From contig NZ_QPJQ01000006.1 in the NCBI RefSeq assembly GCF_003337275.1, positions 1 through 64,000 of the forward strand: 64,000 nucleotides of DNA, in the 5' to 3' direction. The notes under the pieces are model-generated. The model saw only the letters and a list, made by a program, of their open reading frames with translations. It was not told where the DNA came from and searched no databases. This document shows, one piece after another, positions 1 to 64,000 of this stretch; position 1 is the stretch's first letter, and each line of letters begins with the position of its first letter. A program made the position numbers and the translations under genes. Source of the stretch: Marinomonas foliarum. Lineage in GTDB: Bacteria; Pseudomonadota; Gammaproteobacteria; Pseudomonadales; Marinomonadaceae.

Positions 1-98
1 CTGCTTTATCTGTGGTAAGAAGAAGTGTATCAACTTCAGCAGTTGGCTTCTTCTACACCTGATTTGCAGTGTCGCACTTATTATCTGAATTTAGGGGT
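1..98. mobile_element. possible terminal segment of an IS30-type element at the hsdR break
   Basis: The hsdR reading frame matches the family up to about position 96 and then runs into unrelated codons that stop at 53. Read on the minus strand, the sequence just past the break begins with CCTAAATTCAGATAATAAG and continues GTGCGACACT, which resembles IS30-type terminal inverted repeats (TA.ATTCA followed by a GCGACA-like block). On the plus strand the same bases encode a short tail ending VALII, reminiscent of IS30 transposase C-termini. Only about 95 bases are present before the window edge, so neither a transposase nor a second inverted repeat can be seen. The family assignment is tentative; the break itself is firmer. 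Confidence 0.3.
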
Positions 99-2641
99 AT
101 TAAGAATTTCAGAAACCAGAACAGCTTTTCCCACGCTACTATTTCGTAAGGCATGATGGAGGCCATTTGCCCATATATTTTCACAAACTGCTTCGCTTTA
201 ATTTTAAAGTCGATTTTTCCATCGTGCTCCAGCTCCAATTCGTAATCAAAACGAGCAGCAGCCTGATCAATGATGGGGCTAAGCATTTGAGCATCTTCGT
301 TGTTAAAATAACGCTGCACAAAATTTTCGATTTCATACCATTCGTAAACACCAGCATCGTCAAGCGCGTCTTTTAGCTCATGCAGTACGTTAATGTCCGT
401 GGCTTGAGATAACGATGTCGCAGTATAAAACGGATCGAAAGCAGCCTGGATATCCTCGGCGGCATTGAAAAAGTCCAGCACAAACAGGTCTTCAGTTTTC
501 TTACCCAATTTGGGCGCACTGCGGTTAAGGCGTGACAGAGCTTGAACACAGAGTACCCCTGCTAATTTTTTGTCCACATACATGGCACACAATTTAGGCT
601 GGTCAAATCCCGTTAAATACTTGTTAGCCACTACCAACAAACGGTAGTCATCGGTGTCAAATTTATCCTTGGTGTCGGCCTCAGAAAAGCCGTTCACATC
701 AGCTTCTGTATACTCGATGCCATCTACTTCTTTGCTGCCAGAAAATGCAACCAACACCTTAAAAGGATTGCCCTGCTCCTCTAAAATACGTTTTATAGCC
801 TGATAATAGCGAATGGCAGATTCAATGCTTTGCGTCACCACCATGCCCTTGGCTTTGCCTTTCAATTTTTTGGTGTTCACAATTTGAGGCACAAAATGCT
901 CTAGCATGATCTCCGCTTTGGTATTGATGGTTTGCTGGCTGCTTTCAACGTAATTTCTTAGCTTTTTCTGCGCTTTCTTGGTGTCAAATTCCGGGTTTTC
1001 GGCAATGGATTTTTCAATTTCGTAATAGCTTTTAAAGGTGGTGTAATTGGCCAGCACATCTAAAATAAACCCTTCTTCTATGGCCTGTTTCATTGAATAA
1101 AGATGGAACGGTTTGAACGAGCCGTCTTCTTTTCGCTGGCCAAATTTTTCCAAAGTGCTGTTCTTTGGCGTTGCCGTAAATGCCAGATAGGAGGCATTGC
1201 CGCGCATTTTGCGTGACTGCATTGCTTGCAGAATTTTGTCTTGTGCGTCTTCGGCTTCGTCTACGTCAGACTTACCCATCGCTCGATTCATATTGTCATG
1301 CGCCGAACCAGACTGAGAACTGTGCGCTTCGTCAATGATTACTGCAAAGCGTTTGTCACTGAGGTCGGCAATGCCATCTATAATAAACGGGAATTTTTGG
1401 ATGGTGGTGATGATGACTTTTTTGCCACTTTCCAGCGCCAGCTTAAGCTCTGAAGATTTAAAGGCAGGCGCAACGATGTTCTTAACTTCTGAAAACTCTT
1501 TGATGTTGTCACGCAGCTGTTTGTCCAGCAAACGTCGGTCTGTCACCACGATCACCGAGTCAAACAAGGGTCGATCCAAGGGTTTTCCACCGGCCACGGC
1601 TTCATTGGCTGGGTAAGTTTCAATCAGCTGATAGGCCGCCCACGTGATCGAGTTAGATTTACCAGAGCCAGCCGAGTGTTGAATCAAATACGTATGGCCG
1701 ACGCCTTTTTCAGCTGCGTGTTTAACCAGTTCGCGCACAACATGCAATTGATGATAGCGCGGGAAAAACAAGGTGCGCTTTGTTAAGGGATCTTTGCTAC
1801 TTCCGTCTAGCCGTACGAAGTGTTGAATGATATTGGCCAGGCTTTCTTTAGTAAAAACCTCTTGCCACAGATAAGCGGTTTTATGTCCATTGGGATTGGC
1901 GGGGTTGCCTTTGCCATGGTTTTGCCCTTTGTTAAAAGGCAAAAAGAACGTGCTTTTTCCTGCTAACTTGGTAGTCATATACACTTCGTCAGTGTCTACC
2001 GCCATGTGCACCAAACAGCGGCCAAACTGCAACAAGGGCTGCGTGGCGTCTCGGTCTTCGCGGTACTGCTTTTGCCCGTGGTAGAGGGCATTCTGGCCCG
2101 TCCAGGCGTTTTTTAGTTCAAGTGTAATTAGCGGCATGCCATTAATGAACAACACCATATCAATTTCTTGCAGCGGGTTAGCTAACGAGTAACGAAGCTG
2201 TCGTGTGCAGCTGAATAGATTGTTTGAAAAACGAAGGTGAACCGAATCACTGCTGCTGACCAGCGGCGCGGGATACATAAGGATAAAATGTGCATCATCA
2301 ACACTGAGGCCTTTTTTCAACACCTGCAAAATACCATTTTTCTTGATCAGACGATCATATCGCTCTAGCAGTTTCCGCTGCCAATCTACTGGGTTATTTT
2401 GCTTTAGCTTGGCAAGTTCGGATTCTTGCGTTTGTTCCAAAAACTGCCAAAACAACCGTTCGTCTAGGGCATACTGTTGATTAAAATCTTGGGGGAAGCC
2501 GGCTACATAGCCGCAATGGCTATCGTTGTAGCTTGGCTTGGCCGCATCTGATATTTGACCACTTGTGGCTTCGAGGCTACTACCCGTTAACGCATGTTCA
2601 ATCGCTGCCTCTAAGGCTTGCTCATTAGTTTGACTGACCAT
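53..2641 (-). pseudogene. hsdR: type I restriction enzyme R subunit HsdR, C-terminally truncated
   Basis: This is the motor and nuclease subunit of a type I restriction enzyme, which translocates unmodified DNA and cleaves it at a distance. Visible parts, counted from the TTG at 2692, are a PD-(D/E)xK nuclease site (D178 with an ELK triad near 192-194), a Walker A loop HSAGSGKS, the DEAH box IIDEAH and motif III AFTATP. I prefer the ATG at 2641: it has AGGGAG just upstream and begins MVSQTNEQALEAA, as usual for HsdR. Family members usually exceed 1,000 residues. Here the homologous sequence ends at FLKFLIP and is followed by about 13 unrelated residues, so the C-terminal assembly region is missing. 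It is the last gene of the hsd operon. The motor may fold, but integration into the HsdMS complex is doubtful. Confidence 0.85.
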
Positions 2642-2761
2642 AAACTCCCTACCTGTTGATTTTTTTGACGCAGTGTCAGTGTGCTCAGTCAAATGACCGT
2701 CGAATGAGATTTTATGCCCTCACCCTATTCCGGCAATAACTGCAAATAGTTCAAGCTTCGA

Positions 2762-4756
2762 TCAACTGTAATACAACGAACCCTTCTCTGCGTAATGTTG
2801 TCGAAGGGTGCTCAGCATGTCATCTTGGTGCACCTGAATCCCTGTTACACCCCACTGGTACGCCATTTTTTCGTAAGTGTTAAAGAGTGCTTTCAGTTTT
2901 AGTGAGTCATACCTAGGCTTGCTATCAAAATCTGCTTTTTTCTTTAAAACTGTCTGGTTGCTGTATGATGAGTTCTCACCAGGACTTAACAACACCAGGT
3001 TGCCAAAAGCATCCAAAGCATTATGATCCACCCTGTTTTTGTACTCCTCATTTTGCGGATGCACATGCTCCACCGAATTTTTGGAGGTAATGCGATAAGC
3101 TTTCAGCTTGCCGTCTGTTTTATCCCCTTTCTTCCAGAGCAAGTACTCAAGCTTTTGAAACCAGTAATGCTCGAATTTGGTGCCTAAGGAATCAGCGAAG
3201 TACGCTTCTTTATTAGACCACCCAGTTAAAACTGGGTGTTGCCCCTTTGCAATCTTGAAGCTGGCTTCTTTTTGAGTTTCTCTGGTTAACGAAAGCTGGT
3301 TATCGAGCTGTTCCAAGGTTGCCAATACCTGTTCTTCATCCATATCTGGATGTTCTACCAAGCGGCCTAGCAACGCTGTCAGCCAATAATGGGCAGAACG
3401 ATCACCAGTAAAATTGCGCACGGCCTGTAACTGCACTAGGTTGCTTAACTCCTTTGCGGTGCGGTTAATGTAGTATTTTCCGCTTGATAGCGAACGGCTA
3501 ATGCTGGTTAAGCGTAAATGAGCGTCTTCACGGTCGTCGTGCTCAACCCATTTCACTACCCAGGTATCAAACTGGTAACGTACCTGCCACAGCAGTTCGA
3601 TAAAGGCTTTGATTTCGGCTTCATCCTGTTTTACCAGAACGTCAAAGCACGCTAGAAGATTACCCGCTTTAATGCGTGGTTCTAAATCATCCCAACCGTT
3701 GCGGGCACAGAAGATTCTGAGGGTATGAATTAACAGTAATTCAAAACTAATAATGGAGCGGCAATAGACGGTTTCTAAATCAATATTCTCTGTGCCGTCA
3801 GTCTGCGCTTGCTCCACAGTATTATCTTGATTATCTCCGGCATTCACCTCCGCCAACAGCATGGTAACCGATTTTCCTATAGCCAGCTCGGCCCTAGGTG
3901 CGCTTTCCGCCACAACAAACGCAGTGCTGAACTGCTTCAGATCATTGTATTCAAGTGCATTCCACTTTGCCTTATCGAACAATTGCCGCAGGGAGCGCTC
4001 GAAGTAGTTTTCCAGATGCTCACAGGCCTGCCATATTTTGCTGTACAGTGCCTTGTCAGTGTTGATCTTTTTCAACAGTCTGGCTTTAAGCAAATCTACT
4101 GGTTCTAACTGAATGCCAGCGGTGTTCATGCTGGAGAATAAACGATTCAGATCCATTTCTACTGGCACGATATTGTTTACCCAAACCACGTTTTTGTAGA
4201 GGTAATCGGCAAAAGCCTCCAGGTCGAAGCCATCAACTCCACTCAATTTTTCAACTTGCTGCTTTAACACTTTCAAATTAGCTGCCAGCGGGCGCAAGTA
4301 CTCATCTCGTTTAATTTCCTCATCGCCTGGTCGTGGCAAGTCCTTCAGCCCCGCAAAGCTACCGAGCAAGTGGCTGACCGAATCACGAATTTCAAAACCA
4401 AGGCGAGATTGGTTGCCGAGCACCGACACCGCAGCCAGTTCACATGGCACACCTGCCGCTTTGAAGGCGATAGAAACCAACATCAGTGTCGTGGTGCGCT
4501 GCTGGCCGTCAATTAACTCGTACACTTCATGCTTGGTGCTATCACGACGAGCAGACAGTGCACTGCCTATAAAGTACTGGGCCTCTCCCGTTTCAAACGC
4601 TGTTTTTATGTCTTCGAACAGCTTCACTGCATCTTCATCAGTCCAAACATAAGGCCGTTGGTAGCTGGGAACCAGAAAACTCAATTTACGCTCATGTACT
4701 TGCTGTAAAGTCAGTAGTTCGGTATTTACGTGTTGCTGGTTTGCGATTGTATTCAT
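2762..4756 (-). CDS. DUF262/DUF1524 protein (GmrSD-like)
   Basis: A 664-residue protein. The N-terminal DUF262 (ParB/Srx-like) domain shows the motifs PSYQRPYVW (about residues 30-38) and DGQQRTTTL. The C-terminal DUF1524 HNH-type domain shows EHVHPQNEE, then a GNLVLLS element and paired Asn residues. In GmrSD-type enzymes the DUF262 part uses nucleotide and DUF1524 cuts modified DNA, so this is a likely modification-dependent restriction enzyme. That role is inferred from the family. The start ATG overlaps the stop of the upstream DUF262 gene (ATGA) and is preceded by GGAGG, so the two are translationally coupled. It lies between that gene and hsdR in the hsd operon. No interruption is visible, unlike hsdR and hsdM. 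Confidence 0.85.
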   Translation of the reverse strand: MNTIANQQHVNTELLTLQQVHERKLSFLVPSYQRPYVWTDEDAVKLFEDIKTAFETGEAQYFIGSALSARRDSTKHEVYELIDGQQRTTTLMLVSIAFKAAGVPCELAAVSVLGNQSRLGFEIRDSVSHLLGSFAGLKDLPRPGDEEIKRDEYLRPLAANLKVLKQQVEKLSGVDGFDLEAFADYLYKNVVWVNNIVPVEMDLNRLFSSMNTAGIQLEPVDLLKARLLKKINTDKALYSKIWQACEHLENYFERSLRQLFDKAKWNALEYNDLKQFSTAFVVAESAPRAELAIGKSVTMLLAEVNAGDNQDNTVEQAQTDGTENIDLETVYCRSIISFELLLIHTLRIFCARNGWDDLEPRIKAGNLLACFDVLVKQDEAEIKAFIELLWQVRYQFDTWVVKWVEHDDREDAHLRLTSISRSLSSGKYYINRTAKELSNLVQLQAVRNFTGDRSAHYWLTALLGRLVEHPDMDEEQVLATLEQLDNQLSLTRETQKEASFKIAKGQHPVLTGWSNKEAYFADSLGTKFEHYWFQKLEYLLWKKGDKTDGKLKAYRITSKNSVEHVHPQNEEYKNRVDHNALDAFGNLVLLSPGENSSYSNQTVLKKKADFDSKPRYDSLKLKALFNTYEKMAYQWGVTGIQVHQDDMLSTLRQHYAEKGSLYYS

Positions 4757-6147
4757 TGTAAGCCTCCAGCCACTTTAACGGTTAACGCTTGGGCGAAGCC
4801 TTGTTTGTAATCTTCCGAAGCTAGATTAAGTTCAAAGAATTCGTTGACCTTACCCATATAGCGTTTTTTCACGCTACTTTTATCTGGCTCCAAATTATTA
4901 CCATCCACGGTGAGCTTGAACTTATCCAGATAGGCGAAGCATTGTTCGGGCGTGTAGCTAAGGGCTATCCAGTCCAGAACTGGAGTCTCCCTGACAAAGG
5001 CATAAACCGAGTTTTCACGCACGGCCTTCTGGTTGCTTACACGGCGAGAATAAACCACCCGGAACAGTTTTTTGGATGCTGCTTCCAACTGGCATTCCCC
5101 AAACTGGCTGATGTATTGCAGTAAACACGCCTTGTATAACCCTTCGAGATAACCGCAGCCCTCGAGCTCTTTCAGCCAAGCAATGAAGGATTGAAAGCCA
5201 GGCAAATGAGGTAAATCGGGCTTGTGCCAATAATGCTGGTACAGGCTTTGGAAATAGCTCAAATAGCGAATACTGTTCACACCAGCGTTCAGTGGCTGGC
5301 GAAGCTCATAACCCTGCTGGTACAAATGTTGGCTGACCTCGCCAGCCAACCCTACTTGACGATGCACACGCACAAACGAGACATCTGCACCTCTTCCGGT
5401 TTGTTGAGCCAGCTCGGTTACAATAGTGTCACGCACCTGTTTCTTTTGTTGGTGCGAGGGCAGTTCACGCATGTTGATCCGCTGCCAATAACGGCCCTTT
5501 AACAGTGCGCTGACGGTATCATCCAGCTTGCCCAATGATTCCCACTGCTTAGCAAAGGTTTTTTGATGTAGGGTGTCTATGGCTCGCAAGTGATGCGCCT
5601 TGATAATATCCGGGCCACCCAGCCTAACACCACCGGTATTCTGCGTTTCGAAGAAACGGTAAGCGTCGTCTTCCGTTTGGGTAATTACCACAGTGAACTG
5701 TAGCTTCTGAAAATCCATTAGCGTTTGCAAATACTCAGGCTGAGCACTGAAAGTATCTTGTAGCCACTTCAGGTTGTGCTTGATCTGCTGTTGGCTAATT
5801 GGGTGTTCGTATTCCAACGTGCTGACCAACTGTTGGCTGTCATCCCATTGCAGCAGGCAAGCGATTAGGGCCAAAGTCGTCACCCTTTGCTGGCCATCAA
5901 TGATATTCAATTTCCCGTTTGCCTGATGCAAAATTAAACTGCCAAGGTAGTAAGGCAGCTCCGGTGTTTGTTTGTTGTGATCGGCAATATCCCCCAGTAA
6001 TTGCGCCAGTTGCTGATCTTGCCAGCGATAAGGCCGTTGATACTCAGGGATGGTTAGTGCTCCGCTTACAGGCTGACCATTGCTCGTCATAGGCAGCTGG
6101 CCTTGCAATAGGTTTGCTGCAGAGCACGTTAAAACGGCGACCGTCAT
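4753..6147 (-). CDS. DUF262 domain protein
   Basis: A 464-residue protein with the DUF262 signature: PEYQRPYRW near residues 33-41 and IIDGQQRVTTLAL near 80. It lacks the clear HNH motif that ends its downstream neighbour, so it looks like a GmrS-like partner or a stand-alone DUF262 protein. AAGGAAAAAGA precedes the ATG. Its start overlaps the stop of the DUF4268 gene and its own stop overlaps the next start, giving tight coupling of three accessory genes inside a type I restriction operon. Nucleotide-dependent DNA cleavage or sensing together with the downstream DUF262/DUF1524 protein is an inference from family and context. Confidence 0.8.
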   Translation of the reverse strand: MTVAVLTCSAANLLQGQLPMTSNGQPVSGALTIPEYQRPYRWQDQQLAQLLGDIADHNKQTPELPYYLGSLILHQANGKLNIIDGQQRVTTLALIACLLQWDDSQQLVSTLEYEHPISQQQIKHNLKWLQDTFSAQPEYLQTLMDFQKLQFTVVITQTEDDAYRFFETQNTGGVRLGGPDIIKAHHLRAIDTLHQKTFAKQWESLGKLDDTVSALLKGRYWQRINMRELPSHQQKKQVRDTIVTELAQQTGRGADVSFVRVHRQVGLAGEVSQHLYQQGYELRQPLNAGVNSIRYLSYFQSLYQHYWHKPDLPHLPGFQSFIAWLKELEGCGYLEGLYKACLLQYISQFGECQLEAASKKLFRVVYSRRVSNQKAVRENSVYAFVRETPVLDWIALSYTPEQCFAYLDKFKLTVDGNNLEPDKSSVKKRYMGKVNEFFELNLASEDYKQGFAQALTVKVAGGLQ

Positions 6148-7307
6148 TCTTTTTCCTTTTGCTTTAAACCTTCAGCCGCTGTTTGCAGCGGTCCTTTTAA
6201 GGCTTTTTCTAACTTTGTCATCTGCTCTAAGTGCCACGCAACCGCTTTGGGCCAATTGTCTCTATTAAAACCTTCGACTCGGCTTGAAAACTGGATACGC
6301 GATTGCTTTTTGTCATCAAGGCGAAGCCATTCGAGCGGCTCACCAAAGGCTGAATCTATCTGACCTTTTTGCTTAACCAGTTCGTCAAACAGCCATTTGT
6401 TCTCATCACCGTTGGCACGGCTCAGCCATAGTTCAACACGTAGCTCTTTTTGATTGAAAATCAAGCTAAATGGACAACCTGTTACCCCTGAGCCAGCACA
6501 TAACCAATGATCTTTAGTGGTACTAATATTGTTATAGAGTTGGCAAGAGCTTTTCTGAAACGCCTCTAAGGCACGCTCCCAGTACTCGCGACGCACCGTA
6601 TGGCGGTTTTTAAGGACCACTTCGGTGGTTTTTTCTTCCGCTTCCTTGGCATTAATGCCGATCATCAATTCTTTCGCTTCTGGCGTTGGGATGATCTGGT
6701 CAATATTAATCAGGAGCTGTTCACCCAGTGAATAAGGCGTGATTTTGAAGCAGGCAATGCTAATGCCTTGACCCAATAACCACAGCGCTGTGCTGGTCAC
6801 TTCTTTGCGAAAGTTTGCAGCAACTAGCATAATGCGCTGGCTGTTACCCAGGTTGAGCTTTAACTCATCGAGATCGGGCGCATCCAAAAACTCACATATT
6901 CTCGCCGAAGCACTTGCAGGGGCATTTAACAGGTCAACCTCTGCTGTTACAGCCTCATAGCGGTCTAAGTACTGCTGGTAAATGTCAACTATTTGCGCTT
7001 TGGTTAAACTTGCACAGTAAGAGGCATATTTAAGCGCTTGCCACACCACATCGCGGCCACTGTCGTCCAGCTTGTTTTCGATAATGACCAAGTTGCCATC
7101 TTTATCCAATGCCAGTAAATCTAAGCGTTCACGGGTGTCATCAAAGCCATCAAACTCCTTTTGAATAATCAGTAGCTCTTCACCCAGTGCGGAAGGCTCG
7201 TGTGCCAACCATTCCTGAAGATGCTTGCGCTCAGTAAAGCCCAACTCACTGAACTTCTTTGTCCTAACAGGACTAATCCTGTTGGTTTGATGATTTACCG
7301 TGAACAT
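6144..7307 (-). CDS. DUF4268 protein with PD-(D/E)xK nuclease-like N-terminus
   Basis: A 387-residue protein. Residues 60-80 carry a restriction-endonuclease-like core, RLDLLALDKDGNLVIIENK, with D63 and the E77-x-K79 pair as the expected metal-binding residues. The C-terminal part (about 225-375) resembles DUF4268, including REYWERAL and the WLFDEL segment. Such proteins are often found near restriction or other defence genes; the substrate is unknown. The gene starts 9 bp after the hsdS stop and overlaps the following DUF262 gene by 4 bp, so it belongs to the hsd operon. It could be a nuclease accessory to the DUF262 pair or an independent anti-phage effector. No damage is visible. Confidence 0.75.
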   Translation of the reverse strand: MFTVNHQTNRISPVRTKKFSELGFTERKHLQEWLAHEPSALGEELLIIQKEFDGFDDTRERLDLLALDKDGNLVIIENKLDDSGRDVVWQALKYASYCASLTKAQIVDIYQQYLDRYEAVTAEVDLLNAPASASARICEFLDAPDLDELKLNLGNSQRIMLVAANFRKEVTSTALWLLGQGISIACFKITPYSLGEQLLINIDQIIPTPEAKELMIGINAKEAEEKTTEVVLKNRHTVRREYWERALEAFQKSSCQLYNNISTTKDHWLCAGSGVTGCPFSLIFNQKELRVELWLSRANGDENKWLFDELVKQKGQIDSAFGEPLEWLRLDDKKQSRIQFSSRVEGFNRDNWPKAVAWHLEQMTKLEKALKGPLQTAAEGLKQKEKE

Positions 7308-7316
7308 ATTCGCGTC

Positions 7317-8594
7317 CTATTGCTCAACCATTTCTGGGGTGATTTTTATTTTTCCTGTCACGGCGCTGTTGATCAGGGTGGTTTTGTATTCTTTAAGCTT
7401 TTCAATCTGCGACTTTTGGATATCAATCGTGCGATTCAGATCTGGCTCAATTCCTTCAATGAACGAAATTATTTCTTGAATTTCATCTTTTGGTGGCACT
7501 GGAACCAATACACTTGCAAGACGATCCCTTGTTAATTTTGGCTGTGCCGCACCAGAAATAAATACCGTATAGTCCAATCCACTTAATAACTCGGCCCAGT
7601 ATTTAAAACCATGAAATTTTGGCTTAATAATATGTGCATGGTTATTTACCCAATACTTTCCAGTTGCAACAAAAGCCAATGGTGTTGACTTGCTTAGCAA
7701 ATTCGCGCCATCTTCAGCGATCAAGATTAAATCTTCATCAAAGATGTAGTCATCAACATAATCGATAACACCACTTGCTCCGTAATACGGATATACGCCC
7801 TGTCTCGACTCTCTCTCAACTGCGCTTATTGGAACTCTTCTACTGTTAAGAAACTCAAACGCATATCTCAATGACATTAAGTTCCAATGCGCTGGAATCT
7901 TGCCAATCCAATCCACACCGGAGTCTTTCATTGGCACATTGGGATCAAGCCCTTGGGTCACCGCCTGTTGGATGATGATCTGCTTACGCTCTTTCAGCAG
8001 GCTAATTTGCTGCTCTTTGATCGCAATCGCTTCGTCTACTTGTGCTGTTTTCTTTTCGAGGTAGTTGGCTATCAGCTTTTGTGTATCTTCAAGGATCTCG
8101 AATATTGGCAGTCTTTTAAAATCAAGAAAGCTTAAGTTTTGACGCAAGCCCGAACCAAATTTATAGAGCACTTTGGTGGTATCTAAAGCGTGAAGGTAGT
8201 AATGAAGGAATCGAGCATCAAAGCCATTTTTTACCCGCAAGTTCAAATATGCGTTTGTGATAATGCCTTTATTTTTTGCCAAGCCAGTTCTTAGACTTAC
8301 TTTATCATTCTGAAGATCGGTACAACGAACAATGATGTCGTCAGGCTCTACCAATTGATAGGTTTCAAACGACTCAGGAACTAGACCGACGAGCTTTTCT
8401 TCTGGCTTAACAACTATATGGCCATAACTTAGGGATAGAACCGTATTCTCCTTCATCCCTTTGTTATTACTCTTACTTTCACTAAAGGCAACAAAGCCAG
8501 GCTTGAGTTCCCACGAACTTGGAATATCTCCTAGCCATTCAACACCTGAATCTTTGTAAGCCTCATATCTCGGCATCAACGCTAAACTTTCCAT
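7317..8594 (-). CDS. hsdS: type I restriction-modification specificity subunit HsdS
   Basis: A 425-residue DNA-recognition subunit. Two target-recognition domains are each introduced by a near-identical phrase: KDSGVEWLGDIPSSWEL near residue 15 and KDSGVDWIGKIPAHWNL near 222. Each is followed by a long helical spacer (EQQISLLKERKQIIIQQAV and SQIEKLKEYKTTLINSAV) that sets the distance between the half-sites. This is the normal symmetrical HsdS layout with two full-length halves, so a bipartite target sequence is expected; the target cannot be read from sequence. Its ATG overlaps the hsdM stop (TAATG) after a GGGAG ribosome-binding site. Confidence 0.93.
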   Translation of the reverse strand: MESLALMPRYEAYKDSGVEWLGDIPSSWELKPGFVAFSESKSNNKGMKENTVLSLSYGHIVVKPEEKLVGLVPESFETYQLVEPDDIIVRCTDLQNDKVSLRTGLAKNKGIITNAYLNLRVKNGFDARFLHYYLHALDTTKVLYKFGSGLRQNLSFLDFKRLPIFEILEDTQKLIANYLEKKTAQVDEAIAIKEQQISLLKERKQIIIQQAVTQGLDPNVPMKDSGVDWIGKIPAHWNLMSLRYAFEFLNSRRVPISAVERESRQGVYPYYGASGVIDYVDDYIFDEDLILIAEDGANLLSKSTPLAFVATGKYWVNNHAHIIKPKFHGFKYWAELLSGLDYTVFISGAAQPKLTRDRLASVLVPVPPKDEIQEIISFIEGIEPDLNRTIDIQKSQIEKLKEYKTTLINSAVTGKIKITPEMVEQ

Positions 8595-11025
8595 TATGCT
8601 TCTCCCTGAACTTCCGCCACGTTCACACCCAATATCTGCGCAATAAGACCTTCGGCTTTTTGTTCTAAGTTGATGATGTCGGTTGCGACCTCTTCTAAAC
8701 TACGCAGCGGTTTATGACGGTAGAAATACTTATTGAAGCTGATTTCATAGCCAATTTTCACCGTATCCAGGTTTATCCATGCTTCATCAACATGAGGCTT
8801 TACTTCGTCTAGGAAGTACTGGTAGATGCTTTGTTTCAATGGAACAGATTCTGTGTCACGCAGGTCTGAGTTCGTCTCGTAAGTGATATACTCGCCTTTT
8901 TTACCGCCTTCTGTGGTAGGAACGGGGTAATAACCAAAATCTGGCAGGTCAGCGACTTCACACTCATATCGCTCCAGCAGGTCGTTTAATTTTTCACCGC
9001 TTAACTTAACTACTTTTTTAACCACTTTCTTGGCGGTTTCGTCATACCAGCTCACCGCGTTCAGGATGGCATTTTTCTCAGGTGCTGAAAGCTTAATGGC
9101 GTGGGCTTTTAGTGATTTATCAACTTGGGTTTTAAAGCTATTGAAGTCATCAAATTCAATGCTACCGATGTCAGCCATCAGCGTTTGTGCAGTTTCAAGC
9201 AATGCTTTTAGCGCTAGCCAATGTTTCACATCGAGCAGTTTTGCCTTAGCCTTGGCATTGAGACTGATGTCGTTATCTTCACACCAAGAAAGAATGTCCT
9301 TCTCAATGGATTTTAAGAAGCTCTTTTTCTGATCAGACCCGTAGCCAGTTTTTTCGTAAACACGTTCGCCGTGCTCTGCGTACACGTACTCCATCACTTC
9401 ACTAAGTTGCTTATCAAAACGCAGTGGAGCTATTGCGTCTTGAGTGAACTTGGCTTTGCGGCGATCTGGGCGCTCGATAGTGACTTTGTAGTAGCCAAAG
9501 TCGTCATTACTAAACACCTTACTAGCGATACCGATAGGATCATTATTTGCATCAAGTGCTCTTTCAACGTCCACACACGCAAGGTAAGTATCGGTGATTT
9601 CCGTGATGTGCTCAGGCGCAAATTCGCAGTTTTTGTTACCCAAGTTCTTACGCAACTTACGGTATAGCAAGCTGGCATCAATCAGTTGCACCTTGCCTTT
9701 GCGTGCTTCAGGTTTATGGTTGTTCAACACCCAAATGTAAGTGGTAATGCCGGTGTTATAGAACAGGTTATTAGGTAACTGAACGATGGCATCTAGCATG
9801 TCGTTTTCAATGATGAAGCGACGAATGTTACTTTCGCCACCGCCCGCATCACCGGTAAAGAGCGATGAGCCGTTATGAACAGAAGCAATCCGGCTGCCTA
9901 ATGGGCTTACGCTCGGATCTTTCATCTTGTTGACCATTTCCATTAAGAAAAGCAGCTGGCCATCACTTGAACGTGGCGTGGCATCCACCACTTCGAGATT
10001 TCCCCAATAATCTTTCAGGCTAACCTTAAAACGTGGGTCAATTACATCATTGCCGTCTTTAATGTGCTTCTGTTCAGACGCCCAACTCTTACCGTATGGC
10101 GGGTTAGACAACATAAAGTCAAAGCGTGAAGCCGCGAACTCATCGGTAGACAAGGTTGAGCCTTCGCGAATGTTCTCGGGGTTGTTGCCCTTGATCATCA
10201 TGTCCGATTTACAAATCGCGTAGGTCTCGTCGTTGATCTCTTTGCCGTAAAGGTAAACATCTCGACTGTCGTTCGGGTATTTCTCTTCAATAAAGTTTTG
10301 AGATTCAGTCAACATACCACCGCTACCACACGCAGGGTCATACACTGTCATGGTAAGCGGTAACTTGTCTTTGACTGGGTCAAACACCAGGTGCGTCATC
10401 AATTCAATCACTTCACGTGGCGTAAAGTGTTCACCTGCTTCTTCATTGTTTTCTTCGTTGAACTTGCGGATCAACTCTTCGAACACGTAACCCATACCCA
10501 GGTTAGTAAGGGCTGGCATCTTGTTACCATCTGGGTCTTCGACCGTTTCATGAGTTAAGTTGATGTAAGGGGAAACAAATTTCTCGACGACATCAAGAAG
10601 GACTTGCTTTGAGGCCATGTGACGAATTTGAGACTTGAGGTTAAAGCATTCAATGATTTCTTTAACATTATCGCTAAAGCCAAGCAGGTACTCTTCAAAG
10701 TTGGCGAGTAATATCTGTTGGTTATTCGTTGCGGTGTTGAATAGGGATTTCAGCGTCCATTTAGATGTATTGTAAAAGACATAACCACTGGGGCTGCCTT
10801 CAATGGTTCATCATCAAGCTCCGTGGCTTGCATCTCTTCTTTTTGGAACTTTACCTCATCAAGCACGGCTTCTTTGGTAGGTTCTAGTAACGTATCTAAA
10901 CGTCGTAATACCACCATAGGTAAAATCACATCGCGGTACTTACCGCGAACGTACACATCACGTAAACAGTCGTCGGCAATGTTCCAAATAAATGAGATGA
11001 GCTTGTTATGTACACTATGATCCAT
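8594..11025 (-). pseudogene. hsdM: type I DNA methyltransferase HsdM, frameshifted near the N-terminus
   Basis: This is the N6-adenine methyltransferase subunit of the type I system. Two frames together make a full-length protein. Codons from the ATG at 11025 encode the HsdM N-terminus (MDHSVHNKLISFIWNIADD) down to DDEPLKAAP, then pass into a stop at 10752. The frame that resumes with SGYVFYNTSKWTLKSL is open through to 8594. The break falls at the four-G run 10790-10793, consistent with one lost base. The large downstream part holds the SAM-binding motif DPACGSGGML and the catalytic NPPYGKSW. A restart at the ATG at 10618 would give a 674-residue protein lacking about 135 N-terminal residues that normally help bind HsdS. 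Sequencing error is the alternative. Confidence 0.88.
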
Positions 11026-11138
11026 TTTATTTTCCTGTTCAGTGTTGGTTGCACCCCACTAGGTTGCTGCAACGGCTTCACTATAAATTTAAAATTCTGT
11101 TCTTTATGTAACGCCTATATGGCCGCTACATCGTTCTA
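11026..11138 (-). promoter_or_regulatory. leader region upstream of hsdM
   Basis: A 113-bp gap between the WYL-regulator pseudogene and hsdM, both on the minus strand. It is A+T rich and contains the hsdM ribosome-binding site AGGAAAATAAA directly before the ATG. I see no convincing -35/-10 pair and no clear terminator. It is the natural place for the promoter of the hsd operon and an operator for the adjacent regulator, but only by position. Confidence 0.3.
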
Positions 11139-12089
11139 TTAACTTGTTCTGCCAGGCGCTAGATTTAAGTTTGTGACACCATAAAGTGCCTGGCTGTTAC
11201 GCAACCAAAGCTGATACTCAAAGCCCATTAATGAGTGCTCCGAAGAACAATCCACATGCCATTGGCGTAGCAAATAGCCAGCTGTTGCTGCTCTAATCTC
11301 AACCTTTAGAACACCACCCGTCATGCCATACTCCAGTTCAATCGCTTCACTGTGCTCTATGCGTGGGTGTGGCACTAACTCCAGCTCTACAAATCGGTTC
11401 CATTGCCGGTCTTGAGTTTCGAGCTCACTTTCTTTGATAACAGAAAGCGACAACGTGGAATCTTCAAGCACAGACGCTGCTTTAATTCGGGTCAGTACAA
11501 AGTCTCTGAATTCACTGTGCTTACGGTCGAATGCTCGAATATGCCAACGCAGGCCATTATCCACCAGCGTATGCGGCACAATGTCACGCGTTGTTTCACC
11601 ACGCGATAACAACACATAGGTGATGCTCAAGGCTTTGCCTTTGTGTATGGCCTCGGTGACCTTCGTCACTATAGATAGACTAGGTTTAGGTTTGTTAAAG
11701 TAATAAGGCGCTTCACAAGCTGGAGGTGGTTTTACCTGTCCATTAAAGCCATCTCCGTACCCTTAGCTAATCGTCGCCAGTGTTCGAACGACGTCATTAA
11801 CAAACAAAGGTTCAAATGCTTCACCGCGCTTATGCAACTTGAGCTTTTGGTCATACTCAATGTTGCCTGGCGCAAGCTCTCGGTATAGAGTGAAGTCTTT
11901 CGTTGCTTGTGCGGCCGCTATGCTGAAGCGATCGACTAAATCCGCCCGTACCGCTTCTCCCTTAAATAATAAGGTGAAATCAATGTGGGTAAGCTGCGCT
12001 ATCTGCGAAAGCCTATTTAGCTTGCCTTTCATACCTTCTTTAGCGAGTGAACTCGCGGGTACCCTTTGCTTCAGACCATTATTTGTCAT
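11139..12089 (-). pseudogene. WYL-domain regulator of BrxR/CapW type, interrupted by an in-frame TAA
   Basis: Two open segments in the same frame belong to one gene of about 316 codons. The first (12089-11763, 108 residues) is a winged-helix DNA-binding region. The second (starting at a GTG at 11669, 176 residues) is the WYL domain with DIVPHTLVDNGLRWHIRAFD and a C-terminal extension. The codons between them are open (GYGDGFNGQVKPPPACEAP) and fit the family linker, so only the TAA at 11763-11765 separates the halves. One C-to-T change from CAA would explain it. BrxR/CapW proteins repress neighbouring anti-phage operons and use WYL as a ligand sensor; here the target is probably the hsd operon 113 bp downstream. 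As it stands, the product would be a DNA-binding fragment without its sensor. Confidence 0.8.
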
Positions 12090-12397
12090 GCGTCTTGTTT
12101 ATCCAATTCAACCAATTTCTTAAAACTCTGTTTCATATTCTGTGCCATCCTATCACAAGTTACTTTGTAGGGAAGACTATGCGTCATTAGGTGCGCGCAT
12201 AATAACGAAAATAATCTAAGCCATTGAATTAACAAATTAAAAAAGCGTCAATATTGCTTTGATATCATGGGTTAAGAAACATGCGACTAGCTTGCAAGTT
12301 TATGAGGCAAACAACAAAGGTAAAGTATTCCCCTATCTATGTCGCTATGCCCTATTACCGCTGCCATAAGCAACTTTAAGAACAATTGACAGCTCAG
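12090..12397. other. intergenic stretch upstream of the WYL-regulator pseudogene
   Basis: 308 bp with no recognisable gene. On the minus strand it holds ATATTGACGCTT near 12250, a -35-like block also present upstream of the broken metallophosphoesterase. It also holds a weak 33-codon open frame (12187-12086) whose TGA overlaps the regulator ATG. That frame has no good ribosome-binding site at its first ATG, so I do not call it a gene. Confidence 0.35.
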
Positions 12398-12772
12398 CTA
12401 TGTTCTTACTTCTACAAGGCCACCACTGATAGAGAAATAAACTAACGTGCTTATCACAGGCTTACCAGAAAGTGTTTCCAATGTGTCCCGATAAGCTTTT
12501 AACTGTCCAGTATGCTTTTGCGCTATCTCGAGCCATTTTTCTCTGGGTTGCGGATTCGACTTGTGGTCAATAATAATCCAGCCATTGTCAGTCTCTACAG
12601 CTAGGTCAATAGCCCCTTGTCGAAGACTTTCACTACTGAGCATCTGGATGATTGGCATCTCGGTATGCAAAATTGCTTTGGAATACTGAGATTTGATCCA
12701 CTCGAGTAAAGCAATCCCCTGCTGATAGATGTGCTCCCCTTGCACAACACCCGGAAGCTCAGCTTTAACCAA
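12398..12772 (-). pseudogene. remnant of a RecB/AddA-type nuclease domain
   Basis: A 124-codon open segment with no proper start: a stop codon (TAG) lies immediately upstream and the first possible initiator is TTG. The sequence matches the C-terminal PD-(D/E)xK nuclease domain of UvrD/AddA-like helicase-nucleases. It has GAIDLAVETDNGWIIIDHKS, in which the Asp of AIDLAV and the D-x-K of DHKS are the metal and catalytic residues, followed by KHTGQLKAYRDTLETL. The helicase motor that should precede it is absent. It therefore looks like the tail of a deleted helicase-nuclease gene, not an independent small gene. Confidence 0.65.
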
Positions 12773-13029
12773 CTATTGCCATTCTTAGGGGTAAATATCA
12801 GGTATTACGTTATTGTAAATTGCTATGCTAGGTCCGCGTCGCGACAAAATACGTCGCTGACTAGATAATCAATGTCAAAGTGTCGTTGATTGTTCAGATT
12901 TATCCGTGGTCAGCGGCACCTTTTGAGAGTGGACAAATAGCGCGACTGAGTTATTAGTTAAAGGATGCTACGAACGGTCTTACTAATCGATTCAGTCTAT
13001 TGTTTGCAGGTCTTTAAGAGGATCTGATC
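12773..13029. other. intergenic stretch with no recognised gene
   Basis: About 260 bp between the nuclease remnant and the IS110 remnant. Stops occur in all frames. The segment GTCGCGACAAAATACGTCGC near 12845 shows repeated GTCGC blocks, similar to a GTCGCG pair near 15833, but I can assign no function. It is probably scar sequence from the same deletions that left the flanking remnants. Confidence 0.3.
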
Positions 13030-13260
13030 TCCATTGATCAGAAGGTCTTCTTCATCACGACTGAGATAGAGCAGCAGGCAGTTAATGTGTCTGTTGCTAA
13101 TAAGCTATTAGCGTTAAGTTGCATCGGACCGCTTTCTGCAAGCACATTAGCAAACATAATAGGAGACTGAAAACAATTTCGTCGAAAGCGTGATTTTACT
13201 GCGTCGTTGGGATTAACACCCCGCCAGCATAGTACGGGAAGCAAGGATCGTTTGTTGGAA
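13030..13260 (+). mobile_element. IS110/IS1111-family transposase remnant
   Basis: On the plus strand, the frame starting near 13036 (DQKVFFITTEIEQQ) reads through LLALSCIGPLSASTLANIIG, a stop codon, then KQFRRKRDFTASLGLTPRQH and STGSKDRL before another stop. This is the C-terminal Transposase_20 block of IS110-family DEDD transposases (GIGPLTA...IGDGKQF...GLTPRQHS). The DEDD N-terminal half and the ends of the element are not recognisable. The internal stop, where the family has GD-G-KQF, and the lost 5' part make it non-functional. The open frame on the opposite strand here is a shadow of this fragment. Confidence 0.72.
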
Positions 13261-13327
13261 ATTTAAATACGATAGTGTCATCCTTGCTATCGTCAAGCAT
13301 TTCTATGAAATCCTGTCATTATTCACC

Positions 13328-14113
13328 TTAAATGATAATGTCATCTGTTTTTTGCCGTACCTTTTGCCTCACTAGATAAAAAAGGCCCTGCTCTAAATCT
13401 CCAAGTGGCAATTCTTTAGTAAGTTGTCGTTGAAGCTGCCTTAGTATACTTAAAAACAATACATATCCTTTTGGATTGAGAGCGATACCAAGCCCCTGGC
13501 AAAAAACATCATCCAACACGACAAAACGATTTGGATCTAAGAATCTAAGCTGTTTACTAGCAAACGATACTCTTAAGCCTTTAATGGATGCCCCCATAGT
13601 GATGGCTTCCTCATCCGAGACATCTCCCACAACAGAAAGCCATTTCTTCAAAACAAACCCTAATCGATCTTCATGATGACGATGAAGATTTGACCAAACA
13701 CGAAGTCCCCTCCCCCAGTCACAGACAATATTACAAAAATGATAATAATCATCTTCCGTCGAAGTATTGTGAAGTGCTTTTCCTAAAGACTTTGCCTTAT
13801 CATCAAGTTTGGAGGAAATCAGACAAAGTTTATAAGCTGAAAACAAAGCTGATTCAGTAAATTCTGTATCTGATACTTTGAAGAAAATTGGAAGGTTTTC
13901 TCGGGGGGAAAGATCTGTAAGCGTGATAAAACGACCGCTTTCGTCGGTAAACGGCACCTCCACTCCGCGAACTTCTAGCAAGCTAAGATGATCTGTATTA
14001 TACAAATTGATTTCAAGCCATTGCTTGGACTTAACGCCGCCTAAAACCTGGAGTTCGCTCTCTGAAAAATGATCTATCAAGACAGGTGTGGATATTTTAT
14101 ATTTCAAAATCAA
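13328..14113 (-). CDS. uncharacterised 261-residue protein
   Basis: I do not recognise the family. The protein is cytosolic in character, with no signal peptide or membrane segment. A notable segment is residues 183-202, SFASKQLRFLDPNRFVVLDD. It recalls the SK-x-L-x-FLxP-x-x-F-x-x-x-D pattern seen in helix-hairpin-helix glycosylase-like proteins, but this is only a resemblance. DWGRGLRVWSNLHRHH (132-147) is another distinctive block. The likely start is TTG, either at 14113 or at 14107; AAGGA lies about 7 nt before the second. It is the third gene of a possible operon with the metallophosphoesterase and the 113-residue protein, which suggests a joint role. Confidence 0.6.
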   Translation of the reverse strand: MILKYKISTPVLIDHFSESELQVLGGVKSKQWLEINLYNTDHLSLLEVRGVEVPFTDESGRFITLTDLSPRENLPIFFKVSDTEFTESALFSAYKLCLISSKLDDKAKSLGKALHNTSTEDDYYHFCNIVCDWGRGLRVWSNLHRHHEDRLGFVLKKWLSVVGDVSDEEAITMGASIKGLRVSFASKQLRFLDPNRFVVLDDVFCQGLGIALNPKGYVLFLSILRQLQRQLTKELPLGDLEQGLFYLVRQKVRQKTDDIII

Positions 14114-14273
14114 TTCCTTTTTGAACTTGGTTGAGTCAGTGTTGATGAGATTTCCAGAAGCTTCATTAGAAACGTCGCATGAGTAAACTAAGGAGCTGAA
14201 ACAGGTTTATTGTTTAATTTAAACAAAGTTGATTTAAATGTACGAGCGCGTACCGTTATTCAGTCCATAAACA

Positions 14274-14615
14274 TTATTTCCTTATCTTAAGCTGACTCAT
14301 TACTTCAAGCATTGTTTTATCACTAAAACCGTAAAGCTCCTTGAGCGCCAGGATAAGAGAAAGCCATAACGTCGTTCCTTCGGAGTTTATCTCAAAATCA
14401 AAAAATTTCGACATCAAACCAAAAAGCGCTCTCGTGTCATCCGGTCGGTATTGATAGTTAAACTCCTGCATCTTAAACAAAACACCTGCTAGGTCAGCTA
14501 TTTTTTCGTCTTCATACAATTCTTTTGTTTCAATATCAGTGTTTGCCATGTGATAGACATTATTGAAAATTGCATCGAGACTTGATTGATTTAAATACGG
14601 TAAATTTTCTCTCAT
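14274..14615 (-). CDS. uncharacterised 113-residue protein
   Basis: A small acidic, helix-rich protein (MRENLPYLNQSSLDAIF...) without a recognised domain, signal peptide or membrane segment. The start ATG has AAGAG upstream at suitable spacing. It lies 51 bp downstream of the metallophosphoesterase and 160 bp upstream of the 261-residue gene, all on the minus strand, so the three may be one cassette. No function is assigned. Its length and position would suit an immunity or adaptor protein, but nothing in the sequence shows that. Confidence 0.5.
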   Translation of the reverse strand: MRENLPYLNQSSLDAIFNNVYHMANTDIETKELYEDEKIADLAGVLFKMQEFNYQYRPDDTRALFGLMSKFFDFEINSEGTTLWLSLILALKELYGFSDKTMLEVMSQLKIRK

Positions 14616-14666
14616 TTTATGCTCTTTTTAATGTTTTATTTAATGGCGTTGACGGTTATATCGACA

Positions 14667-15610
14667 CTAGTGATAGCGCACTACCGAAAACCATTCGCTT
14701 TTGTCGAGCGATTCATTCAAACGAATCGCCATCAGTTGCCCGCCTTTTCTTCCTACGCTATAGTCCAAACATACAGCCGGCGCATTATGGAGTTCATGGT
14801 TAAAATCCTCTGGTGGAATCCAGTAGTGACCGAAAAAAACAGGCACGGCACTCTGGTAACAGTATGATGACGCTAGGTGGTAGATTTCAGATACATTATT
14901 TCGATCCTGAAAACCAATTTCCGCTTCTATGCCTTGGAAGAGCACTTCACTGTTATTCCACCAACGCACTCGCAAACGCGTTCTTGTGTGCCCATATTTA
15001 TCTTGAAAAGAGATACCATCTGGTAATGGCACTTCTGGTCCTTTCAAGATCAGCTCTATATCATCAAAAAGAGGCTGCTCTTCGGCACCAAAACGTTGGA
15101 AAAAGCTTTCTGCATAAAAGCAGTTTTGAGTATCTAGCTCGCTTGCTAACCGTTTCATAGCAGCGTCATTCCAACAGGCATGTACTACACGATAATTGGG
15201 CGTTTCTATCCATAAAGGCATGGTTTTAAAAAACTCAATCGCTTGCCAATATGGTTCAGTTCCAAAGGGAAAAGCCTCTAAAAATACCTGGTGTTGGCGT
15301 TGGTTTTTCTCACTATGCAGACGCACATAGTGATTGCTGTCCATTTTTGTAGCGTAACAGATGGCATTAAATTCATGATTACCCATTACTATTTGAGCAT
15401 CACCGTGGTGAACCATACTTTGTGCGATTTCAATGACCCGTCGCTGCCCGCTCACAGAGCTTGTACCATCAATTAGATCTCCCACCATGATAAGGGTGCG
15501 CTCACTGTGACGATAGCCGTTACCAAAAGGCGTGTATCCCATTTTAGTTAGAACTTCTCTAGTTCGTCACTTTGTCCGTGTATATCACTGACAAGATCAA
15601 CTAAACACAT
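14667..15610 (-). pseudogene. metallophosphoesterase (PrpE/PP-like), frameshifted near the N-terminus
   Basis: A calcineurin-like phosphoesterase. The main frame (from the ATG at 15542, 291 residues) carries VGDLIDG and GNHEFN, two of the metal-binding motifs. The first motif, DIHGQ, lies upstream in another frame: an ATG at 15610, preceded by AAGGAG at 8-nt spacing, reads MCLVDLVSDIHGQSDELEK and then stops. Deleting or adding one A at 15555-15556 joins it to the main frame as DELEKVLTKMGY. The gene has therefore lost one base, or the base call is wrong. Without DIHG the downstream product would lack essential metal ligands. Related enzymes hydrolyse phosphoproteins or diadenosine polyphosphates; the substrate here is unknown. 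It is the first gene of a three-gene cassette. Confidence 0.75.
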
Positions 15611-15852
15611 ATAGAAACACTCCTTCTTTAGGCTAAGGAATACGCGAAGAAGTCATATACTTAGCTTATCAGGATAAACAATCTCATTTAATATCAATTA
15701 GATAGAGCCATATTTAAAGTATGAAAACGACTTTTCGAAGTATCCCTATGCGGTTACACGTCATATTTTTTAGTGTGAATTAAACTACTAATATTGATTA
15801 TACGTTTTCAAGCGTCAATATGTGTCGCGATAACCGTCGCGGCAAAGCATTC
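15611..15852 (-). promoter_or_regulatory. upstream region of the metallophosphoesterase cassette
   Basis: A 242-bp A+T-rich gap between the stop of WYL regulator 2 and the metallophosphoesterase. On the minus strand it contains ATATTGACGCTT, a -35-like block, then a TATAAT hexamer 10 bp later. That spacing is too short for a standard sigma-70 promoter, so either element may be used with another partner. Direct GTCGCG repeats lie next to the WYL-regulator stop. Confidence 0.3.
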
Positions 15853-16851
15853 CTAATCTAAACCCAGCAATTCTCTCGCTTGATGATGAATATGATCACG
15901 CCATTCGACTGGCTCATGCACATCGATCGCAGAACCATAACCTTGTATCCACCAGAGCGTTTGTTGGTCATCCGCTACACTGGCATTGAGCCAGTACCAG
16001 CCTTCTTCAGCTTGGGTAAGCACTTGATCTTCACTGATTGGCGTTTCTGATAACAGCCAAGCTATTTCGCTTTTCACTCGAGCTTGAAGTGTTTTGGTGT
16101 CTGAAGACTGACGGTAGCTAAAAGCCCCTTGATCGATATATTCGCCAAGATTGAAGCTTCCTAAATGTCGGTATGGTTTATCTGATCGCTCTACTTTTTG
16201 GGTTCTGTGAAGAGCAAATTGACGAACCTCATCGTAGTCTTTTACCGTTGCTAGTAAATAACTGACACTGTGCCTTACAACAATGCCTTGTGGGTGAAGG
16301 ATGTACTCTTTGGGTTCGTTCCTGGTGCGGCTTAGGTAAATAACATCAATAGCGTATTCTTCTAATACCGATTCTGAAACCGCCTCCCAAATGCCTTTTT
16401 TAATTTTGGCAGGGATTAGGGTTTTACCACTGGGAAGTGCTTTTATTCGATTCGCCCAACCTGAGTAATGGTTAGATGGCAAGGCATTGAGGTATTGTTG
16501 AGCCGCTTGAAATTGTGACGTGATTTGATCGACAACGATTTGTGGTAGTAGACCAGAAAGGTATTCATGAGCAAGCACCAAGGTCAACGCTGTTGGGGTA
16601 TCCAGACCTACTTTGGAATCATTAAATGACGCAGACAAACTCCAACGATATTCGCCATCCCCTTCTTTGCAATATAACGGCAAATGACTTGTCATTGCGT
16701 TAAGATCTCGCTGGACTGTTCGCAATGAAACTTTAAAGCCTTTTTCTTCTAAGGTTGCATGGATAGTAGAGGTGGCTTTGTATCTAGGTTCTTTCGGTAT
16801 GGTTCGCAGCATGGCGAATGTGCGAAATAAAGTGTCGTGCTTTGTGCCCAT
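15853..16851 (-). CDS. HTH/WYL-domain transcriptional regulator 2
   Basis: A 332-residue regulator. The N-terminal winged helix (about 1-75) contains SLRTVQRDLNAM, the recognition-helix region typical of WYL regulators. The WYL domain (about 160-240) contains YAIDVIYLSR, LHPQGIVVRHSVSYLLAT and DEVRQFALHR, with a C-terminal extension. WYL domains sense nucleic acid or nucleotide ligands and often control defence or mobile genes. It is a clear paralogue of the regulator at 23570-24595, sharing RDL, ALIPA-like, LHP and VRQ(F/Y)AL(H/Q)R blocks. It lies downstream of the AlpA-type gene, at the distal end of the recombinase module. A damaged copy of its own 5' end is present at 17163-17250. Confidence 0.87.
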   Translation of the reverse strand: MGTKHDTLFRTFAMLRTIPKEPRYKATSTIHATLEEKGFKVSLRTVQRDLNAMTSHLPLYCKEGDGEYRWSLSASFNDSKVGLDTPTALTLVLAHEYLSGLLPQIVVDQITSQFQAAQQYLNALPSNHYSGWANRIKALPSGKTLIPAKIKKGIWEAVSESVLEEYAIDVIYLSRTRNEPKEYILHPQGIVVRHSVSYLLATVKDYDEVRQFALHRTQKVERSDKPYRHLGSFNLGEYIDQGAFSYRQSSDTKTLQARVKSEIAWLLSETPISEDQVLTQAEEGWYWLNASVADDQQTLWWIQGYGSAIDVHEPVEWRDHIHHQARELLGLD

Positions 16852-16938
16852 TATGTATCCTTACTTTGTTTATCCCAGATCGCCACATACGTGTTGATCA
16901 GTCGCAAATGCGTTTGCTAATGTTTAACGGAGCTTTAA

Positions 16939-17121
16939 TTAACAATTTCTAGCATTTAACTTTTCCTGTAACCACTCTCGCACTTCTACCTCAATCCACC
17001 CTACGGCTCTAGGCCCAAGTTGAATTGGCTTTGGAAAATTGCCATTTGACATGTAAGCGTAGATTGACGATCTAGAAAGCCCAGTTGTGTTGATGACTTC
17101 GTTTAATTTCATGACTCGCAT
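16939..17121 (-). CDS. AlpA-family excisionase-like regulator
   Basis: A small MerR-superfamily winged-helix protein: KLNEVINTTGLSRSSIYAYM (helix-turn-helix), then NGNFPKPIQLGPRAVGWIEV and a WLQEKL helix. This is the AlpA pattern. AlpA-like proteins act as recombination-directionality factors or activate integrase genes of prophages and islands. I prefer the ATG at 17121 because AAGGG lies upstream; the open frame reaches an ATG at 17136. It stands between the giant recombinase and WYL regulator 2, so control or directionality of that recombinase is the likely job. The five phased repeats near tRNA-Val are candidate binding sites. Both points are inference. Confidence 0.85.
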   Translation of the reverse strand: MRVMKLNEVINTTGLSRSSIYAYMSNGNFPKPIQLGPRAVGWIEVEVREWLQEKLNARNC

Positions 17122-17162
17122 ATTGATGCCCTTCATAGTCGATAATTATTTATGTTGGTTGG

Positions 17163-17250
17163 GCCAATGTACAAAATAAAGTGTCGTATCTGATACCCAT
17201 TTTGCCTACTTATTTTTTCATTCAGACCGCCGTATAGCATGCGAAACAGT
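17163..17250 (-). pseudogene. duplicated 5' remnant of a WYL-regulator gene
   Basis: This segment aligns along about 75-85 bp with the region around the start of WYL regulator 2 (16813-16900). Shared stretches include AAATAAAGTGTCGT and the sequence beyond the start codon. On the minus strand it reads MGIRYDTLFCTLA from the ATG at 17200, against MGTKHDTLFRTFAML in the intact gene, and then stops four codons later. It is thus the upstream region plus about 13 codons of a lost WYL gene. The two copies form an imperfect direct repeat flanking the AlpA-type gene. A short leader peptide is an alternative reading. Confidence 0.6.
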
Positions 17251-17325
17251 CTCGGACGCTTTGGTTGATATTTGATACTCAGGCATTTGTAGTAAATTAC
17301 TGTATATAAACCTCAAAACAACAGC

Positions 17326-20300
17326 TCAGTGCTTTTCCAATAATTTAAGTAAAAACATGGCATGACTAAACTGAGGGATTGATACGATTTCACCCTTCAT
17401 TGTCAGCTGCTCTACCGCACGTGACTCAAACACCGCACCACCTACTCGCCTATTCATTTTGCGTGTAGCAAGCTTAATTCTAAGCTGGCAGGCTATAAAT
17501 GCCGCGCTTGCTTCTTGCATTTGAAAGGTCGGAATAAACATTTTTTTCTTGGCGTCGTACCATGCCTGTTGCCATAACTGCATCAGTGCAGTAAAAGCGC
17601 CAGAGCTCTCCTGTTTGCATTGAATCAGATGTATGAGAAGTTGGTAAAAATCGGCATCCTTGACGTAATTTCTTGCTTCATAAAGGCGTGACTGCCCGAT
17701 AAAGTCTACACCCTCTTCATTTGATGATATCTCATATGCCCTGTATGACACATCATTGGTTAAGATAGCCTGGTAAGCACTCCTTACCGTATCAACATGG
17801 TGCTGCGTTAACTCGTAATGATGGTCTGACGGTTTAATCGGGGGTGCATCAGGCGCTTCATTTGACTGTCTTTCTGCGTCCTCTAAATACCTAAGTGCCT
17901 TTTCAATTCTCTGAATCTGAAGGATTTGAGTTGCGATACTGTTTTTGTCTCTAGGACTTAACTCGGGTTTTCGATCAAACGACTCAATTTGATACGCTCC
18001 GCCAACAGGAAGGCTTTCTTTTTGTGTCTTTTTTAGCACTACATAACTTGCAGACAGCCCTTGCTCACTCTTCAACTCAATAAAGCGTTTTCGAGGGACT
18101 CGAATCAGCCTAGCTAACACTCCATCCAGTTTTTTTACGCTTTTAAAATTTTCTTCAACAGCCAGCCATCTCCAGTAATCCATTAAATGAATGTAGGATG
18201 ACAAGGTTGTCGTTGCACTAGAGTGACCAATCATTAGCGCTAATGCCGGAAGCAAAGCATGGTGCGTGGTGGGCGTGGCAACCGTCGCTTCACAAAAACG
18301 TCGTTGAAATTCCGAGATAAGCTTTGAACCTATCCATGCTTTTACGACTTTCGCTATAGGGTCGCGCTGTTTATCATTCAAAATCAACGCCGTGGCAATA
18401 AAACTAATACAGGTATGACGTCCGTCGTGCAGGCGCATCTCGGGGTCTCCTGTAACAAGCTTAAGCGCTTCAATAACTCGACTAAAATGACTGTCCATGT
18501 GTCGTATTTCTTTCGGGTTTGTCAAATCAAAGAAGAGCGGGACAGACTGACTTTTCTGGCCTTTTACTTTCTCAATACATGTGTATAGTATTTCAATCTC
18601 TTGTTCGTTCAGAAACAATGAATATGGAATTCTACGGTTTCCACTTTTCGATTTTACCCGAACCGTATCTTTTGATATGCGATGCGTCCTTACATACAAA
18701 ACTTGTTCTTCAACTGAGAAGTCTCGTAGCTTTAATCGCCTTATCTCTTCTCGTCTAAGCCCCAGACGGCAACATAGTATTAAAATTGCAGCATTTGTAG
18801 ACTGCTCTTCTGCGTTCATATCTTTATCGGATAGCAAAAGTGAGAGAGCTTGTTCATACTCCCATGGCATGATGATTCGGCCAGTCAGACTTTCTTCATT
18901 TTCCTCGACATCCAAGTCACGGAAATCAAATTTAACAACACCAAAATATTCTTGAATAACAGAATGAAAACGAGCCAATATCTTTGCTCTATCAGCGCGA
19001 TTTTCAATATCGCCTGCATCAATAATGTCTTGATAAAGATCTGAAAAATCTTCGTAGTCAAATGTTGTCAAAGATTGGTTTGCAGCAAACTCAAAAAGAC
19101 GTGGAACTACCTTTGAGAAATAAGTTTGAATCGAGGAAGTGGCCAAACCACCATAGCGTTGTCCTTTTCGCCCAGAAATTTCATATAACCAGGTTAGAAC
19201 AAGAACAGTAATTTCCGGTAGATCTTGAGATCCCTTTACTAAGTCAGAAAGATTTTTAGCTTTTTCAAATGAAATTAGCTCTTGCCAGAAGCGGGTGATT
19301 TTCTCTTTTGAAGTACCAGGATACCTAACAAACTTATTTCTAAAGTCTGCCATAAACGTCTTAAAGTAATCGTTTGAACGTGGCTTTGCCTTAAAAAAGG
19401 AGCGCTCTGCAATAGCGCTCAACTTAGCTTCACCACTGGATGGTATAATGTAACGATGCTTACGATCCAACAACCTTAACAGGGTGTGCTCAGAAAGGCC
19501 TTTTACCCTGAGTGTTCCTTGGCGCAGTCCATAGAGAGCTCCTGTTTCTGATCGTCTCGGCGCGAGATCAATTAGTTGATAAAGTTTACTAAAAGTCATC
19601 TCTTTATCATGCACTTGCCGAAACAACGCTGACAGCTTTGCATACCCACTAGCAATGGATTTATCAACGTTGACTTCAGGGCAATTGCCGTTCATAAATA
19701 GTTCTAATGTTTGTGGATTCAGGATGACGTTATTGAACTCCCCTCTCTTGATCAACATTGCTAGAAATAACGCAGAGAGCCCACCAAAAAACACTAGTTT
19801 CTCATTTATCTTCGCTGTGAGGTAACCATTTGAGTACTTTACTGAACTGATGGTCACTGATCTACGAAGCATCTCAGCAGAAAGGTCGCCGGTGCCATCG
19901 AGTATCATGAAAAACAGTAAAATATTACCAAGGGTCTCTGAAGAAACCTGCTTAGGGTGAGTGATCAATGCTTGTGCAAAATCACAAAATGTCGAGTGAA
20001 TCTGTGTGTAGTTTCGTTCACTGAACATCACACCGTAAGGTAATACTGTACTAGCTACGGGAGATTTTTTTAAATAACGCCCTAATGCGGAGTGTAATTC
20101 ATCGCTGTTAATTATTGTCTGCTCGCCATCGCTTAGCTTCAGTGCTTTAAGCAATATAAGTGTTTGTTCATGTAAGTATGGGTCGTCCCTGTATTTCTCA
20201 GATAAGAGCTCGTAAAAGTCTTGATTTGTCTTGATTGCCTCATCTAACAAAGATCTCAGATCGGATTGAATTTTTGTTTCAGCGCTTTTCGACTGATTCC

Positions 20301-22596
20301 GAGATTTTTTCTGAATAGACGTCGGGACAAACTGCCCATTGTTGTACATCTTTGAGTGAGAAAAGCTTGTGCGCGCGAGCAGACTAAACCCTAGTTCATC
20401 AAGACATCTTGAGATTGAGTTTCGATGTATTTCAACTTCAGAACCGCCATACTGCATTAAAGAGGTTTTTTGAAATGAATGCATATCTGTCGAAATATGT
20501 CCCATTTGATGGTCCAAAAATGGAGTCGCATCTTCGTAGGAAAAAAGCATTTGATAAGACAATTGTCGAATCGCATTTTGTGGTAGGGACCATCCCTCAC
20601 CCATAAAAACCTCTACTTGAGCAGTGCTTGCTTCAGCAAAAGTTCCATTATCTTGCCATAGACCAAGAAAAGGAGCCTTACTGTCTCTATGAATGGAAGA
20701 CTTGAGCAGTATGGCAATTTTTTTATCCAGCAACTTAACGCGTTTAAAAATTTGCTCAATCCAACCTAGCGTATTTTGAACCTGCCTCGTCATTAGTTCA
20801 GGAACAGGAATTATACGGGTAGCACTCTCGCCAAAATGTATTTTGTCAGCTATCAGTACACTGGTGTAATCCTCGTTCCAGCAATAATGCTCAATAAACA
20901 TACTTTTGTTTCGGCGATGGCTAGTGACCGCAGAAAACATCAAAACAGTGTAAGAAACGAGCTGATTATAAATTTCACGCAAAGCGTCTAGTGATCTACT
21001 CGCTCCTACGCTTCGCAGAGAAGCATTTAGGGATTCCACTCTTTCAGCTAAACGTTCTGAAAAGATTGCTTTATTGATCGATAACTTAGAACCGATGACG
21101 AAATTGTCTTTGGAAAGATCCACTTGATGATCGAAACCAAAACCCAATGATTCGATACAAGTTTTTATGAAAGACAACTGCGAGTGATGAGTTGTGTCCG
21201 ACATATAGTAATGCCAAGTTGACAACCCGAATTCGTTATTAGCAAAAATAAGCGCCGCCCTATGCCGACCATACTTGGAGGCCACGCACCCATAAAGCAA
21301 ATATCGAAGTGTCTTATGAGTTAAACGCCTATTTAAATCACCAAGGCAAACAATCTCTCGGCATGCTTGCGTCAACAAATCATTCGCTTTTTGTGAAACA
21401 TCATCAGGTAAAACTTGTTCTATTAAACCCGCTTGGTATCCAGCAAAGAAAGCTCTCAACAAGTGTAAAAACTGGTTAGGAATGGGTAATGCTAACCAAT
21501 CTGTATGTGGTAACAGCCATTTTTGGTCTTCGCTATTGGGCTCGTAACGATCAGCAATATCAAGCCCTTTGCGCCAATATCGTGCTGAGGCAAGGTCAAT
21601 GATCCCATAACAACTATCCGACTGTTTAAAGGCATCTGCATCGCTCTCTGCTAGGGCAAGATGCAAACCAAGTACCTCGTGCAATTTTAAAGTCGTTAAG
21701 ATAGTTAAAAAACCGAGCGCTGAGCTAGCAGTTGGTTGTGCGTAATTGATCCATTGAATCGCTTTATCAAGTTCACGAGGCGTCAAACGGTAAGTAACAA
21801 ATGTGAGACCAAATTGTTCTTTAGCCGATAGAATTTGATTTCTGAATAAGTCACGCTCTGCTTTGACGACTGGACTGATTGCCTCAGAGTCTAGATCGAC
21901 AATTTCAACATCTGGAGTATCTTCAATGTCCAAATCATTCCCAGTAAAAGGGAAAGGCGCGACAGTAACTACCCCTTTAACACCTGAATCAGGCCGCCTC
22001 GCTCTTATCCTTGTTTTATCAACTAGAGCCGTATTTTCTTTATAATTTGAGCACAGATTCCAACCATCACGAACCATTTTCAAATAGGCTTGTGATACCG
22101 TGTACTGCCCTGTAATTTCATTACACAGGTACTCAAGTGTCTTGACAACTGAAAGCTCTTTAGCGATTTCCTTTATTTTTGCGCTATTGACTCTTTGCGA
22201 CAAAATTAGCCGAATATTATCAGCGGCTTCAGCAACCGTGACAAAAGTAAAATTTGCCTCGCTTGATACCAAGGCATAGAAAATAGATGCTTGTAGCTTA
22301 TGCAAGACAACATGATCAATATCATTAGGGAGTTTTTTTACATCTAGAGATAGAAAAGATAAAACGGGGAGTTGACTTATCTTGCCTTTGCAGAGCTTTC
22401 GCGCTTCTTCCAGTGTTGCTTCAAAGTCCGTATCATTTAAAATACTAGCTTTATCTAGAATAATATCGGCATCAGCACTCCCAGAGCTTATGAGATAAAA
22501 ACTAAGAAACTCCCTGCCGATCCTTTGAAGCTTTATATTTGCAAATTCTGACTCGCAATTTTTAAGCGCTCTTCTTAGTAATGGATTTATAGTCAA
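17326..22596 (-). CDS. giant multi-module tyrosine recombinase (1,756 residues)
   Basis: The C-terminal part is a complete tyrosine recombinase. A SAM-like core-binding region (about 1110-1225) is followed by a catalytic domain with R1281 (LGLRREEIRRL), K1317 (KSKSGNRRIP), H1390 and R1393 (LHDGRHT), H1458 (MIGHSS) and Y1468 (LSSYIHL), at normal spacing. About 285 residues follow. Unusually, some 1,100 residues precede it. Residues 540-720 look like a second recombinase fold with R561, R677 (QNAIR) and H700 (MGH, 23 residues on), but no Tyr at the expected place. Residues 290-470 resemble a third, with R431, N454 in place of His, and Y463/Y464. Ordinary integrases have about 300-450 residues. 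Translation starts at a TTG that overlaps the upstream stop (TTGA), with GGAG at 8 nt. It is probably the integrase of the island. Confidence 0.88.
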   Translation of the reverse strand: MTINPLLRRALKNCESEFANIKLQRIGREFLSFYLISSGSADADIILDKASILNDTDFEATLEEARKLCKGKISQLPVLSFLSLDVKKLPNDIDHVVLHKLQASIFYALVSSEANFTFVTVAEAADNIRLILSQRVNSAKIKEIAKELSVVKTLEYLCNEITGQYTVSQAYLKMVRDGWNLCSNYKENTALVDKTRIRARRPDSGVKGVVTVAPFPFTGNDLDIEDTPDVEIVDLDSEAISPVVKAERDLFRNQILSAKEQFGLTFVTYRLTPRELDKAIQWINYAQPTASSALGFLTILTTLKLHEVLGLHLALAESDADAFKQSDSCYGIIDLASARYWRKGLDIADRYEPNSEDQKWLLPHTDWLALPIPNQFLHLLRAFFAGYQAGLIEQVLPDDVSQKANDLLTQACREIVCLGDLNRRLTHKTLRYLLYGCVASKYGRHRAALIFANNEFGLSTWHYYMSDTTHHSQLSFIKTCIESLGFGFDHQVDLSKDNFVIGSKLSINKAIFSERLAERVESLNASLRSVGASRSLDALREIYNQLVSYTVLMFSAVTSHRRNKSMFIEHYCWNEDYTSVLIADKIHFGESATRIIPVPELMTRQVQNTLGWIEQIFKRVKLLDKKIAILLKSSIHRDSKAPFLGLWQDNGTFAEASTAQVEVFMGEGWSLPQNAIRQLSYQMLFSYEDATPFLDHQMGHISTDMHSFQKTSLMQYGGSEVEIHRNSISRCLDELGFSLLARTSFSHSKMYNNGQFVPTSIQKKSRNQSKSAETKIQSDLRSLLDEAIKTNQDFYELLSEKYRDDPYLHEQTLILLKALKLSDGEQTIINSDELHSALGRYLKKSPVASTVLPYGVMFSERNYTQIHSTFCDFAQALITHPKQVSSETLGNILLFFMILDGTGDLSAEMLRRSVTISSVKYSNGYLTAKINEKLVFFGGLSALFLAMLIKRGEFNNVILNPQTLELFMNGNCPEVNVDKSIASGYAKLSALFRQVHDKEMTFSKLYQLIDLAPRRSETGALYGLRQGTLRVKGLSEHTLLRLLDRKHRYIIPSSGEAKLSAIAERSFFKAKPRSNDYFKTFMADFRNKFVRYPGTSKEKITRFWQELISFEKAKNLSDLVKGSQDLPEITVLVLTWLYEISGRKGQRYGGLATSSIQTYFSKVVPRLFEFAANQSLTTFDYEDFSDLYQDIIDAGDIENRADRAKILARFHSVIQEYFGVVKFDFRDLDVEENEESLTGRIIMPWEYEQALSLLLSDKDMNAEEQSTNAAILILCCRLGLRREEIRRLKLRDFSVEEQVLYVRTHRISKDTVRVKSKSGNRRIPYSLFLNEQEIEILYTCIEKVKGQKSQSVPLFFDLTNPKEIRHMDSHFSRVIEALKLVTGDPEMRLHDGRHTCISFIATALILNDKQRDPIAKVVKAWIGSKLISEFQRRFCEATVATPTTHHALLPALALMIGHSSATTTLSSYIHLMDYWRWLAVEENFKSVKKLDGVLARLIRVPRKRFIELKSEQGLSASYVVLKKTQKESLPVGGAYQIESFDRKPELSPRDKNSIATQILQIQRIEKALRYLEDAERQSNEAPDAPPIKPSDHHYELTQHHVDTVRSAYQAILTNDVSYRAYEISSNEEGVDFIGQSRLYEARNYVKDADFYQLLIHLIQCKQESSGAFTALMQLWQQAWYDAKKKMFIPTFQMQEASAAFIACQLRIKLATRKMNRRVGGAVFESRAVEQLTMKGEIVSIPQFSHAMFLLKLLEKH

Positions 22597-23423
22597 TGTT
22601 CGATCTCCATTTGAACGTGACTATGAGAGAAGCTGATTAATTCATACTGTTTCTCAGACACCTGCTTAACTGTAAAATCGAACAGCACGTAGGTATCAAT
22701 TGAAAAAGCTTTACTTCTCTCTAATGCAGAATATTGCTCAGCGCTAACCAGCACAGCCTTTTTTCCTTTGCCACTCTTAGGGACAATTTCAACGCTTGGA
22801 GATTTCTTATGGGTATCACTGACTTCATACTCTAAAAATGAAACTGCTTGAGCGTCAGGCTTAAAATCCGGTTTTTCAGGTGGACTAAGTATTCCTATTT
22901 GATGAGACTCTTCGTGCCCTTCAACATGGACATCAAATTCTTTAACTCCTTGATGTTCAGCGATTTCATAAAGGATTTTGATAGCCTCATACGCGTCGTG
23001 AGACTTTGTAAAGCCAGATGCTTGGTAAGAGACTGATGCAGGCTGGTCAAGTTCATTGAGTTGTTCGATGGATTTCGTCATGCCTGTAAAGTGCAGGTTT
23101 AACACATCACAAACTATCTCTTTTACGGAATGTATAAGATCAGGCGCACTTTCTAAAAAATCATAATTTACTTGAATATGGTCATCTAGCGCGGCAACCG
23201 AAAACTTCCTTGCTTCGAGCTTAAATCCTGCATTCTTTTTGCGTGCCTCTATTGGAGAGCCTTTGCCATTAGCGACTTTTGCAAGCAAATCAGTTAAGTT
23301 ACCTATTAAGTCTACTGTTTTGTTCCCGCTTTTACCGATATTACTAAATACAATCGCATTTCGTGTCTTATCAAACGTGACATCTTTTAGTTTTATGTCA
23401 ATCCTATATACAGTCTCAATCAT
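22593..23423 (-). CDS. uncharacterised protein coupled to the giant recombinase
   Basis: A 276-residue protein of unknown family. The ATG at 23423 is chosen because GGAGAG precedes it; the frame extends five codons upstream. Visible features are a basic stretch with alternating charged residues (about 50-75), a mid-region HVEGHEESHQIGILSPPEKP rich in His and Pro, and a C-terminal block of beta character (SIDTYVLFDFTVKQVSEKQY). There is no signal peptide or membrane segment. Its stop overlaps the recombinase start by 4 bases, implying production in a fixed ratio and perhaps a complex. It could be a DNA-binding accessory or directionality factor; nothing in the sequence proves this. Confidence 0.65.
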   Translation of the reverse strand: MIETVYRIDIKLKDVTFDKTRNAIVFSNIGKSGNKTVDLIGNLTDLLAKVANGKGSPIEARKKNAGFKLEARKFSVAALDDHIQVNYDFLESAPDLIHSVKEIVCDVLNLHFTGMTKSIEQLNELDQPASVSYQASGFTKSHDAYEAIKILYEIAEHQGVKEFDVHVEGHEESHQIGILSPPEKPDFKPDAQAVSFLEYEVSDTHKKSPSVEIVPKSGKGKKAVLVSAEQYSALERSKAFSIDTYVLFDFTVKQVSEKQYELISFSHSHVQMEIEH

Positions 23424-23496
23424 GTACTCTCCGGGCATTCATTAATACTGAATAAAAAACAGCAACTGGTTGAATATACTCAGAATTTACACGGTA

Positions 23497-23534
23497 ATAA
23501 TAAATATTCAAATTAAAGTGACAATTTTTGTCGC
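23497..23534 (-). promoter_or_regulatory. putative promoter and operator of the p276-recombinase operon
   Basis: On the minus strand a -35 TTGTCA (23519-23524), a 16-bp spacer and a -10 TATTAT (23497-23502) lie about 75-100 bp before the start at 23423. The -35 falls inside an inverted repeat, GCGACA-n5-TGTCAC (plus strand GTGACAATTTTTGTCGC, 23518-23534). That layout suits repression by one of the flanking WYL regulators or by the AlpA-type protein. The motif is seen directly; its use is inferred. Confidence 0.45.
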
Positions 23535-23569
23535 CTATTTACATAAATTAACAAAAAAGCACAAAATAA

Positions 23570-24595
23570 TTAATTCATATCAATTTCTAGAGATGAGAGA
23601 GAATGAGACAGATTTATTATCTGTCTGGCCTCATGAAGAATCCCCTCCCTCAGAGACAAAGGTGCACGTACAACAATTTCAGCACCCTGACTAAGGAGCC
23701 AACAGCGAGTATCTCTATCATCTGGAATGACAGCTCGAAGGCAGAACCACTCACTACTCATTGTTTTTAGTATAATTTGCGACTCACTCAATTTTGTTTC
23801 TTCAAGCCTTCTTGCTAAGCTAGGAGAAATAAGAGCCTCCAACTGAATTGATTCATCAGAAAATTTAAGACTGGATTCACCGTTATCTATGTAAGTCTGA
23901 ACTGAAAAGCTCGGGTTGGGTCGAAAATCAACTGATGATACCTTCAATGATTTAAAACGCTGAAGTGCATACTGTCTAACATCATCATATTCGTTGTAAG
24001 ACCCAAGCACATAAGTAGCACTTTTGCGGATCATTACGCCATAAGGATGAAGGACGAATGACTGGATCTTATCTTTTGCATGGCTATCATAAATAACATC
24101 TAAAGCTTTATTTGACATTATTGCATCACAGACGGTAGCCCACATACTTGAATCAATAGTTGCTGGAATCAGCGCTTTGCCATCTGGGATGATTTTTACT
24201 TTATCCAGCCAATTAGAGTAAGTTTTATCGGATGAAGACTGAAGAAAGTTTTTTGCTCGATTGAGCTGAGGTGATAATTGAGCTAAAAGTGGTGTTGGCA
24301 TAATACCAATGAGATATTCGTTTACCAAAATGGTGCTCACAGCAGAAGAAACATCCATAGCAGCAAAACTACCTTGGTAATCTGAGGCAAAACGCCATCG
24401 GTGGGGCCTTACCATATCATTGCGCATTATAGGGTAATACTTAGCTAAGAATGCTAAATCACGCTGTAAGTTACGCACCCCTGTCTGAGCACCTTTCTCT
24501 TCTAATTTTGCAAGTATATCAATTGTTGATATACCCGGCTTAGGCTCAACAGGTAGCAGCTCAAGTATATTGATGTATCTAATAGCGGTGTTCAT
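23570..24595 (-). CDS. HTH/WYL-domain transcriptional regulator 1
   Basis: A 341-residue regulator with the same plan as WYL regulator 2. The N-terminal winged helix contains TGVRNLQRDLAFLAKYYP. A WYL domain contains ALDVIYDSHAK, LHPYGVMIRKSATYVLGS and DDVRQYALQR, followed by a C-terminal extension with DTRCWLLSQGAEIVV. It precedes the p276-recombinase operon with a 147-bp gap that holds a palindrome-overlapped promoter. Control of recombinase expression, perhaps in response to a nucleic-acid signal during infection or transfer, is therefore likely; this is inference from position and family. The ribosome-binding site before the ATG is weak. Confidence 0.87.
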   Translation of the reverse strand: MNTAIRYINILELLPVEPKPGISTIDILAKLEEKGAQTGVRNLQRDLAFLAKYYPIMRNDMVRPHRWRFASDYQGSFAAMDVSSAVSTILVNEYLIGIMPTPLLAQLSPQLNRAKNFLQSSSDKTYSNWLDKVKIIPDGKALIPATIDSSMWATVCDAIMSNKALDVIYDSHAKDKIQSFVLHPYGVMIRKSATYVLGSYNEYDDVRQYALQRFKSLKVSSVDFRPNPSFSVQTYIDNGESSLKFSDESIQLEALISPSLARRLEETKLSESQIILKTMSSEWFCLRAVIPDDRDTRCWLLSQGAEIVVRAPLSLREGILHEARQIINLSHSLSSLEIDMN

Positions 24596-25039
24596 CTCAA
24601 TGACCGAATTTCACTTTTAAAAAAGCAACAATACATCACTTGATCAACATCATCCATAAACGGCATCAGAAGAAGTCACAAGACGTATAAACGCAATTAT
24701 CGCGATACCACTAGAGACGATGGCCTTTAAAACTATGGAGCGTCATATCACTTAACAGAATAAAAATACAATAAGGTACAACAAGGTGTATGAGCTAGAA
24801 GAAATATTATAAATGGGACTATTCAGGACGAACTTCAAAATCAGCAGCATGTAAACATAAAATACGAGCTAACATGATGCCATATTGATCAATCGAGTCA
24901 CAAATAGGTCACACCTGAGTCACAAACGAAATTGATGAAAATTCTGGTCACAAGGTGGTCACAAATTAAATAAGTGTCTACGACGTAAGAAAGGCTATTG
25001 AAACAATGAGATAGGTATATCTTAGGCTTGATAAAACGA
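24596..25039. other. putative attachment-site region between WYL regulator 1 and tRNA-Val
   Basis: 444 bp without a coding sequence that I can support. It holds five clustered GTCACAA-type repeats (24897-24965) plus a lone copy at 24675-24682, and ends directly at the CCA end of tRNA-Val copy 1. It is A+T rich and unlike the neighbouring tRNA spacers. Its position between a recombinase module and a tRNA 3' end suits one arm of an integrase attachment site. Confidence 0.4.
24897..24965. repeat. phased GTCACAA direct repeats
   Basis: Five direct copies of GTCACA(A/C) start at 24897, 24908, 24919, 24947 and 24958, so the intervals are 11, 11, 28 and 11 bp. Most are preceded by G or A. An 11-bp step places them on one face of the helix, as in arm-type integrase sites or Xis/AlpA binding arrays. 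They lie 75-143 bp from the 3' end of tRNA-Val copy 1. No similar cluster was noticed elsewhere in the accessory half. Confidence 0.7.
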
Positions 25040-25115
25040 TGGTGGGTGTGGAGGGGTTCGAACCCCCGACATTCGCCTTGTAAGGGCGACGCTCTCCCAA
25101 CTGAGCTACACACCC
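25040..25115 (-). tRNA. tRNA-Val(TAC), copy 1, island-proximal
   Basis: A 76-nt cloverleaf with acceptor GGGTGTG/CACACCC, anticodon loop CTTACAA and encoded CCA. The T-stem reads GGGGG-TTCGAAC-CCCTC, whereas the two sister genes have GGGAG-TTCGAAC-CTCTC. The difference is a compensated base pair. The rest is identical. Its 3' end faces the accessory region, the usual target end for integrases. Confidence 0.95.
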
Positions 25116-25130
25116 AATCATATTTTACAT

Positions 25131-25206
25131 CTATGAGATGTGGAGTTCTTAACTCCCTCTGATATGCGCCTTGTTAAGATAAAACTCTTAACTGAGCTAC
25201 ACACCC
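25131..25206 (-). pseudogene. degenerate tRNA-Val copy
   Basis: This segment has the position and 5' sequence (GGGTGTGTAGCTCAGTT) of a tRNA-Val gene and lies exactly 263 bp from copy 2, as expected for the tandem duplication. The anticodon stem is mismatched, the T-loop TTCGAAC is lost and no CCA remains. It cannot form a standard cloverleaf. Confidence 0.75.
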
Positions 25207-25261
25207 ATTTCTAGATAACCATTAAGTTACCTTTAACTCTTTGCCACACTTTAATAAGTAA

Positions 25262-25338
25262 TGGCGGAATGGACGGGACTCGAACCCGCGACCCCCTGCG
25301 TGACAGGCAGGTATTCTAACCAACTGAACTACCACTCC
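25262..25338 (-). tRNA. tRNA-Asp(GTC), copy 1
   Basis: A 77-nt cloverleaf with anticodon stem-loop CCTGCCTGTCACGCAGG and encoded CCA. It is identical to the copy at 25525-25601 and sits in the same relative place of the 263-bp tandem unit. Confidence 0.96.
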
Positions 25339-25393
25339 AACACAATCTAGTATTTTTGCTTTTACCTAAGTAAGAAGCCCACTTTCTAGTAAG

Positions 25394-25469
25394 TGGTGGG
25401 TGTGGAGAGGTTCGAACTCCCGACATTCGCCTTGTAAGGGCGACGCTCTCCCAACTGAGCTACACACCC
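25394..25469 (-). tRNA. tRNA-Val(TAC), copy 2
   Basis: A 76-nt cloverleaf, anticodon TAC, encoded CCA, T-stem GGGAG/CTCTC. It is identical to copy 3 and is followed by the same spacer as the degenerate copy at 25131-25206. Confidence 0.96.
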
Positions 25470-25524
25470 ATTTCTAGATAACGATTAAGTTACCTTTAAC
25501 TCTTTGCCACACTTTAATAAATAA

Positions 25525-25601
25525 TGGCGGAATGGACGGGACTCGAACCCGCGACCCCCTGCGTGACAGGCAGGTATTCTAACCAACTGAACTACCACTC
25601 C
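25525..25601 (-). tRNA. tRNA-Asp(GTC), copy 2
   Basis: A 77-nt cloverleaf, anticodon GTC, encoded CCA. It has the same sequence as copy 1, 263 bp away, with a nearly identical spacer on one side. Confidence 0.96.
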
Positions 25602-25652
25602 AACACAATCTAGCTTTTTACTTATTGCCCATAAGTACCACTGCTTAGTAAG

Positions 25653-25728
25653 TGGTGGGTGTGGAGAGGTTCGAACTCCCGACATTCGCCTTGTAAGGGC
25701 GACGCTCTCCCAACTGAGCTACACACCC
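25653..25728 (-). tRNA. tRNA-Val(TAC), copy 3
   Basis: A 76-nt cloverleaf, anticodon TAC, encoded CCA, identical to copy 2. Confidence 0.96.
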
Positions 25729-25772
25729 AATCATTGCTTAACGTTATTATTCCAACTTACTTTATTAAGTAG

Positions 25773-25848
25773 TGGTGCCGCCACCAAGAGTCGAACTCGG
25801 GACCCTCTGATTACAAGTCAGATGCTCTACCAACTGAGCTATAGCGGC
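25773..25848 (-). tRNA. tRNA-Thr(TGT), copy 1
   Basis: A 76-nt cloverleaf with anticodon loop CTTGTAA (TGT, reads ACA codons) and encoded CCA. First of four identical copies, counted along the plus strand. Confidence 0.96.
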
Positions 25849-25895
25849 TTAACGCTAAATCAAATTTTTAAATCTACTCACATATCGCAAGCAAA

Positions 25896-25971
25896 TGGTG
25901 CCGCCACCAAGAGTCGAACTCGGGACCCTCTGATTACAAGTCAGATGCTCTACCAACTGAGCTATAGCGGC
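25896..25971 (-). tRNA. tRNA-Thr(TGT), copy 2
   Basis: A 76-nt gene identical to copy 1; the 47-bp spacer between them is unrelated to the other spacers. Confidence 0.96.
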
Positions 25972-26012
25972 ATTACATGACGCAGTTCACTTTTAAATTA
26001 CTTCCTAAGAAG

Positions 26013-26088
26013 TGGTGCCGCCACCAAGAGTCGAACTCGGGACCCTCTGATTACAAGTCAGATGCTCTACCAACTGAGCTATAGCGGC
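26013..26088 (-). tRNA. tRNA-Thr(TGT), copy 3
   Basis: A 76-nt gene identical to copies 1 and 2, with anticodon TGT and encoded CCA. Confidence 0.96.
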
Positions 26089-26156
26089 TTCAATAAAAGC
26101 AAAATCTTTTTTTATCTCTGCTCTTTATTTCTAAAGAAAGAAACTTTGACCAAAAA

Positions 26157-26232
26157 TGGTGCCGCCACCAAGAGTCGAACTCGGGACCCTCTGATTACAA
26201 GTCAGATGCTCTACCAACTGAGCTATAGCGGC
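26157..26232 (-). tRNA. tRNA-Thr(TGT), copy 4
   Basis: A 76-nt gene identical to the other three. It follows tRNA-Pro in the direction of transcription. Confidence 0.96.
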
Positions 26233-26245
26233 ATTTCTCAATTTT

Positions 26246-26565
<320 letters not shown>

Positions 26566-26591
26566 AAAAAAGGCCACCCTACTGGGTGGCC
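26566..26591 (-). terminator. rho-independent terminator of the thrS-ihfA operon
   Basis: An 8-bp G+C-rich stem, GGCCACCC/GGGTGGCC (26572-26579 with 26584-26591), with a 4-base loop. On the minus strand it is followed by a T run (plus-strand A run 26566-26571). It lies 19 bp past the ihfA stop. Confidence 0.9.
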
Positions 26592-26609
26592 TTTTAGTGA
26601 CTTCAAAAA

Positions 26610-26906
26610 TCACTCTTGCATATAGTCTTCTACTTTTGACTTAAGCTTCTGCCCAGGCCGAAAAGTAACGACAGTACGTGCCGTAATAGGGATCTCTTCT
26701 CCCGTCTTAGGATTTCGACCTGGTCGCTGACTCTTTTCTCGCACTTCAAAATTACCAAAGCCCGACAACTTAACTTGCTGCCGCTCTATTAGTGAACTAC
26801 GAACAACCTCGAAAAACCCCTCAACAAGATCTTTCGCATCTTTTTTACTCAGACCAATTGAATCCACTAAGTTTTCAGCAAGGTCCGCTTTCGTCAACGA
26901 TCCCAT
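26610..26906 (-). CDS. ihfA: integration host factor subunit alpha
   Basis: A 98-residue DNA-bending protein of the HU/IHF family. [13 protein letters not shown] starts the helical dimerisation part, [20 protein letters not shown] gives the arm that enters the minor groove, with the conserved [10 protein letters not shown] stretch, and TFRPGQKLK ends the core. The Pro of the arm is the intercalating residue. It pairs with IhfB, which is not in the window, in transcription, replication and site-specific recombination. It lies 4 bp after pheT at the end of the thrS-infC-rpmI-rplT-pheS-pheT operon, as in other gammaproteobacteria, and is followed by a strong terminator. IHF could also assist recombination at the adjacent tRNA-linked island. 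Confidence 0.97.
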
Positions 26907-26910
26907 AAAT

Positions 26911-29295
26911 CTACCCCCTTACAACGGCTCCCAATTGCTCTGATAATGCCGCAACAGTTTTTTCGACAGAATTGTTCACTTCTTCATCACTAAGAGTGTG
27001 TGAAGGATGCTGCCACGTCAAGCCTAAAGCGACACTTTTTTTCGTTTCATCAATACCTTGGCCCTGATATACATCAAAAACCAACACATTTTTGAACGCG
27101 TCACCCGCCGTTGCAGAAATCACCTTCTCCAACTCGCTAACAGGTACAGTGCGATCAACCAATAACGCTAGGTCACGACGAACCTCAGGAAAACGAGAAA
27201 CGGCTTCGTACTCAGGCAACGTCGCATTCAGTACAGCATCTAATGCAATATCAAATACATAGATTGGCTGATTGGCACCTAATGTCTTAGACAGCTGTGG
27301 GTGCAACTCCCCCATCAAACCAACAAACTTACCATCTAAAAAGATATCAGCCGAACGGCCTGGATGTAAAAACTCACAACTAGAACGCTCATACGTAGGT
27401 TTCCCACCATCATTCAATGCAAACAAGGCTTCGATGTGTGCTTTAAGGTCATAAAAATCGACCTTCTCGCTACCATGATACCAAGCTTCAGCATGGCGAG
27501 TACCTGCGATTAAACCAGCTACTTGTTGCTGCTGATCCAAATCCGCTAGCGCATCAACCGTACCAATAAAGCGACGACCTGTTTCAAACAAGCGAACACG
27601 GGACTGTTGACGATTTTGATTGTAAAGATAGGCTTTAACCAAACCTGGCACCAAACTTGGACGCATGACACCCATATCTGCTGATATTGGGTTTGCCAAC
27701 GGCACAGGCTCGATATTAGGTAAAAACTGCTTACTCAAGACAGGATCAATAAAGCTATAAGTTACTGCTTCTTGATAACCCTGCGATACTAAAATAGAGC
27801 GCATCACTTGAATCTGAGCTTTTGTTTCAGACAGAGGCGTAAAATTCACTGCCGCCTGAGGCATTGAAGACGGAAGATTGTCATAACCGTAGATACGGGC
27901 AACCTCTTCGATCAAATCCGCTTCTATTGCGATATCAAAACGATGTGATGGCGCTTTTGTTGTCCAAGCATCATCCGTCACTTCAACCATCTCTAGACCA
28001 AGACGAGTTAAAATATCCGTCACCAAGTCTTTATCGATAGACATCGCCAAATACTGATCAAGCTTTTTACGACGCAATGTAACAACCGCCGCGTCAGGCA
28101 AAGAGAACTCACTCACAGCATGAGTTATAGGGCCTATTTGGCCGCCAGCAATTTCTACAACTAACGCAGTGGCTCGCTCTAAAGCTCGCTCTTGAAGCGT
28201 TGCATCGACACCGCGCTCAAATCGATGAGAGGAATCAGTATGCAATCCATAAGAACGCGCCTTACCCGCCAAAGCCAACGGCGCAAAGAAAGCACTTTCA
28301 AGGAAAATATCTTTTGTTGCTTCGTTAACACCCGATCCTTCGCCACCCATTACACCAGCAATGGCTAGAGGTGATTTTTCATCAGCGATTACCAAAGTAT
28401 CTGAACGAAGTGCTACTTCCTGACCGTCAAGCAAGACGATTTTTTCATCTTTATTGGCCATTCGCACAACAATAGAGCCGGATAGATTCGCTAGATCGAA
28501 AGCATGCATTGGCTGCCCCAATTCCAACATCACATAGTTAGTGATATCTACAATTGGGTCGATAGAACGAATACCACTGCGACGAAGCTTTTCAACCATC
28601 CACAAAGGCGTTTGAGCAGCAACATTGACACCACGCACAACACGGCCCAAGTAACGAGGACAAGCGTCTGTCGCTTCTACTTTCACAGGGAAAGCATCAT
28701 CAACAACAACATCAGTTGGTGTGATTTTAACAGGCGTCACATCAGTCTTATTCAAAACTCCGACTTCGCGAGCCAAGCCAGCAACACTTAAACAGTCGCT
28801 ACGGTTAGGGGTTAAATCTACATCAATAATCTGATCATCAAGATTCAAAAAAGCACGGAAGTCTTCGCCCGCTTTCGCAATAGCTGGTAATTCCATAATG
28901 CCATCATGGTCGTCACTCAAGCCTAATTCAGAGGCTGAGCACAACATACCAAAAGACTCTACTTGACGAAGTTTGGCTTTTTTAATTTTAAAATCTGCAC
29001 CTAGAACAGCGCCAATTTTAGCAAATGGAATCTTGATACCTGGACGCGCATTTGGCGCACCACAAACTACCTGAAAAACATCTACGCCATCAGACACCTG
29101 ACAAACCTGCAACTTATCAGCATTCGGATGAGGCTCAGCTCCGATAATCTCCCCTACTACCACACCTGAAAATTCAGAGGCAACAGGTAACACTTCATCC
29201 ACTTCAAGGCCAGCTAACGTTATCTGAGCAACCAAATCATCGCTACTGATGTCTGGATTGACCCACTCTCTTAGCCAATTCTCACTAATTTTCAT
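26911..29295 (-). CDS. pheT: phenylalanyl-tRNA synthetase beta subunit
   Basis: A 794-residue beta chain of the alpha2-beta2 PheRS that charges tRNA-Phe. The order is: an N-terminal OB-type tRNA-binding domain (about 39-150; [32 protein letters not shown]), the B3/B4 editing region (about 210-390; LDGQEVAL and the ferredoxin-like part), the B5 domain (about 400-475), a catalytic-like core, and a C-terminal anticodon-binding FDX-ACB domain ending [19 protein letters not shown]. The length is normal. It lies 22 bp downstream of pheS and 4 bp upstream of ihfA. Confidence 0.98.
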
Positions 29296-29317
29296 AAAAA
29301 CATCCTAGGTCGACTGG

Positions 29318-30313
<996 letters not shown>

Positions 30314-30325
30314 TTATACACTCCA

Positions 30326-30365
30326 AAAAATAAAATAGGGGAAGAACCATTGGCTCTTCCCCTAT
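30326..30365 (-). terminator. terminator or attenuator before pheS
   Basis: An 11-bp stem (ATAGGGGAAGA, 30335-30345, with TCTTCCCCTAT, 30355-30365), extended by a CC/GG pair after a mismatch. It is followed on the minus strand by TTTATTTTTT and then the pheS GGAG. It separates rplT from pheS. Read-through must be possible because pheST has little room for its own promoter. Confidence 0.85.
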
Positions 30366-30441
30366 CAAAGACTGCATTGAGTGATCGTTCTATTAAGATT
30401 GAATCTATCAAGATCGAATCACCCTAAGGCTACGTCAGAAA

Positions 30442-30798
30442 TTAAGCCAAGCTTGCTTTCGCTTTTTCAACGATAGCAGCAAAAACTTCTTTCTCGTACA
30501 CAGCTAGGTCAGCCAAAACCTTACGATCGATTTCAATTGCCGCTTTTTTCAAGCCAGCAATGAAACGGCTGTAAGATAGACCATTGATACGTGCAGCAGC
30601 GTTAATACGAGCAATCCACAATGCGCGGAATTGACGTTTACGCTGACGACGGTCACGGTATTGGTATTGACCAGCTTTGATAACAGCTTGTTTTGCTACA
30701 CGAAATACACGGCTACGTGCACCGTAGTAACCTTTAGCTTGCTTTAAAATCTTCTTGTGACGGCGACGAGCCTGAACACCACGTTTTACGCGAGGCAT
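30442..30798 (-). CDS. rplT: 50S ribosomal protein L20
   Basis: 118 residues, normal for L20. It has the basic N-terminal tail [19 protein letters not shown], then [15 protein letters not shown] and the globular part [21 protein letters not shown]20 is essential for early 50S assembly and in many bacteria represses its own rpmI-rplT mRNA. It follows rpmI by 47 bp. Confidence 0.98.
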
Positions 30799-30845
30799 AA
30801 TATAAACCTTATACTAATAAATTAATGAACTAAAAAAATCTAGAC

Positions 30846-31040
30846 TTAGATGTATGGCAACATGCGTACAATTAACGCTTTGTCGCTTTGCGCAATCTGG
30901 TTCATAGAACGAAGATGACGCTTACGCTTAGTCGATTTCTTAGTCAAAATGTGACTAGTATGAGACTGCTTATGCTTAAAACCATTCGCGGTACGTTTGA
31001 AGCGCTTAGCTGCGCCACTGTGTGACTTAATTTTGGACAT
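30846..31040 (-). CDS. rpmI: 50S ribosomal protein L35
   Basis: 64 residues, very basic: [20 protein letters not shown] with [10 protein letters not shown] and a C-terminal MLPYI, the L35 pattern. It lies between infC and rplT as usual. The 93-bp leader holds a hairpin that may take part in L20 control. Confidence 0.97.
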
Positions 31041-31093
31041 GATAAAACCACTCTCGCATTCGTTAATGTTAGTGTAATTTCTTAATAAATCAG

Positions 31094-31118
31094 TCTTTAA
31101 GAGCCGAAACCCTTAAAG
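31094..31118 (-). promoter_or_regulatory. hairpin in the infC-rpmI leader
   Basis: On the minus strand CTTTAAG and CTTAAAG flank a loop GGTTTCGGCT, forming a 7-bp stem with no T run, so it is not a terminator. L20 of other gammaproteobacteria represses rpmI-rplT through RNA structure in this interval. Assignment as part of an L20 site rests on position only. Confidence 0.35.
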
Positions 31119-31133
31119 CCAAGTTATTTAAAA

Positions 31134-31667
31134 TTACTTCTTCTTTTTGGGGCCTAGCACCATCGTCAATTGACGACCTTCCATTTTCGCGGCTTGCTCT
31201 ACTGCACCATATTCCTCTAAGTCTTGAGCGACTCGATTCATAAGTTGCATGCCAAGCTCCTGATGGGCCATTTCACGACCGCGGTATCGTAGTGATACTT
31301 TGGCCTTATCCCCGCCTTCAAGGAAACGTATCAGGTTGCGGAGTTTTACCTGATAATCCCCTTCCTCCGTCCCTGGACGGAATTTCATTTCTTTTACTTG
31401 GATCTGCTTAGCATTTTTCTTTTGAGCAGCTTTCGCTTTTTTCGCTTCAAAAATATGCTTACCGTAGTCCATGATTTTGCAAACAATCGGATCTGAATCA
31501 GCAATTTGCACTAAGTCTAAAGTAGCCTCTTGAGCCGCTTTTAGTGCCTCTTCTAGAGAGACAACGCCAACTTGTTCACCATCAGCAGCGATCAAACGCA
31601 CTTCGGTAGCTCGAATGTTTTCGTTGATTAGAGGACGCTGCTTACTAGCGGCACGTCCACGATTCAT
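31134..31667 (-). CDS. infC: translation initiation factor IF-3
   Basis: A 177-residue factor that keeps 30S subunits free and checks start-codon pairing. The N-domain ([16 protein letters not shown] to [10 protein letters not shown]), the Lys-rich linker [13 protein letters not shown] and the C-domain ([30 protein letters not shown]) are all present. In E. coli and many relatives infC starts at AUU and is autoregulated through it. Here the start appears to be an ATG with AAGGT 4 nt upstream, 8 bp after the thrS stop. Confidence 0.97.
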
Positions 31668-31675
31668 ATTACCTT

Positions 31676-33613
31676 TTATAGTACTATCTCCATTTCTTGT
31701 TTACGGCTACGGCGAGCAACTTCTTTTTGAAGCAAGTCTTCAAAATCGGAAATACTCATCACTCCAAGGTCATCACCGGTACGAGTTCGAACAGCAACCT
31801 GCTGTTGCTCAACCTCTTTATCACCGACAACGATCATGTACGGCACTCGTTGTAGAGTATGCTCGCGGATTTTAAACCCGATCTTCTCGTTTCTCAAGTC
31901 AAGTTTTGCTCTAAAGCCATTTGAATTCAATCTTTTTTCCAAATCAGCACAATAGTCTGCTTGGCGATCAGTAATGTTCATGATAACAACTTGTTCAGGC
32001 GCAAGCCAGACCGGAAAGGCTCCTTCTGTCTCTTCGATCAAAATACCAATGAAGCGCTCAAGCGATCCAACAATCGCACGATGCAACATAACTGGTGTTT
32101 GACGAGAGCCATCTTCCGATACATATTGCGCACCTAGGCGAGTTGGCATCGAGAAATCAACCTGAATAGTACCACACTGCCAAACTCGGCCAATGGCATC
32201 TTTCAATGAAAACTCAATTTTAGGACCATAAAAAGCCCCTTCACCTGGTAACTCTTCCCAATCAAGCCCTGCAGAGTCCAATGCATCAGACAAGGCTTTC
32301 TCAGCTTTATCCCACACTTCATCTGAACCGACCCGTTGTTCTGGGCGTGTCGATAAACGATACACGATGTTATCAAAGCCAAAATCCGCATACACTTCGT
32401 GAAGCAGGTCAATAAACACAGAAACTTCTGACTGAATTTGACCTTCTGTTACAAAGATATGACCATCATCTTGAACAAAGTTACGAACACGCATAATGCC
32501 ATGCAATGCGCCTGAAGGTTCGTTACGGTGACAAGAGCCAAACTCAGCCATACGAAATGGCAGGTCACGGTAGCTCTTAAGACCTTGATTATAAACTTGT
32601 ATATGACATGGACAGTTCATCGGTTTAACGGCGTAATCACGATTTTCAGAATGCGTTGTAAACATATTCTCGTGATATTTACCCCAATGCCCTGACTTCT
32701 CCCAAAGCACGCGATCAACGATCTGAGGCGTTTTCACCTCTTGATAGTTATTATCAATCTGCTTCTGACGCATATACTGCTCAACAGCTTGATATAATCT
32801 CCAACCTTTAGGATGCCAGAACACCATACCAGGTGCCTCTTCCTGCACATGGAAAAGGTCTAATTTCTTACCCAACTTACGATGGTCACGCTTTTCAGCT
32901 TCTTCGATTCGTGTCAGATAAGCTTTTAATTCTTTTTTGTCGTTCCAAGCCGTACCATAAATACGTTGCAACATTTCATTATTAGAGTCGCCACGCCAAT
33001 AAGCGCCGGCCAACTTCATTAATTTAAAATGACGCAATACACGAGTATTTGGCACGTGAGGACCACGACACATATCCATGTATTCTTCGTGATTGTACAA
33101 TCCAACTTCTTTGACTGATTCATCCATATCATCGATCAAGGCGACTTTATAGGACTCACCACGATCAACAAACTGTTGACGAGCATCAGCAATAGGCGTC
33201 ATTTTTTTCACAACATCGTAATCGGCTTTCACCAATTCACCCATGCGCTTCTCGATCGCCACTAAATCATCCGGCGTAAAAGGACGCTCATATGAAATAT
33301 CGTAATAGAAACCATGCTCAATCACAGGACCGATTGCCATTTCTGCGGTTGGATACAACTGCTTAACTGCATGACCAACAAGGTGAGCAAATGAGTGACG
33401 TATAATTTCTACACCCTCAGCATCTTTCCCTGTGATAATGCTCAATTTCGCATCTTCAGAAATCAATTCGCACGCATCAACAAGCTGGTCATTAATACGT
33501 CCTGCTACTGTTGCTTTAGCCAAACCCGGACCAATATCCTCGGCGACTTGCATAACAGTGACTGGGCTTGAAAAAGAACGTTGGCTGCCATCAGGCAAAG
33601 TAATTACAGGCAT
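31676..33613 (-). CDS. thrS: threonyl-tRNA synthetase
   Basis: 645 residues. An N-terminal TGS domain ([18 protein letters not shown]) comes first, then the N2 editing domain with [16 protein letters not shown] (the HxxxH metal-like motif) and [10 protein letters not shown]. The class II core follows, with the zinc ligands in [11 protein letters not shown] and nearby His residues and with motif 2 [16 protein letters not shown]. Last comes the anticodon-binding domain ([14 protein letters not shown]). The lengths are normal. It heads the operon. A hairpin resembling the tRNA-Thr anticodon arm stands 24 nt before the ATG, which suggests translational self-repression as in E. coli. Confidence 0.98.
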
Positions 33614-33637
33614 TTTATTCCCCTATCGGAGTCAGTG

Positions 33638-33658
33638 GTGCTCCATACCAAAGAGCAC
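33638..33658 (-). promoter_or_regulatory. putative thrS translational operator (tRNA-Thr anticodon mimic)
   Basis: On the minus strand GTGCTC (33658-33653) pairs with GAGCAC (33643-33638). A T-G pair closes a 7-base loop TTGGTAT. The loop has U33, GGU at the anticodon positions and A37, so it copies a tRNA-Thr(GGU) anticodon arm. E. coli ThrRS binds such a hairpin in its own mRNA and blocks ribosome binding. Here the ribosome-binding site ATAGGGGAATAAA lies just downstream. Confidence 0.6.
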
Positions 33659-33851
33659 ATGTAAATTTCAGCGCATAAATTACCATTTTTCGATTATTCA
33701 TGCGAATCTAATTTAAATTGCCTTTTTATCTGCATGTATGGGACATCCACAAAAATCAAGCCTTTTTTCTACGTTTCAGCCATAGACATTATCGTCACGC
33801 GGAGTAAAATTGGCATCCGTTTCACACAGACTTCGCGTTCTAAAAGGCACT

Positions 33852-34478
33852 ATGGATCTTAATACTCTTGACGACTACTGCATTGAGACTACTCAATCAG
33901 AACCTGAGCTTTTAATTGAGCTGGTTGAAAAAACCTACTCAGATATGGGCTACCCGAATAAGTTATCAGGAAAAACCATTGGCCGCACACTGAAGCTATT
34001 AACAAAAATAGCTCAGCCAAAGCGTGCTCTTGAAATTGGCATGTTTACTGGCTATTCCGCTTTATCCATCGCAGAAGGCATGCCTTCAGATGGTGAGCTT
34101 ATTTGCTGTGAAACGAACCCTCGAGCGATTGAATTTGCTCAAACTTTTTTTGATCGTAGCGAACACGGTAAGAAAATCAAAGCGATTTTTGGCCCAGCCC
34201 TCGACACCATCAAATCCCTTGACGGGCAATTTGACCTTGTCTTTATCGATGCAGATAAACGCAACTACCTTAATTATTACGAAGCAGTAATACCGCTTGT
34301 GAGATCAGGTGGACTTATCATTATCGATAACTCCCTATGGCAAGGACGAGTACTAGACCCAAAAGAAAACAGCGATTTCGCTGTCAACCAAGTCAACCGC
34401 TTAATTGCGCAAGACAAGCGAGTTGAGAACGTTCATCTGAATGTTCGCGACGGTTTAAATATCGTCGTAAAACACTAA
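33852..34478 (+). CDS. class I SAM-dependent O-methyltransferase
   Basis: A cation-dependent O-methyltransferase of the caffeoyl-CoA/catechol type. Motif I is ALEIGMFTGYSALSIA, the acidic SAM ligand lies in ICCETNPRA, and the metal-binding residues lie in FIDADKRNY and IIIDNSLW, followed by GRVLDP. From the ATG at 33852 it has 208 residues, matching the family; AAAGG precedes it. A TTG at 33810 with GGAG at good spacing would add 14 residues. Bacterial relatives act on catechols, tRNA hydroxyuridine (TrmR) or unknown substrates, so the substrate stays open. It is transcribed divergently from thrS and is followed by a long hairpin. Confidence 0.88.
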   Translation: MDLNTLDDYCIETTQSEPELLIELVEKTYSDMGYPNKLSGKTIGRTLKLLTKIAQPKRALEIGMFTGYSALSIAEGMPSDGELICCETNPRAIEFAQTFFDRSEHGKKIKAIFGPALDTIKSLDGQFDLVFIDADKRNYLNYYEAVIPLVRSGGLIIIDNSLWQGRVLDPKENSDFAVNQVNRLIAQDKRVENVHLNVRDGLNIVVKH

Positions 34479-34490
34479 CCCTATTTCTTA

Positions 34491-34534
34491 TAAACCCCAT
34501 TCACCTTTGGGTCTCCTCAGGTGAATGGGGTTTA
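34491..34534 (+). terminator. long hairpin after the O-methyltransferase gene
   Basis: A perfect 16-bp stem (34491-34506 with 34519-34534) around a 12-base loop, 12 bp past the stop. The T run that follows is short (TTTATG), so termination strength is uncertain. The stem is symmetrical enough to act from either side. Confidence 0.65.
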
Positions 34535-34572
34535 TGTGCTATTAAAAAGATATTACGTAAGAGGCAGCGATT

Positions 34573-35274
34573 TTGGTCGTTTTTAAAATCACAAATAACA
34601 TCACTGGAAAGCACTATATTGGAACTTCTTTCAATAGCGGCTTCCAACGTTTCGAACAATACGTTGAAGCAACAAACGAAGGACTAGATTTTCCTTTATA
34701 CAATGACATTAGGGAGAATGGCATTGAGGCGTTTACCGTCGAAGAACTATTTGAAACCAGCGACAAGCAAGAATTGTATGAACTAGAAACCGACTATATA
34801 TCAATCTATAACGGTGAAAGCTTACGTGGTTACAAAATTGCTCAAACAGCCGAAAAATCAGCCGGCTTAAGCTTTGGCAAAAAAGCATTGTTTGACGCTA
34901 ATGGTGTATCAACAGCAGAGCAGCCAAAGAAAACAAGAAAAGCAGCAACCAAAAAAACAGTTGAACTGCCAAAAAAAACGATTGAGCCAGCACCAACAGC
35001 CAAATCCTTCTTCGGCGAACTTATTGGAGAAGAAAGACTAAGTGGTGCAGCTGCTGCCAAGGAACCGGAAAAGAAAAAAGCGCCAGCCCGAACCAAAAGC
35101 AAAGCCAGCATACAAAAAATGCTCAACGAAGCTGAAAAAGCATCAAAAAAAGAACGTGAAGAAAAATTAAAATCACAACAACAAGCAGAAGCAGAAGAAA
35201 TGGCTCTGATCATGGCAAAGATTGATGTGACATCAAAATCTTCCACATCAGCCTTCCGACGCCGAAAAGGCTAA
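34573..35274 (+). CDS. GIY-YIG-like protein with Lys/Ala-rich tail
   Basis: 233 residues. The first 90 resemble a GIY-YIG nuclease fold: VVFKITNNITGKHYIGTS holds the YIG half, while GIY is replaced by VFK. NGIEAFTVEELFETSDKQEL and ELETDYISIYN follow, with the acidic residue of the fold. From about 110 on the protein is low in complexity and rich in Lys, Ala and Glu (KKTRKAATKKTVELPKKT), probably a disordered or coiled DNA/RNA-binding tail. It starts at TTG: no ATG precedes the domain and AGAGG lies upstream. Endonuclease activity is uncertain because of the altered first motif. Confidence 0.7.
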   Translation: MVVFKITNNITGKHYIGTSFNSGFQRFEQYVEATNEGLDFPLYNDIRENGIEAFTVEELFETSDKQELYELETDYISIYNGESLRGYKIAQTAEKSAGLSFGKKALFDANGVSTAEQPKKTRKAATKKTVELPKKTIEPAPTAKSFFGELIGEERLSGAAAAKEPEKKKAPARTKSKASIQKMLNEAEKASKKEREEKLKSQQQAEAEEMALIMAKIDVTSKSSTSAFRRRKG

Positions 35275-35294
35275 CAGCTTTAGCAGATAACCAT

Positions 35295-35331
35295 AAAAAA
35301 GCTCAGTTAGAAATCTAACTGAGCTTTTTTT
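35295..35331. terminator. bidirectional terminator between the GIY-YIG gene and DAHP synthase
   Basis: An 11-bp stem, GCTCAGTTAGA/TCTAACTGAGC (35301-35311 with 35314-35324), with an A run before and a T run after it. It can end both the plus-strand GIY-YIG transcript and the minus-strand aro transcript. Confidence 0.9.
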
Positions 35332-35366
35332 CGATAATCACTTATCCCATCAAGGAATGCGAAAAA

Positions 35367-36713
35367 TTATGATCTCGCCTTCTTAAGTGTTTCAGAAATC
35401 ATAAACGCCAATTCTAATGACTGATCAGCATTCAACCTCGGATCACAATGAGTATGGTAACGATCAGCCAAATCCGCCTCAGTCACTTTAAAAGCACCAC
35501 CCACACATTCAGTAACATTCTGTCCTGTCATTTCAAAATGAACACCGCCAGCGTAACTACCTTCAGCATGATGCACCTGAAAAAATTGCTGAACTTCTTT
35601 TAACACATCATCCACTCGACGCGTCTTATAGCCAGTAGAAGCCTTAACCGTATTACCGTGCATTGGGTCACTACTCCACACAACGTTCTTGCCTTCACGC
35701 TGAATAGCCTGAATCAATTTAGGCATACCATCTTCAACTTTATCCGCACCCATTCGAACAATAATATTCAAACGACCCGCTTCATTATCTGGATTTAAAA
35801 CATCACACAACTTCAATAGATCTTCAGGATCCATAGACGGGCCAGCTTTCACACCAATAGGATTCTGAACACCACGCAGAAACTCAACGTGCGCACCATC
35901 TAATTGACGCGTTCTGTCGCCGATCCATAACATATGAGCCGAACAGTCATACCACTCACCAGTCAAACTGTCTTTACGAGTTAACGCCTGCTCATAAGGC
36001 AATAATAGAGCTTCGTGTGACGTATAAAAGTCGGTTTCCTTAAGCTGAGATAAGCCTGCACCAACACCACAAGCCTCCATAAATTGCAAAGCATCATCAA
36101 TTTTATCTGCGACACCTTGATAGCGACCGCCTGCAGGGCTTGCACTTAAAAAGTCCAAATTCCACTGGTGAACTTGATGTAAATCCGCAAAGCCACCTTG
36201 TGAAAATGCACGAAGCAAGTTCATTGTCGAAGCACTCTGATTGTAAACTTGCACCAGACGTTCAGGATCAGGAATACGAGCTTGCTCGGTGAAATCAATA
36301 CCATTAATAATGTCACCACGATAACTTGGCAGCTCAACACCATTAATCACTTCTGTATCCGCAGATCTTGGCTTAGCAAACTGACCAGCCATACGGCCAA
36401 CCTTCACAACAGGACACTTACCCGCATAAGTCAAAACTACAGCCATCTGCAGCATAACTTTAAACGTGTCGCGAATATTATTTGCATGAAACTCCGCAAA
36501 ACTCTCCGCGCAATCACCGCCTTGCAATAAAAACGACTGCCGATTAGCCACTTGAGCCAAGGCCTTTTTAAGCTGACGCGCTTCACCTGCAAAAACAAGA
36601 GGAGGCATTTTACCTAATGTATTCTCTACCTGAGCCAAATGCTCAGCATTAGGATAAACTGGCTGCTGCAGCGCCGTTTTATCTCTCCAACTTGTTAATC
36701 CCCACTGCTCCAT
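35367..36713 (-). CDS. 3-deoxy-7-phosphoheptulonate synthase, class II
   Basis: Catalyses condensation of phosphoenolpyruvate and erythrose 4-phosphate, the first step of the shikimate pathway. 448 residues from the ATG at 36713 ([12 protein letters not shown]); the frame extends to a TTG seven codons upstream. Class II (plant-like) signatures include [63 protein letters not shown] and [18 protein letters not shown]; the Cys, His and Glu metal ligands fall within these. It is transcribed alone, between a terminator and an XRE-cupin gene 39 bp upstream. Confidence 0.95.
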
Positions 36714-36752
36714 AACGCAATACAACCTTCTCAAAAATTATTAATTAATATA

Positions 36753-37364
36753 TCAACGGGCCACAACCCAAAGTATTTCAGCATCTTTTGCCGACAATGA
36801 AACAACGGCATGCCCCATAGATGCATCATAATACACACTATCACCTTCTTTTAATTCAATCGGCTCATAGAGTTCAGAGAAAAAATTAATTTTACCCCGC
36901 AAGACCAATAGAAACTCTTCCCCATCATGGCGCACCCACTCTTTAAACTCTGTAAAGGACCTCGCTCTTACAGTAGTCTTGAAGGGCACCATTTTTTTAC
37001 GACTGATAGAAAAATTCAGCAATTCATGCTCATACGTTGCTGTAGGATGAGGCTCTCCTCGACCTTTACGCGTCACATCCCTTCGCCCAGCAATAGAATG
37101 CTCACTCGCCTCAACAAACAACTGAGGCAAATCCATTTCCAAACCATTTATAAGCTTTTGAACAATAGCAAAACTAGGCGAGACTTGATCATTTTCAATT
37201 TTCGACAATGTAGAGCGTGCGATTCCAGTCTTTTTCCCCACTTCTTCCAGCGTCCACCCTCTTGCAAGGCGAATTTCCTTAACACGCTTCCCCAGCTCTA
37301 ACGGCTCAACAAAACGATCAGGATCAGAAGCTGTGGCTGTTTCTAACGACGGTCGACTAACCAT
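36753..37364 (-). CDS. XRE-family regulator with cupin domain
   Basis: 203 residues. A helix-turn-helix occupies about 25-80 (GKRVKEIRLARGWTLEEVGK, GIARSTLSKIENDQVSP) and a C-terminal cupin barrel about 125-200 (HDGEEFLLVLRGKINFF, LKEGDSVYYDASMGHAVV). This is the HTH-cupin class, whose members sense small metabolites and control amine, amino-acid or stress genes. The ligand is unknown. It could be co-transcribed with the DAHP synthase gene 39 bp downstream, which would hint at control of aromatic metabolism, but this is not shown. Confidence 0.9.
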   Translation of the reverse strand: MVSRPSLETATASDPDRFVEPLELGKRVKEIRLARGWTLEEVGKKTGIARSTLSKIENDQVSPSFAIVQKLINGLEMDLPQLFVEASEHSIAGRRDVTRKGRGEPHPTATYEHELLNFSISRKKMVPFKTTVRARSFTEFKEWVRHDGEEFLLVLRGKINFFSELYEPIELKEGDSVYYDASMGHAVVSLSAKDAEILWVVAR

Positions 37365-37442
37365 AAATTACCATTACTACATATTCACAAAGAAAGAAAA
37401 ATGCCTGTTAAACCTCAGATATTCCCAGAAGCATACTGACCG

Positions 37443-37877
37443 CTATTTATTTAACAAAGGCGCCATTGCAGCTGCACATCGAGAAAGATCAAACCCCTTC
37501 CCCGCCACATAAGAACTAAGCTCATCAGACGACTTACCCTTGGCATTTTCAGACAACAGCCACAATACTGATGAGCGAGTTCCTGTACGGCAAAAAGCCA
37601 ACGTTTTTTTACTGTCAATTAATGCTTCAGCCTGAACTCTAACATGCTCTTTTGATAACTTAGATAAGTCAATTGGATTACTAACATACTCAAGACCCAG
37701 TACTTCAGCCTCAGCGCGCAAATCATTATCTGTAGGCTGGTCATCCGATTCTAAATCAGGGCGATTATTAATTATTTTTTCAAACCCCAAACCCTTTAAC
37801 GTCTCTATATCTTCTACCAAGATTTGAGGTGCAACATAATACAAGCCATCTAATTGAACTAAATTATTCATTTTCAC
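37443..37877 (-). CDS. DUF442/TIGR01244-family phosphatase-like protein
   Basis: 144 residues. The N-terminal part GFEKIINNRPDLESDDQPT matches the DUF442 family found at the N-terminus of Blh beta-lactamase-like hydrolases. The catalytic-type loop AFCRTGTRSS (C96-R101) resembles a dual-specificity phosphatase or rhodanese loop and is one residue shorter than the classical CX5R. Relatives are linked to sulfide or thiol metabolism. The activity is not certain. It follows the parvulin gene by 6 bp, so the two form an operon. Confidence 0.85.
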   Translation of the reverse strand: MKMNNLVQLDGLYYVAPQILVEDIETLKGLGFEKIINNRPDLESDDQPTDNDLRAEAEVLGLEYVSNPIDLSKLSKEHVRVQAEALIDSKKTLAFCRTGTRSSVLWLLSENAKGKSSDELSSYVAGKGFDLSRCAAAMAPLLNK

Positions 37878-37883
37878 CCACCC

Positions 37884-38162
37884 TTACGAACGATATAACA
37901 CTTTAATTAAATGGAAACCAAACTGTGTTTTAACTGGCCCCTGAATCTTATAAAGAGGCCCACCAAATACAACCTTATCAAAAGCAGGAACCATATCTCC
38001 TTTGCGAAACTCACCAAGATCTCCACCCTTCTTACCGGAAGGGCAAGTTGAAAATTGTTTGGCCAATTTATGAAAGTCAGCTCCTTTATCCAACTTAACT
38101 TTTAATGAATCAGCTTCCGCTTTGGTTTTTACCAAGATATGACACGCACTTGCCGTCGACAT
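37884..38162 (-). CDS. ppiC: parvulin-type peptidyl-prolyl isomerase
   Basis: A 92-residue single-domain cytosolic parvulin: [47 protein letters not shown] and [11 protein letters not shown] carry the conserved His, Cys, Met, Phe and His of the active site. I take the ATG at 38162 because GGGAGTGGTA precedes it; the open frame reaches a GTG at 38174. There is no signal peptide, so it works in the cytoplasm. It precedes the DUF442 gene. Confidence 0.93.
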
Positions 38163-38304
38163 TACCACTCCCACAATTCAAATAGACTAGATAAAACATG
38201 TTAACCTATTTAGTATAATCAAATTAAGCAGTAAGCAACCATTAACGCGAAATAGTCCAAGTAAACGTCGTAACAACACAAAACAGAATAGGCAACTTTA
38301 CAAT

Positions 38305-39102
38305 ATGAGCACTTATGCAGCGATAAATGACCTGTCTTTTCTCCTAGTAGAACCGTCAGACACTCAGAAAAAGATTATTACAAAAGCGCTTGAAGATGCC
38401 GGCATAAAGCAAATCGAGTACGCAAACAGCATCCAAGAAGCAATGAGCTTGCTCACCTCTTTTCCGCCAGATCTAGTTATTTCGTCGATGTATCTTCCTG
38501 ACGGAACAGCAAATGAACTTATTGATAAAATTCGCGCTAACCCAGACACTGAAAGCCAGTGTTTCATGTTAATTTCTAGCGAAAGAAATCGAGAACATCT
38601 AGAACACCTTAGACAATCAGGCGTACTTGCAATATTACCTAAACCTTTCACCCAAAAAGACTTAAAAAGAGCCATTCACGCCACTCTAGATTTAATTATT
38701 GAAGAAGAAATTGATTTAGAGTTATTCGACCCAAGAACACTGCGAGTGCTTATCACGGACGACAGCCTTATGGCGCGAAAGCACATTAGCAAAACGCTGA
38801 ACACAATGGGAATTGAAGATATTCAATTTGCTGAAAACGGTAAGGAAGCAATACTCCTACTCAATGAAATGGAATTCGATCTTATTGTTACAGACTATAA
38901 TATGCCTGAAATGGATGGCCTAGAGCTTACTGATGCCGTTAGATTGGATCCATCTTTAGCACATATACCGATATTGATGGTTAGCTCTAATGCAGAAGAC
39001 AGTCAGCTATCAAATATCGCCCAAGAAGGGGTTGATGCTATCTGCGGAAAACCTTTTGAGCCCAGCACAGTAAGAAAATTACTGGCAAAAATACTGAGCT
39101 AA
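38305..39102 (+). CDS. protein with two tandem receiver domains, the first degenerate
   Basis: 265 residues, two REC domains and no output domain. REC2 (about 147-265) is intact: acidic pair D152/D153 (ITDDS), phospho-acceptor D197 (DLIVTDYNMPEMDG), VSS at the Thr/Ser position and the Lys of CGKPF. REC1 (about 10-130) keeps SS-x-R and LPKPF but has S61 in place of the acceptor Asp (DLVISSMYLPDG) and E16-P17 in place of the acidic pair, so it should not be phosphorylated. Double receivers often act as CheY-like switches or sinks, with the dead domain for docking. No kinase is adjacent. Confidence 0.9.
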   Translation: MSTYAAINDLSFLLVEPSDTQKKIITKALEDAGIKQIEYANSIQEAMSLLTSFPPDLVISSMYLPDGTANELIDKIRANPDTESQCFMLISSERNREHLEHLRQSGVLAILPKPFTQKDLKRAIHATLDLIIEEEIDLELFDPRTLRVLITDDSLMARKHISKTLNTMGIEDIQFAENGKEAILLLNEMEFDLIVTDYNMPEMDGLELTDAVRLDPSLAHIPILMVSSNAEDSQLSNIAQEGVDAICGKPFEPSTVRKLLAKILS

Positions 39103-39110
39103 AAACAAAA

Positions 39111-39139
39111 AAAGAGCTTCAACCGAAGCTCTTTTTTTT
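39111..39139. terminator. bidirectional terminator between the double-receiver gene and mutT
   Basis: A 10-bp stem, AAAGAGCTTC/GAAGCTCTTT (39111-39120 with 39125-39134), with loop AACC, an A run before and a T run after. It serves the converging genes on both strands. Confidence 0.92.
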
Positions 39140-39161
39140 AATCTAAAAGAATTACTACCAC

Positions 39162-39545
39162 CTAAGAAAGCAGCAAATCGGCAACAATCTCTTTATTCGC
39201 TTCCGGAAAGTCATATGAAGACAAATCAGAAATTGGCACCCAAGAAGCTTGCTGACCTTCACTACCCATAGGCTCACCGTCAAACTTTGTTACTTTATAA
39301 AAACAAAGCTCAACTTGCTTATCTCCATAATCGTGGGCAATGGTTTTAAAAAAAGAGCTCTCAGTGACAACTATGCCACACTCCTCTTTTAGCTCTCTAC
39401 TTAAAGCACTCTCCGGAGACTCTGTAGACTCACACTTACCACCAGGAAATTCCCACAAACCACCTTGATGCTGGTTTGATTTGCGCAGAGCAATGAAAAC
39501 AGAATCATCTCGAAGAATAATACCTGCTGCAACCCTGACCAGCAT
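39162..39545 (-). CDS. mutT: 8-oxo-dGTP diphosphatase MutT (Nudix)
   Basis: 127 residues with a complete Nudix box starting at GGLWEFPGGKCE and ending RELKEECGI. This is the MutT pattern that removes 8-oxo-dGTP from the nucleotide pool. Its ATG overlaps the argJ stop (TAATG), so it is translationally coupled to argJ and is the last gene of secA-argJ-mutT. The length matches stand-alone MutT. Confidence 0.94.
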   Translation of the reverse strand: MLVRVAAGIILRDDSVFIALRKSNQHQGGLWEFPGGKCESTESPESALSRELKEECGIVVTESSFFKTIAHDYGDKQVELCFYKVTKFDGEPMGSEGQQASWVPISDLSSYDFPEANKEIVADLLLS

Positions 39546-40768
39546 TAGGTACGGTACTCTGCATTAATAGTGACATACTCATGCGAGAAATCAGTCGTCC
39601 AAACAATGTCAGATTCAGACCCCATGCCCATGTCGAGCACTACATGTATTTCTTCTGGAGCCATTGCCTGCTTTCCATGCTCTTCTAAATAATCTGGAGA
39701 ACGGCCGCCATCACGAGCCACCTCAAAACCATTGATGTGAAGTTGAACACGATCAACATCTAAACCATCAACACCAGCACGACCCACGACCGCCAAAATA
39801 CGACCCCAATTCGGGTCAGAAGCAAAAAGCGCCGTCTTAACCAGAGGCGAATGCGCAATTTCAAATGCAACTTTTGTCGCATCAGACTCAACAGCCGCAC
39901 CAACAACTTCAACGGTAACAAACTTAGTTGCCCCCTCACCATCACGAACGATAGCGTGAGCCAACTCTTGCATGACCTCGGTAAAGGCAGCAATAAAAGC
40001 TTGCGCTAGCGGCTCATCAACAGAAGTCACTTTCGCGTTTCCTGCCATGCCAGTTGCCACAGCAATACAAGAGTCATTGGTGGAAGTATCACTATCAACC
40101 GTAATACGGTTAAAGCTCTTATTCACCACATCCTTCAAGATTGCCTGAAGCACCTCAACATCCATCGCAATATCACTGCAAACATAGCCCAGCATGGTCG
40201 CCATATTAGGACGAATCATGCCGGCACCTTTTGAAATGCCCGCAATAGAAAAAGTTCGATCTTCAAATTCAAAAGTTCGAACAGAACCCTTTGGCAAAGT
40301 ATCGGTAGTCATAATGCCAACACCAGCTGACTTCCAGTTATCACCTGATAAATTCTCAAGCGCTTTAGGAATAGCGGCAACAATTTTCGCCACTGGCAAC
40401 GGCTCACCAATAACACCTGTAGAGAAAGGCAAAATAGATTCGACACTCACTCCAGTCTCATGGGCCAAAACCTCACAAGTTTTTAAAGCAGTATCGAGCC
40501 CTGATTTCCCCGTACCAGCGTTTGCATTACCTGTATTAATTAGCAGATAACGACTGCCATCAGACAAGCCTAAATGCTTCTGACAAATACGCACAGGAGC
40601 TGCACAAAAAGCATTTTGAGTAAAAACCCCAGCAACAGAGGCACCTTCGCATAACTCAAAAATCACAACATCTTTTTTGTTGGGCTTTTTAATTCCAGCT
40701 TCTGCAACACCAATTCTTATTCCTTTTATTTCAGGAATAAGAGGAAAATCATGCAACCCTACAGCCAT
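39545..40768 (-). CDS. argJ: bifunctional ornithine acetyltransferase/N-acetylglutamate synthase
   Basis: 407 residues. The self-cleavage site KGAGMIRPNMATMLGY is present, with the nucleophilic Thr at about residue 191. After cleavage the two chains form the enzyme that moves acetyl groups from N-acetylornithine to glutamate in the cyclic arginine pathway. Other conserved parts are FTQNAFCAAPV, STGVIGEPL, TVDSDTSTNDS and the C-terminal DPNWGRILAVVGRAG. It lies 15 bp after secA and overlaps mutT. Confidence 0.97.
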   Translation of the reverse strand: MAVGLHDFPLIPEIKGIRIGVAEAGIKKPNKKDVVIFELCEGASVAGVFTQNAFCAAPVRICQKHLGLSDGSRYLLINTGNANAGTGKSGLDTALKTCEVLAHETGVSVESILPFSTGVIGEPLPVAKIVAAIPKALENLSGDNWKSAGVGIMTTDTLPKGSVRTFEFEDRTFSIAGISKGAGMIRPNMATMLGYVCSDIAMDVEVLQAILKDVVNKSFNRITVDSDTSTNDSCIAVATGMAGNAKVTSVDEPLAQAFIAAFTEVMQELAHAIVRDGEGATKFVTVEVVGAAVESDATKVAFEIAHSPLVKTALFASDPNWGRILAVVGRAGVDGLDVDRVQLHINGFEVARDGGRSPDYLEEHGKQAMAPEEIHVVLDMGMGSESDIVWTTDFSHEYVTINAEYRT

Positions 40769-40783
40769 TTAAACTTTCTCCAA

Positions 40784-43483
40784 TTAAACCAGACTACCGT
40801 GACATTGTTTATATTTTTTACCAGAACCACATGGACAAGGCTCATTTCGGCCTACTTTAGGATACTCTTGAGTCTCAGTAGAGCCCTCTTCTAAAGCATT
40901 TAATGATTCATGAACCATGCTTACAGTTGTTTTCTCTTCTTGCTTCTTACGAGCCGCTTCTATTTTTTCGGCCTCTTCTGCAGACTGCACTCTCACACGA
41001 GTAATAATTTGAATCACTTCAAACTTAATCTGCTCTAGCAAGCCTTGGAAAAGCTCAAACGATTCACGCTTATATTCCTGCTTTGGATTCTTTTGTGCGT
41101 AACCACGCAAATGAATACCCTGTCTAAGCATATCCATGGTCTGGAGATGCTCTTTCCAAAGAGTATCAAGAACCTGTAGAAGAACTTGCTTCTCAAAGGA
41201 TCTAAATGAGCTTTCACCAGCAACTTTCTCTTTTGACTGATAATCATCAACAAAAGCATCCAAGATTTTTTGACGTAGAGGCTCTTCATATAACTTTTTA
41301 TCTTCTTCCACCCATGCAGAAATAGGAAGCTCTAGGCCAAATTCATTACGAATCTTATCCTCTAACCCTACAAGGTCCCACATATCAAAAATACTTTGCG
41401 GAGGAATAAATTCATCAATGACACCAGCAACAACTTCTTCTCGCATCGCTGAAATAGCCTCAGAAAGATCTTCTGACACCATCATGTCAAAGCGCTGACG
41501 ATAAATAACCTGACGCTGATCATTTGCCACGTCATCGTATTCAAGTAACTGTTTACGAATATCAAAGTTACGACCCTCAACCTTACGCTGAGCCTTCTCA
41601 ATCGCATTCGAAACCATTTTGTGCTCTATGGCTTCGCCTTTCTCCATACCCAATGCCATCATCATTTTCTTGATGCGGTCAGACATGAAAATACGCATCA
41701 AGTTGTCTTCTAATGACAAATAGAAACGTGAAGAACCAACATCACCTTGACGGCCTGCTCGACCACGCAATTGGTTATCAATACGACGAGACTCATGTCG
41801 TTCAGTACCGATTATATGCAAACCACCTGCAGCCAATACTGAATCATTACGAGACTTCCAATCTGCTTTCAATGCATCAATACTTTCTTGGCTAGCTCCT
41901 TCGCCTAGTCGAGCTAGCTCAACCTGCAAGTTACCACCCAACACTATATCCGTACCACGACCAGCCATATTGGTTGCAATTGTTACAGCACCAGGACGAC
42001 CCGCATCAGCTACAATTTCTGCTTCACGCTCATGCTGCTTGGCATTCAAAACGTTATGCTTTACATTTTTCTTAACAAGATAATTTGAAAGCAGCTCAGA
42101 ATATTCGATCGAAGCGGTACCGACCAATACTGGACGCCCTTGCCCAACAATCTCTTCAATATCCAGGACGATCGCTTCAAACTTATCTTCCGTCGACATA
42201 TAAATTAAGTCGTTATAGTCCTTACGCTGAACCTGACGGTTGGTCGGAATAACAATAACGGATAGGCCGTAAATCTGCTGAAATTCAAAGGCTTCCGTAT
42301 CAGCAGTACCAGTCATTCCAGATAGTTTGTCATATAGACGGAAGTAATTTTGGAAGGTTGTTGACGCTAATGTTTGGCTTTCCGCCTGAATAGTCACACC
42401 TTCTTTTGCTTCTACCGCTTGGTGGATACCCTCAGACCAGCGACGACCAGCCATCGTTCGGCCCGTATGCTCATCAACAATAACAATCTGATCTCCCTGG
42501 ATCACATAATCAATGTTTTTCTTGAAGATAACATGCGCTTTCATACAAGCATGAACATGGTGTAATAAAGAAAGGTTGCCTGCAGCATAAAGGCTTTCAC
42601 CTTCACCTAACAGCTCTTGCTCTACCAACCAGCCCTCAACAAATGAGTGCCCCTCTTCCGTTAGCTCTATACTACGCTGTGACTCATCAAAAACGTAATG
42701 ACCTGTAATCTCATCACTGTCAGCATCAGCGTCCTCTTGTTTAACCAGTAATGGAGCTAACTGATTAATCTTGCGGTACTGCTCTGAGCTGTCTTCTACA
42801 GCACCAGAAATAATCAGAGGCGTTCTCGCCTCATCTATTAAGATGGAGTCAACTTCATCGACGACAGAGAAGTTCAAATCACGTTGAACGCGATCTTCTA
42901 AACGGAACACCATATTGTCACGAAGATAGTCAAAGCCAAATTCGTTATTCGTTCCATAAGTAATATCGCACAAGTAAGCTGATTTTTTCTCGTCTCGCTC
43001 TTGACCAGAAAAAACAACTCCAACACTCATATCTAAGAACTCATACAAAGGACGCATCCAATTCGCATCACGCTTGGCCAGGTAATCATTTACCGTAACA
43101 ACGTGAACGCCTTTAGACGTTAATGCATTTAGATACACCGCCAGCGTTGCTACAAGTGTTTTACCTTCACCCGTTCGCATTTCAGCAATCTTGCCTTCGT
43201 TTAGTACCATTCCACCAATGAGCTGCACATCAAAGTGGCGCATACCCATCACGCGACTACTACCTTCTCTGACGACAGCAAATGCCTCAGGTAAAATAGA
43301 ATCAAGCGATTCACCTTTTTCTAGGCGCTCACGGAATTCACTGGTTTTTCCAGACAAATCATCATCTGATAACTTTTGGAAAGATTCTTCGAATTGATTA
43401 ATTTGCGTAACGACTTTTTTGAATCGTTTTACTTCTCGGTCATTCTTTGTGCCGACAATTTTTTTAATTACACTTCCTAGCAT
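40784..43483 (-). CDS. secA: preprotein translocase ATPase SecA
   Basis: 899 residues, the usual size. It drives post-translational export through SecYEG. The Walker A motif is TGEGKTL (about 104-110), the DEAD-type site is in [16 protein letters not shown], and NBD2 carries [14 protein letters not shown] and [18 protein letters not shown]. The preprotein cross-linking and helical scaffold regions are complete. The C-terminus ends in the zinc-binding SecB-interaction motif [13 protein letters not shown]. No secM-like arrest gene is found in the 143 bp between lpxC and secA, in contrast to E. coli. Confidence 0.98.
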
Positions 43484-43571
43484 CTTGAACTCAACGTAGC
43501 CAATTAGTAATAAATACAGTCTACCACGGTAATGTGAGACAAAACATGAAATATCAAGGACCTAAATACAA

Positions 43572-43600
43572 AAAAACCAGACATATAGTCTGGTTTTTAT
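43572..43600 (-). terminator. terminator after lpxC
   Basis: A stem CCAGAC/GTCTGG (43577-43582 with 43588-43593), extended by A/T pairs, with a 5-base loop and on the minus strand a run of T. It lies 27 bp past the lpxC stop, so secA needs its own promoter downstream. Confidence 0.85.
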
Positions 43601-43626
43601 GTATTCGATCAAGATTTAATCACTTA

Positions 43627-44544
43627 TTAAGCACCAACAAAAGCGGGCTCTACATAAGAAATAGGCGTTGTTTGCGCTTCATCTTCGAAAACAACATACT
43701 CCCAAGCATCTTGATGCTCAAGCAAGGCTAGCAAAAGCTTATTGTTCAGAGCGTGGCCTGATTTATAAGCTTTGTATTCACCAATTAAGCTATGACCCAA
43801 AAGATAAAGATCACCAATCGCATCCAATACCTTATGACGAACTAGCTCATCACGGTAACGCAAACCTTCATCATTCAAGACGCGATAATCATCAAGAACA
43901 ATTGCATTTTCCATATTCGCGCCACGAGCAAGGTTATTATTTTTGAAGTATTCTAAATCCTTCATAAAACCAAAAGTACGAGCTCGGCTAATTTCTTTCA
44001 CAAAAGTAGTCGTTGAAAAGTCAAACGACGTACTTTGAACATCTTCACCAATGGCTGGGTGCTGAAAATCAATTGTAAACGACAGTCGAAAACCGGAGTG
44101 AGGCTCAAGAGAGGCAAATTTATCACCCTCATCAACTCGGATAGGCTTCTTAACTCGAATAAATCGCTTAGGTGCGTTTTGAGCTTCCAACCCAGCGGAC
44201 TGCAGAAGAAAAACAAAAGGGCTCGCACTTCCATCCATAAGAGGAATTTCGCTAGCACTTACTTCTACATAGGCGTTATCAACACCCAAACCCGCCATTG
44301 CAGATAACAAATGCTCTACAGTACTAACCTTCACATCACCCTGACATAAAGCCGTAGCAAAATTTGTTGACCCAACCGCCTTTGCGTCGCCATGAATCTC
44401 TACAACTGGATCCAAGTCTGTACGAACAAATACGATACCCGTATTTACAGGAGCAGGCTTTAATGTCAAATACACCTTCTCGCCAGAGTGTAAACCCACT
44501 CCAGTTGCTCGAATAATGTTTTTTAGTGTGTGTTGGCGTACCAT
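43627..44544 (-). CDS. lpxC: UDP-3-O-acyl-N-acetylglucosamine deacetylase
   Basis: 305 residues, the committed step of lipid A synthesis. The zinc ligands are H78 in [10 protein letters not shown] and the His and Asp of [19 protein letters not shown] and the hydrophobic passage for the acyl chain are conserved. It shows that the cell has a Gram-negative outer membrane. It follows ftsZ after 105 bp without an obvious terminator and ends in a rho-independent terminator, so it may be read partly from the dcw cluster, as in E. coli. Confidence 0.98.
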
Positions 44545-44649
44545 TTGATTCCTACATTTTTATGACTGGATACTATTCTTTACAAATAATATCAATAACA
44601 CATTTTATATACAATCCAACCTTTTGATATTGCATCGTTTTTGCTAAAA

Positions 44650-45879
44650 CTAATCAGCTTGTCGACGCAGAAAAGCCGGAATGTCCAAGTATGACAATTT
44701 ATCGCTACTTGAAATAGAAGATGAATCAGCAGACTCATTTTTTTCATCCAAGTTTTTCTCTACAACTTCCACCTTGGTATTAACCGAAGGCTTAGACTCA
44801 GGCTGAGCCACTGACACTTTCGCTTCAGTGTTTTCAACAACTTGCTCGACCTTTGTCACAACCGGTTGAGAGACAGCAGATTCACCAACAGCAGACTTCA
44901 TTTCAACTGTGGTACGACCCTCTAAACCAGTAGCAACCACCGTAACTCGCATCTCATCACCTACACTAGGATCGATAGCACAACCAATTACGACAGTAGC
45001 ATCTTCCGATGCATATTCTTCAATAATTCCACCAACCTCAGTAAACTCAGACAACCCAACCTCTTCGTTGGCTGTAATGTTTACTAGCACACCACGTGCA
45101 CCCCTAAGATTGATATCTTCAAGCAATGGATTGTGGATTGCAGCCTCGGCAGCCACTCTCGCTCTATCCTCACCTGATGCAGACCCAGTACCCATCATCG
45201 CCATCCCCATCTCAGACATAACCGTTCTTACATCTGCAAAGTCGACGTTGATCAAACCAGGTCGCATGATCAAATCTGTAATACCCTGAACCGCATTAAA
45301 CAAAACATTATTTGCTTCACCAAACGCCTTCAGTAAGGAAATATTTTTACCCAATACTGGCAACAAACGTTCATTTGGCACTGTTATTAATGAATCGACA
45401 TTTTCGCGCAATTCTTTAACACCATCTTCTGCAACACGCGCTCGTCGACGACCTTCAAATGGAAAAGGCTTAGTAACAACAGCAACCGTCAATATTCCAA
45501 GCTCACGCGCTACCTTAGCAATCACTGGTGCAGCACCTGTACCTGTACCGCCACCCATACCAGCGGTAATAAAAACCATATCCGCGCCAGTTAATAACTG
45601 AGTAATCTTTTCTTGATCTTCTAATGCAGAATCACGACCCACTTCTGGATTTGCACCTGCGCCCAATCCTTTGGTAATCGTTGAACCCAGCTGTAAAGAA
45701 ACTCCTGTCTCAAAACCTATCAGCGCTTTTGAATCTGTATTGGCGCAAATAAACTCAACGCCCTCCAGTCGGTTCTCAAGCATGTGACGTACGGCATTGC
45801 CACCACCGCCACCAACACCAATAACTTTAATAACAGCATTATCTGATAGATTATCTTCGGCTAAATCAAAGACATTCAT
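44650..45879 (-). CDS. ftsZ: cell-division GTPase FtsZ
   Basis: 409 residues from the ATG at 45879 (MNVFDLAED), which has GAGGAG upstream; the frame extends 11 codons further back. Tubulin-like signatures are VIGVGGGGGNAV, the GTP loop GGGTGTGAAP and the T7-loop region NVDFADVRTVM. A variable linker rich in Val, Glu and Ser follows, then the C-terminal tail LDIPAFLRRQAD, which binds FtsA and ZipA. It polymerises into the division ring. It is the last dcw gene, 39 bp after ftsA. Confidence 0.98.
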   Translation of the reverse strand: MNVFDLAEDNLSDNAVIKVIGVGGGGGNAVRHMLENRLEGVEFICANTDSKALIGFETGVSLQLGSTITKGLGAGANPEVGRDSALEDQEKITQLLTGADMVFITAGMGGGTGTGAAPVIAKVARELGILTVAVVTKPFPFEGRRRARVAEDGVKELRENVDSLITVPNERLLPVLGKNISLLKAFGEANNVLFNAVQGITDLIMRPGLINVDFADVRTVMSEMGMAMMGTGSASGEDRARVAAEAAIHNPLLEDINLRGARGVLVNITANEEVGLSEFTEVGGIIEEYASEDATVVIGCAIDPSVGDEMRVTVVATGLEGRTTVEMKSAVGESAVSQPVVTKVEQVVENTEAKVSVAQPESKPSVNTKVEVVEKNLDEKNESADSSSISSSDKLSYLDIPAFLRRQAD

Positions 45880-45918
45880 GGGCTTATCGCTCCTCAATAA
45901 ATTCGTAATCACTTCTGA

Positions 45919-47190
45919 CTAAATATAACTTTGAAACCAGTGTTTAAGTTTCTGCCACGCCTTCGCTGCACTGAAGGATGACCCGATTTCTTTAGGTGCC
46001 AGAACTGACGTTTCTCGTTTAGTTTGCGTCTTAGACATCATCCGCTTCGAGATTTCGGTTACTTCAGCCTCTTTACTGCCATAAGCCAATAATCCAACAC
46101 TTGTTGAATATATAGGGTTATCGACAATGTCCGACATTCCTTTAGTACAATCTGGTAAAGATAGTCGAACAGGCATCTGGAAAACCTTTTCCGCCAGTTC
46201 AGCCGCCCCTTCCATTAGGGACGTACCCCCAGTAATAACAATACCTGCAGGTATACGCTCAGCATATCCACTGCGTCTTAATTCATCCAAAACTAAATTG
46301 TAAATTTCTTCGTACCTAGCCTCTACAACTTCGGTTAAGGCATGGCGTGTGATCGATCTTGGCTGACGATCACCAACACTTGGCACCTGAAGAACCTGAT
46401 CTGCAGATGCCATAGAAGACATAGCGCATGCATACTTCACTTTAATTTCTTCTGCATGCTGAGTCGGTGTACGCAGAGCCATCGAAATATCGTTCGTGAC
46501 CTGATCACCCGCCACTGGAACCACAGCGGTATGATGCAAGGCACCATCAAGCCAAACTGCGATATCAGATGTTCCAGCACCAATATCTATTAAACAAACA
46601 CCTAACTCTTTTTCGTCTTCACTTAGTGAAGATTCGCTCGAAGCCAACTGTGAGAGAATGACGCCATCCACTCCCAGCCCACAACGTTTAATACACTTTT
46701 CTACGTTCATCACAGCGTTAACAGCACCGGATATTAAATGAACGTTAGCCTCCAAACGAACACCAGACATACCCAAAGGATCTTTAATACCTTCTTGTGA
46801 ATCAATATGGTATTCCTGAGGCAAAATATGTATGACTCGCTGATCTGAGGATATTGGTACCGCTTGTGCAGCATCAATTACTCGATCTATGTCTTCTTTC
46901 TGCACTTCACCATTTTTCACAGCAACAATGCCATGAGAGTTCAGGCTACGTATATGACTCCCAGCAACACTGACATAAACAGAATGTATATTACAACCTG
47001 CCATCAACTCCGCTTCTTCAACAGCTCTTTGGATAGACTGTACTGTTGACTCAATATTGATGACAACACCACGTTTCATACCCTTTGAACTATGAGAGCC
47101 AATACCGACAATTTCCAAACTACCATCAGCCAGAACTTCGCCAACCAAACAGATAACTTTCGATGTGCCTACATCCAAACCGACTATCAT
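45919..47190 (-). CDS. ftsA: cell-division protein FtsA
   Basis: 423 residues, an actin-like membrane tether for FtsZ. It has GLDVGTSKVICLVGE (phosphate 1), DIGAGTSDIAVW (phosphate 2), ITGGTSLMEGAAEL (adenosine motif) and a C-terminal amphipathic helix AWQKLKHWFQSYI for membrane binding. GGAAGG lies 4 nt before the ATG. It lies between ftsQ and ftsZ in the standard order. Confidence 0.98.
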   Translation of the reverse strand: MIVGLDVGTSKVICLVGEVLADGSLEIVGIGSHSSKGMKRGVVINIESTVQSIQRAVEEAELMAGCNIHSVYVSVAGSHIRSLNSHGIVAVKNGEVQKEDIDRVIDAAQAVPISSDQRVIHILPQEYHIDSQEGIKDPLGMSGVRLEANVHLISGAVNAVMNVEKCIKRCGLGVDGVILSQLASSESSLSEDEKELGVCLIDIGAGTSDIAVWLDGALHHTAVVPVAGDQVTNDISMALRTPTQHAEEIKVKYACAMSSMASADQVLQVPSVGDRQPRSITRHALTEVVEARYEEIYNLVLDELRRSGYAERIPAGIVITGGTSLMEGAAELAEKVFQMPVRLSLPDCTKGMSDIVDNPIYSTSVGLLAYGSKEAEVTEISKRMMSKTQTKRETSVLAPKEIGSSFSAAKAWQKLKHWFQSYI

Positions 47191-47265
47191 TTTACCTTCC
47201 CGGCATTACGTGTTTTTATGATGACCTCTTTTATACTGTTTAAAAAAGCAACAAACAGGCCAACA

Positions 47266-47946
47266 TTATTTATTTTTTGTCCAACCAACTGCTACCCCAT
47301 GAGGATAGCGAGCATCGACAGACGTTATTTGATCTATTCTACCCGATAAATCACTTTTATACACCGCTATAAAGCGCTGTAACCGCTCTAATATCTCGCT
47401 CCTCCCCAGCTTAACCGCCACACCGTTACTAAAAACAATATTCCATGCCCCCCTTGGCTCTAAGGTAAGGGAAAATATGCGCAATGAGGATGAAGCAAGC
47501 ACTTGGCTCACTAACCCAAACTGCTCAAGCACAATATCACTTGAATCTTCTGGACCATAAAGCCGAGTAAGCGGCAAATCAGGAACCGTTTTCGGGGTAA
47601 TAACGGCAGCAGAGGTGGAAAGAACTTGCCTATCACCCCAGTATGCTAGAGGCGTATGCTCATGAACAAGCACCTGCAATGTATTTGGCCAAACTTTACG
47701 AATCTCTGCACTTGCCACCCACTCTGATGACAAAACCGTTGCTAAAGCATCAGATAAAGAAACACTTAAAAGGCTTTGATCGAGCAAAGAAGAAAAATCT
47801 GACTGCAACTCTGCTTTAGTCGCATATTTCAAATCACCTTTGATCTCAATATTTTCAATAGCAAACCAAGTTTCAGAGGAATCTTTTCCCTGAAACGTGG
47901 CTACCAATATTAGTAATATCGCCCCAATGAGTGCCGCTATTCTCAT
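47266..47946 (-). CDS. ftsQ: cell-division protein FtsQ
   Basis: 226 residues, a bitopic protein of the FtsQLB complex. A single membrane segment (about residues 2-19, IAALIGAILLILVATF) is followed by a POTRA domain (FAIENIEIKGDLKY, VSLSDALATVL) and the beta domain. E. coli FtsQ has 276 residues and about 25 cytoplasmic residues before the membrane segment. Here that tail is almost absent, and an in-frame TAA two codons before the ATG shows this is not a start-site error. It begins 3 bp after the ddlB stop. Confidence 0.95.
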   Translation of the reverse strand: MRIAALIGAILLILVATFQGKDSSETWFAIENIEIKGDLKYATKAELQSDFSSLLDQSLLSVSLSDALATVLSSEWVASAEIRKVWPNTLQVLVHEHTPLAYWGDRQVLSTSAAVITPKTVPDLPLTRLYGPEDSSDIVLEQFGLVSQVLASSSLRIFSLTLEPRGAWNIVFSNGVAVKLGRSEILERLQRFIAVYKSDLSGRIDQITSVDARYPHGVAVGWTKNK

Positions 47947-47949
47947 GAC

Positions 47950-48903
47950 TTAGTTACGCCCTACTTTATCCCAGGCATTTTGCGCAATTTTTTCTACAAG
48001 TGAAGCGTAGTCAATTCCAACATAATTAGCAGCCATAGGAACCAAGCTATGAGACGTCATACCTGGCGCAGTATTTACTTCCAGCACCCAAAAAACACCT
48101 GCTTGATCGCGCATCACATCAACACGCCCCCAACCAGAACAACCTAATGAACGATAAGCATCCAACGCTAACATTTGCAGCTCATTTTCATCATCTTCAT
48201 TCAAACCACAAGGTAAAAGATACTCTGTATCATCTGCTATGTACTTAGCCTCGTAATCATAAAGTTTATGGTCTGGAGCAGGCTTAAGCCCTATTGGAGG
48301 GTAAGCCACGTCATCGATTATAGTAATTGTAAACTCAGGCCCATCAACAAACTCTTCAACCAGAACATCAGAGTCATACTCAAGCGCTTTAATAAGTGCT
48401 TCATCAAGCTCGATTCTATTGGTTGCTTTATTAATTCCAATGGTCGAACCCTCTCTTGAAGGCTTCACTATCACGGGATAAGACATTTGCTCTTCAATAA
48501 CATCTGCATTGGCGTGCCCGACAAAAGACAAATAAGCCGGCGTTGGAATCCCAATACCATGCCAAAAGCGCTTGGTTAGGACTTTATCCATTGCAAGACC
48601 ACAGGCCAAAGGCGAACTACCAGTATAAGGTTTACCAAACATTTCAAGCAAAGCCTGAACTCGACCATCCTCACCTTCTCCACCATGTAACGCTATGAAA
48701 GCAAGATCAAATTCAATAGACTGCAACTGCACAATAGGATCCAGAGTGGCACTTGAACCATAAAGGTCCAACTCAACCACCTGAAAGCCTTTTGTTCTAA
48801 GCCCCTCCGCGACCAGAGGACCACTTTGCATCGACACTTCACGCTCTGCTGATCGGCCACCATAAATAACAACAATTACAGCTTCTTTTAGTGTTTTTGA
48901 CAT
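47950..48903 (-). CDS. ddlB: D-alanine--D-alanine ligase
   Basis: 317 residues of the ATP-grasp family, making the D-Ala-D-Ala dipeptide for MurF. Conserved parts: VIYGGRSAEREVSMQSG, ALHGGEGEDGRVQ, VKPSREGSTIG, VEEFVDGPEF and the metal site FWVLEVNTAPGMTSHS. It sits between murC and ftsQ as usual. Confidence 0.97.
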   Translation of the reverse strand: MSKTLKEAVIVVIYGGRSAEREVSMQSGPLVAEGLRTKGFQVVELDLYGSSATLDPIVQLQSIEFDLAFIALHGGEGEDGRVQALLEMFGKPYTGSSPLACGLAMDKVLTKRFWHGIGIPTPAYLSFVGHANADVIEEQMSYPVIVKPSREGSTIGINKATNRIELDEALIKALEYDSDVLVEEFVDGPEFTITIIDDVAYPPIGLKPAPDHKLYDYEAKYIADDTEYLLPCGLNEDDENELQMLALDAYRSLGCSGWGRVDVMRDQAGVFWVLEVNTAPGMTSHSLVPMAANYVGIDYASLVEKIAQNAWDKVGRN

Positions 48904-48904
48904 C

Positions 48905-50326
48905 TTAAATTCCGCTCACAGATAAGTTTTTCGACACCGTACCAATATCACCAGCACCTTGGGTGATAAACAAATCACCCTCGCGCAGGACATTGCTTAA
49001 AATGGAGCGTAGATCTGCCTCACTACCAACATGAATTGGATCAACATTACCACGCTGACGAATGCTGCCACATAAAGAACGACTGTCAGCACCATTAATA
49101 GGGATCTCACCAGCTGCATAAACATCAAGCAGCAACAACACATCTACTTGTGACAAAACCCTAACAAAATCTTCGTAAAGATCACGGGTCCTTGTGTAAC
49201 GATGTGGCTGATACACCATAACCAATCGTTTTTCTGGCCAACCAGCACGAATGGCTTTTATGGTCGCTAAAACTTCACTCGGGTGATGGCCATAATCATC
49301 AACGAACATTACGCTAGAACCATTCGGAAGCTCTAACGGTTTTTGCTCTTGGAAACGTCGCCCAACACCTTCGAATCCCATCAAACCAGCTTGAATTGCA
49401 CTTGCATCAACACCCAAATCAGTCGCCACTGCAATTGTAGAAAGCGCATTTAATACATTATGACGGCCAGGCATTGGCAAACGAATTTTTAACGGCTCAC
49501 CCTCGGGGCGATGAGCTAAAAACTCGCAGTAGCGACCAGTCTGAACAATATCAGTTGCGTAGAAGTCGGCTTCTTGATCAATCCCATAGGTCAAAACAGG
49601 TCGACTTAGTAATGGCAAAATTTCACGGACATTTTCATCATCAACACATAAAACAGCCAAACCATAAAATGGTAAATTGTGCACAAACTCTACAAACGTG
49701 TGTTTTACCTTCTCAAAGTCACCATCATAAGTATCCATGTGATCTTCATCGATATTAGTTACTATGACTGTTTGCGGCTGCAAATGCAGAAAAGATGCAT
49801 CACTCTCATCTGCTTCAGCCACAAGGTATGCACTACTACCCAATTGCGCATTCGCGCCAGCACTTGTTAGGCGACCACCAATAACAAATGTTGGCGCTTC
49901 ACCTGTAGACGCCAGTATAGATGCCATCAAACTGGTTGTTGTTGTCTTACCGTGCGTTCCTGCAACAGCAATACCGTGGCGATAGCGCATTAGCTCAGCC
50001 AACATCTCAGCTCTTCGCACAATCGGAATTCGATGCTCTTTCCCCCAAATGATTTCTGGGTTTTGCTCATTCACCGCAGTAGACACAACAATGACGTGCG
50101 CATCATAGACGTTTTCTTCTAAATGCCCGAGATAGATCTTAATCCCAAGTTCTTCAAGTCGCTCGGTTGTCGATGACGCTTTCAAGTCAGACCCTGAAAC
50201 TTGGTAACCTTGGTTATGCAACACCTCGGCAATACCACACATACCAACACCACCTATACCTATAAAGTGGATATTTTGGATGCGACGCATGGTTGGAATA
50301 TCGTACTGAGTTTTATTGTTTATCAT
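48905..50326 (-). CDS. murC: UDP-N-acetylmuramate--L-alanine ligase
   Basis: 473 residues. The first Mur ligase adds L-Ala to UDP-MurNAc. The N-terminal Rossmann part is [17 protein letters not shown], the ATP loop [13 protein letters not shown] and the Mg and carbamate-Lys region [10 protein letters not shown]; the C-terminal domain carries [10 protein letters not shown] and [11 protein letters not shown]. It overlaps murG by 4 bp and lies 1 bp from ddlB. Confidence 0.98.
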
Positions 50327-51396
50327 GATTTTATTAACCTTAAACAGTGTGCAACAACATCTTGCGTTGCATTTGGATGAGCAACCAACTTGGCCTGCTC
50401 TCCCATTTTCAACAATGTCTCTTCGCTCTCTACAAACTCAGAAAGCAATGATATGATTTTTTCACAAGTTAACTGTGGCTGAGGCAATAAATAAGCGCCT
50501 CCATTTTTCTCTAAATAGCGTGCATTGGCCGTTTGGTGATCATCAATTGCATAAGGGTATGGAACCAAAATTGACGGCAGTCCAGCAATTGCAAGTTCAC
50601 TCACCGTCATGGCGCCAGCTCGACACAAAACAATATCCGCCCAATAATACGCTTGATCCATGTTATCCAAATAAGGCTCAACACGGGCCTCTACTTCTGC
50701 CTCACGATACAGTTCAGAGACCAAGTCAAAGTTACGAACCCCCGTCTGATGCCAAACATCCAACCGCTGAGAAAAAGGCCATTGCGCTAAAACTTGCGGC
50801 ATTACGTCATTAATAGCCTTAGCCCCCAAACTACCACCAACGACAAGTAATCGTAGCGGTCGCGCCACACTGCTTCTAGATACGCGAACACGTTGGTCCA
50901 AAATATCGTTCCGAATAGGATTACCAACACTAATAGCGTTTGGCAAAGCGCCATCAAAAGCTTGCAACCTTAAACTCGCCACTTTTGACAGTAGCTTATT
51001 CGTAGTCCCAGCGATGGCATTTTGCTCATGTATCACCAAAGGAATCCCCAAAAGTCGAGCTGCAACACCACCAGGACCAGCGACAAAACCGCCCATACCC
51101 AACACAACATCAGGCTTAACCTTTTGTAAAACGGCAACCGCTTGGCCTATTGCATGCAAAACTCTAAACGGAGCCGCTAATAAACCAAGCACACCTTTGC
51201 CTCTCACCCCTTTAATAGATAAAGAATGCAGAACAATATCCTGCTTGGGCACTAGAGACTCTTCCATTCCCCCTTTAGAACCTAACCACTGAACGTCTAA
51301 GCCCTTTTCTTTAAAACTATGAGCGCAAGCCAAAGCCGGATAAATATGACCACCCGTTCCGCCAGCCATAATGATGACCTTCTTAACATCACTCAT
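50323..51396 (-). CDS. murG: lipid II synthase MurG
   Basis: 357 residues, a GT-B glycosyltransferase that adds GlcNAc to lipid I on the inner membrane face. The glycine-rich loop [27 protein letters not shown], the donor-site [13 protein letters not shown] and [12 protein letters not shown] are all present. It overlaps both ftsW and murC by 4 bp. Confidence 0.98.
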
Positions 51397-52580
51397 GCTG
51401 CACTCTCTTTCAATTTAGAAGATTCTCCAGAATCATTTTCAACACGTCGATTTTCAATATCCACACGCGCAACAACAAACAAACTACTCAAAGTAATAAT
51501 AAGACTACTACCGCCGTAACTAATAAGAGGCAAAGTAAGTCCCTTAGTCGGTAAAAAACCCGTATTCACACCAATATTAATGATCACCTGAGCCAAAATA
51601 AGAATAGAAAAGCCGAAGCACATGTACGCAGCAAACGGACGAGACAAAGTCATAGCATGACGGCCAATTTTAAAAGCACGCGCCACCATTAATGCAAATA
51701 AACATATCAGCAGCAAGCCACCAAACATGCCGGTTTCTTCAACCCAAATAGAAAACACAAAGTCCGTATGAGCCTCTGGCAAATAAGACAGCTTTTGAAC
51801 ACTATTCCCAAGACCTAGACCAAACCATTCCCCACGACCATAAGCAATTAAAGCCTGACTAAGCTGATAGCCCTCATTAAAAGGGTCCGCCCATGGATCT
51901 ATAAAGTTCATCAACCGCTTTAATCGGTAGCTTTCAGAAATCGCAACTACGCCCAACATCAAAACCGCGCCGACCATCAGCAATAAAAACTGATACAAGG
52001 GCGCTCCACCTAAGAAGAGCAACACCATCACAGTCCCAAGTAAAACAACGGATGCGCCAAAATCTGGCTCAAACAATAAAAACAACAGAAAAATACTACA
52101 AAGACAAAGAGGAAGTACAAAACCAACCCACCCCTCTCTCACTCGATCCGCTCGGCGCACGAGATAACCAGAGACGTAAACCACCATACAAACTTTTGCT
52201 ACTTCAGACGCCTGCAGATTGAACACCACAAGGTTAATCCAACGGCGACTACCATTGACACTCTTACCAATACCAGGCATCAACACAAGAATGAGCAAAA
52301 TTAGGGACAACCCCATCATCAGAATGCCCCATTTATGCAGCTGACTTGTTGGTAATGACAGTAGAACCCAACCTGAAATTAAGCCGATAATTAGGTACAG
52401 AGCTTGCCGCACCATAAAAAAGTAAGGGTGACCATGAATATCTTCAGAGATTGAAATGGAAGCACTTGAGACCATCACCATTCCAAGCGCTAGAATGGCA
52501 ACAACAGAAGCAACAAAAACGACATCAACCTGAGCAAACTCACGAATAGAAACTCGGTCAAATACCTTTAACCACTTCAT
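51393..52580 (-). CDS. ftsW: septal peptidoglycan glycosyltransferase FtsW
   Basis: 395 residues with about ten membrane segments of the SEDS family. It polymerises lipid II at the septum with FtsI. Conserved loops include INLVVFNLQASEVAKVC, EPDFGASVVLLGTV and the C-terminal GLTLPLISYGGSSLI. It overlaps murD and murG by 4 bp each. Confidence 0.97.
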   Translation of the reverse strand: MKWLKVFDRVSIREFAQVDVVFVASVVAILALGMVMVSSASISISEDIHGHPYFFMVRQALYLIIGLISGWVLLSLPTSQLHKWGILMMGLSLILLILVLMPGIGKSVNGSRRWINLVVFNLQASEVAKVCMVVYVSGYLVRRADRVREGWVGFVLPLCLCSIFLLFLLFEPDFGASVVLLGTVMVLLFLGGAPLYQFLLLMVGAVLMLGVVAISESYRLKRLMNFIDPWADPFNEGYQLSQALIAYGRGEWFGLGLGNSVQKLSYLPEAHTDFVFSIWVEETGMFGGLLLICLFALMVARAFKIGRHAMTLSRPFAAYMCFGFSILILAQVIINIGVNTGFLPTKGLTLPLISYGGSSLIITLSSLFVVARVDIENRRVENDSGESSKLKESAA

Positions 52581-53926
52581 AATTCATTAACCAATCGAGC
52601 AAAATGCTCACCGCGCACTTCATAGTTCTTATACATATCTAAACTAGCACAAGCGGGTGAGAACAAAACGATATCCCCCTCTTTACCATCTTTGCCGATA
52701 CTAGCAACAATTTGATCCAAGGTTTCAAAACGTTTTACTTCAGCGCCTACAGGCAACACTTCAGCAATCCGCTCTGCGTCTTTACCAAACAAATACGTGG
52801 TACGCACAAAATCATTTACCGGCTTCGCAAGCGCCCGAAAATCCGCTCCTTTTCCATCTCCGCCAGCAATAAGTAAAATATTCTTAGCAGCAGAAGAACC
52901 AAGACCTTGAAGCGCCGCCAAGGTTGCACCCACATTAGTACCTTTTGAGTCATTAATGTAAGTCACCTCATTACGCACACGAACTGTCTCACAACGATGG
53001 GGTAACCCACAAAACTCACTTAATACTTTCGCAACTGCCTCCGACATTACATCCATACCCAACAGCTCAATCATTGCCAAAGCAGCCAGCACATTGGCGT
53101 GATTATGTGAGCCCTTTAAGGCGACTTGAGAAGTGTGATACAGCCTTTCAACACCATGACACAGCCAAGCGCCATCACCATCTTTCAGCATGCCGTATTC
53201 TTTCAAGTCTGGACTTTTCGTAGTAAAAGCGCGAACAGGAACACCTTCCGCCAACAATGGCGCTGTTAAGATATCCTGCTTATTACAGACCGCTGCTTTG
53301 CAGCCGCGATAGACTTTTTGCTTGGCTCTCTGGTATTCATATAAATCTTTATAACGATCCATATGATCTTCAGAAACATTGAGGAGACAGGCTAAATCAG
53401 CCTGTAGGCCATGTGTGGTTTCAAGCTGAAAGCTAGATAACTCAAGTACATAGAAGTCAGTATTAGGAGACAGTAAATCTAATGCAGGCAAACCTAAATT
53501 ACCGCCAGCCTTAGCATTTTTCCCACAAGCCTGAAGCAGCAAAGCCACCAAAGTCGTTACCGTACTTTTGGCGTTAGATCCTGTAATGGCAACAAAAGGC
53601 GCATCGACATAATCGCGAAACAAATCGATATCGCCACGCATGGCAACACCCCGTTCAGCCAGACGAGAGAGAACAGGTGTCCGTAATGCGATACCTGGAC
53701 TAACAAATAGCTCTGTCACCCCAAGGGTTTCAAGCACACCCAAATCACCAGTAAAAATTCGCTCTTCAGGACAAAGTTTTTTCGCCTCTTCCAAGCCAGG
53801 TGGATTCTCTCGAGAATCCACCACGTAAAACTCAATGCCTTTGCTGGCTAAAAAGCGCACACAAGACAAACCTGTCGCTCCCAAGCCGACAACGGCTCTT
53901 ATCCGATCTGACCCGATCAACGACAT
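52577..53926 (-). CDS. murD: UDP-N-acetylmuramoylalanine--D-glutamate ligase
   Basis: 449 residues, the second Mur ligase. An N-terminal Rossmann part (VVGLGATGLSCVRFLASKG) is followed by the ATP loop ITGSNAKSTVTTLV, in which Ala replaces the usual Gly of GTNGKS, a variant I recall from pseudomonad MurD. LELSSFQLE, YINDSKGTNV and the C-terminal FSPACASLDMYKNYE are conserved. The gene overlaps ftsW by 4 bp and lies 9 bp after mraY. Confidence 0.98.
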   Translation of the reverse strand: MSLIGSDRIRAVVGLGATGLSCVRFLASKGIEFYVVDSRENPPGLEEAKKLCPEERIFTGDLGVLETLGVTELFVSPGIALRTPVLSRLAERGVAMRGDIDLFRDYVDAPFVAITGSNAKSTVTTLVALLLQACGKNAKAGGNLGLPALDLLSPNTDFYVLELSSFQLETTHGLQADLACLLNVSEDHMDRYKDLYEYQRAKQKVYRGCKAAVCNKQDILTAPLLAEGVPVRAFTTKSPDLKEYGMLKDGDGAWLCHGVERLYHTSQVALKGSHNHANVLAALAMIELLGMDVMSEAVAKVLSEFCGLPHRCETVRVRNEVTYINDSKGTNVGATLAALQGLGSSAAKNILLIAGGDGKGADFRALAKPVNDFVRTTYLFGKDAERIAEVLPVGAEVKRFETLDQIVASIGKDGKEGDIVLFSPACASLDMYKNYEVRGEHFARLVNEL

Positions 53927-53935
53927 GCAAAGCTC

Positions 53936-55018
53936 CTAGCGTACTTTTAAGGTGGCAAAACCCACTAAAACAAGACAAACAGTGATAATCCAAAATCGCA
54001 CAATCACTTTAGGCTCAGCCCATCCTTTTAATTCAAAATGGTGATGAATTGGCGCCATCCTAAATATCCTTCGCTTAGTCAGCTTATATGAGGCAACCTG
54101 CAGAATGACCGACACCGTTTCCATTACGAAAACACCACCCATGATAAATAAAACTAATTCTTGGCGAACAATAACAGCAATCGTTCCTAATGCAGCACCC
54201 AAAGCCAAAGATCCCACATCACCCATGAAAATTTGAGCTGGGTAAGTGTTAAACCATAGGAACCCCAAACCGGCTCCAGCCAGCGCAGCACAAAACACCA
54301 GCAACTCCCCCGAGCCCTGCACATAAGGAATAAGCAAATAATCTGCGAATCGAATATTACCAGTGAGGTAGGCAAAAACACCAAGAGCGCCACCTACCAG
54401 AACTGTAGGTAAAATAGCCAAGCCATCCAAACCATCGGTTAAATTCACCGCATTACTCGTACCGACAATAACGAAATAAGTCAGCACTATAAAAAACACA
54501 CCCAACGGAATAGCAACATCTTTAAATAAAGGCACAATTAAAGCGGTTTCAGCAGGAGTACTCGCGGTGTAATACAAATAAAAGGCAGCAGCCAAGCCAA
54601 ACACACTTTGCCAAAAGTACTTCCATCTCCCCGGAAGACCACGCGAATTTTTCTCAACCACTTTGCGATAGTCATCAACCCAACCAACTATCCCAAACGC
54701 CAACATAACCAACAAAACAACCCAAACATATTGGTTACGTAGATCCCCCCATAGCAATGTACTAACAGAGATCGAAAATATTATCAGAGCACCGCCCATA
54801 GTCGGCGTGCCCGCTTTTGCCAAATGAGTCTGAGGGCCGTCATTTCGAACCGACTGACCAATTTGCAAGCGTTGCAATAAAACGATGACTTTATTACCTA
54901 TCAAAAGGGAAATAGCCAATGCGGTAAGCACACCCAAAATGGCACGCAAAGATAAATAATTGAATACGGTAAAAAAAGTGTGGTATTTGCTTAAATACGC
55001 CGTGAGCAGAAGTAACAT
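53936..55018 (-). CDS. mraY: phospho-MurNAc-pentapeptide translocase MraY
   Basis: 360 residues with ten predicted membrane segments. It makes lipid I from UDP-MurNAc-pentapeptide and undecaprenyl phosphate. Signatures are [32 protein letters not shown] (metal-binding Asp residues) and [11 protein letters not shown]. It lies between murF and murD with small gaps. Confidence 0.98.
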
Positions 55019-55032
55019 TGTTAAGGAATATC

Positions 55033-56379
55033 CTAATTAATTAATGCTTCAATGACATTTTCCATTTTAGCGGACCGAGATCCCTTTACTAAAATGGCGT
55101 GTTTTTTATCTAGTGGTCTAACAACCGTTGCCGCTTCATTATGGGTTTCACAAAATATCGCGTTACCCCCTTTATTCCTAAATGCCACTCCAGCAACTTT
55201 TGCTACCGAGCCGACACAAATCAAATAGGATATTCCCTTATCTTTTGCATATTCACCCAAACCATAATGAATCGCATCTCGCTGCTCACCCAATTCACCT
55301 AAAGCCCCCAAAATTAACCAGGTCTCTTCTACAGACTGCATAGATAACACATCTATTGCGGCTTCAACGGATTTTGGACTGGCATTGTAGCAATCATTAA
55401 TTAATAGAGCGCCATTTTTTGCTTTAAGGCGCTCTAACCGGCCAGAAACCATCACAGGCGCGGCTAATTTATCAGTCGCCTGCTTAAAATCAATCCCTAA
55501 GATCAACATAGCCAGCACAACCGCCATACCATTAGCAATTTGATGTTTCCCGGCACCGGCAATAGTCACCGGTAAAGCCTCCCCATCATAATGAAACAAT
55601 GCAGAACTGGACTCTGAGCCTAATTCTATATCAGAAGCATAAAGCCTAGCCGATTCAGTAAAGCCAAAAGAATATACTTCGCGCTGCTCAGCTAGGTCAC
55701 ACCAATAATGAAAGTATGCATCATCAGCATTCAACACCACGCTAGCATTAGGCGATGCCCCTGAAATTAAGCCACCTTTTTCTTTGGCTATGCTCTCAAG
55801 ATCACCCAGACCTTCGAAATGACTTCCACTGGCATTCGTTAATATCACTATATCTGGATACGCAATCCTCGCTAGCAGCGGAATTTCGCCAGTAAAACTG
55901 GTACCCGCTTCAATGACTGCTACCTCCTGACCAGCCTCCAATTCAAGCAATGTTTGCGGCACACCAATTTGATTGTTTAAATTGGCGCGTGTTTTTAACA
56001 CATTTTTATCTGCAAGGGACTGAGCCAACCAATCTTTTACGGTTGTTTTACCATTGCTGCCGGTAATACATACAATATCTCCTTGGAACGCATCCCTAAC
56101 CAAGCGAGCTATTGCACCATAAGCCAATGTCGTATCGCGCACTTTGACATAACTTGGAACATTAATCTCTCGATCAGAGACCACAGCAAGTGCTCCGTTA
56201 TCAATCGCCTGACTGGCATAATCATGTCCATCAAAACGCTCACCTTGAAGAGCAACAAAGACACAACCAGGCGAAATGTTTCGTGTATCTGTAACAACGG
56301 AACCTATCAAACAATCTGCACCTACAAGCTCACCATCGCAAGCTTGAGCAATATCCGAAAGAGCCAGATTAATTAACAT
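55033..56379 (-). CDS. murF: UDP-MurNAc-tripeptide--D-Ala-D-Ala ligase
   Basis: 448 residues. It adds the D-Ala-D-Ala dipeptide made by DdlB. The order is an N-terminal UDP-binding part ([19 protein letters not shown]), the ATP loop [24 protein letters not shown] and [13 protein letters not shown], with a C-terminal ligase domain ending [15 protein letters not shown]. It overlaps murE by 11 bp. Confidence 0.98.
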
Positions 56380-57835
56380 AGCTTTTCACCACCTTCAGCG
56401 CCTCTTCTTTATCATCAAAATGGTGCTTCACACCCTTTATATCCTGATAAGATTCATGCCCCTTTCCTGCGATTAATACAACATCATTAGGTCCGGCAGA
56501 TAAAATAGCCTGTTGAATTGCCACTCTACGATCCGGCTCAAAGCTAAACGCCTCGCCCTGATTCGTCTGCGACAAAACATCGGAAAAAATTTGGTCTATT
56601 GATTCGGTACGTGGGTTATCCGACGTCAACCAAACATAATCTGCGTTTTGCATGGCGGCCGCCATCATCAAAGGTCGTTTGCCTCGATCCCTATCACCAC
56701 CACACCCAAATACACAAATTAAGCGCCCGTTGGAATGCTCTCTTAACGCTTGCAGCGCCACCTCTAAGGCATCGGGTGTATGCGCATAATCCACAACAGC
56801 AATAGGTGCATTTGGTAATTGCACCTTATCCATACGCCCAGGTGCACCATGCAAGGTAGACACCCCTGAAATCAACGCCTGCTTATCCTCGGCTTCATAC
56901 CAAAGGCTCGCCAGTGCAGCCAAAGCATTTTGTATATTGAAGCGACCTAACAAGGGCAAAAATACCAGCGACTCACCATCAGGGTGGCAAAGAACAAACC
57001 GACAGCCTGTAGGCTCAAGCGCTAACTGCTTAACATAAAAGTCTGCTTCGGGGTTTTGCTCGCTATAGGTATGACGAGCAGACTTGATCGCACCTTCCGC
57101 CATAAAACTAGAATAGGAATCATCAAGACAAAATACAGAGTGAGACACACTCTCAACGGAAAAAAGACGTCGCTTGGCCAACGCATAGGAATTCATATCA
57201 CCATGATAATCTAGATGATCACGAGACAGGTTTGAAAATACCGCAGCTTGAAAAGGCACACCTTCGATACGACCTTGATCCAAAGCATGCGAAGACGCCT
57301 CAAATGCAACAAAATTTACGCCCTTTTCAGCCATTTCCATTAAAGTAAGATGTAAAGACAAAAGATCTGGTGTGGTCTGCTTCGCCTCAGACAAGTCACC
57401 TAAAGGCCCAATACCAAAGGTTCCAACCAAACCACTATTGAAGCCAATAAATTTTGCAAGCTGAGCAATGTAAAAGCAGATTGATGATTTACCGTTTGTA
57501 CCTGTCACCGCCACCATATGCTCAGGAATACTACCAAAAAACTCATGCAGACAAGACACCAACAATGCGGCAGGGTCAGTGACAGAAATAAGCTCTATGT
57601 TAGAGTGTTGCAAATTTAGGGAAGAAGGAACAACAGCCACCTTGCAACCCAAGGCAACAATACTATCTAAATAATCCCAACCATTAGAAGCCACGCCCGG
57701 CAAGGCAAAAAACACACAACTTTCATCCACTTTACGACTGTCGGTTTCTAGTCGACTATAGAAAGCAGAATGCGGGCTATCCTTTACAGAACAACCCGCC
57801 AAGCTAAGTAATTGAGCATGTGTTAATTGCCCCAT
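56369..57835 (-). CDS. murE: UDP-MurNAc-L-alanyl-D-glutamate--meso-diaminopimelate ligase
   Basis: 488 residues. The ATP loop is VTGTNGKSSICFY. The third-residue selectivity motif TSDNPRTES (the DNPR type) points to meso-diaminopimelate and not lysine, so the wall is of the usual Gram-negative kind. VDYAHTPDALE and the C-terminal AGKGHESYQ are conserved. It begins directly after the ftsI stop and overlaps murF. Confidence 0.97.
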   Translation of the reverse strand: MGQLTHAQLLSLAGCSVKDSPHSAFYSRLETDSRKVDESCVFFALPGVASNGWDYLDSIVALGCKVAVVPSSLNLQHSNIELISVTDPAALLVSCLHEFFGSIPEHMVAVTGTNGKSSICFYIAQLAKFIGFNSGLVGTFGIGPLGDLSEAKQTTPDLLSLHLTLMEMAEKGVNFVAFEASSHALDQGRIEGVPFQAAVFSNLSRDHLDYHGDMNSYALAKRRLFSVESVSHSVFCLDDSYSSFMAEGAIKSARHTYSEQNPEADFYVKQLALEPTGCRFVLCHPDGESLVFLPLLGRFNIQNALAALASLWYEAEDKQALISGVSTLHGAPGRMDKVQLPNAPIAVVDYAHTPDALEVALQALREHSNGRLICVFGCGGDRDRGKRPLMMAAAMQNADYVWLTSDNPRTESIDQIFSDVLSQTNQGEAFSFEPDRRVAIQQAILSAGPNDVVLIAGKGHESYQDIKGVKHHFDDKEEALKVVKSYVN

Positions 57836-59599
57836 TTAACCACCCTGCACAACTTGATATGGCACTTTCTTGGGTTCCAAACGAACCTCCCTGAGCCCTT
57901 CAGGCAAATCAGGATAAATATTCAATGTTGTTAGCGCCCCTTCCATCACCCGCGAAAAAACGGGAGCGGCCACTTCGCCGCCATAATACTCTCGCCCTTT
58001 AGGGTCATTAACCATGACAACCATCGCCAACCTAGGGTTTGAAGCAGGAGCAACACCGGCAAACAAAGCAATATACTGATCGTATTCATAACCCTTTGAA
58101 CCTACTTTATGAACCGTACCTGTCTTTCCAGCAACACGATAGCCAGGGATTTTTGCTGCTTTGCCAGAACCTTTCTGAACAACCGACTCCATCATCTTCA
58201 CAACGTCACGTGCTACTTTCTGAGGAATAACTTGCTTTCCATCTGCTGGAACATCTTGCTTGAAAATGGTCACAGGCACTCGATAACCACCGTTTGCCAA
58301 GGTCATGTAAGCCTGAGCCAACTGCAACGTGGAAACAGATAAACCATAACCATAGGATAACGTCGCGATCTCCGATGGGTGCCATTTAGGGTGTGAAGGA
58401 AGCACCCCAGAGGCCTCTCCTGGAAAACCAATCCCAACAGGTGAACCAATTCCTAGCTCATAATCCATATTCCAAACTGCATCTTGCGGAAGCGATAAGG
58501 CAATTTTTGATGCTCCAACGTTACTTGATTTAATTAAGAGCTTCTCAAAATCAATCACACCATAATTGGCTGCATCTCGGATGGTAAACCGACCAAAGCG
58601 TAAATACCCAGGAGAAGTATCAATAGTAGTTTCTGTAGTATATTGACCTGACATCAATGCTGCCGAGATAGTAAAAGGCTTCATAGTTGAGCCAGGCTCA
58701 AATAGATCAATCACAGCTCGATTGCGCAACTCTTCATATTCTAGTTTAGAGCGATCATTAGGATTATAAGATGGCTGATTTACCATCGCTAAAATCTCAC
58801 CCGTCTTCACGTCCAAAATCACTGCAGAAGCAGAAGTCGCTCGATGCTCATTGACCGCAGCCTTAAGCTCTCGATAGGCCAAATACTGCAACCTAAGATC
58901 GATACTTAGCTCAATATTTTCACCAGGATGCTCAGTCTCATCAACACCAACACCGCGAATAATATTCCCAGATAGATCCTTCACATAACTGCGACGCCCA
59001 GGCTGCCCTTCTAAAGCTTTATCGTAAGCAAGCTCAATTCCCTCTTGGCCTTTATCATCTATATTGGTAAAACCAACGACGTGGGAGGCAACCTCACCAG
59101 CAGGGTAAAAACGCTTATATTCTTTTGTCTTACTGACACCTACAACATGCGCCTCCATGATAGCATCCGCTTCATGCGGTGGAATCTGGCGCCTAAGGTA
59201 CATAAAAGAGCGCGTCCTATTTGCTTCAAATCGCTCTTGCAGCCACGCCCTTCCCACACCCATCACTTCAGCAAGACGCTTAATCTCTTGCTCAGGACCA
59301 AGATTCAAGGAAGGGTCGCGTGGGATTTTCCACAAGGCTTTTGGGTTCGCAACAATCGTCCATGTTGGCGTACTGACCGCCAAAGGCTCACCTCGACGAT
59401 CTAAAATCATACCTCGCGTTGCAGGAATAGATTCTGTACGTACAGCACGCATCTCACCTTGGTTTTGTAAAAATGCTTTATCGACAACCGTCAAATAAAA
59501 CAATCGCCCGCCCGCGACGAGAAACAACAATAAGGCGATAGCATATACAAACCTAAAGCGCCATTTTCCTGGGGTGTGAACACTATTATCAATTTTCAT
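57836..59599 (-). CDS. ftsI: septal transpeptidase FtsI (PBP3)
   Basis: 587 residues. A short cytoplasmic tail and one membrane anchor (about 17-37) come first, then the pedestal domain (SIPATRGMILDRRGEPLAVS). The transpeptidase domain has S304-T-M-K307, the S358-S-N360 triad member and K492-T-G494. It cross-links septal peptidoglycan with FtsW. Its start overlaps the ftsL stop (ATGA), and murE follows at once. The C-terminal extension past KTG is normal. Confidence 0.98.
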   Translation of the reverse strand: MKIDNSVHTPGKWRFRFVYAIALLLFLVAGGRLFYLTVVDKAFLQNQGEMRAVRTESIPATRGMILDRRGEPLAVSTPTWTIVANPKALWKIPRDPSLNLGPEQEIKRLAEVMGVGRAWLQERFEANRTRSFMYLRRQIPPHEADAIMEAHVVGVSKTKEYKRFYPAGEVASHVVGFTNIDDKGQEGIELAYDKALEGQPGRRSYVKDLSGNIIRGVGVDETEHPGENIELSIDLRLQYLAYRELKAAVNEHRATSASAVILDVKTGEILAMVNQPSYNPNDRSKLEYEELRNRAVIDLFEPGSTMKPFTISAALMSGQYTTETTIDTSPGYLRFGRFTIRDAANYGVIDFEKLLIKSSNVGASKIALSLPQDAVWNMDYELGIGSPVGIGFPGEASGVLPSHPKWHPSEIATLSYGYGLSVSTLQLAQAYMTLANGGYRVPVTIFKQDVPADGKQVIPQKVARDVVKMMESVVQKGSGKAAKIPGYRVAGKTGTVHKVGSKGYEYDQYIALFAGVAPASNPRLAMVVMVNDPKGREYYGGEVAAPVFSRVMEGALTTLNIYPDLPEGLREVRLEPKKVPYQVVQGG

Positions 59600-59874
59600 G
59601 GTTTCACTATTATCAATTCATCCTGAGAAGGTGCATGCATGTTTAAATCTTTAATAGCCGCTTGCTCTAAGCGACTAGGCTGTGTCAGTGCACTTTGTTC
59701 AAGAAGCAACTGACCCCATTTCACTTCATAATCCACTTCGTCTTGCTTCAATGTTTGAAGGTAAGAGAAGTCTTTCCTAAAATCGTAAACTTGAATAACA
59801 ACAGCGATTGACACGATAGCCAGCAACAAAACACCGACAGCAAACACCAACGGCGAAAAGCGGGCCTTAATCAC
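59596..59874 (-). CDS. ftsL: cell-division protein FtsL
   Basis: 92 residues: a short cytoplasmic part, one membrane segment (about 9-27, LVFAVGVLLLAIVSIAVVI) and a periplasmic coiled coil (RKDFSYLQTLKQDEVDYEV) that joins FtsB and FtsQ. It is recognised mainly by size and place between rsmH, which it overlaps by 8 bp, and ftsI, which it overlaps by 4 bp. Confidence 0.92.
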   Translation of the reverse strand: MIKARFSPLVFAVGVLLLAIVSIAVVIQVYDFRKDFSYLQTLKQDEVDYEVKWGQLLLEQSALTQPSRLEQAAIKDLNMHAPSQDELIIVKP

Positions 59875-60805
59875 TTACTCGCTCCAACACTCGCAACACA
59901 GCGCTACGAGAACGCACATTTTCACTCACCTCTGATAGAGACGGCTTAATAGCCTTCCCAATCGTCTTAAATTTAATGTCGAGATGTGCATTGCGAATAG
60001 GCAAATGTCTTGGCAACTCAGGGCCTTTTGCTTTCAGCTTCATAAAACGCTTAACAATTCGATCTTCAAGAGAATGAAAACTAATAACCGCTAGGCGCCC
60101 ACCCACTTTTAATGCCTCTGCAGCTGCATCCAATCCAACTTCCAAGTCCCCTAACTCATTATTGATATGAATTCGGATACCCTGAAACGCTCTAGTCGCA
60201 GGATTTTTTCCTTTTTCCCAAGCAGGGTTCGCTTCGGCAACAATTTTTGAAAGCTGAAGGGTCGTCAGAATTGGAGTATGTGCACGATATTCACATATGG
60301 CCTTTGCTATACGACGGGAGAATCGCTCCTCGCCATATTGGTACATCACATCCGCCATATCTTTTTCACTAACAGAAGCAATCCACTCAGCAGCGCTTAG
60401 GCCTTTACCAGGATTCATCCTCATATCAAGCGGGCCATCATTCATAAAACTAAAGCCACGCTCAGCGTCATCAATCTGAGGAGAAGAAACCCCCAAATCC
60501 ATCATTACGCCATCAACTCTATCAACACCAAATACGTCTGAAATATGCTCTGCCATGTTCGCAAAGCTATCCTGAACAATAGAGAAACGTGAATCCTCTT
60601 GCTCTAATGTTTTGCCATAACCTATCGCCACAGGATCTTTATCAAACCCCAGCAATCGGCCTTTATCTAAACGATCTAAAACCAAACGAGTATGCCCACC
60701 ACGACCAAATGTCCCATCGACATACAGGCCATCAATATCGGTTACCAGCATATCGACGGACTCATTAAGCATGACGCTTATGTGTTCTGCCATCGTCTTT
60801 GTCAT
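59867..60805 (-). CDS. rsmH: 16S rRNA (cytosine-1402-N4)-methyltransferase
   Basis: 312 residues. SAM-binding motif YVDGTFGRGGHTRLVL, LDRLDKGRLLGFDKDP, GVMMDLGVSSPQIDDAERGF and AVISFHSLEDRIVKRF are the RsmH signatures. It methylates C1402 in the decoding centre. It is the second dcw gene, overlapping mraZ by 4 bp and ftsL by 8 bp. Confidence 0.98.
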   Translation of the reverse strand: MTKTMAEHISVMLNESVDMLVTDIDGLYVDGTFGRGGHTRLVLDRLDKGRLLGFDKDPVAIGYGKTLEQEDSRFSIVQDSFANMAEHISDVFGVDRVDGVMMDLGVSSPQIDDAERGFSFMNDGPLDMRMNPGKGLSAAEWIASVSEKDMADVMYQYGEERFSRRIAKAICEYRAHTPILTTLQLSKIVAEANPAWEKGKNPATRAFQGIRIHINNELGDLEVGLDAAAEALKVGGRLAVISFHSLEDRIVKRFMKLKAKGPELPRHLPIRNAHLDIKFKTIGKAIKPSLSEVSENVRSRSAVLRVLERVSD

Positions 60806-61257
60806 AAAGAAATATCCATCATGGTTTCAGTTTGTAAGTCTCCAAGAGCGTCTTGGGACAAATAATCTTCGCGCTGCGCCTCCCACTCTTCTTGGCTCCA
60901 AATTTCTAGTTTTTTGCCTTGCCCAAGAATCGTCAGTTTTTTATCCAGTCGAGCAAATTCGCGTAATGGTGCAGGCAACAAAATACGCCCAGCTTTATCC
61001 ACTTCTAAATCGGTAGCATGCCCAACCAAAAGCCGCTGCAAACGACGAGCTTGAGGCTGAAACGTTGGTAACTTATCCAATTTTTGCTGAATCAGCTCCC
61101 ACTCAGATAAGGGGTAGAGCAGCAAGCACCGAGACACAGGATCAATAGTGACAACCACACCATCATCGTCATATTGAGCAAGATCATCGCGCAAGCGTGC
61201 AGGGAGCGACATTCGCCCCTTCACATCAACGCTTACCTGATGAATCCCACGAAACAT
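60802..61257 (-). CDS. mraZ: transcriptional regulator MraZ
   Basis: 151 residues from the ATG at 61257 (MFRGIHQVSVDVKGRMSLP). An ATG two codons upstream (61263) is possible, but family members begin MFRG. Two SpoVT/AbrB-type halves carry the DxxxR motifs in VDVKGRMSLPARLR and VDKAGRILLPAPLR. MraZ forms a ring and represses its own dcw promoter by binding TGGG repeats, which are present directly upstream. Confidence 0.97.
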   Translation of the reverse strand: MFRGIHQVSVDVKGRMSLPARLRDDLAQYDDDGVVVTIDPVSRCLLLYPLSEWELIQQKLDKLPTFQPQARRLQRLLVGHATDLEVDKAGRILLPAPLREFARLDKKLTILGQGKKLEIWSQEEWEAQREDYLSQDALGDLQTETMMDISL

Positions 61258-61264
61258 TTCCATA

Positions 61265-61320
61265 TCCCACTTATCGACACTTTATCCCACAATTTAACAC
61301 TTTTTTATCAAAATAGTAAA
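61265..61320 (-). promoter_or_regulatory. dcw promoter with MraZ operator repeats
   Basis: On the minus strand three 5-base blocks separated by 5-base spacers precede mraZ: TGGGA (61285-61289), TGTCG (61275-61279) and TGGGA (61265-61269). This is the MraZ box layout with a degenerate middle block. A likely promoter overlaps its upstream edge: -35 TTTACT (61315-61320), a 17-bp spacer and -10 TTAAAT (61292-61297). The repeats are convincing; the promoter hexamers are weaker. Confidence 0.65.
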
Positions 61321-61360
61321 AAATAATTGATAAATATTAAAAATGACGAATGACAGACAC

Positions 61361-61383
61361 AAAAAAACCGCCCAATGAGGCGG
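61361..61383 (-). terminator. terminator of rnpB
   Basis: A stem CCGCC/GGCGG (61368-61372 with 61379-61383) followed on the minus strand by seven T. It lies about 150 nt past the mature rnpB end and before the dcw promoter, so it insulates the two. Confidence 0.85.
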
Positions 61384-61535
61384 CTAAGAAAAGCTACACT
61401 TAAAAAAATGCAAAAAAACAAACAGAAAAACAACAACTTGCTTTTAGAAGTTAGTCAAATATAAAAAGAAAAGAAAACAAAACGTACGGAGAATATCGAT
61501 CAGGCGATAGAGAAATAACTAAGAAAGGAAATGTG
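61384..61535. other. A-rich spacer between the rnpB 3' end and its terminator
   Basis: About 150 bp, strongly A-rich on the plus strand, with no open frame or structured motif that I recognise. It is probably the 3' trailer of the rnpB precursor removed during maturation. Confidence 0.4.
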
Positions 61536-61882
61536 CAAGTTGGCCGATAAGCCGGGTTCTGTCGTGAACAGTCATTCATCTAATACGTACATCACTGCAC
61601 GTCTTTAGCAACCTACCCGAACTCAGCGCGGGTCACGCCAAAGAGTTCCTATTTGGTCTTGCTTCAAGTGGGGTTTACCTTGCCACGAACTGTTGCCAGT
61701 CGCGCGGTGCGCTCTTACCGCACCATTTCAACCTTACCGGCAGTAAACTGCTTAGGCGGTGTATTTTCTGCTGCACTTTCCGTAGGCTCACGCCCCCCAG
61801 GCGTTACCTGGCACTTTACCCTGCGAAGCCCGGACTTTCCTCCCCCCAATAAATTGAGCGGCGACTGCCTAGCCAACTTGCG
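61536..61882 (-). ncRNA. rnpB: RNase P RNA (bacterial type A)
   Basis: The catalytic RNA that matures tRNA 5' ends. On the minus strand the 5' strand of P1, CAAGTTGGC, pairs with GCCAACTTG at the 3' end. Conserved type A blocks follow in order: GGGGAGGAAAGTCCGGGCT (CRI), CCAGGTAACGCCTGGGGGG, then GGTGCGGTAAGAGCGCACCG, CAAGGCCAAATAGG-like text, and the CRV block with GAATGACTGTTCACGACAG and AACCCGGCTTATCG. The length of about 347 nt is normal. It has its own promoter and terminator, upstream of the dcw cluster. Confidence 0.97.
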
Positions 61883-61888
61883 ACGCGC

Positions 61889-61917
61889 ATATTACTTATC
61901 TATGAAGGTAATAACAA
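61889..61917 (-). promoter_or_regulatory. rnpB promoter
   Basis: On the minus strand: -35 TTGTTA (61912-61917), a 17-bp spacer and -10 TAATAT (61889-61894), then the G+C-rich discriminator GCGCGTC and a predicted start near 61882, which matches the mature RNA 5' end. Such a discriminator is typical of stable-RNA promoters under stringent control. Confidence 0.75.
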
Positions 61918-61966
61918 GCGCTTTCTTACCAGCAGAAAATTTTATTCAACTATAGAAGGCCACAGA

Positions 61967-63277
61967 CTAGGCCACAGGTAACTGAAAACACACCTCCAAA
62001 CCACCTTCCTCTCGATTTTTCGCAGTAATATGGCCTTTATGAGCCCGAATTATGCGTTGGGAAATAGTAAGCCCAACACCAAACCCACCACTATTCGCCT
62101 CTCTTGCCTCAGAAGACCGGTAAAAGGCATGAAAGATCTTTTCTAATTTATCATCAGAGACACCGGGACCATTATCACGCACATATATATAAGCCATCCC
62201 AGCCTTTTCGTGAGTCTCTACCTCTATAACTCCGCCATTACCGGCATAAAAACAGGCATTCCGAAGCACGTTCTCAATAGCATGACGCAACTGGAGCGGA
62301 TCCCCCAATATTGTTTTAGGCATTCGACCCAGCCGAGTTACAGAAATCCCTTTTAGCTGACTCTCAAAACTCACATCAGCCACAATATCATCTAGCCACT
62401 CTCGAAGATTCATCTCTTCTTTAATCAAAGAAGCCGCTTCAAGTCGACTCAATGTAAGCACCTGCCCAATCAACTCATCCAACTCATGAAGCTCTGTACG
62501 AATCCTACACAAGTACCCTTTTTGAGCCTCTAATGCATACTTATCTTCCGCTATAGTCAGCGCCACTTCAATCCGAGCCAGTGGCGTCCTGAGTTCATGC
62601 GAAACATCACGCATCAAGCGCTCCTTAGACGATAAGAGCGTCTCAATACGAACTGCCATTTCGTTAAACTCTCTCGCCAACTTACCGACAGCATCACTCC
62701 TTCGAGCCAACTTATTCTCGACCCTCGCAGTCATATCCCCCTGTCCAAATGAGCGAGCTACTCGCTGCAGTTTAAGCAACGGCCCCAACAACCAATAAGC
62801 TAAAACACCACTTGAAACCAACAAGCCCAACAACGAAAAACCAACCACGGCCTCTGGTGCAATAGGGCTAATTTCAGGGTTTGGCTTAAATATCAGCAGA
62901 TACTGAACATTATTCCCACCTATCACCTGAATAAACTGACTATGCAAGAAATCCGCCGCTGGGCGACCCGCTGCCACACTGGGTGTATTCTGCTCCCTAA
63001 AGTTACGAGGTAACGGCTTCAGCAAAGGACGGCCATTTTCTTGATACAGATAAATCGTACCAGACAGCCGCTTCTCTGCCTTCTTAGTTTCCTCTTGCAA
63101 GGAGGTAATGCCAAACTTTTCATACCCAGCCACCAACTGAACACCCACATCTCCTAGTAGATCAGCCGACACCTGATTGCGCTTTTGGATAAACTGAACC
63201 ATCCCCAACCCAATACTGACAACAACAATATTGGACAGCAACACCACCAAAAACACACGCAGAAAAGTATTTTTCAT
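61967..63277 (-). CDS. cpxA: CpxA-like sensor histidine kinase
   Basis: 436 residues. Membrane segments at about 7-29 and 143-165 enclose a short periplasmic domain (about 30-140). Then come a HAMP domain (about 165-218), a HisKA domain with H227 (LMRDVSHELRTPL) and a HATPase domain with ENVLRNACFYAG (N box), VRDNGPGVSD (G1) and FGVGLTIS (G2). The layout and its partner suggest the envelope-stress kinase CpxA; the periplasmic domain is too variable to settle this. It starts 6 bp after the regulator gene and ends about 80 bp before rnpB. Confidence 0.82.
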   Translation of the reverse strand: MKNTFLRVFLVVLLSNIVVVSIGLGMVQFIQKRNQVSADLLGDVGVQLVAGYEKFGITSLQEETKKAEKRLSGTIYLYQENGRPLLKPLPRNFREQNTPSVAAGRPAADFLHSQFIQVIGGNNVQYLLIFKPNPEISPIAPEAVVGFSLLGLLVSSGVLAYWLLGPLLKLQRVARSFGQGDMTARVENKLARRSDAVGKLAREFNEMAVRIETLLSSKERLMRDVSHELRTPLARIEVALTIAEDKYALEAQKGYLCRIRTELHELDELIGQVLTLSRLEAASLIKEEMNLREWLDDIVADVSFESQLKGISVTRLGRMPKTILGDPLQLRHAIENVLRNACFYAGNGGVIEVETHEKAGMAYIYVRDNGPGVSDDKLEKIFHAFYRSSEAREANSGGFGVGLTISQRIIRAHKGHITAKNREEGGLEVCFQLPVA

Positions 63278-63283
63278 GAAAAG

Positions 63284-63982
63284 CTAAACACCTTGCTCAT
63301 TCGATACAAATATATAACCAACACCTCGCACTGTTTTAATCCGAGGATCACCATTTTCTAAATTACCAATTTTCTTACGCAAATTACTAATATGCATATC
63401 CAAACTACGATCATACATAGTTAATTTACGACCTAAAGCTTTTTCTGAAAGCTCTTGCTTTGTTAATACCTGACCAGGCGCCATCAACATACACTCAAGC
63501 AAGGTATACTCAGACGTTGTTAACTCGACCAACTCACCACTTAAGTAAACAGTGCGATCCTTGCGACGCAACAATACCCCAGAAAGCTCAATGTCGGCAG
63601 TAGGATCATCTTCACGCTCTTGGCTTGCGCGGCGTAAAATTGCCTTGATGCGCGCTAGTAATTCTCGCGGGTTAAAAGGTTTAGACAGATAATCATCTGC
63701 CCCCATCTCCAAACCAAGAATTCGGTCAATATCGTCACCCTTGGCAGTTAACATAATAACTGGCACCGCACTCTTATTACGGATTTGCTTTAAGGTTTCA
63801 AACCCATCTAATTCCGGCATCATCACATCAAGGATAACAATATCCGGCATATTCACAGCCATAAGCTCTAATGCCTCTCTGCCATTCCAAGCATGAGTAA
63901 CATCATAACCCTCACCATCAAAATACTCTTTAATCAAATCCGATAAACGAGCATCATCATCAGCAAGCAATAACTTAACCAT
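63284..63982 (-). CDS. cpxR: CpxR-like OmpR-family response regulator
   Basis: 232 residues. The receiver domain has the acidic cluster D8-D10, phospho-acceptor D52 (VILDVMMPELDG), VIMLTAKG and the Lys of LSKPFN. The winged-helix output domain (about 130-226) has LTTSEYTLLECML and RSLDMHISNLRKKIG. IDRILGLEMGADDYL and the GRKLTMYDRSLDMHIS block are close to CpxR. GAGGG lies upstream of the ATG. It is co-transcribed with the kinase gene. Confidence 0.88.
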   Translation of the reverse strand: MVKLLLADDDARLSDLIKEYFDGEGYDVTHAWNGREALELMAVNMPDIVILDVMMPELDGFETLKQIRNKSAVPVIMLTAKGDDIDRILGLEMGADDYLSKPFNPRELLARIKAILRRASQEREDDPTADIELSGVLLRRKDRTVYLSGELVELTTSEYTLLECMLMAPGQVLTKQELSEKALGRKLTMYDRSLDMHISNLRKKIGNLENGDPRIKTVRGVGYIFVSNEQGV

Positions 63983-64000
63983 AAATATTCCCTCTTCAAT

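Follow-up and report, generated by a model that had tools for sequence, protein, structure and literature searches.

A 1,756-residue recombinase of Marinomonas foliarum with three recombinase-type modules and a catalytic tyrosine and pocket that may be divided between two of them

The closest described systems combine several recombinase-type proteins. According to the available part of PMC5385486, GInt islands carry ginABCD at one island end, encoding three proteins of tyrosine-recombinase (YR) type and a small accessory protein. The giant recombinase described here resembles them in its three YR-type units with a small protein, its place at one end of a probably site-specific island with variable cargo, and in having an incomplete YR-type unit, as GinC likewise lacks the first catalytic arginine (PMC5385486, in part). 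Compared by description only, GInts differ in their four separate genes and in the full motif of both GinA and GinB (same source, in part), whereas the giant is one chain in which two modules divide the catalytic set, with the small gene coming first. Strand-biased circularizing integrative elements (SEs; intA-tfp-intB-srap) are similar as well, being described as a gammaproteobacterial operon for three YR-fold proteins and an auxiliary one, with one YR-fold protein devoid of the catalytic motif (PMC10214605, in part). They differ in their separate genes, IntB having 720 aa and Tfp 581 aa. Identity with SEs was rejected, as IntA, Tfp, IntB and Srap of SE-6945, the one SE compared (IntA as a 283-aa part), have no profile similarity to the three modules (best E 0.026 in the four-protein search). 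Gamma-mobile-trio (GMT) islands share, in the available part of PMC12039261, recombination genes that are trio-type by name and a cargo of antibacterial and defence genes. Identity on the basis of GmtY was rejected too: the NCBIfam model recomb_GmtY (441 positions) matches nothing in this genome, and only one of 26 third modules (E 0.032). In RIT and Tn554-type trios several recombination genes also act jointly (PMC8138268 and PMC10214605, both in part), but as separate proteins; this comparison is by description only.

For the chemistry, Flp is the nearest parallel, as its tyrosine is donated in trans to the pocket of a neighbour (PMC2747268, in part), which is what is proposed below for the first two modules of the giant. 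In Flp, pocket and tyrosine come together in every monomer, whereas the giant would place them on different specialised domains. Of the solved structures, XerC/XerD, XerH and XerA rank with those closest to the modules, but their chains of 290–363 residues hold a single module and the giant holds three. To our knowledge, no active tyrosine recombinase, not even the tyrosine-swapping Flp, has protomers that lack either pocket or tyrosine. The literature searched contained neither a YR of the giant's size nor a divided YR active site; subscription papers, the GMT paper among them, fell mostly outside its scope.

The DNA analysed is a stretch of 64,000 nt (the window), and its features are collected in Table 1. 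The giant gene is located at the margin of a phage-defence island that abuts the 3' end of a tRNA-Val gene; restriction and WYL genes are its neighbours. The junction follows the CCA of the tRNA; the window begins at the contig end, and the far end of the island lies beyond the contig. The TTG start of the giant gene shares a TTGA with the TGA stop of the preceding gene X. The frame of 1,756 aa is real and no artefact, since 10 of 48 genomes of the genus contain it at full length (1,756–1,800 aa) and free of stops, and an 11th (G022) has the protein broken into frames of 212 and 1,586 aa. Gene X can be aligned among 12 loci of the genus, with L048–L050 far diverged; compared with the first genes of nine other loci, no similarity was detected (best E 0.68).

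Table 1. Features of the giant recombinase locus, with positions in the window
Feature	Position	Strand	Remarks
Fused recombinase gene, 1,756 aa	17326..22596	-	TTG start, single frame
M1, residues 252-482	21151..21843	-	YR catalytic-type; Tyr kept, no R/K/H pocket; profile alignments to XerH, M2 and M3
Y464 of M1	21205..21207	-	sole invariant M1 residue, 49/49
M2, residues 500-745	20362..21099	-	YR catalytic-type; R-K-N-R-H, conserved Tyr absent
R561 of M2, box I arginine	20914..20916	-	49/49
K585 of M2, beta-hairpin lysine	20842..20844	-	48/49
R677 of M2, box II arginine	20566..20568	-	in NxxR, 49/49
H700 of M2, box III GH	20497..20499	-	49/49
S712 of M2, serine at H+12	20461..20463	-	near-invariant, 48/49
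M3, residues 1105-1500	18097..19284	-	complete YR: core-binding and catalytic domain
R1281 of M3	18754..18756	-	26/26 relatives
K1315 of M3	18652..18654	-	conserved lysine rather than K1317; 26/26 relatives
Y1468 of M3, nucleophile	18193..18195	-	26/26 relatives
X, accessory gene, 281 aa	22593..23438	-	TTGA overlap with giant gene; no match above the Pfam cut-off, none in NCBIfam
WYL/WCX regulator, upstream of giant gene	23570..24595	-	order WYL - X - giant in 7 related loci
Five TGTGAC repeats	24897..24963	-	in two groups separated by ~11 bp; may form a binding array for a recombinase or regulator
tRNA-Val, 3' end (CCA)	25040..25115	-	marks the island junction; putative left attachment site

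Among the 15 other minus-strand ORFs of at least 100 aa between positions 53 and 24595, Pfam found no other recombinase. Based on this setting, we infer that the giant moves its genomic (defence) island. A scan of 23 related loci located tRNA genes at nine; in L086 and L087 the distance to the start of the gene is ~300 bp or less. The other 14 have no tRNA nearby; they include G028, with the giant ~40 kb from tRNA-Val. The tRNA-Val repeat is present in G028, the island region of which also holds two YR-like ORFs of 401 and 402 aa. In G003 the repeat was not found in the 98 kb to the right, which, like the 14 loci free of a nearby tRNA, counts against mobility.

Three YR catalytic-type modules were delimited in the giant, namely M1 (residues ~252–482), M2 (~500–745) and M3 (~1105–1500), which bears out the three recombinase-like modules that an earlier note on this DNA had read in the chain of 1,756 residues. 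Pfam matches only M3 in the giant itself (Phage_integrase, residues 1262–1397, E 1.1e-6, over the cut-off). This module has R-K-H-R-H-Y in canonical order and spacing, with R1281, K1315, R1393, H1458 and Y1468 each present in 26 of 26 relatives and H1390 in at least 90%. The catalytic set named in the earlier note is thereby retained apart from K1317, the conserved lysine being K1315; homologues above 1,500 aa exist, and Y1468 is invariant in them. M3 is most likely an active, self-sufficient tyrosine recombinase.

The M2 profile matches the solved YR 4a8e, which we take to be XerA of P. abyssi, with an E value of 6.7e-5, and XerD at 0.0011–0.0014. The profile comparison with M3 is weak (P 0.26 in one run, 0.022 in another). 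Together with the residues listed in Table 1, these matches indicate, at the level of sequence, a YR domain with conserved pocket residues: R561, R677 and H700 are as previously stated, and K585 completes the set. A catalytic tyrosine conserved within M2 was not found in 49 sequences, tyrosine occurring at H+8 in nine, at H+9 in none, at H+10 in one and at H+11 in 14, which agrees with the lack of a tyrosine at +9/+10 reported before. Those M2 modules with a tyrosine at H+8 or H+11 may have a nucleophile of their own. In the alignment to 4a8e, S712 stands opposite the serine just past the 4a8e tyrosine.

M1 presents the complementary picture. Among the 49 sequences, conservation in M1 exceeds 90% at Y464 alone; P373 comes next (43/49). 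The neighbouring Y463 is a tyrosine in 24. Pocket arginines and a histidine are not conserved: arginine occurs in three sequences at position 304 (box I) and in 12 at 431, and position 454, in the place of box III, is histidine in four and asparagine in four. R431, N454 and Y463/Y464, which the earlier note had singled out, are thus all present in the giant, but Y464 alone is conserved throughout. Profile-profile scores are 32.0 for M1 against M3 and 32.5 against M2, compared with maxima of 14.9 (M3) and 15.6 (M2) among 100 shuffles of the columns in either case, and with 10.2 when the profiles were reversed; judged by these scores, the kinship of M1 to YRs is above chance. In an earlier shuffle control one of 100 read 131.9, taken for a parsing fault, and the repeat with stricter parsing and a larger alignment had a maximum of 15.6. 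The hhalign probabilities for this kinship are just 27–48% (13–32% in other runs). With HMMER, M1 aligns along residues 174–355 of XerH, and its tyrosine coincides with the one in IYTH, a motif of both XerH and XerD, presumably their catalytic tyrosine; the XerD match is weak (i-E 0.52). The tyrosine is at N/H+10 in M1 (N454–Y464) and M3 (H1458–Y1468) alike. These alignments suggest a YR domain with a tyrosine at the nucleophile position, an assignment weakened by a structure search in which the enlarged alignment recovered M1 solely via XerA (E 0.85).

When 45 diverse sequences are compared, Y464 does not vary in M1, nor do R561, R594, R677, G699 and H700 in M2, and the near-invariant columns are G502, N544, D584, K585, N674, L684 and S712. 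The non-catalytic G502 and N544, and S712 as well, come close to K585 in conservation, which the composite site discussed below does not explain. Y464, R561, R677 and H700 are present in all 26 sequences that were not part of the first alignment, and K585 and N674 in 25 each. These 26 come from the loci sampled in the order and the phylum plus L095, and do not represent every match location. They were selected from 56 matched ORFs by dropping 12 that did not cover both modules and 18 sharing exact stretches with the first alignment or each other; as the filter recognised exact stretches only, it let through L161, a near neighbour of L100 in the first set, as well as L136, L137 and L139, which closely resemble one another. 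In all three relatives with M1 and M2M3 as separate proteins, tyrosine and pocket sit on different polypeptides. A purely structural role of M1 and M2 seems unlikely, because the positions that stay invariant are either catalytic or adjoin the motifs (R594, G699), and they are distributed over both modules. The earlier interpretation thus holds for three YR-like modules of which the last is complete, but not for its N-terminal modules as structural parts, whose positions should then drift and of which Y464, R561, R677 and H700 are instead invariant.

The modules do not always form one chain. Of 20 related loci, seven are fused, eight have M1M2 and M3, three have M1 and M2M3, and two are irregular (L095, M1M2 with no M3 match; L098, the end of M2 with M3). 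Since many relatives carry two adjacent genes, M1M2 with M3 or M1 with M2M3, the giant is most likely a fused operon X - (M1M2) - (M3), the parts of which are still separate genes in many relatives. The earlier note had proposed that the single chain might stand in for a multi-subunit synapse or occupy several arm sites. That some relatives hold the same modules as two proteins suggests that the fusion is unnecessary for function, whatever this function is. In an unrooted tree of 51 M2 stretches (52 rows minus an Acinetobacter plasmid copy with an M2 match too short or missing), a weak branch (57/57) separates the 31 split forms from the rest, among which fused, truncated and M1|M2M3 forms are intermixed.

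The reading we favour, with a probability of roughly 0.55, is that the giant is an island recombinase derived from an operon fusion, in which M3 is self-sufficient and Y464 of M1 serves the pocket of M2 in trans. The R-K-N-R-H pocket of M2 would grip and activate the scissile phosphate, and M1 would provide the nucleophile as a neighbouring Flp monomer does, here obligately in trans. One chain would then hold two chemically different active sites, M3 acting in cis and a composite of M1 and M2. Since M1 lacks a pocket and M2 a tyrosine, this composite could cut just one strand per bound site, giving a one-sided strand exchange to be completed by M3 or the host. That Y464 comes within range of the pocket of M2, and in which order the strands are cut, is inferred; both AlphaFold models (residues 1–800, and 248–745 with six sequences) were too poor for use, with a mean pLDDT of 42.5 and 42.8 (~43). 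For the wider proposition the odds appear even: that M1 and M2 have become permanently specialised, one for the nucleophile and the other for the phosphate pocket (two proteins in some relatives), with obligate trans cleavage of one strand per site, and were fused here with a complete third recombinase into a single machine that moves defence islands.

Alternatively, and in line with the earlier note, M3 alone could be catalytic and M1 and M2 degenerate YR folds for DNA binding and synapsis, comparable to Tfp of SEs and GinC of GInts. Such partners are described in the available parts of PMC10214605 and PMC5385486, and the scarcity of the box I arginine (3/49) and box III histidine (4/49) in M1 and the lack of a conserved tyrosine in M2 fit this view. 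We consider it unlikely, as the invariant positions of M1 and M2 are catalytic or motif neighbours and complementary, and DNA binding alone hardly explains why all 49 sequences retain a tyrosine in M1 and R-R-H in M2 (lysine in 48/49). The resemblance of the N-terminal part to YRs might even be a coincidence in an ordinary large island integrase, given that Pfam sees M3 alone in the giant and that residues 1–800 gave no usable AlphaFold fold. This seems highly improbable in view of the match of M2 to 4a8e and the profile controls, and the M1 and M2 stretch of 15/45 relatives matches Pfam Phage_integrase (E up to 0.1).

Two further explanations keep M2 active without the M1 tyrosine, and we regard both as improbable. 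S712, water or a displaced tyrosine of M2 itself might act in its complete pocket, Y464 having a separate role; the near-invariance of S712 (48/49) and the tyrosines at H+8 (9/49) and H+11 (14/49) speak for this. However, S712 at H+12 is two residues past the place of the M3 nucleophile and opposite the serine that follows the 4a8e tyrosine, no tyrosine place is conserved in M2, and the invariant Y464 is left unaccounted for. Or Y1468 of M3 in a neighbouring chain might serve the M2 pocket with Y464 being structural, which is of comparably small probability. The M3 tyrosine is invariant, and M3 directly follows M2 in 13/13 loci with a regular split layout, but M3 already has a complete pocket, Y464 is invariant at the nucleophile position of M1, and the irregular locus L095 has M1 and M2 and no M3 match.

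This recombinase family is not rare. Of 390 genomes sampled in the order (the genus itself counted), 42 contain matches to the joint profile of M1 and M2; across the phylum, 18 of 398 do. The genome of the giant also carries a split copy, with an M1M2 protein of 859 aa. Distant matches to the M3 protein of this split copy (~25% identity over its catalytic portion) occur in 241 of 72,556 plasmid records, of which 237 are from Acinetobacter; the single copy examined there is fused. With the giant as query, phage records and plasmids gave no match at E 1e-5, and scans of viral contigs found no relatives. As the examined copies bear generic annotation only, the family has probably been overlooked so far.

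If pocket and tyrosine have been parted by evolution, the domain cutting each strand would be fixed. If true, simple mixing of mutants could then address a long-standing question, whether the order of strands in site-specific recombination can be hard-wired. A parted active site might also explain why trio-type islands need several recombinase folds.

The giant recombinase, to which the residue numbers below refer, is a real gene. Within the genus sample of 48 genomes (the window's own and 47 others), full-length frames of 1,756–1,800 aa without an internal stop occur in 10, two of them with two copies. Five full-length relatives come from named genomes, four of Marinomonas and one of Maribrevibacterium. 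The gene is split into frames of 212 and 1,586 aa in genome G022, and into 205 and 1,567 aa, divided as in G022, in Marinomonas phaeophyticola (L007:7992-13315), and in genome G012 contig ends hold two pieces of it. Since the start of the giant overlaps the stop of the accessory gene X, with shared bases in TTGA, translational coupling of this pair is probable. A short gene also precedes the recombinase genes in all nine loci read out beyond the giants of Marinomonas. WYL/WCX genes account for seven of the eight upstream frames tested in related loci (L004, L005, L007, L008, L052, L053 and L056); the frame of L049 is not of this type, and no frame of WYL/WCX-gene size lies before X in L006.

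Features of the giant recombinase and its surroundings
Feature	Position	Strand	Remark
Giant recombinase	17326-22596	-	single open frame, 1,756 aa, TTG start
M1	residues ~252-482		most diverged of the three modules
M2	residues ~500-745		same layout as M3
M3	residues ~1105-1500		complete tyrosine recombinase, judged from sequence
X	22593-23438		281-aa gene before the giant
WYL/WCX regulator	23570-24595		before X
Other WYL-domain genes of the island (three in all)	11139-11669, 15853-16851
Five TGTGAC(C) repeats	24897-24963		between tRNA-Val and the WYL gene, ~75-145 bp inside the junction
tRNA-Val	25040-25115		island junction at its CCA
Two adjacent GmrSD-domain genes	2762-4756, 4753-6147		among Type I restriction-modification genes
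124-aa frame	12398-12772		matches last residues of AddA/RecB-like nucleases

The earlier note proposed three recombinase-like modules in one chain, and this is borne out. By its sequence, M3 is a complete tyrosine recombinase: its profile matches a solved integrase (E 3.5e-9), and Pfam Phage_integrase matches the giant with the whole protein as query (E 1.1e-6). Across 26 relatives, the only invariant M3 columns are R1281, E1284, K1315, R1321, R1393, G1457, H1458 and Y1468. K1317, previously taken as the catalytic lysine, is not conserved; the conserved lysine is K1315. The M2 profile matches XerD 141-272 (E ~1e-3) and 4a8e, listed as XerC-like and presumably the XerA of P. abyssi (E 6.7e-5). 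Phage_integrase is matched somewhere in the M1+M2 stretch in 15 of 45 relatives (E up to 0.1; best 1.2e-5). The M1 profile matches XerH at E 0.0027, and the M1 part of the M1+M2 profile matches XerH 174-355 at E 0.0023 (chain) or 0.016 (stretch), with Tyr aligned on Tyr; it aligns likewise, weakly, with XerD. Profile-profile scores are 32.0 for M1 against M3 and 32.5 for M1 against M2, compared with maxima of 14.9 and 15.6 in 100 column shuffles each and 10.2 for reversed profiles. The hhalign probabilities of the M1 matches are only 27% (M3) and 48% (M2), and the profile-profile method gives only a weak match between M2 and M3. Counting against M1 kinship, the structure search with the larger alignment gives M1 only via XerA, at E 0.85. 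Two AlphaFold attempts on the N-terminal part of the giant gave no usable model.

The column conservation of M1 and M2 divides the catalytic set between them. In 23 relatives, Y464, R561, D584, K585, R594, N674, R677, G699, H700 and S712 are invariant. Retested on 26 sequences not used in finding this pattern, Y464, R561, R594, R677, G699 and H700 are present in all 26, and D584, K585, N674 and S712 in 25. The same six columns are the invariant ones in 45 diverse sequences (mean column identity 23%), with seven more at 90% or above (G502, N544, D584, K585, N674, L684 and S712). Over 49 sequences, no M1 column other than Y464 exceeds 90%, and P373 ranks next (43/49). The M1 pocket positions are rarely kept (box I R in 3/49, R at 431 in 12/49, H at 454 in 4/49), and a Tyr of M2, counted from H700, occurs at H+9 in 0/49, H+10 in 1/49, H+8 in 9/49 and H+11 in 14/49. 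Judged by these columns, M1 thus retains the nucleophile but no longer the pocket, and M2 retains the pocket without a conserved nucleophile.

The giant is a fused operon. Its profile matches in 28 of 390 order genomes and 4 of 369 class genomes, own genome and genus counted. Layouts were read from 20 longer stretches fetched after these searches. Seven carry M1-M2-M3 in a single frame (1,785–1,916 aa), eight have M1M2 (788–859 aa) directly followed by M3 (787–1,144 aa), two of these being L100 and L101 of this same genome, and three have M1 (539–567 aa) followed by M2M3 (1,238–1,350 aa), which places the nucleophile half and the pocket half on separate proteins. Two loci, L095 and L098, are irregular. 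The 1,010-aa frame at L095:7360-10392 has M1 and M2, no M3 match, and falls within the fused forms in the tree; it is probably a truncated copy. Three plasmid loci comprise two M1M2 + M3 pairs (M1M2 of 743 and 738 aa) and one fused copy of 1,684 aa, on an Acinetobacter portensis plasmid (L105:7621-12675) a few genes from WYL/BREX genes. The split M3 protein matches 241 plasmid records distantly, and Acinetobacter accounts for 237 of these. Of 390 order genomes, 42 match the M1+M2 profile, at 57 places in all, 15 of which lie in frames >1,600 aa; in the phylum it matches in 18 of 398 genomes.

The window sequence leaves the intact tRNA-Val/tRNA-Asp spacer directly beyond the tRNA-Val CCA. The tRNA-Val on the island side carries a paired, compensatory change in its T-stem, GGGGGTTCGAACCCC vs GGGAGTTCGAACCTC in the sister copies, as if the island had brought its own tRNA 3' end. 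Among 23 related loci scanned, nine have tRNA genes (the Val array again in five, Asp/Val in one and Met in three) and 14 have none. Because tRNA-Met genes (L086:12545-12621 and L087:5880-5956) lie ~300 bp upstream of two fused, distant relatives, the tRNA neighbourhood is not peculiar to the Marinomonas Val site. In genome G028, the island region lies between tRNA-Val and the next tRNA-Asp, with a partial tRNA-Val 3' copy at the right junction; the giant lies ~40 kb inside, two other recombinase-like frames share the region, and the repeat therefore cannot be ascribed to the giant. No partial tRNA-Val repeat was found within 98 kb in genome G003. The TGTGAC repeats recur at the tRNA-Val copies of L004 and L006 and the near-identical L005, L007 and G003, and were not found in G028 or nine loci scanned (L008, L048-L053, L100, L101). 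Mononucleotide shuffling of the window gave no such cluster in 20 trials. Possible binders of the repeats are the WYL protein, X and the recombinase.

Restriction and WYL genes left of the giant make surroundings typical of a defence island. Type I restriction-modification genes span 53-10618, with a DUF4268 gene between their parts. The first WYL gene is a short frame of 176 aa starting inside the WYL domain, and the 124-aa frame is likely a gene remnant. A second WYL gene follows the giant in L004 and L008.

By the comparisons made, the giant belongs to neither the SE nor the GMT elements. None of the SE-6945 proteins IntA (part), Tfp, IntB and Srap resembles any of the three modules. NCBIfam recomb_GmtY, of the GMT elements, has no match in this genome, is absent from the families that 45 M1+M2 stretches hit, and gave one match (E 0.032) against 26 M3 modules. 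GInt, described as three integrases and a small protein (PMC5385486), is by that description the nearest in outline.

On the conservation pattern, the earlier view of the N-terminal modules as merely structural gives way to putative complementary halves of one active site (M1 and M2) beside a complete one (M3). Of the readings considered, a composite M1/M2 site is the likeliest, with odds that are roughly even or a little above, and delivery of Y464 to the M2 pocket would be the simplest mechanism. In Flp, according to PMC2747268, the tyrosine can come from a neighbouring protomer. M2 would hold the scissile phosphate, M1 of the same or a partner chain would supply Y464, and M3 would form a second, ordinary active site. 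An M1M2 pair, with M3 or the host perhaps completing the reaction, would be able to cut at M2 only, so that one strand may be exchanged per site.
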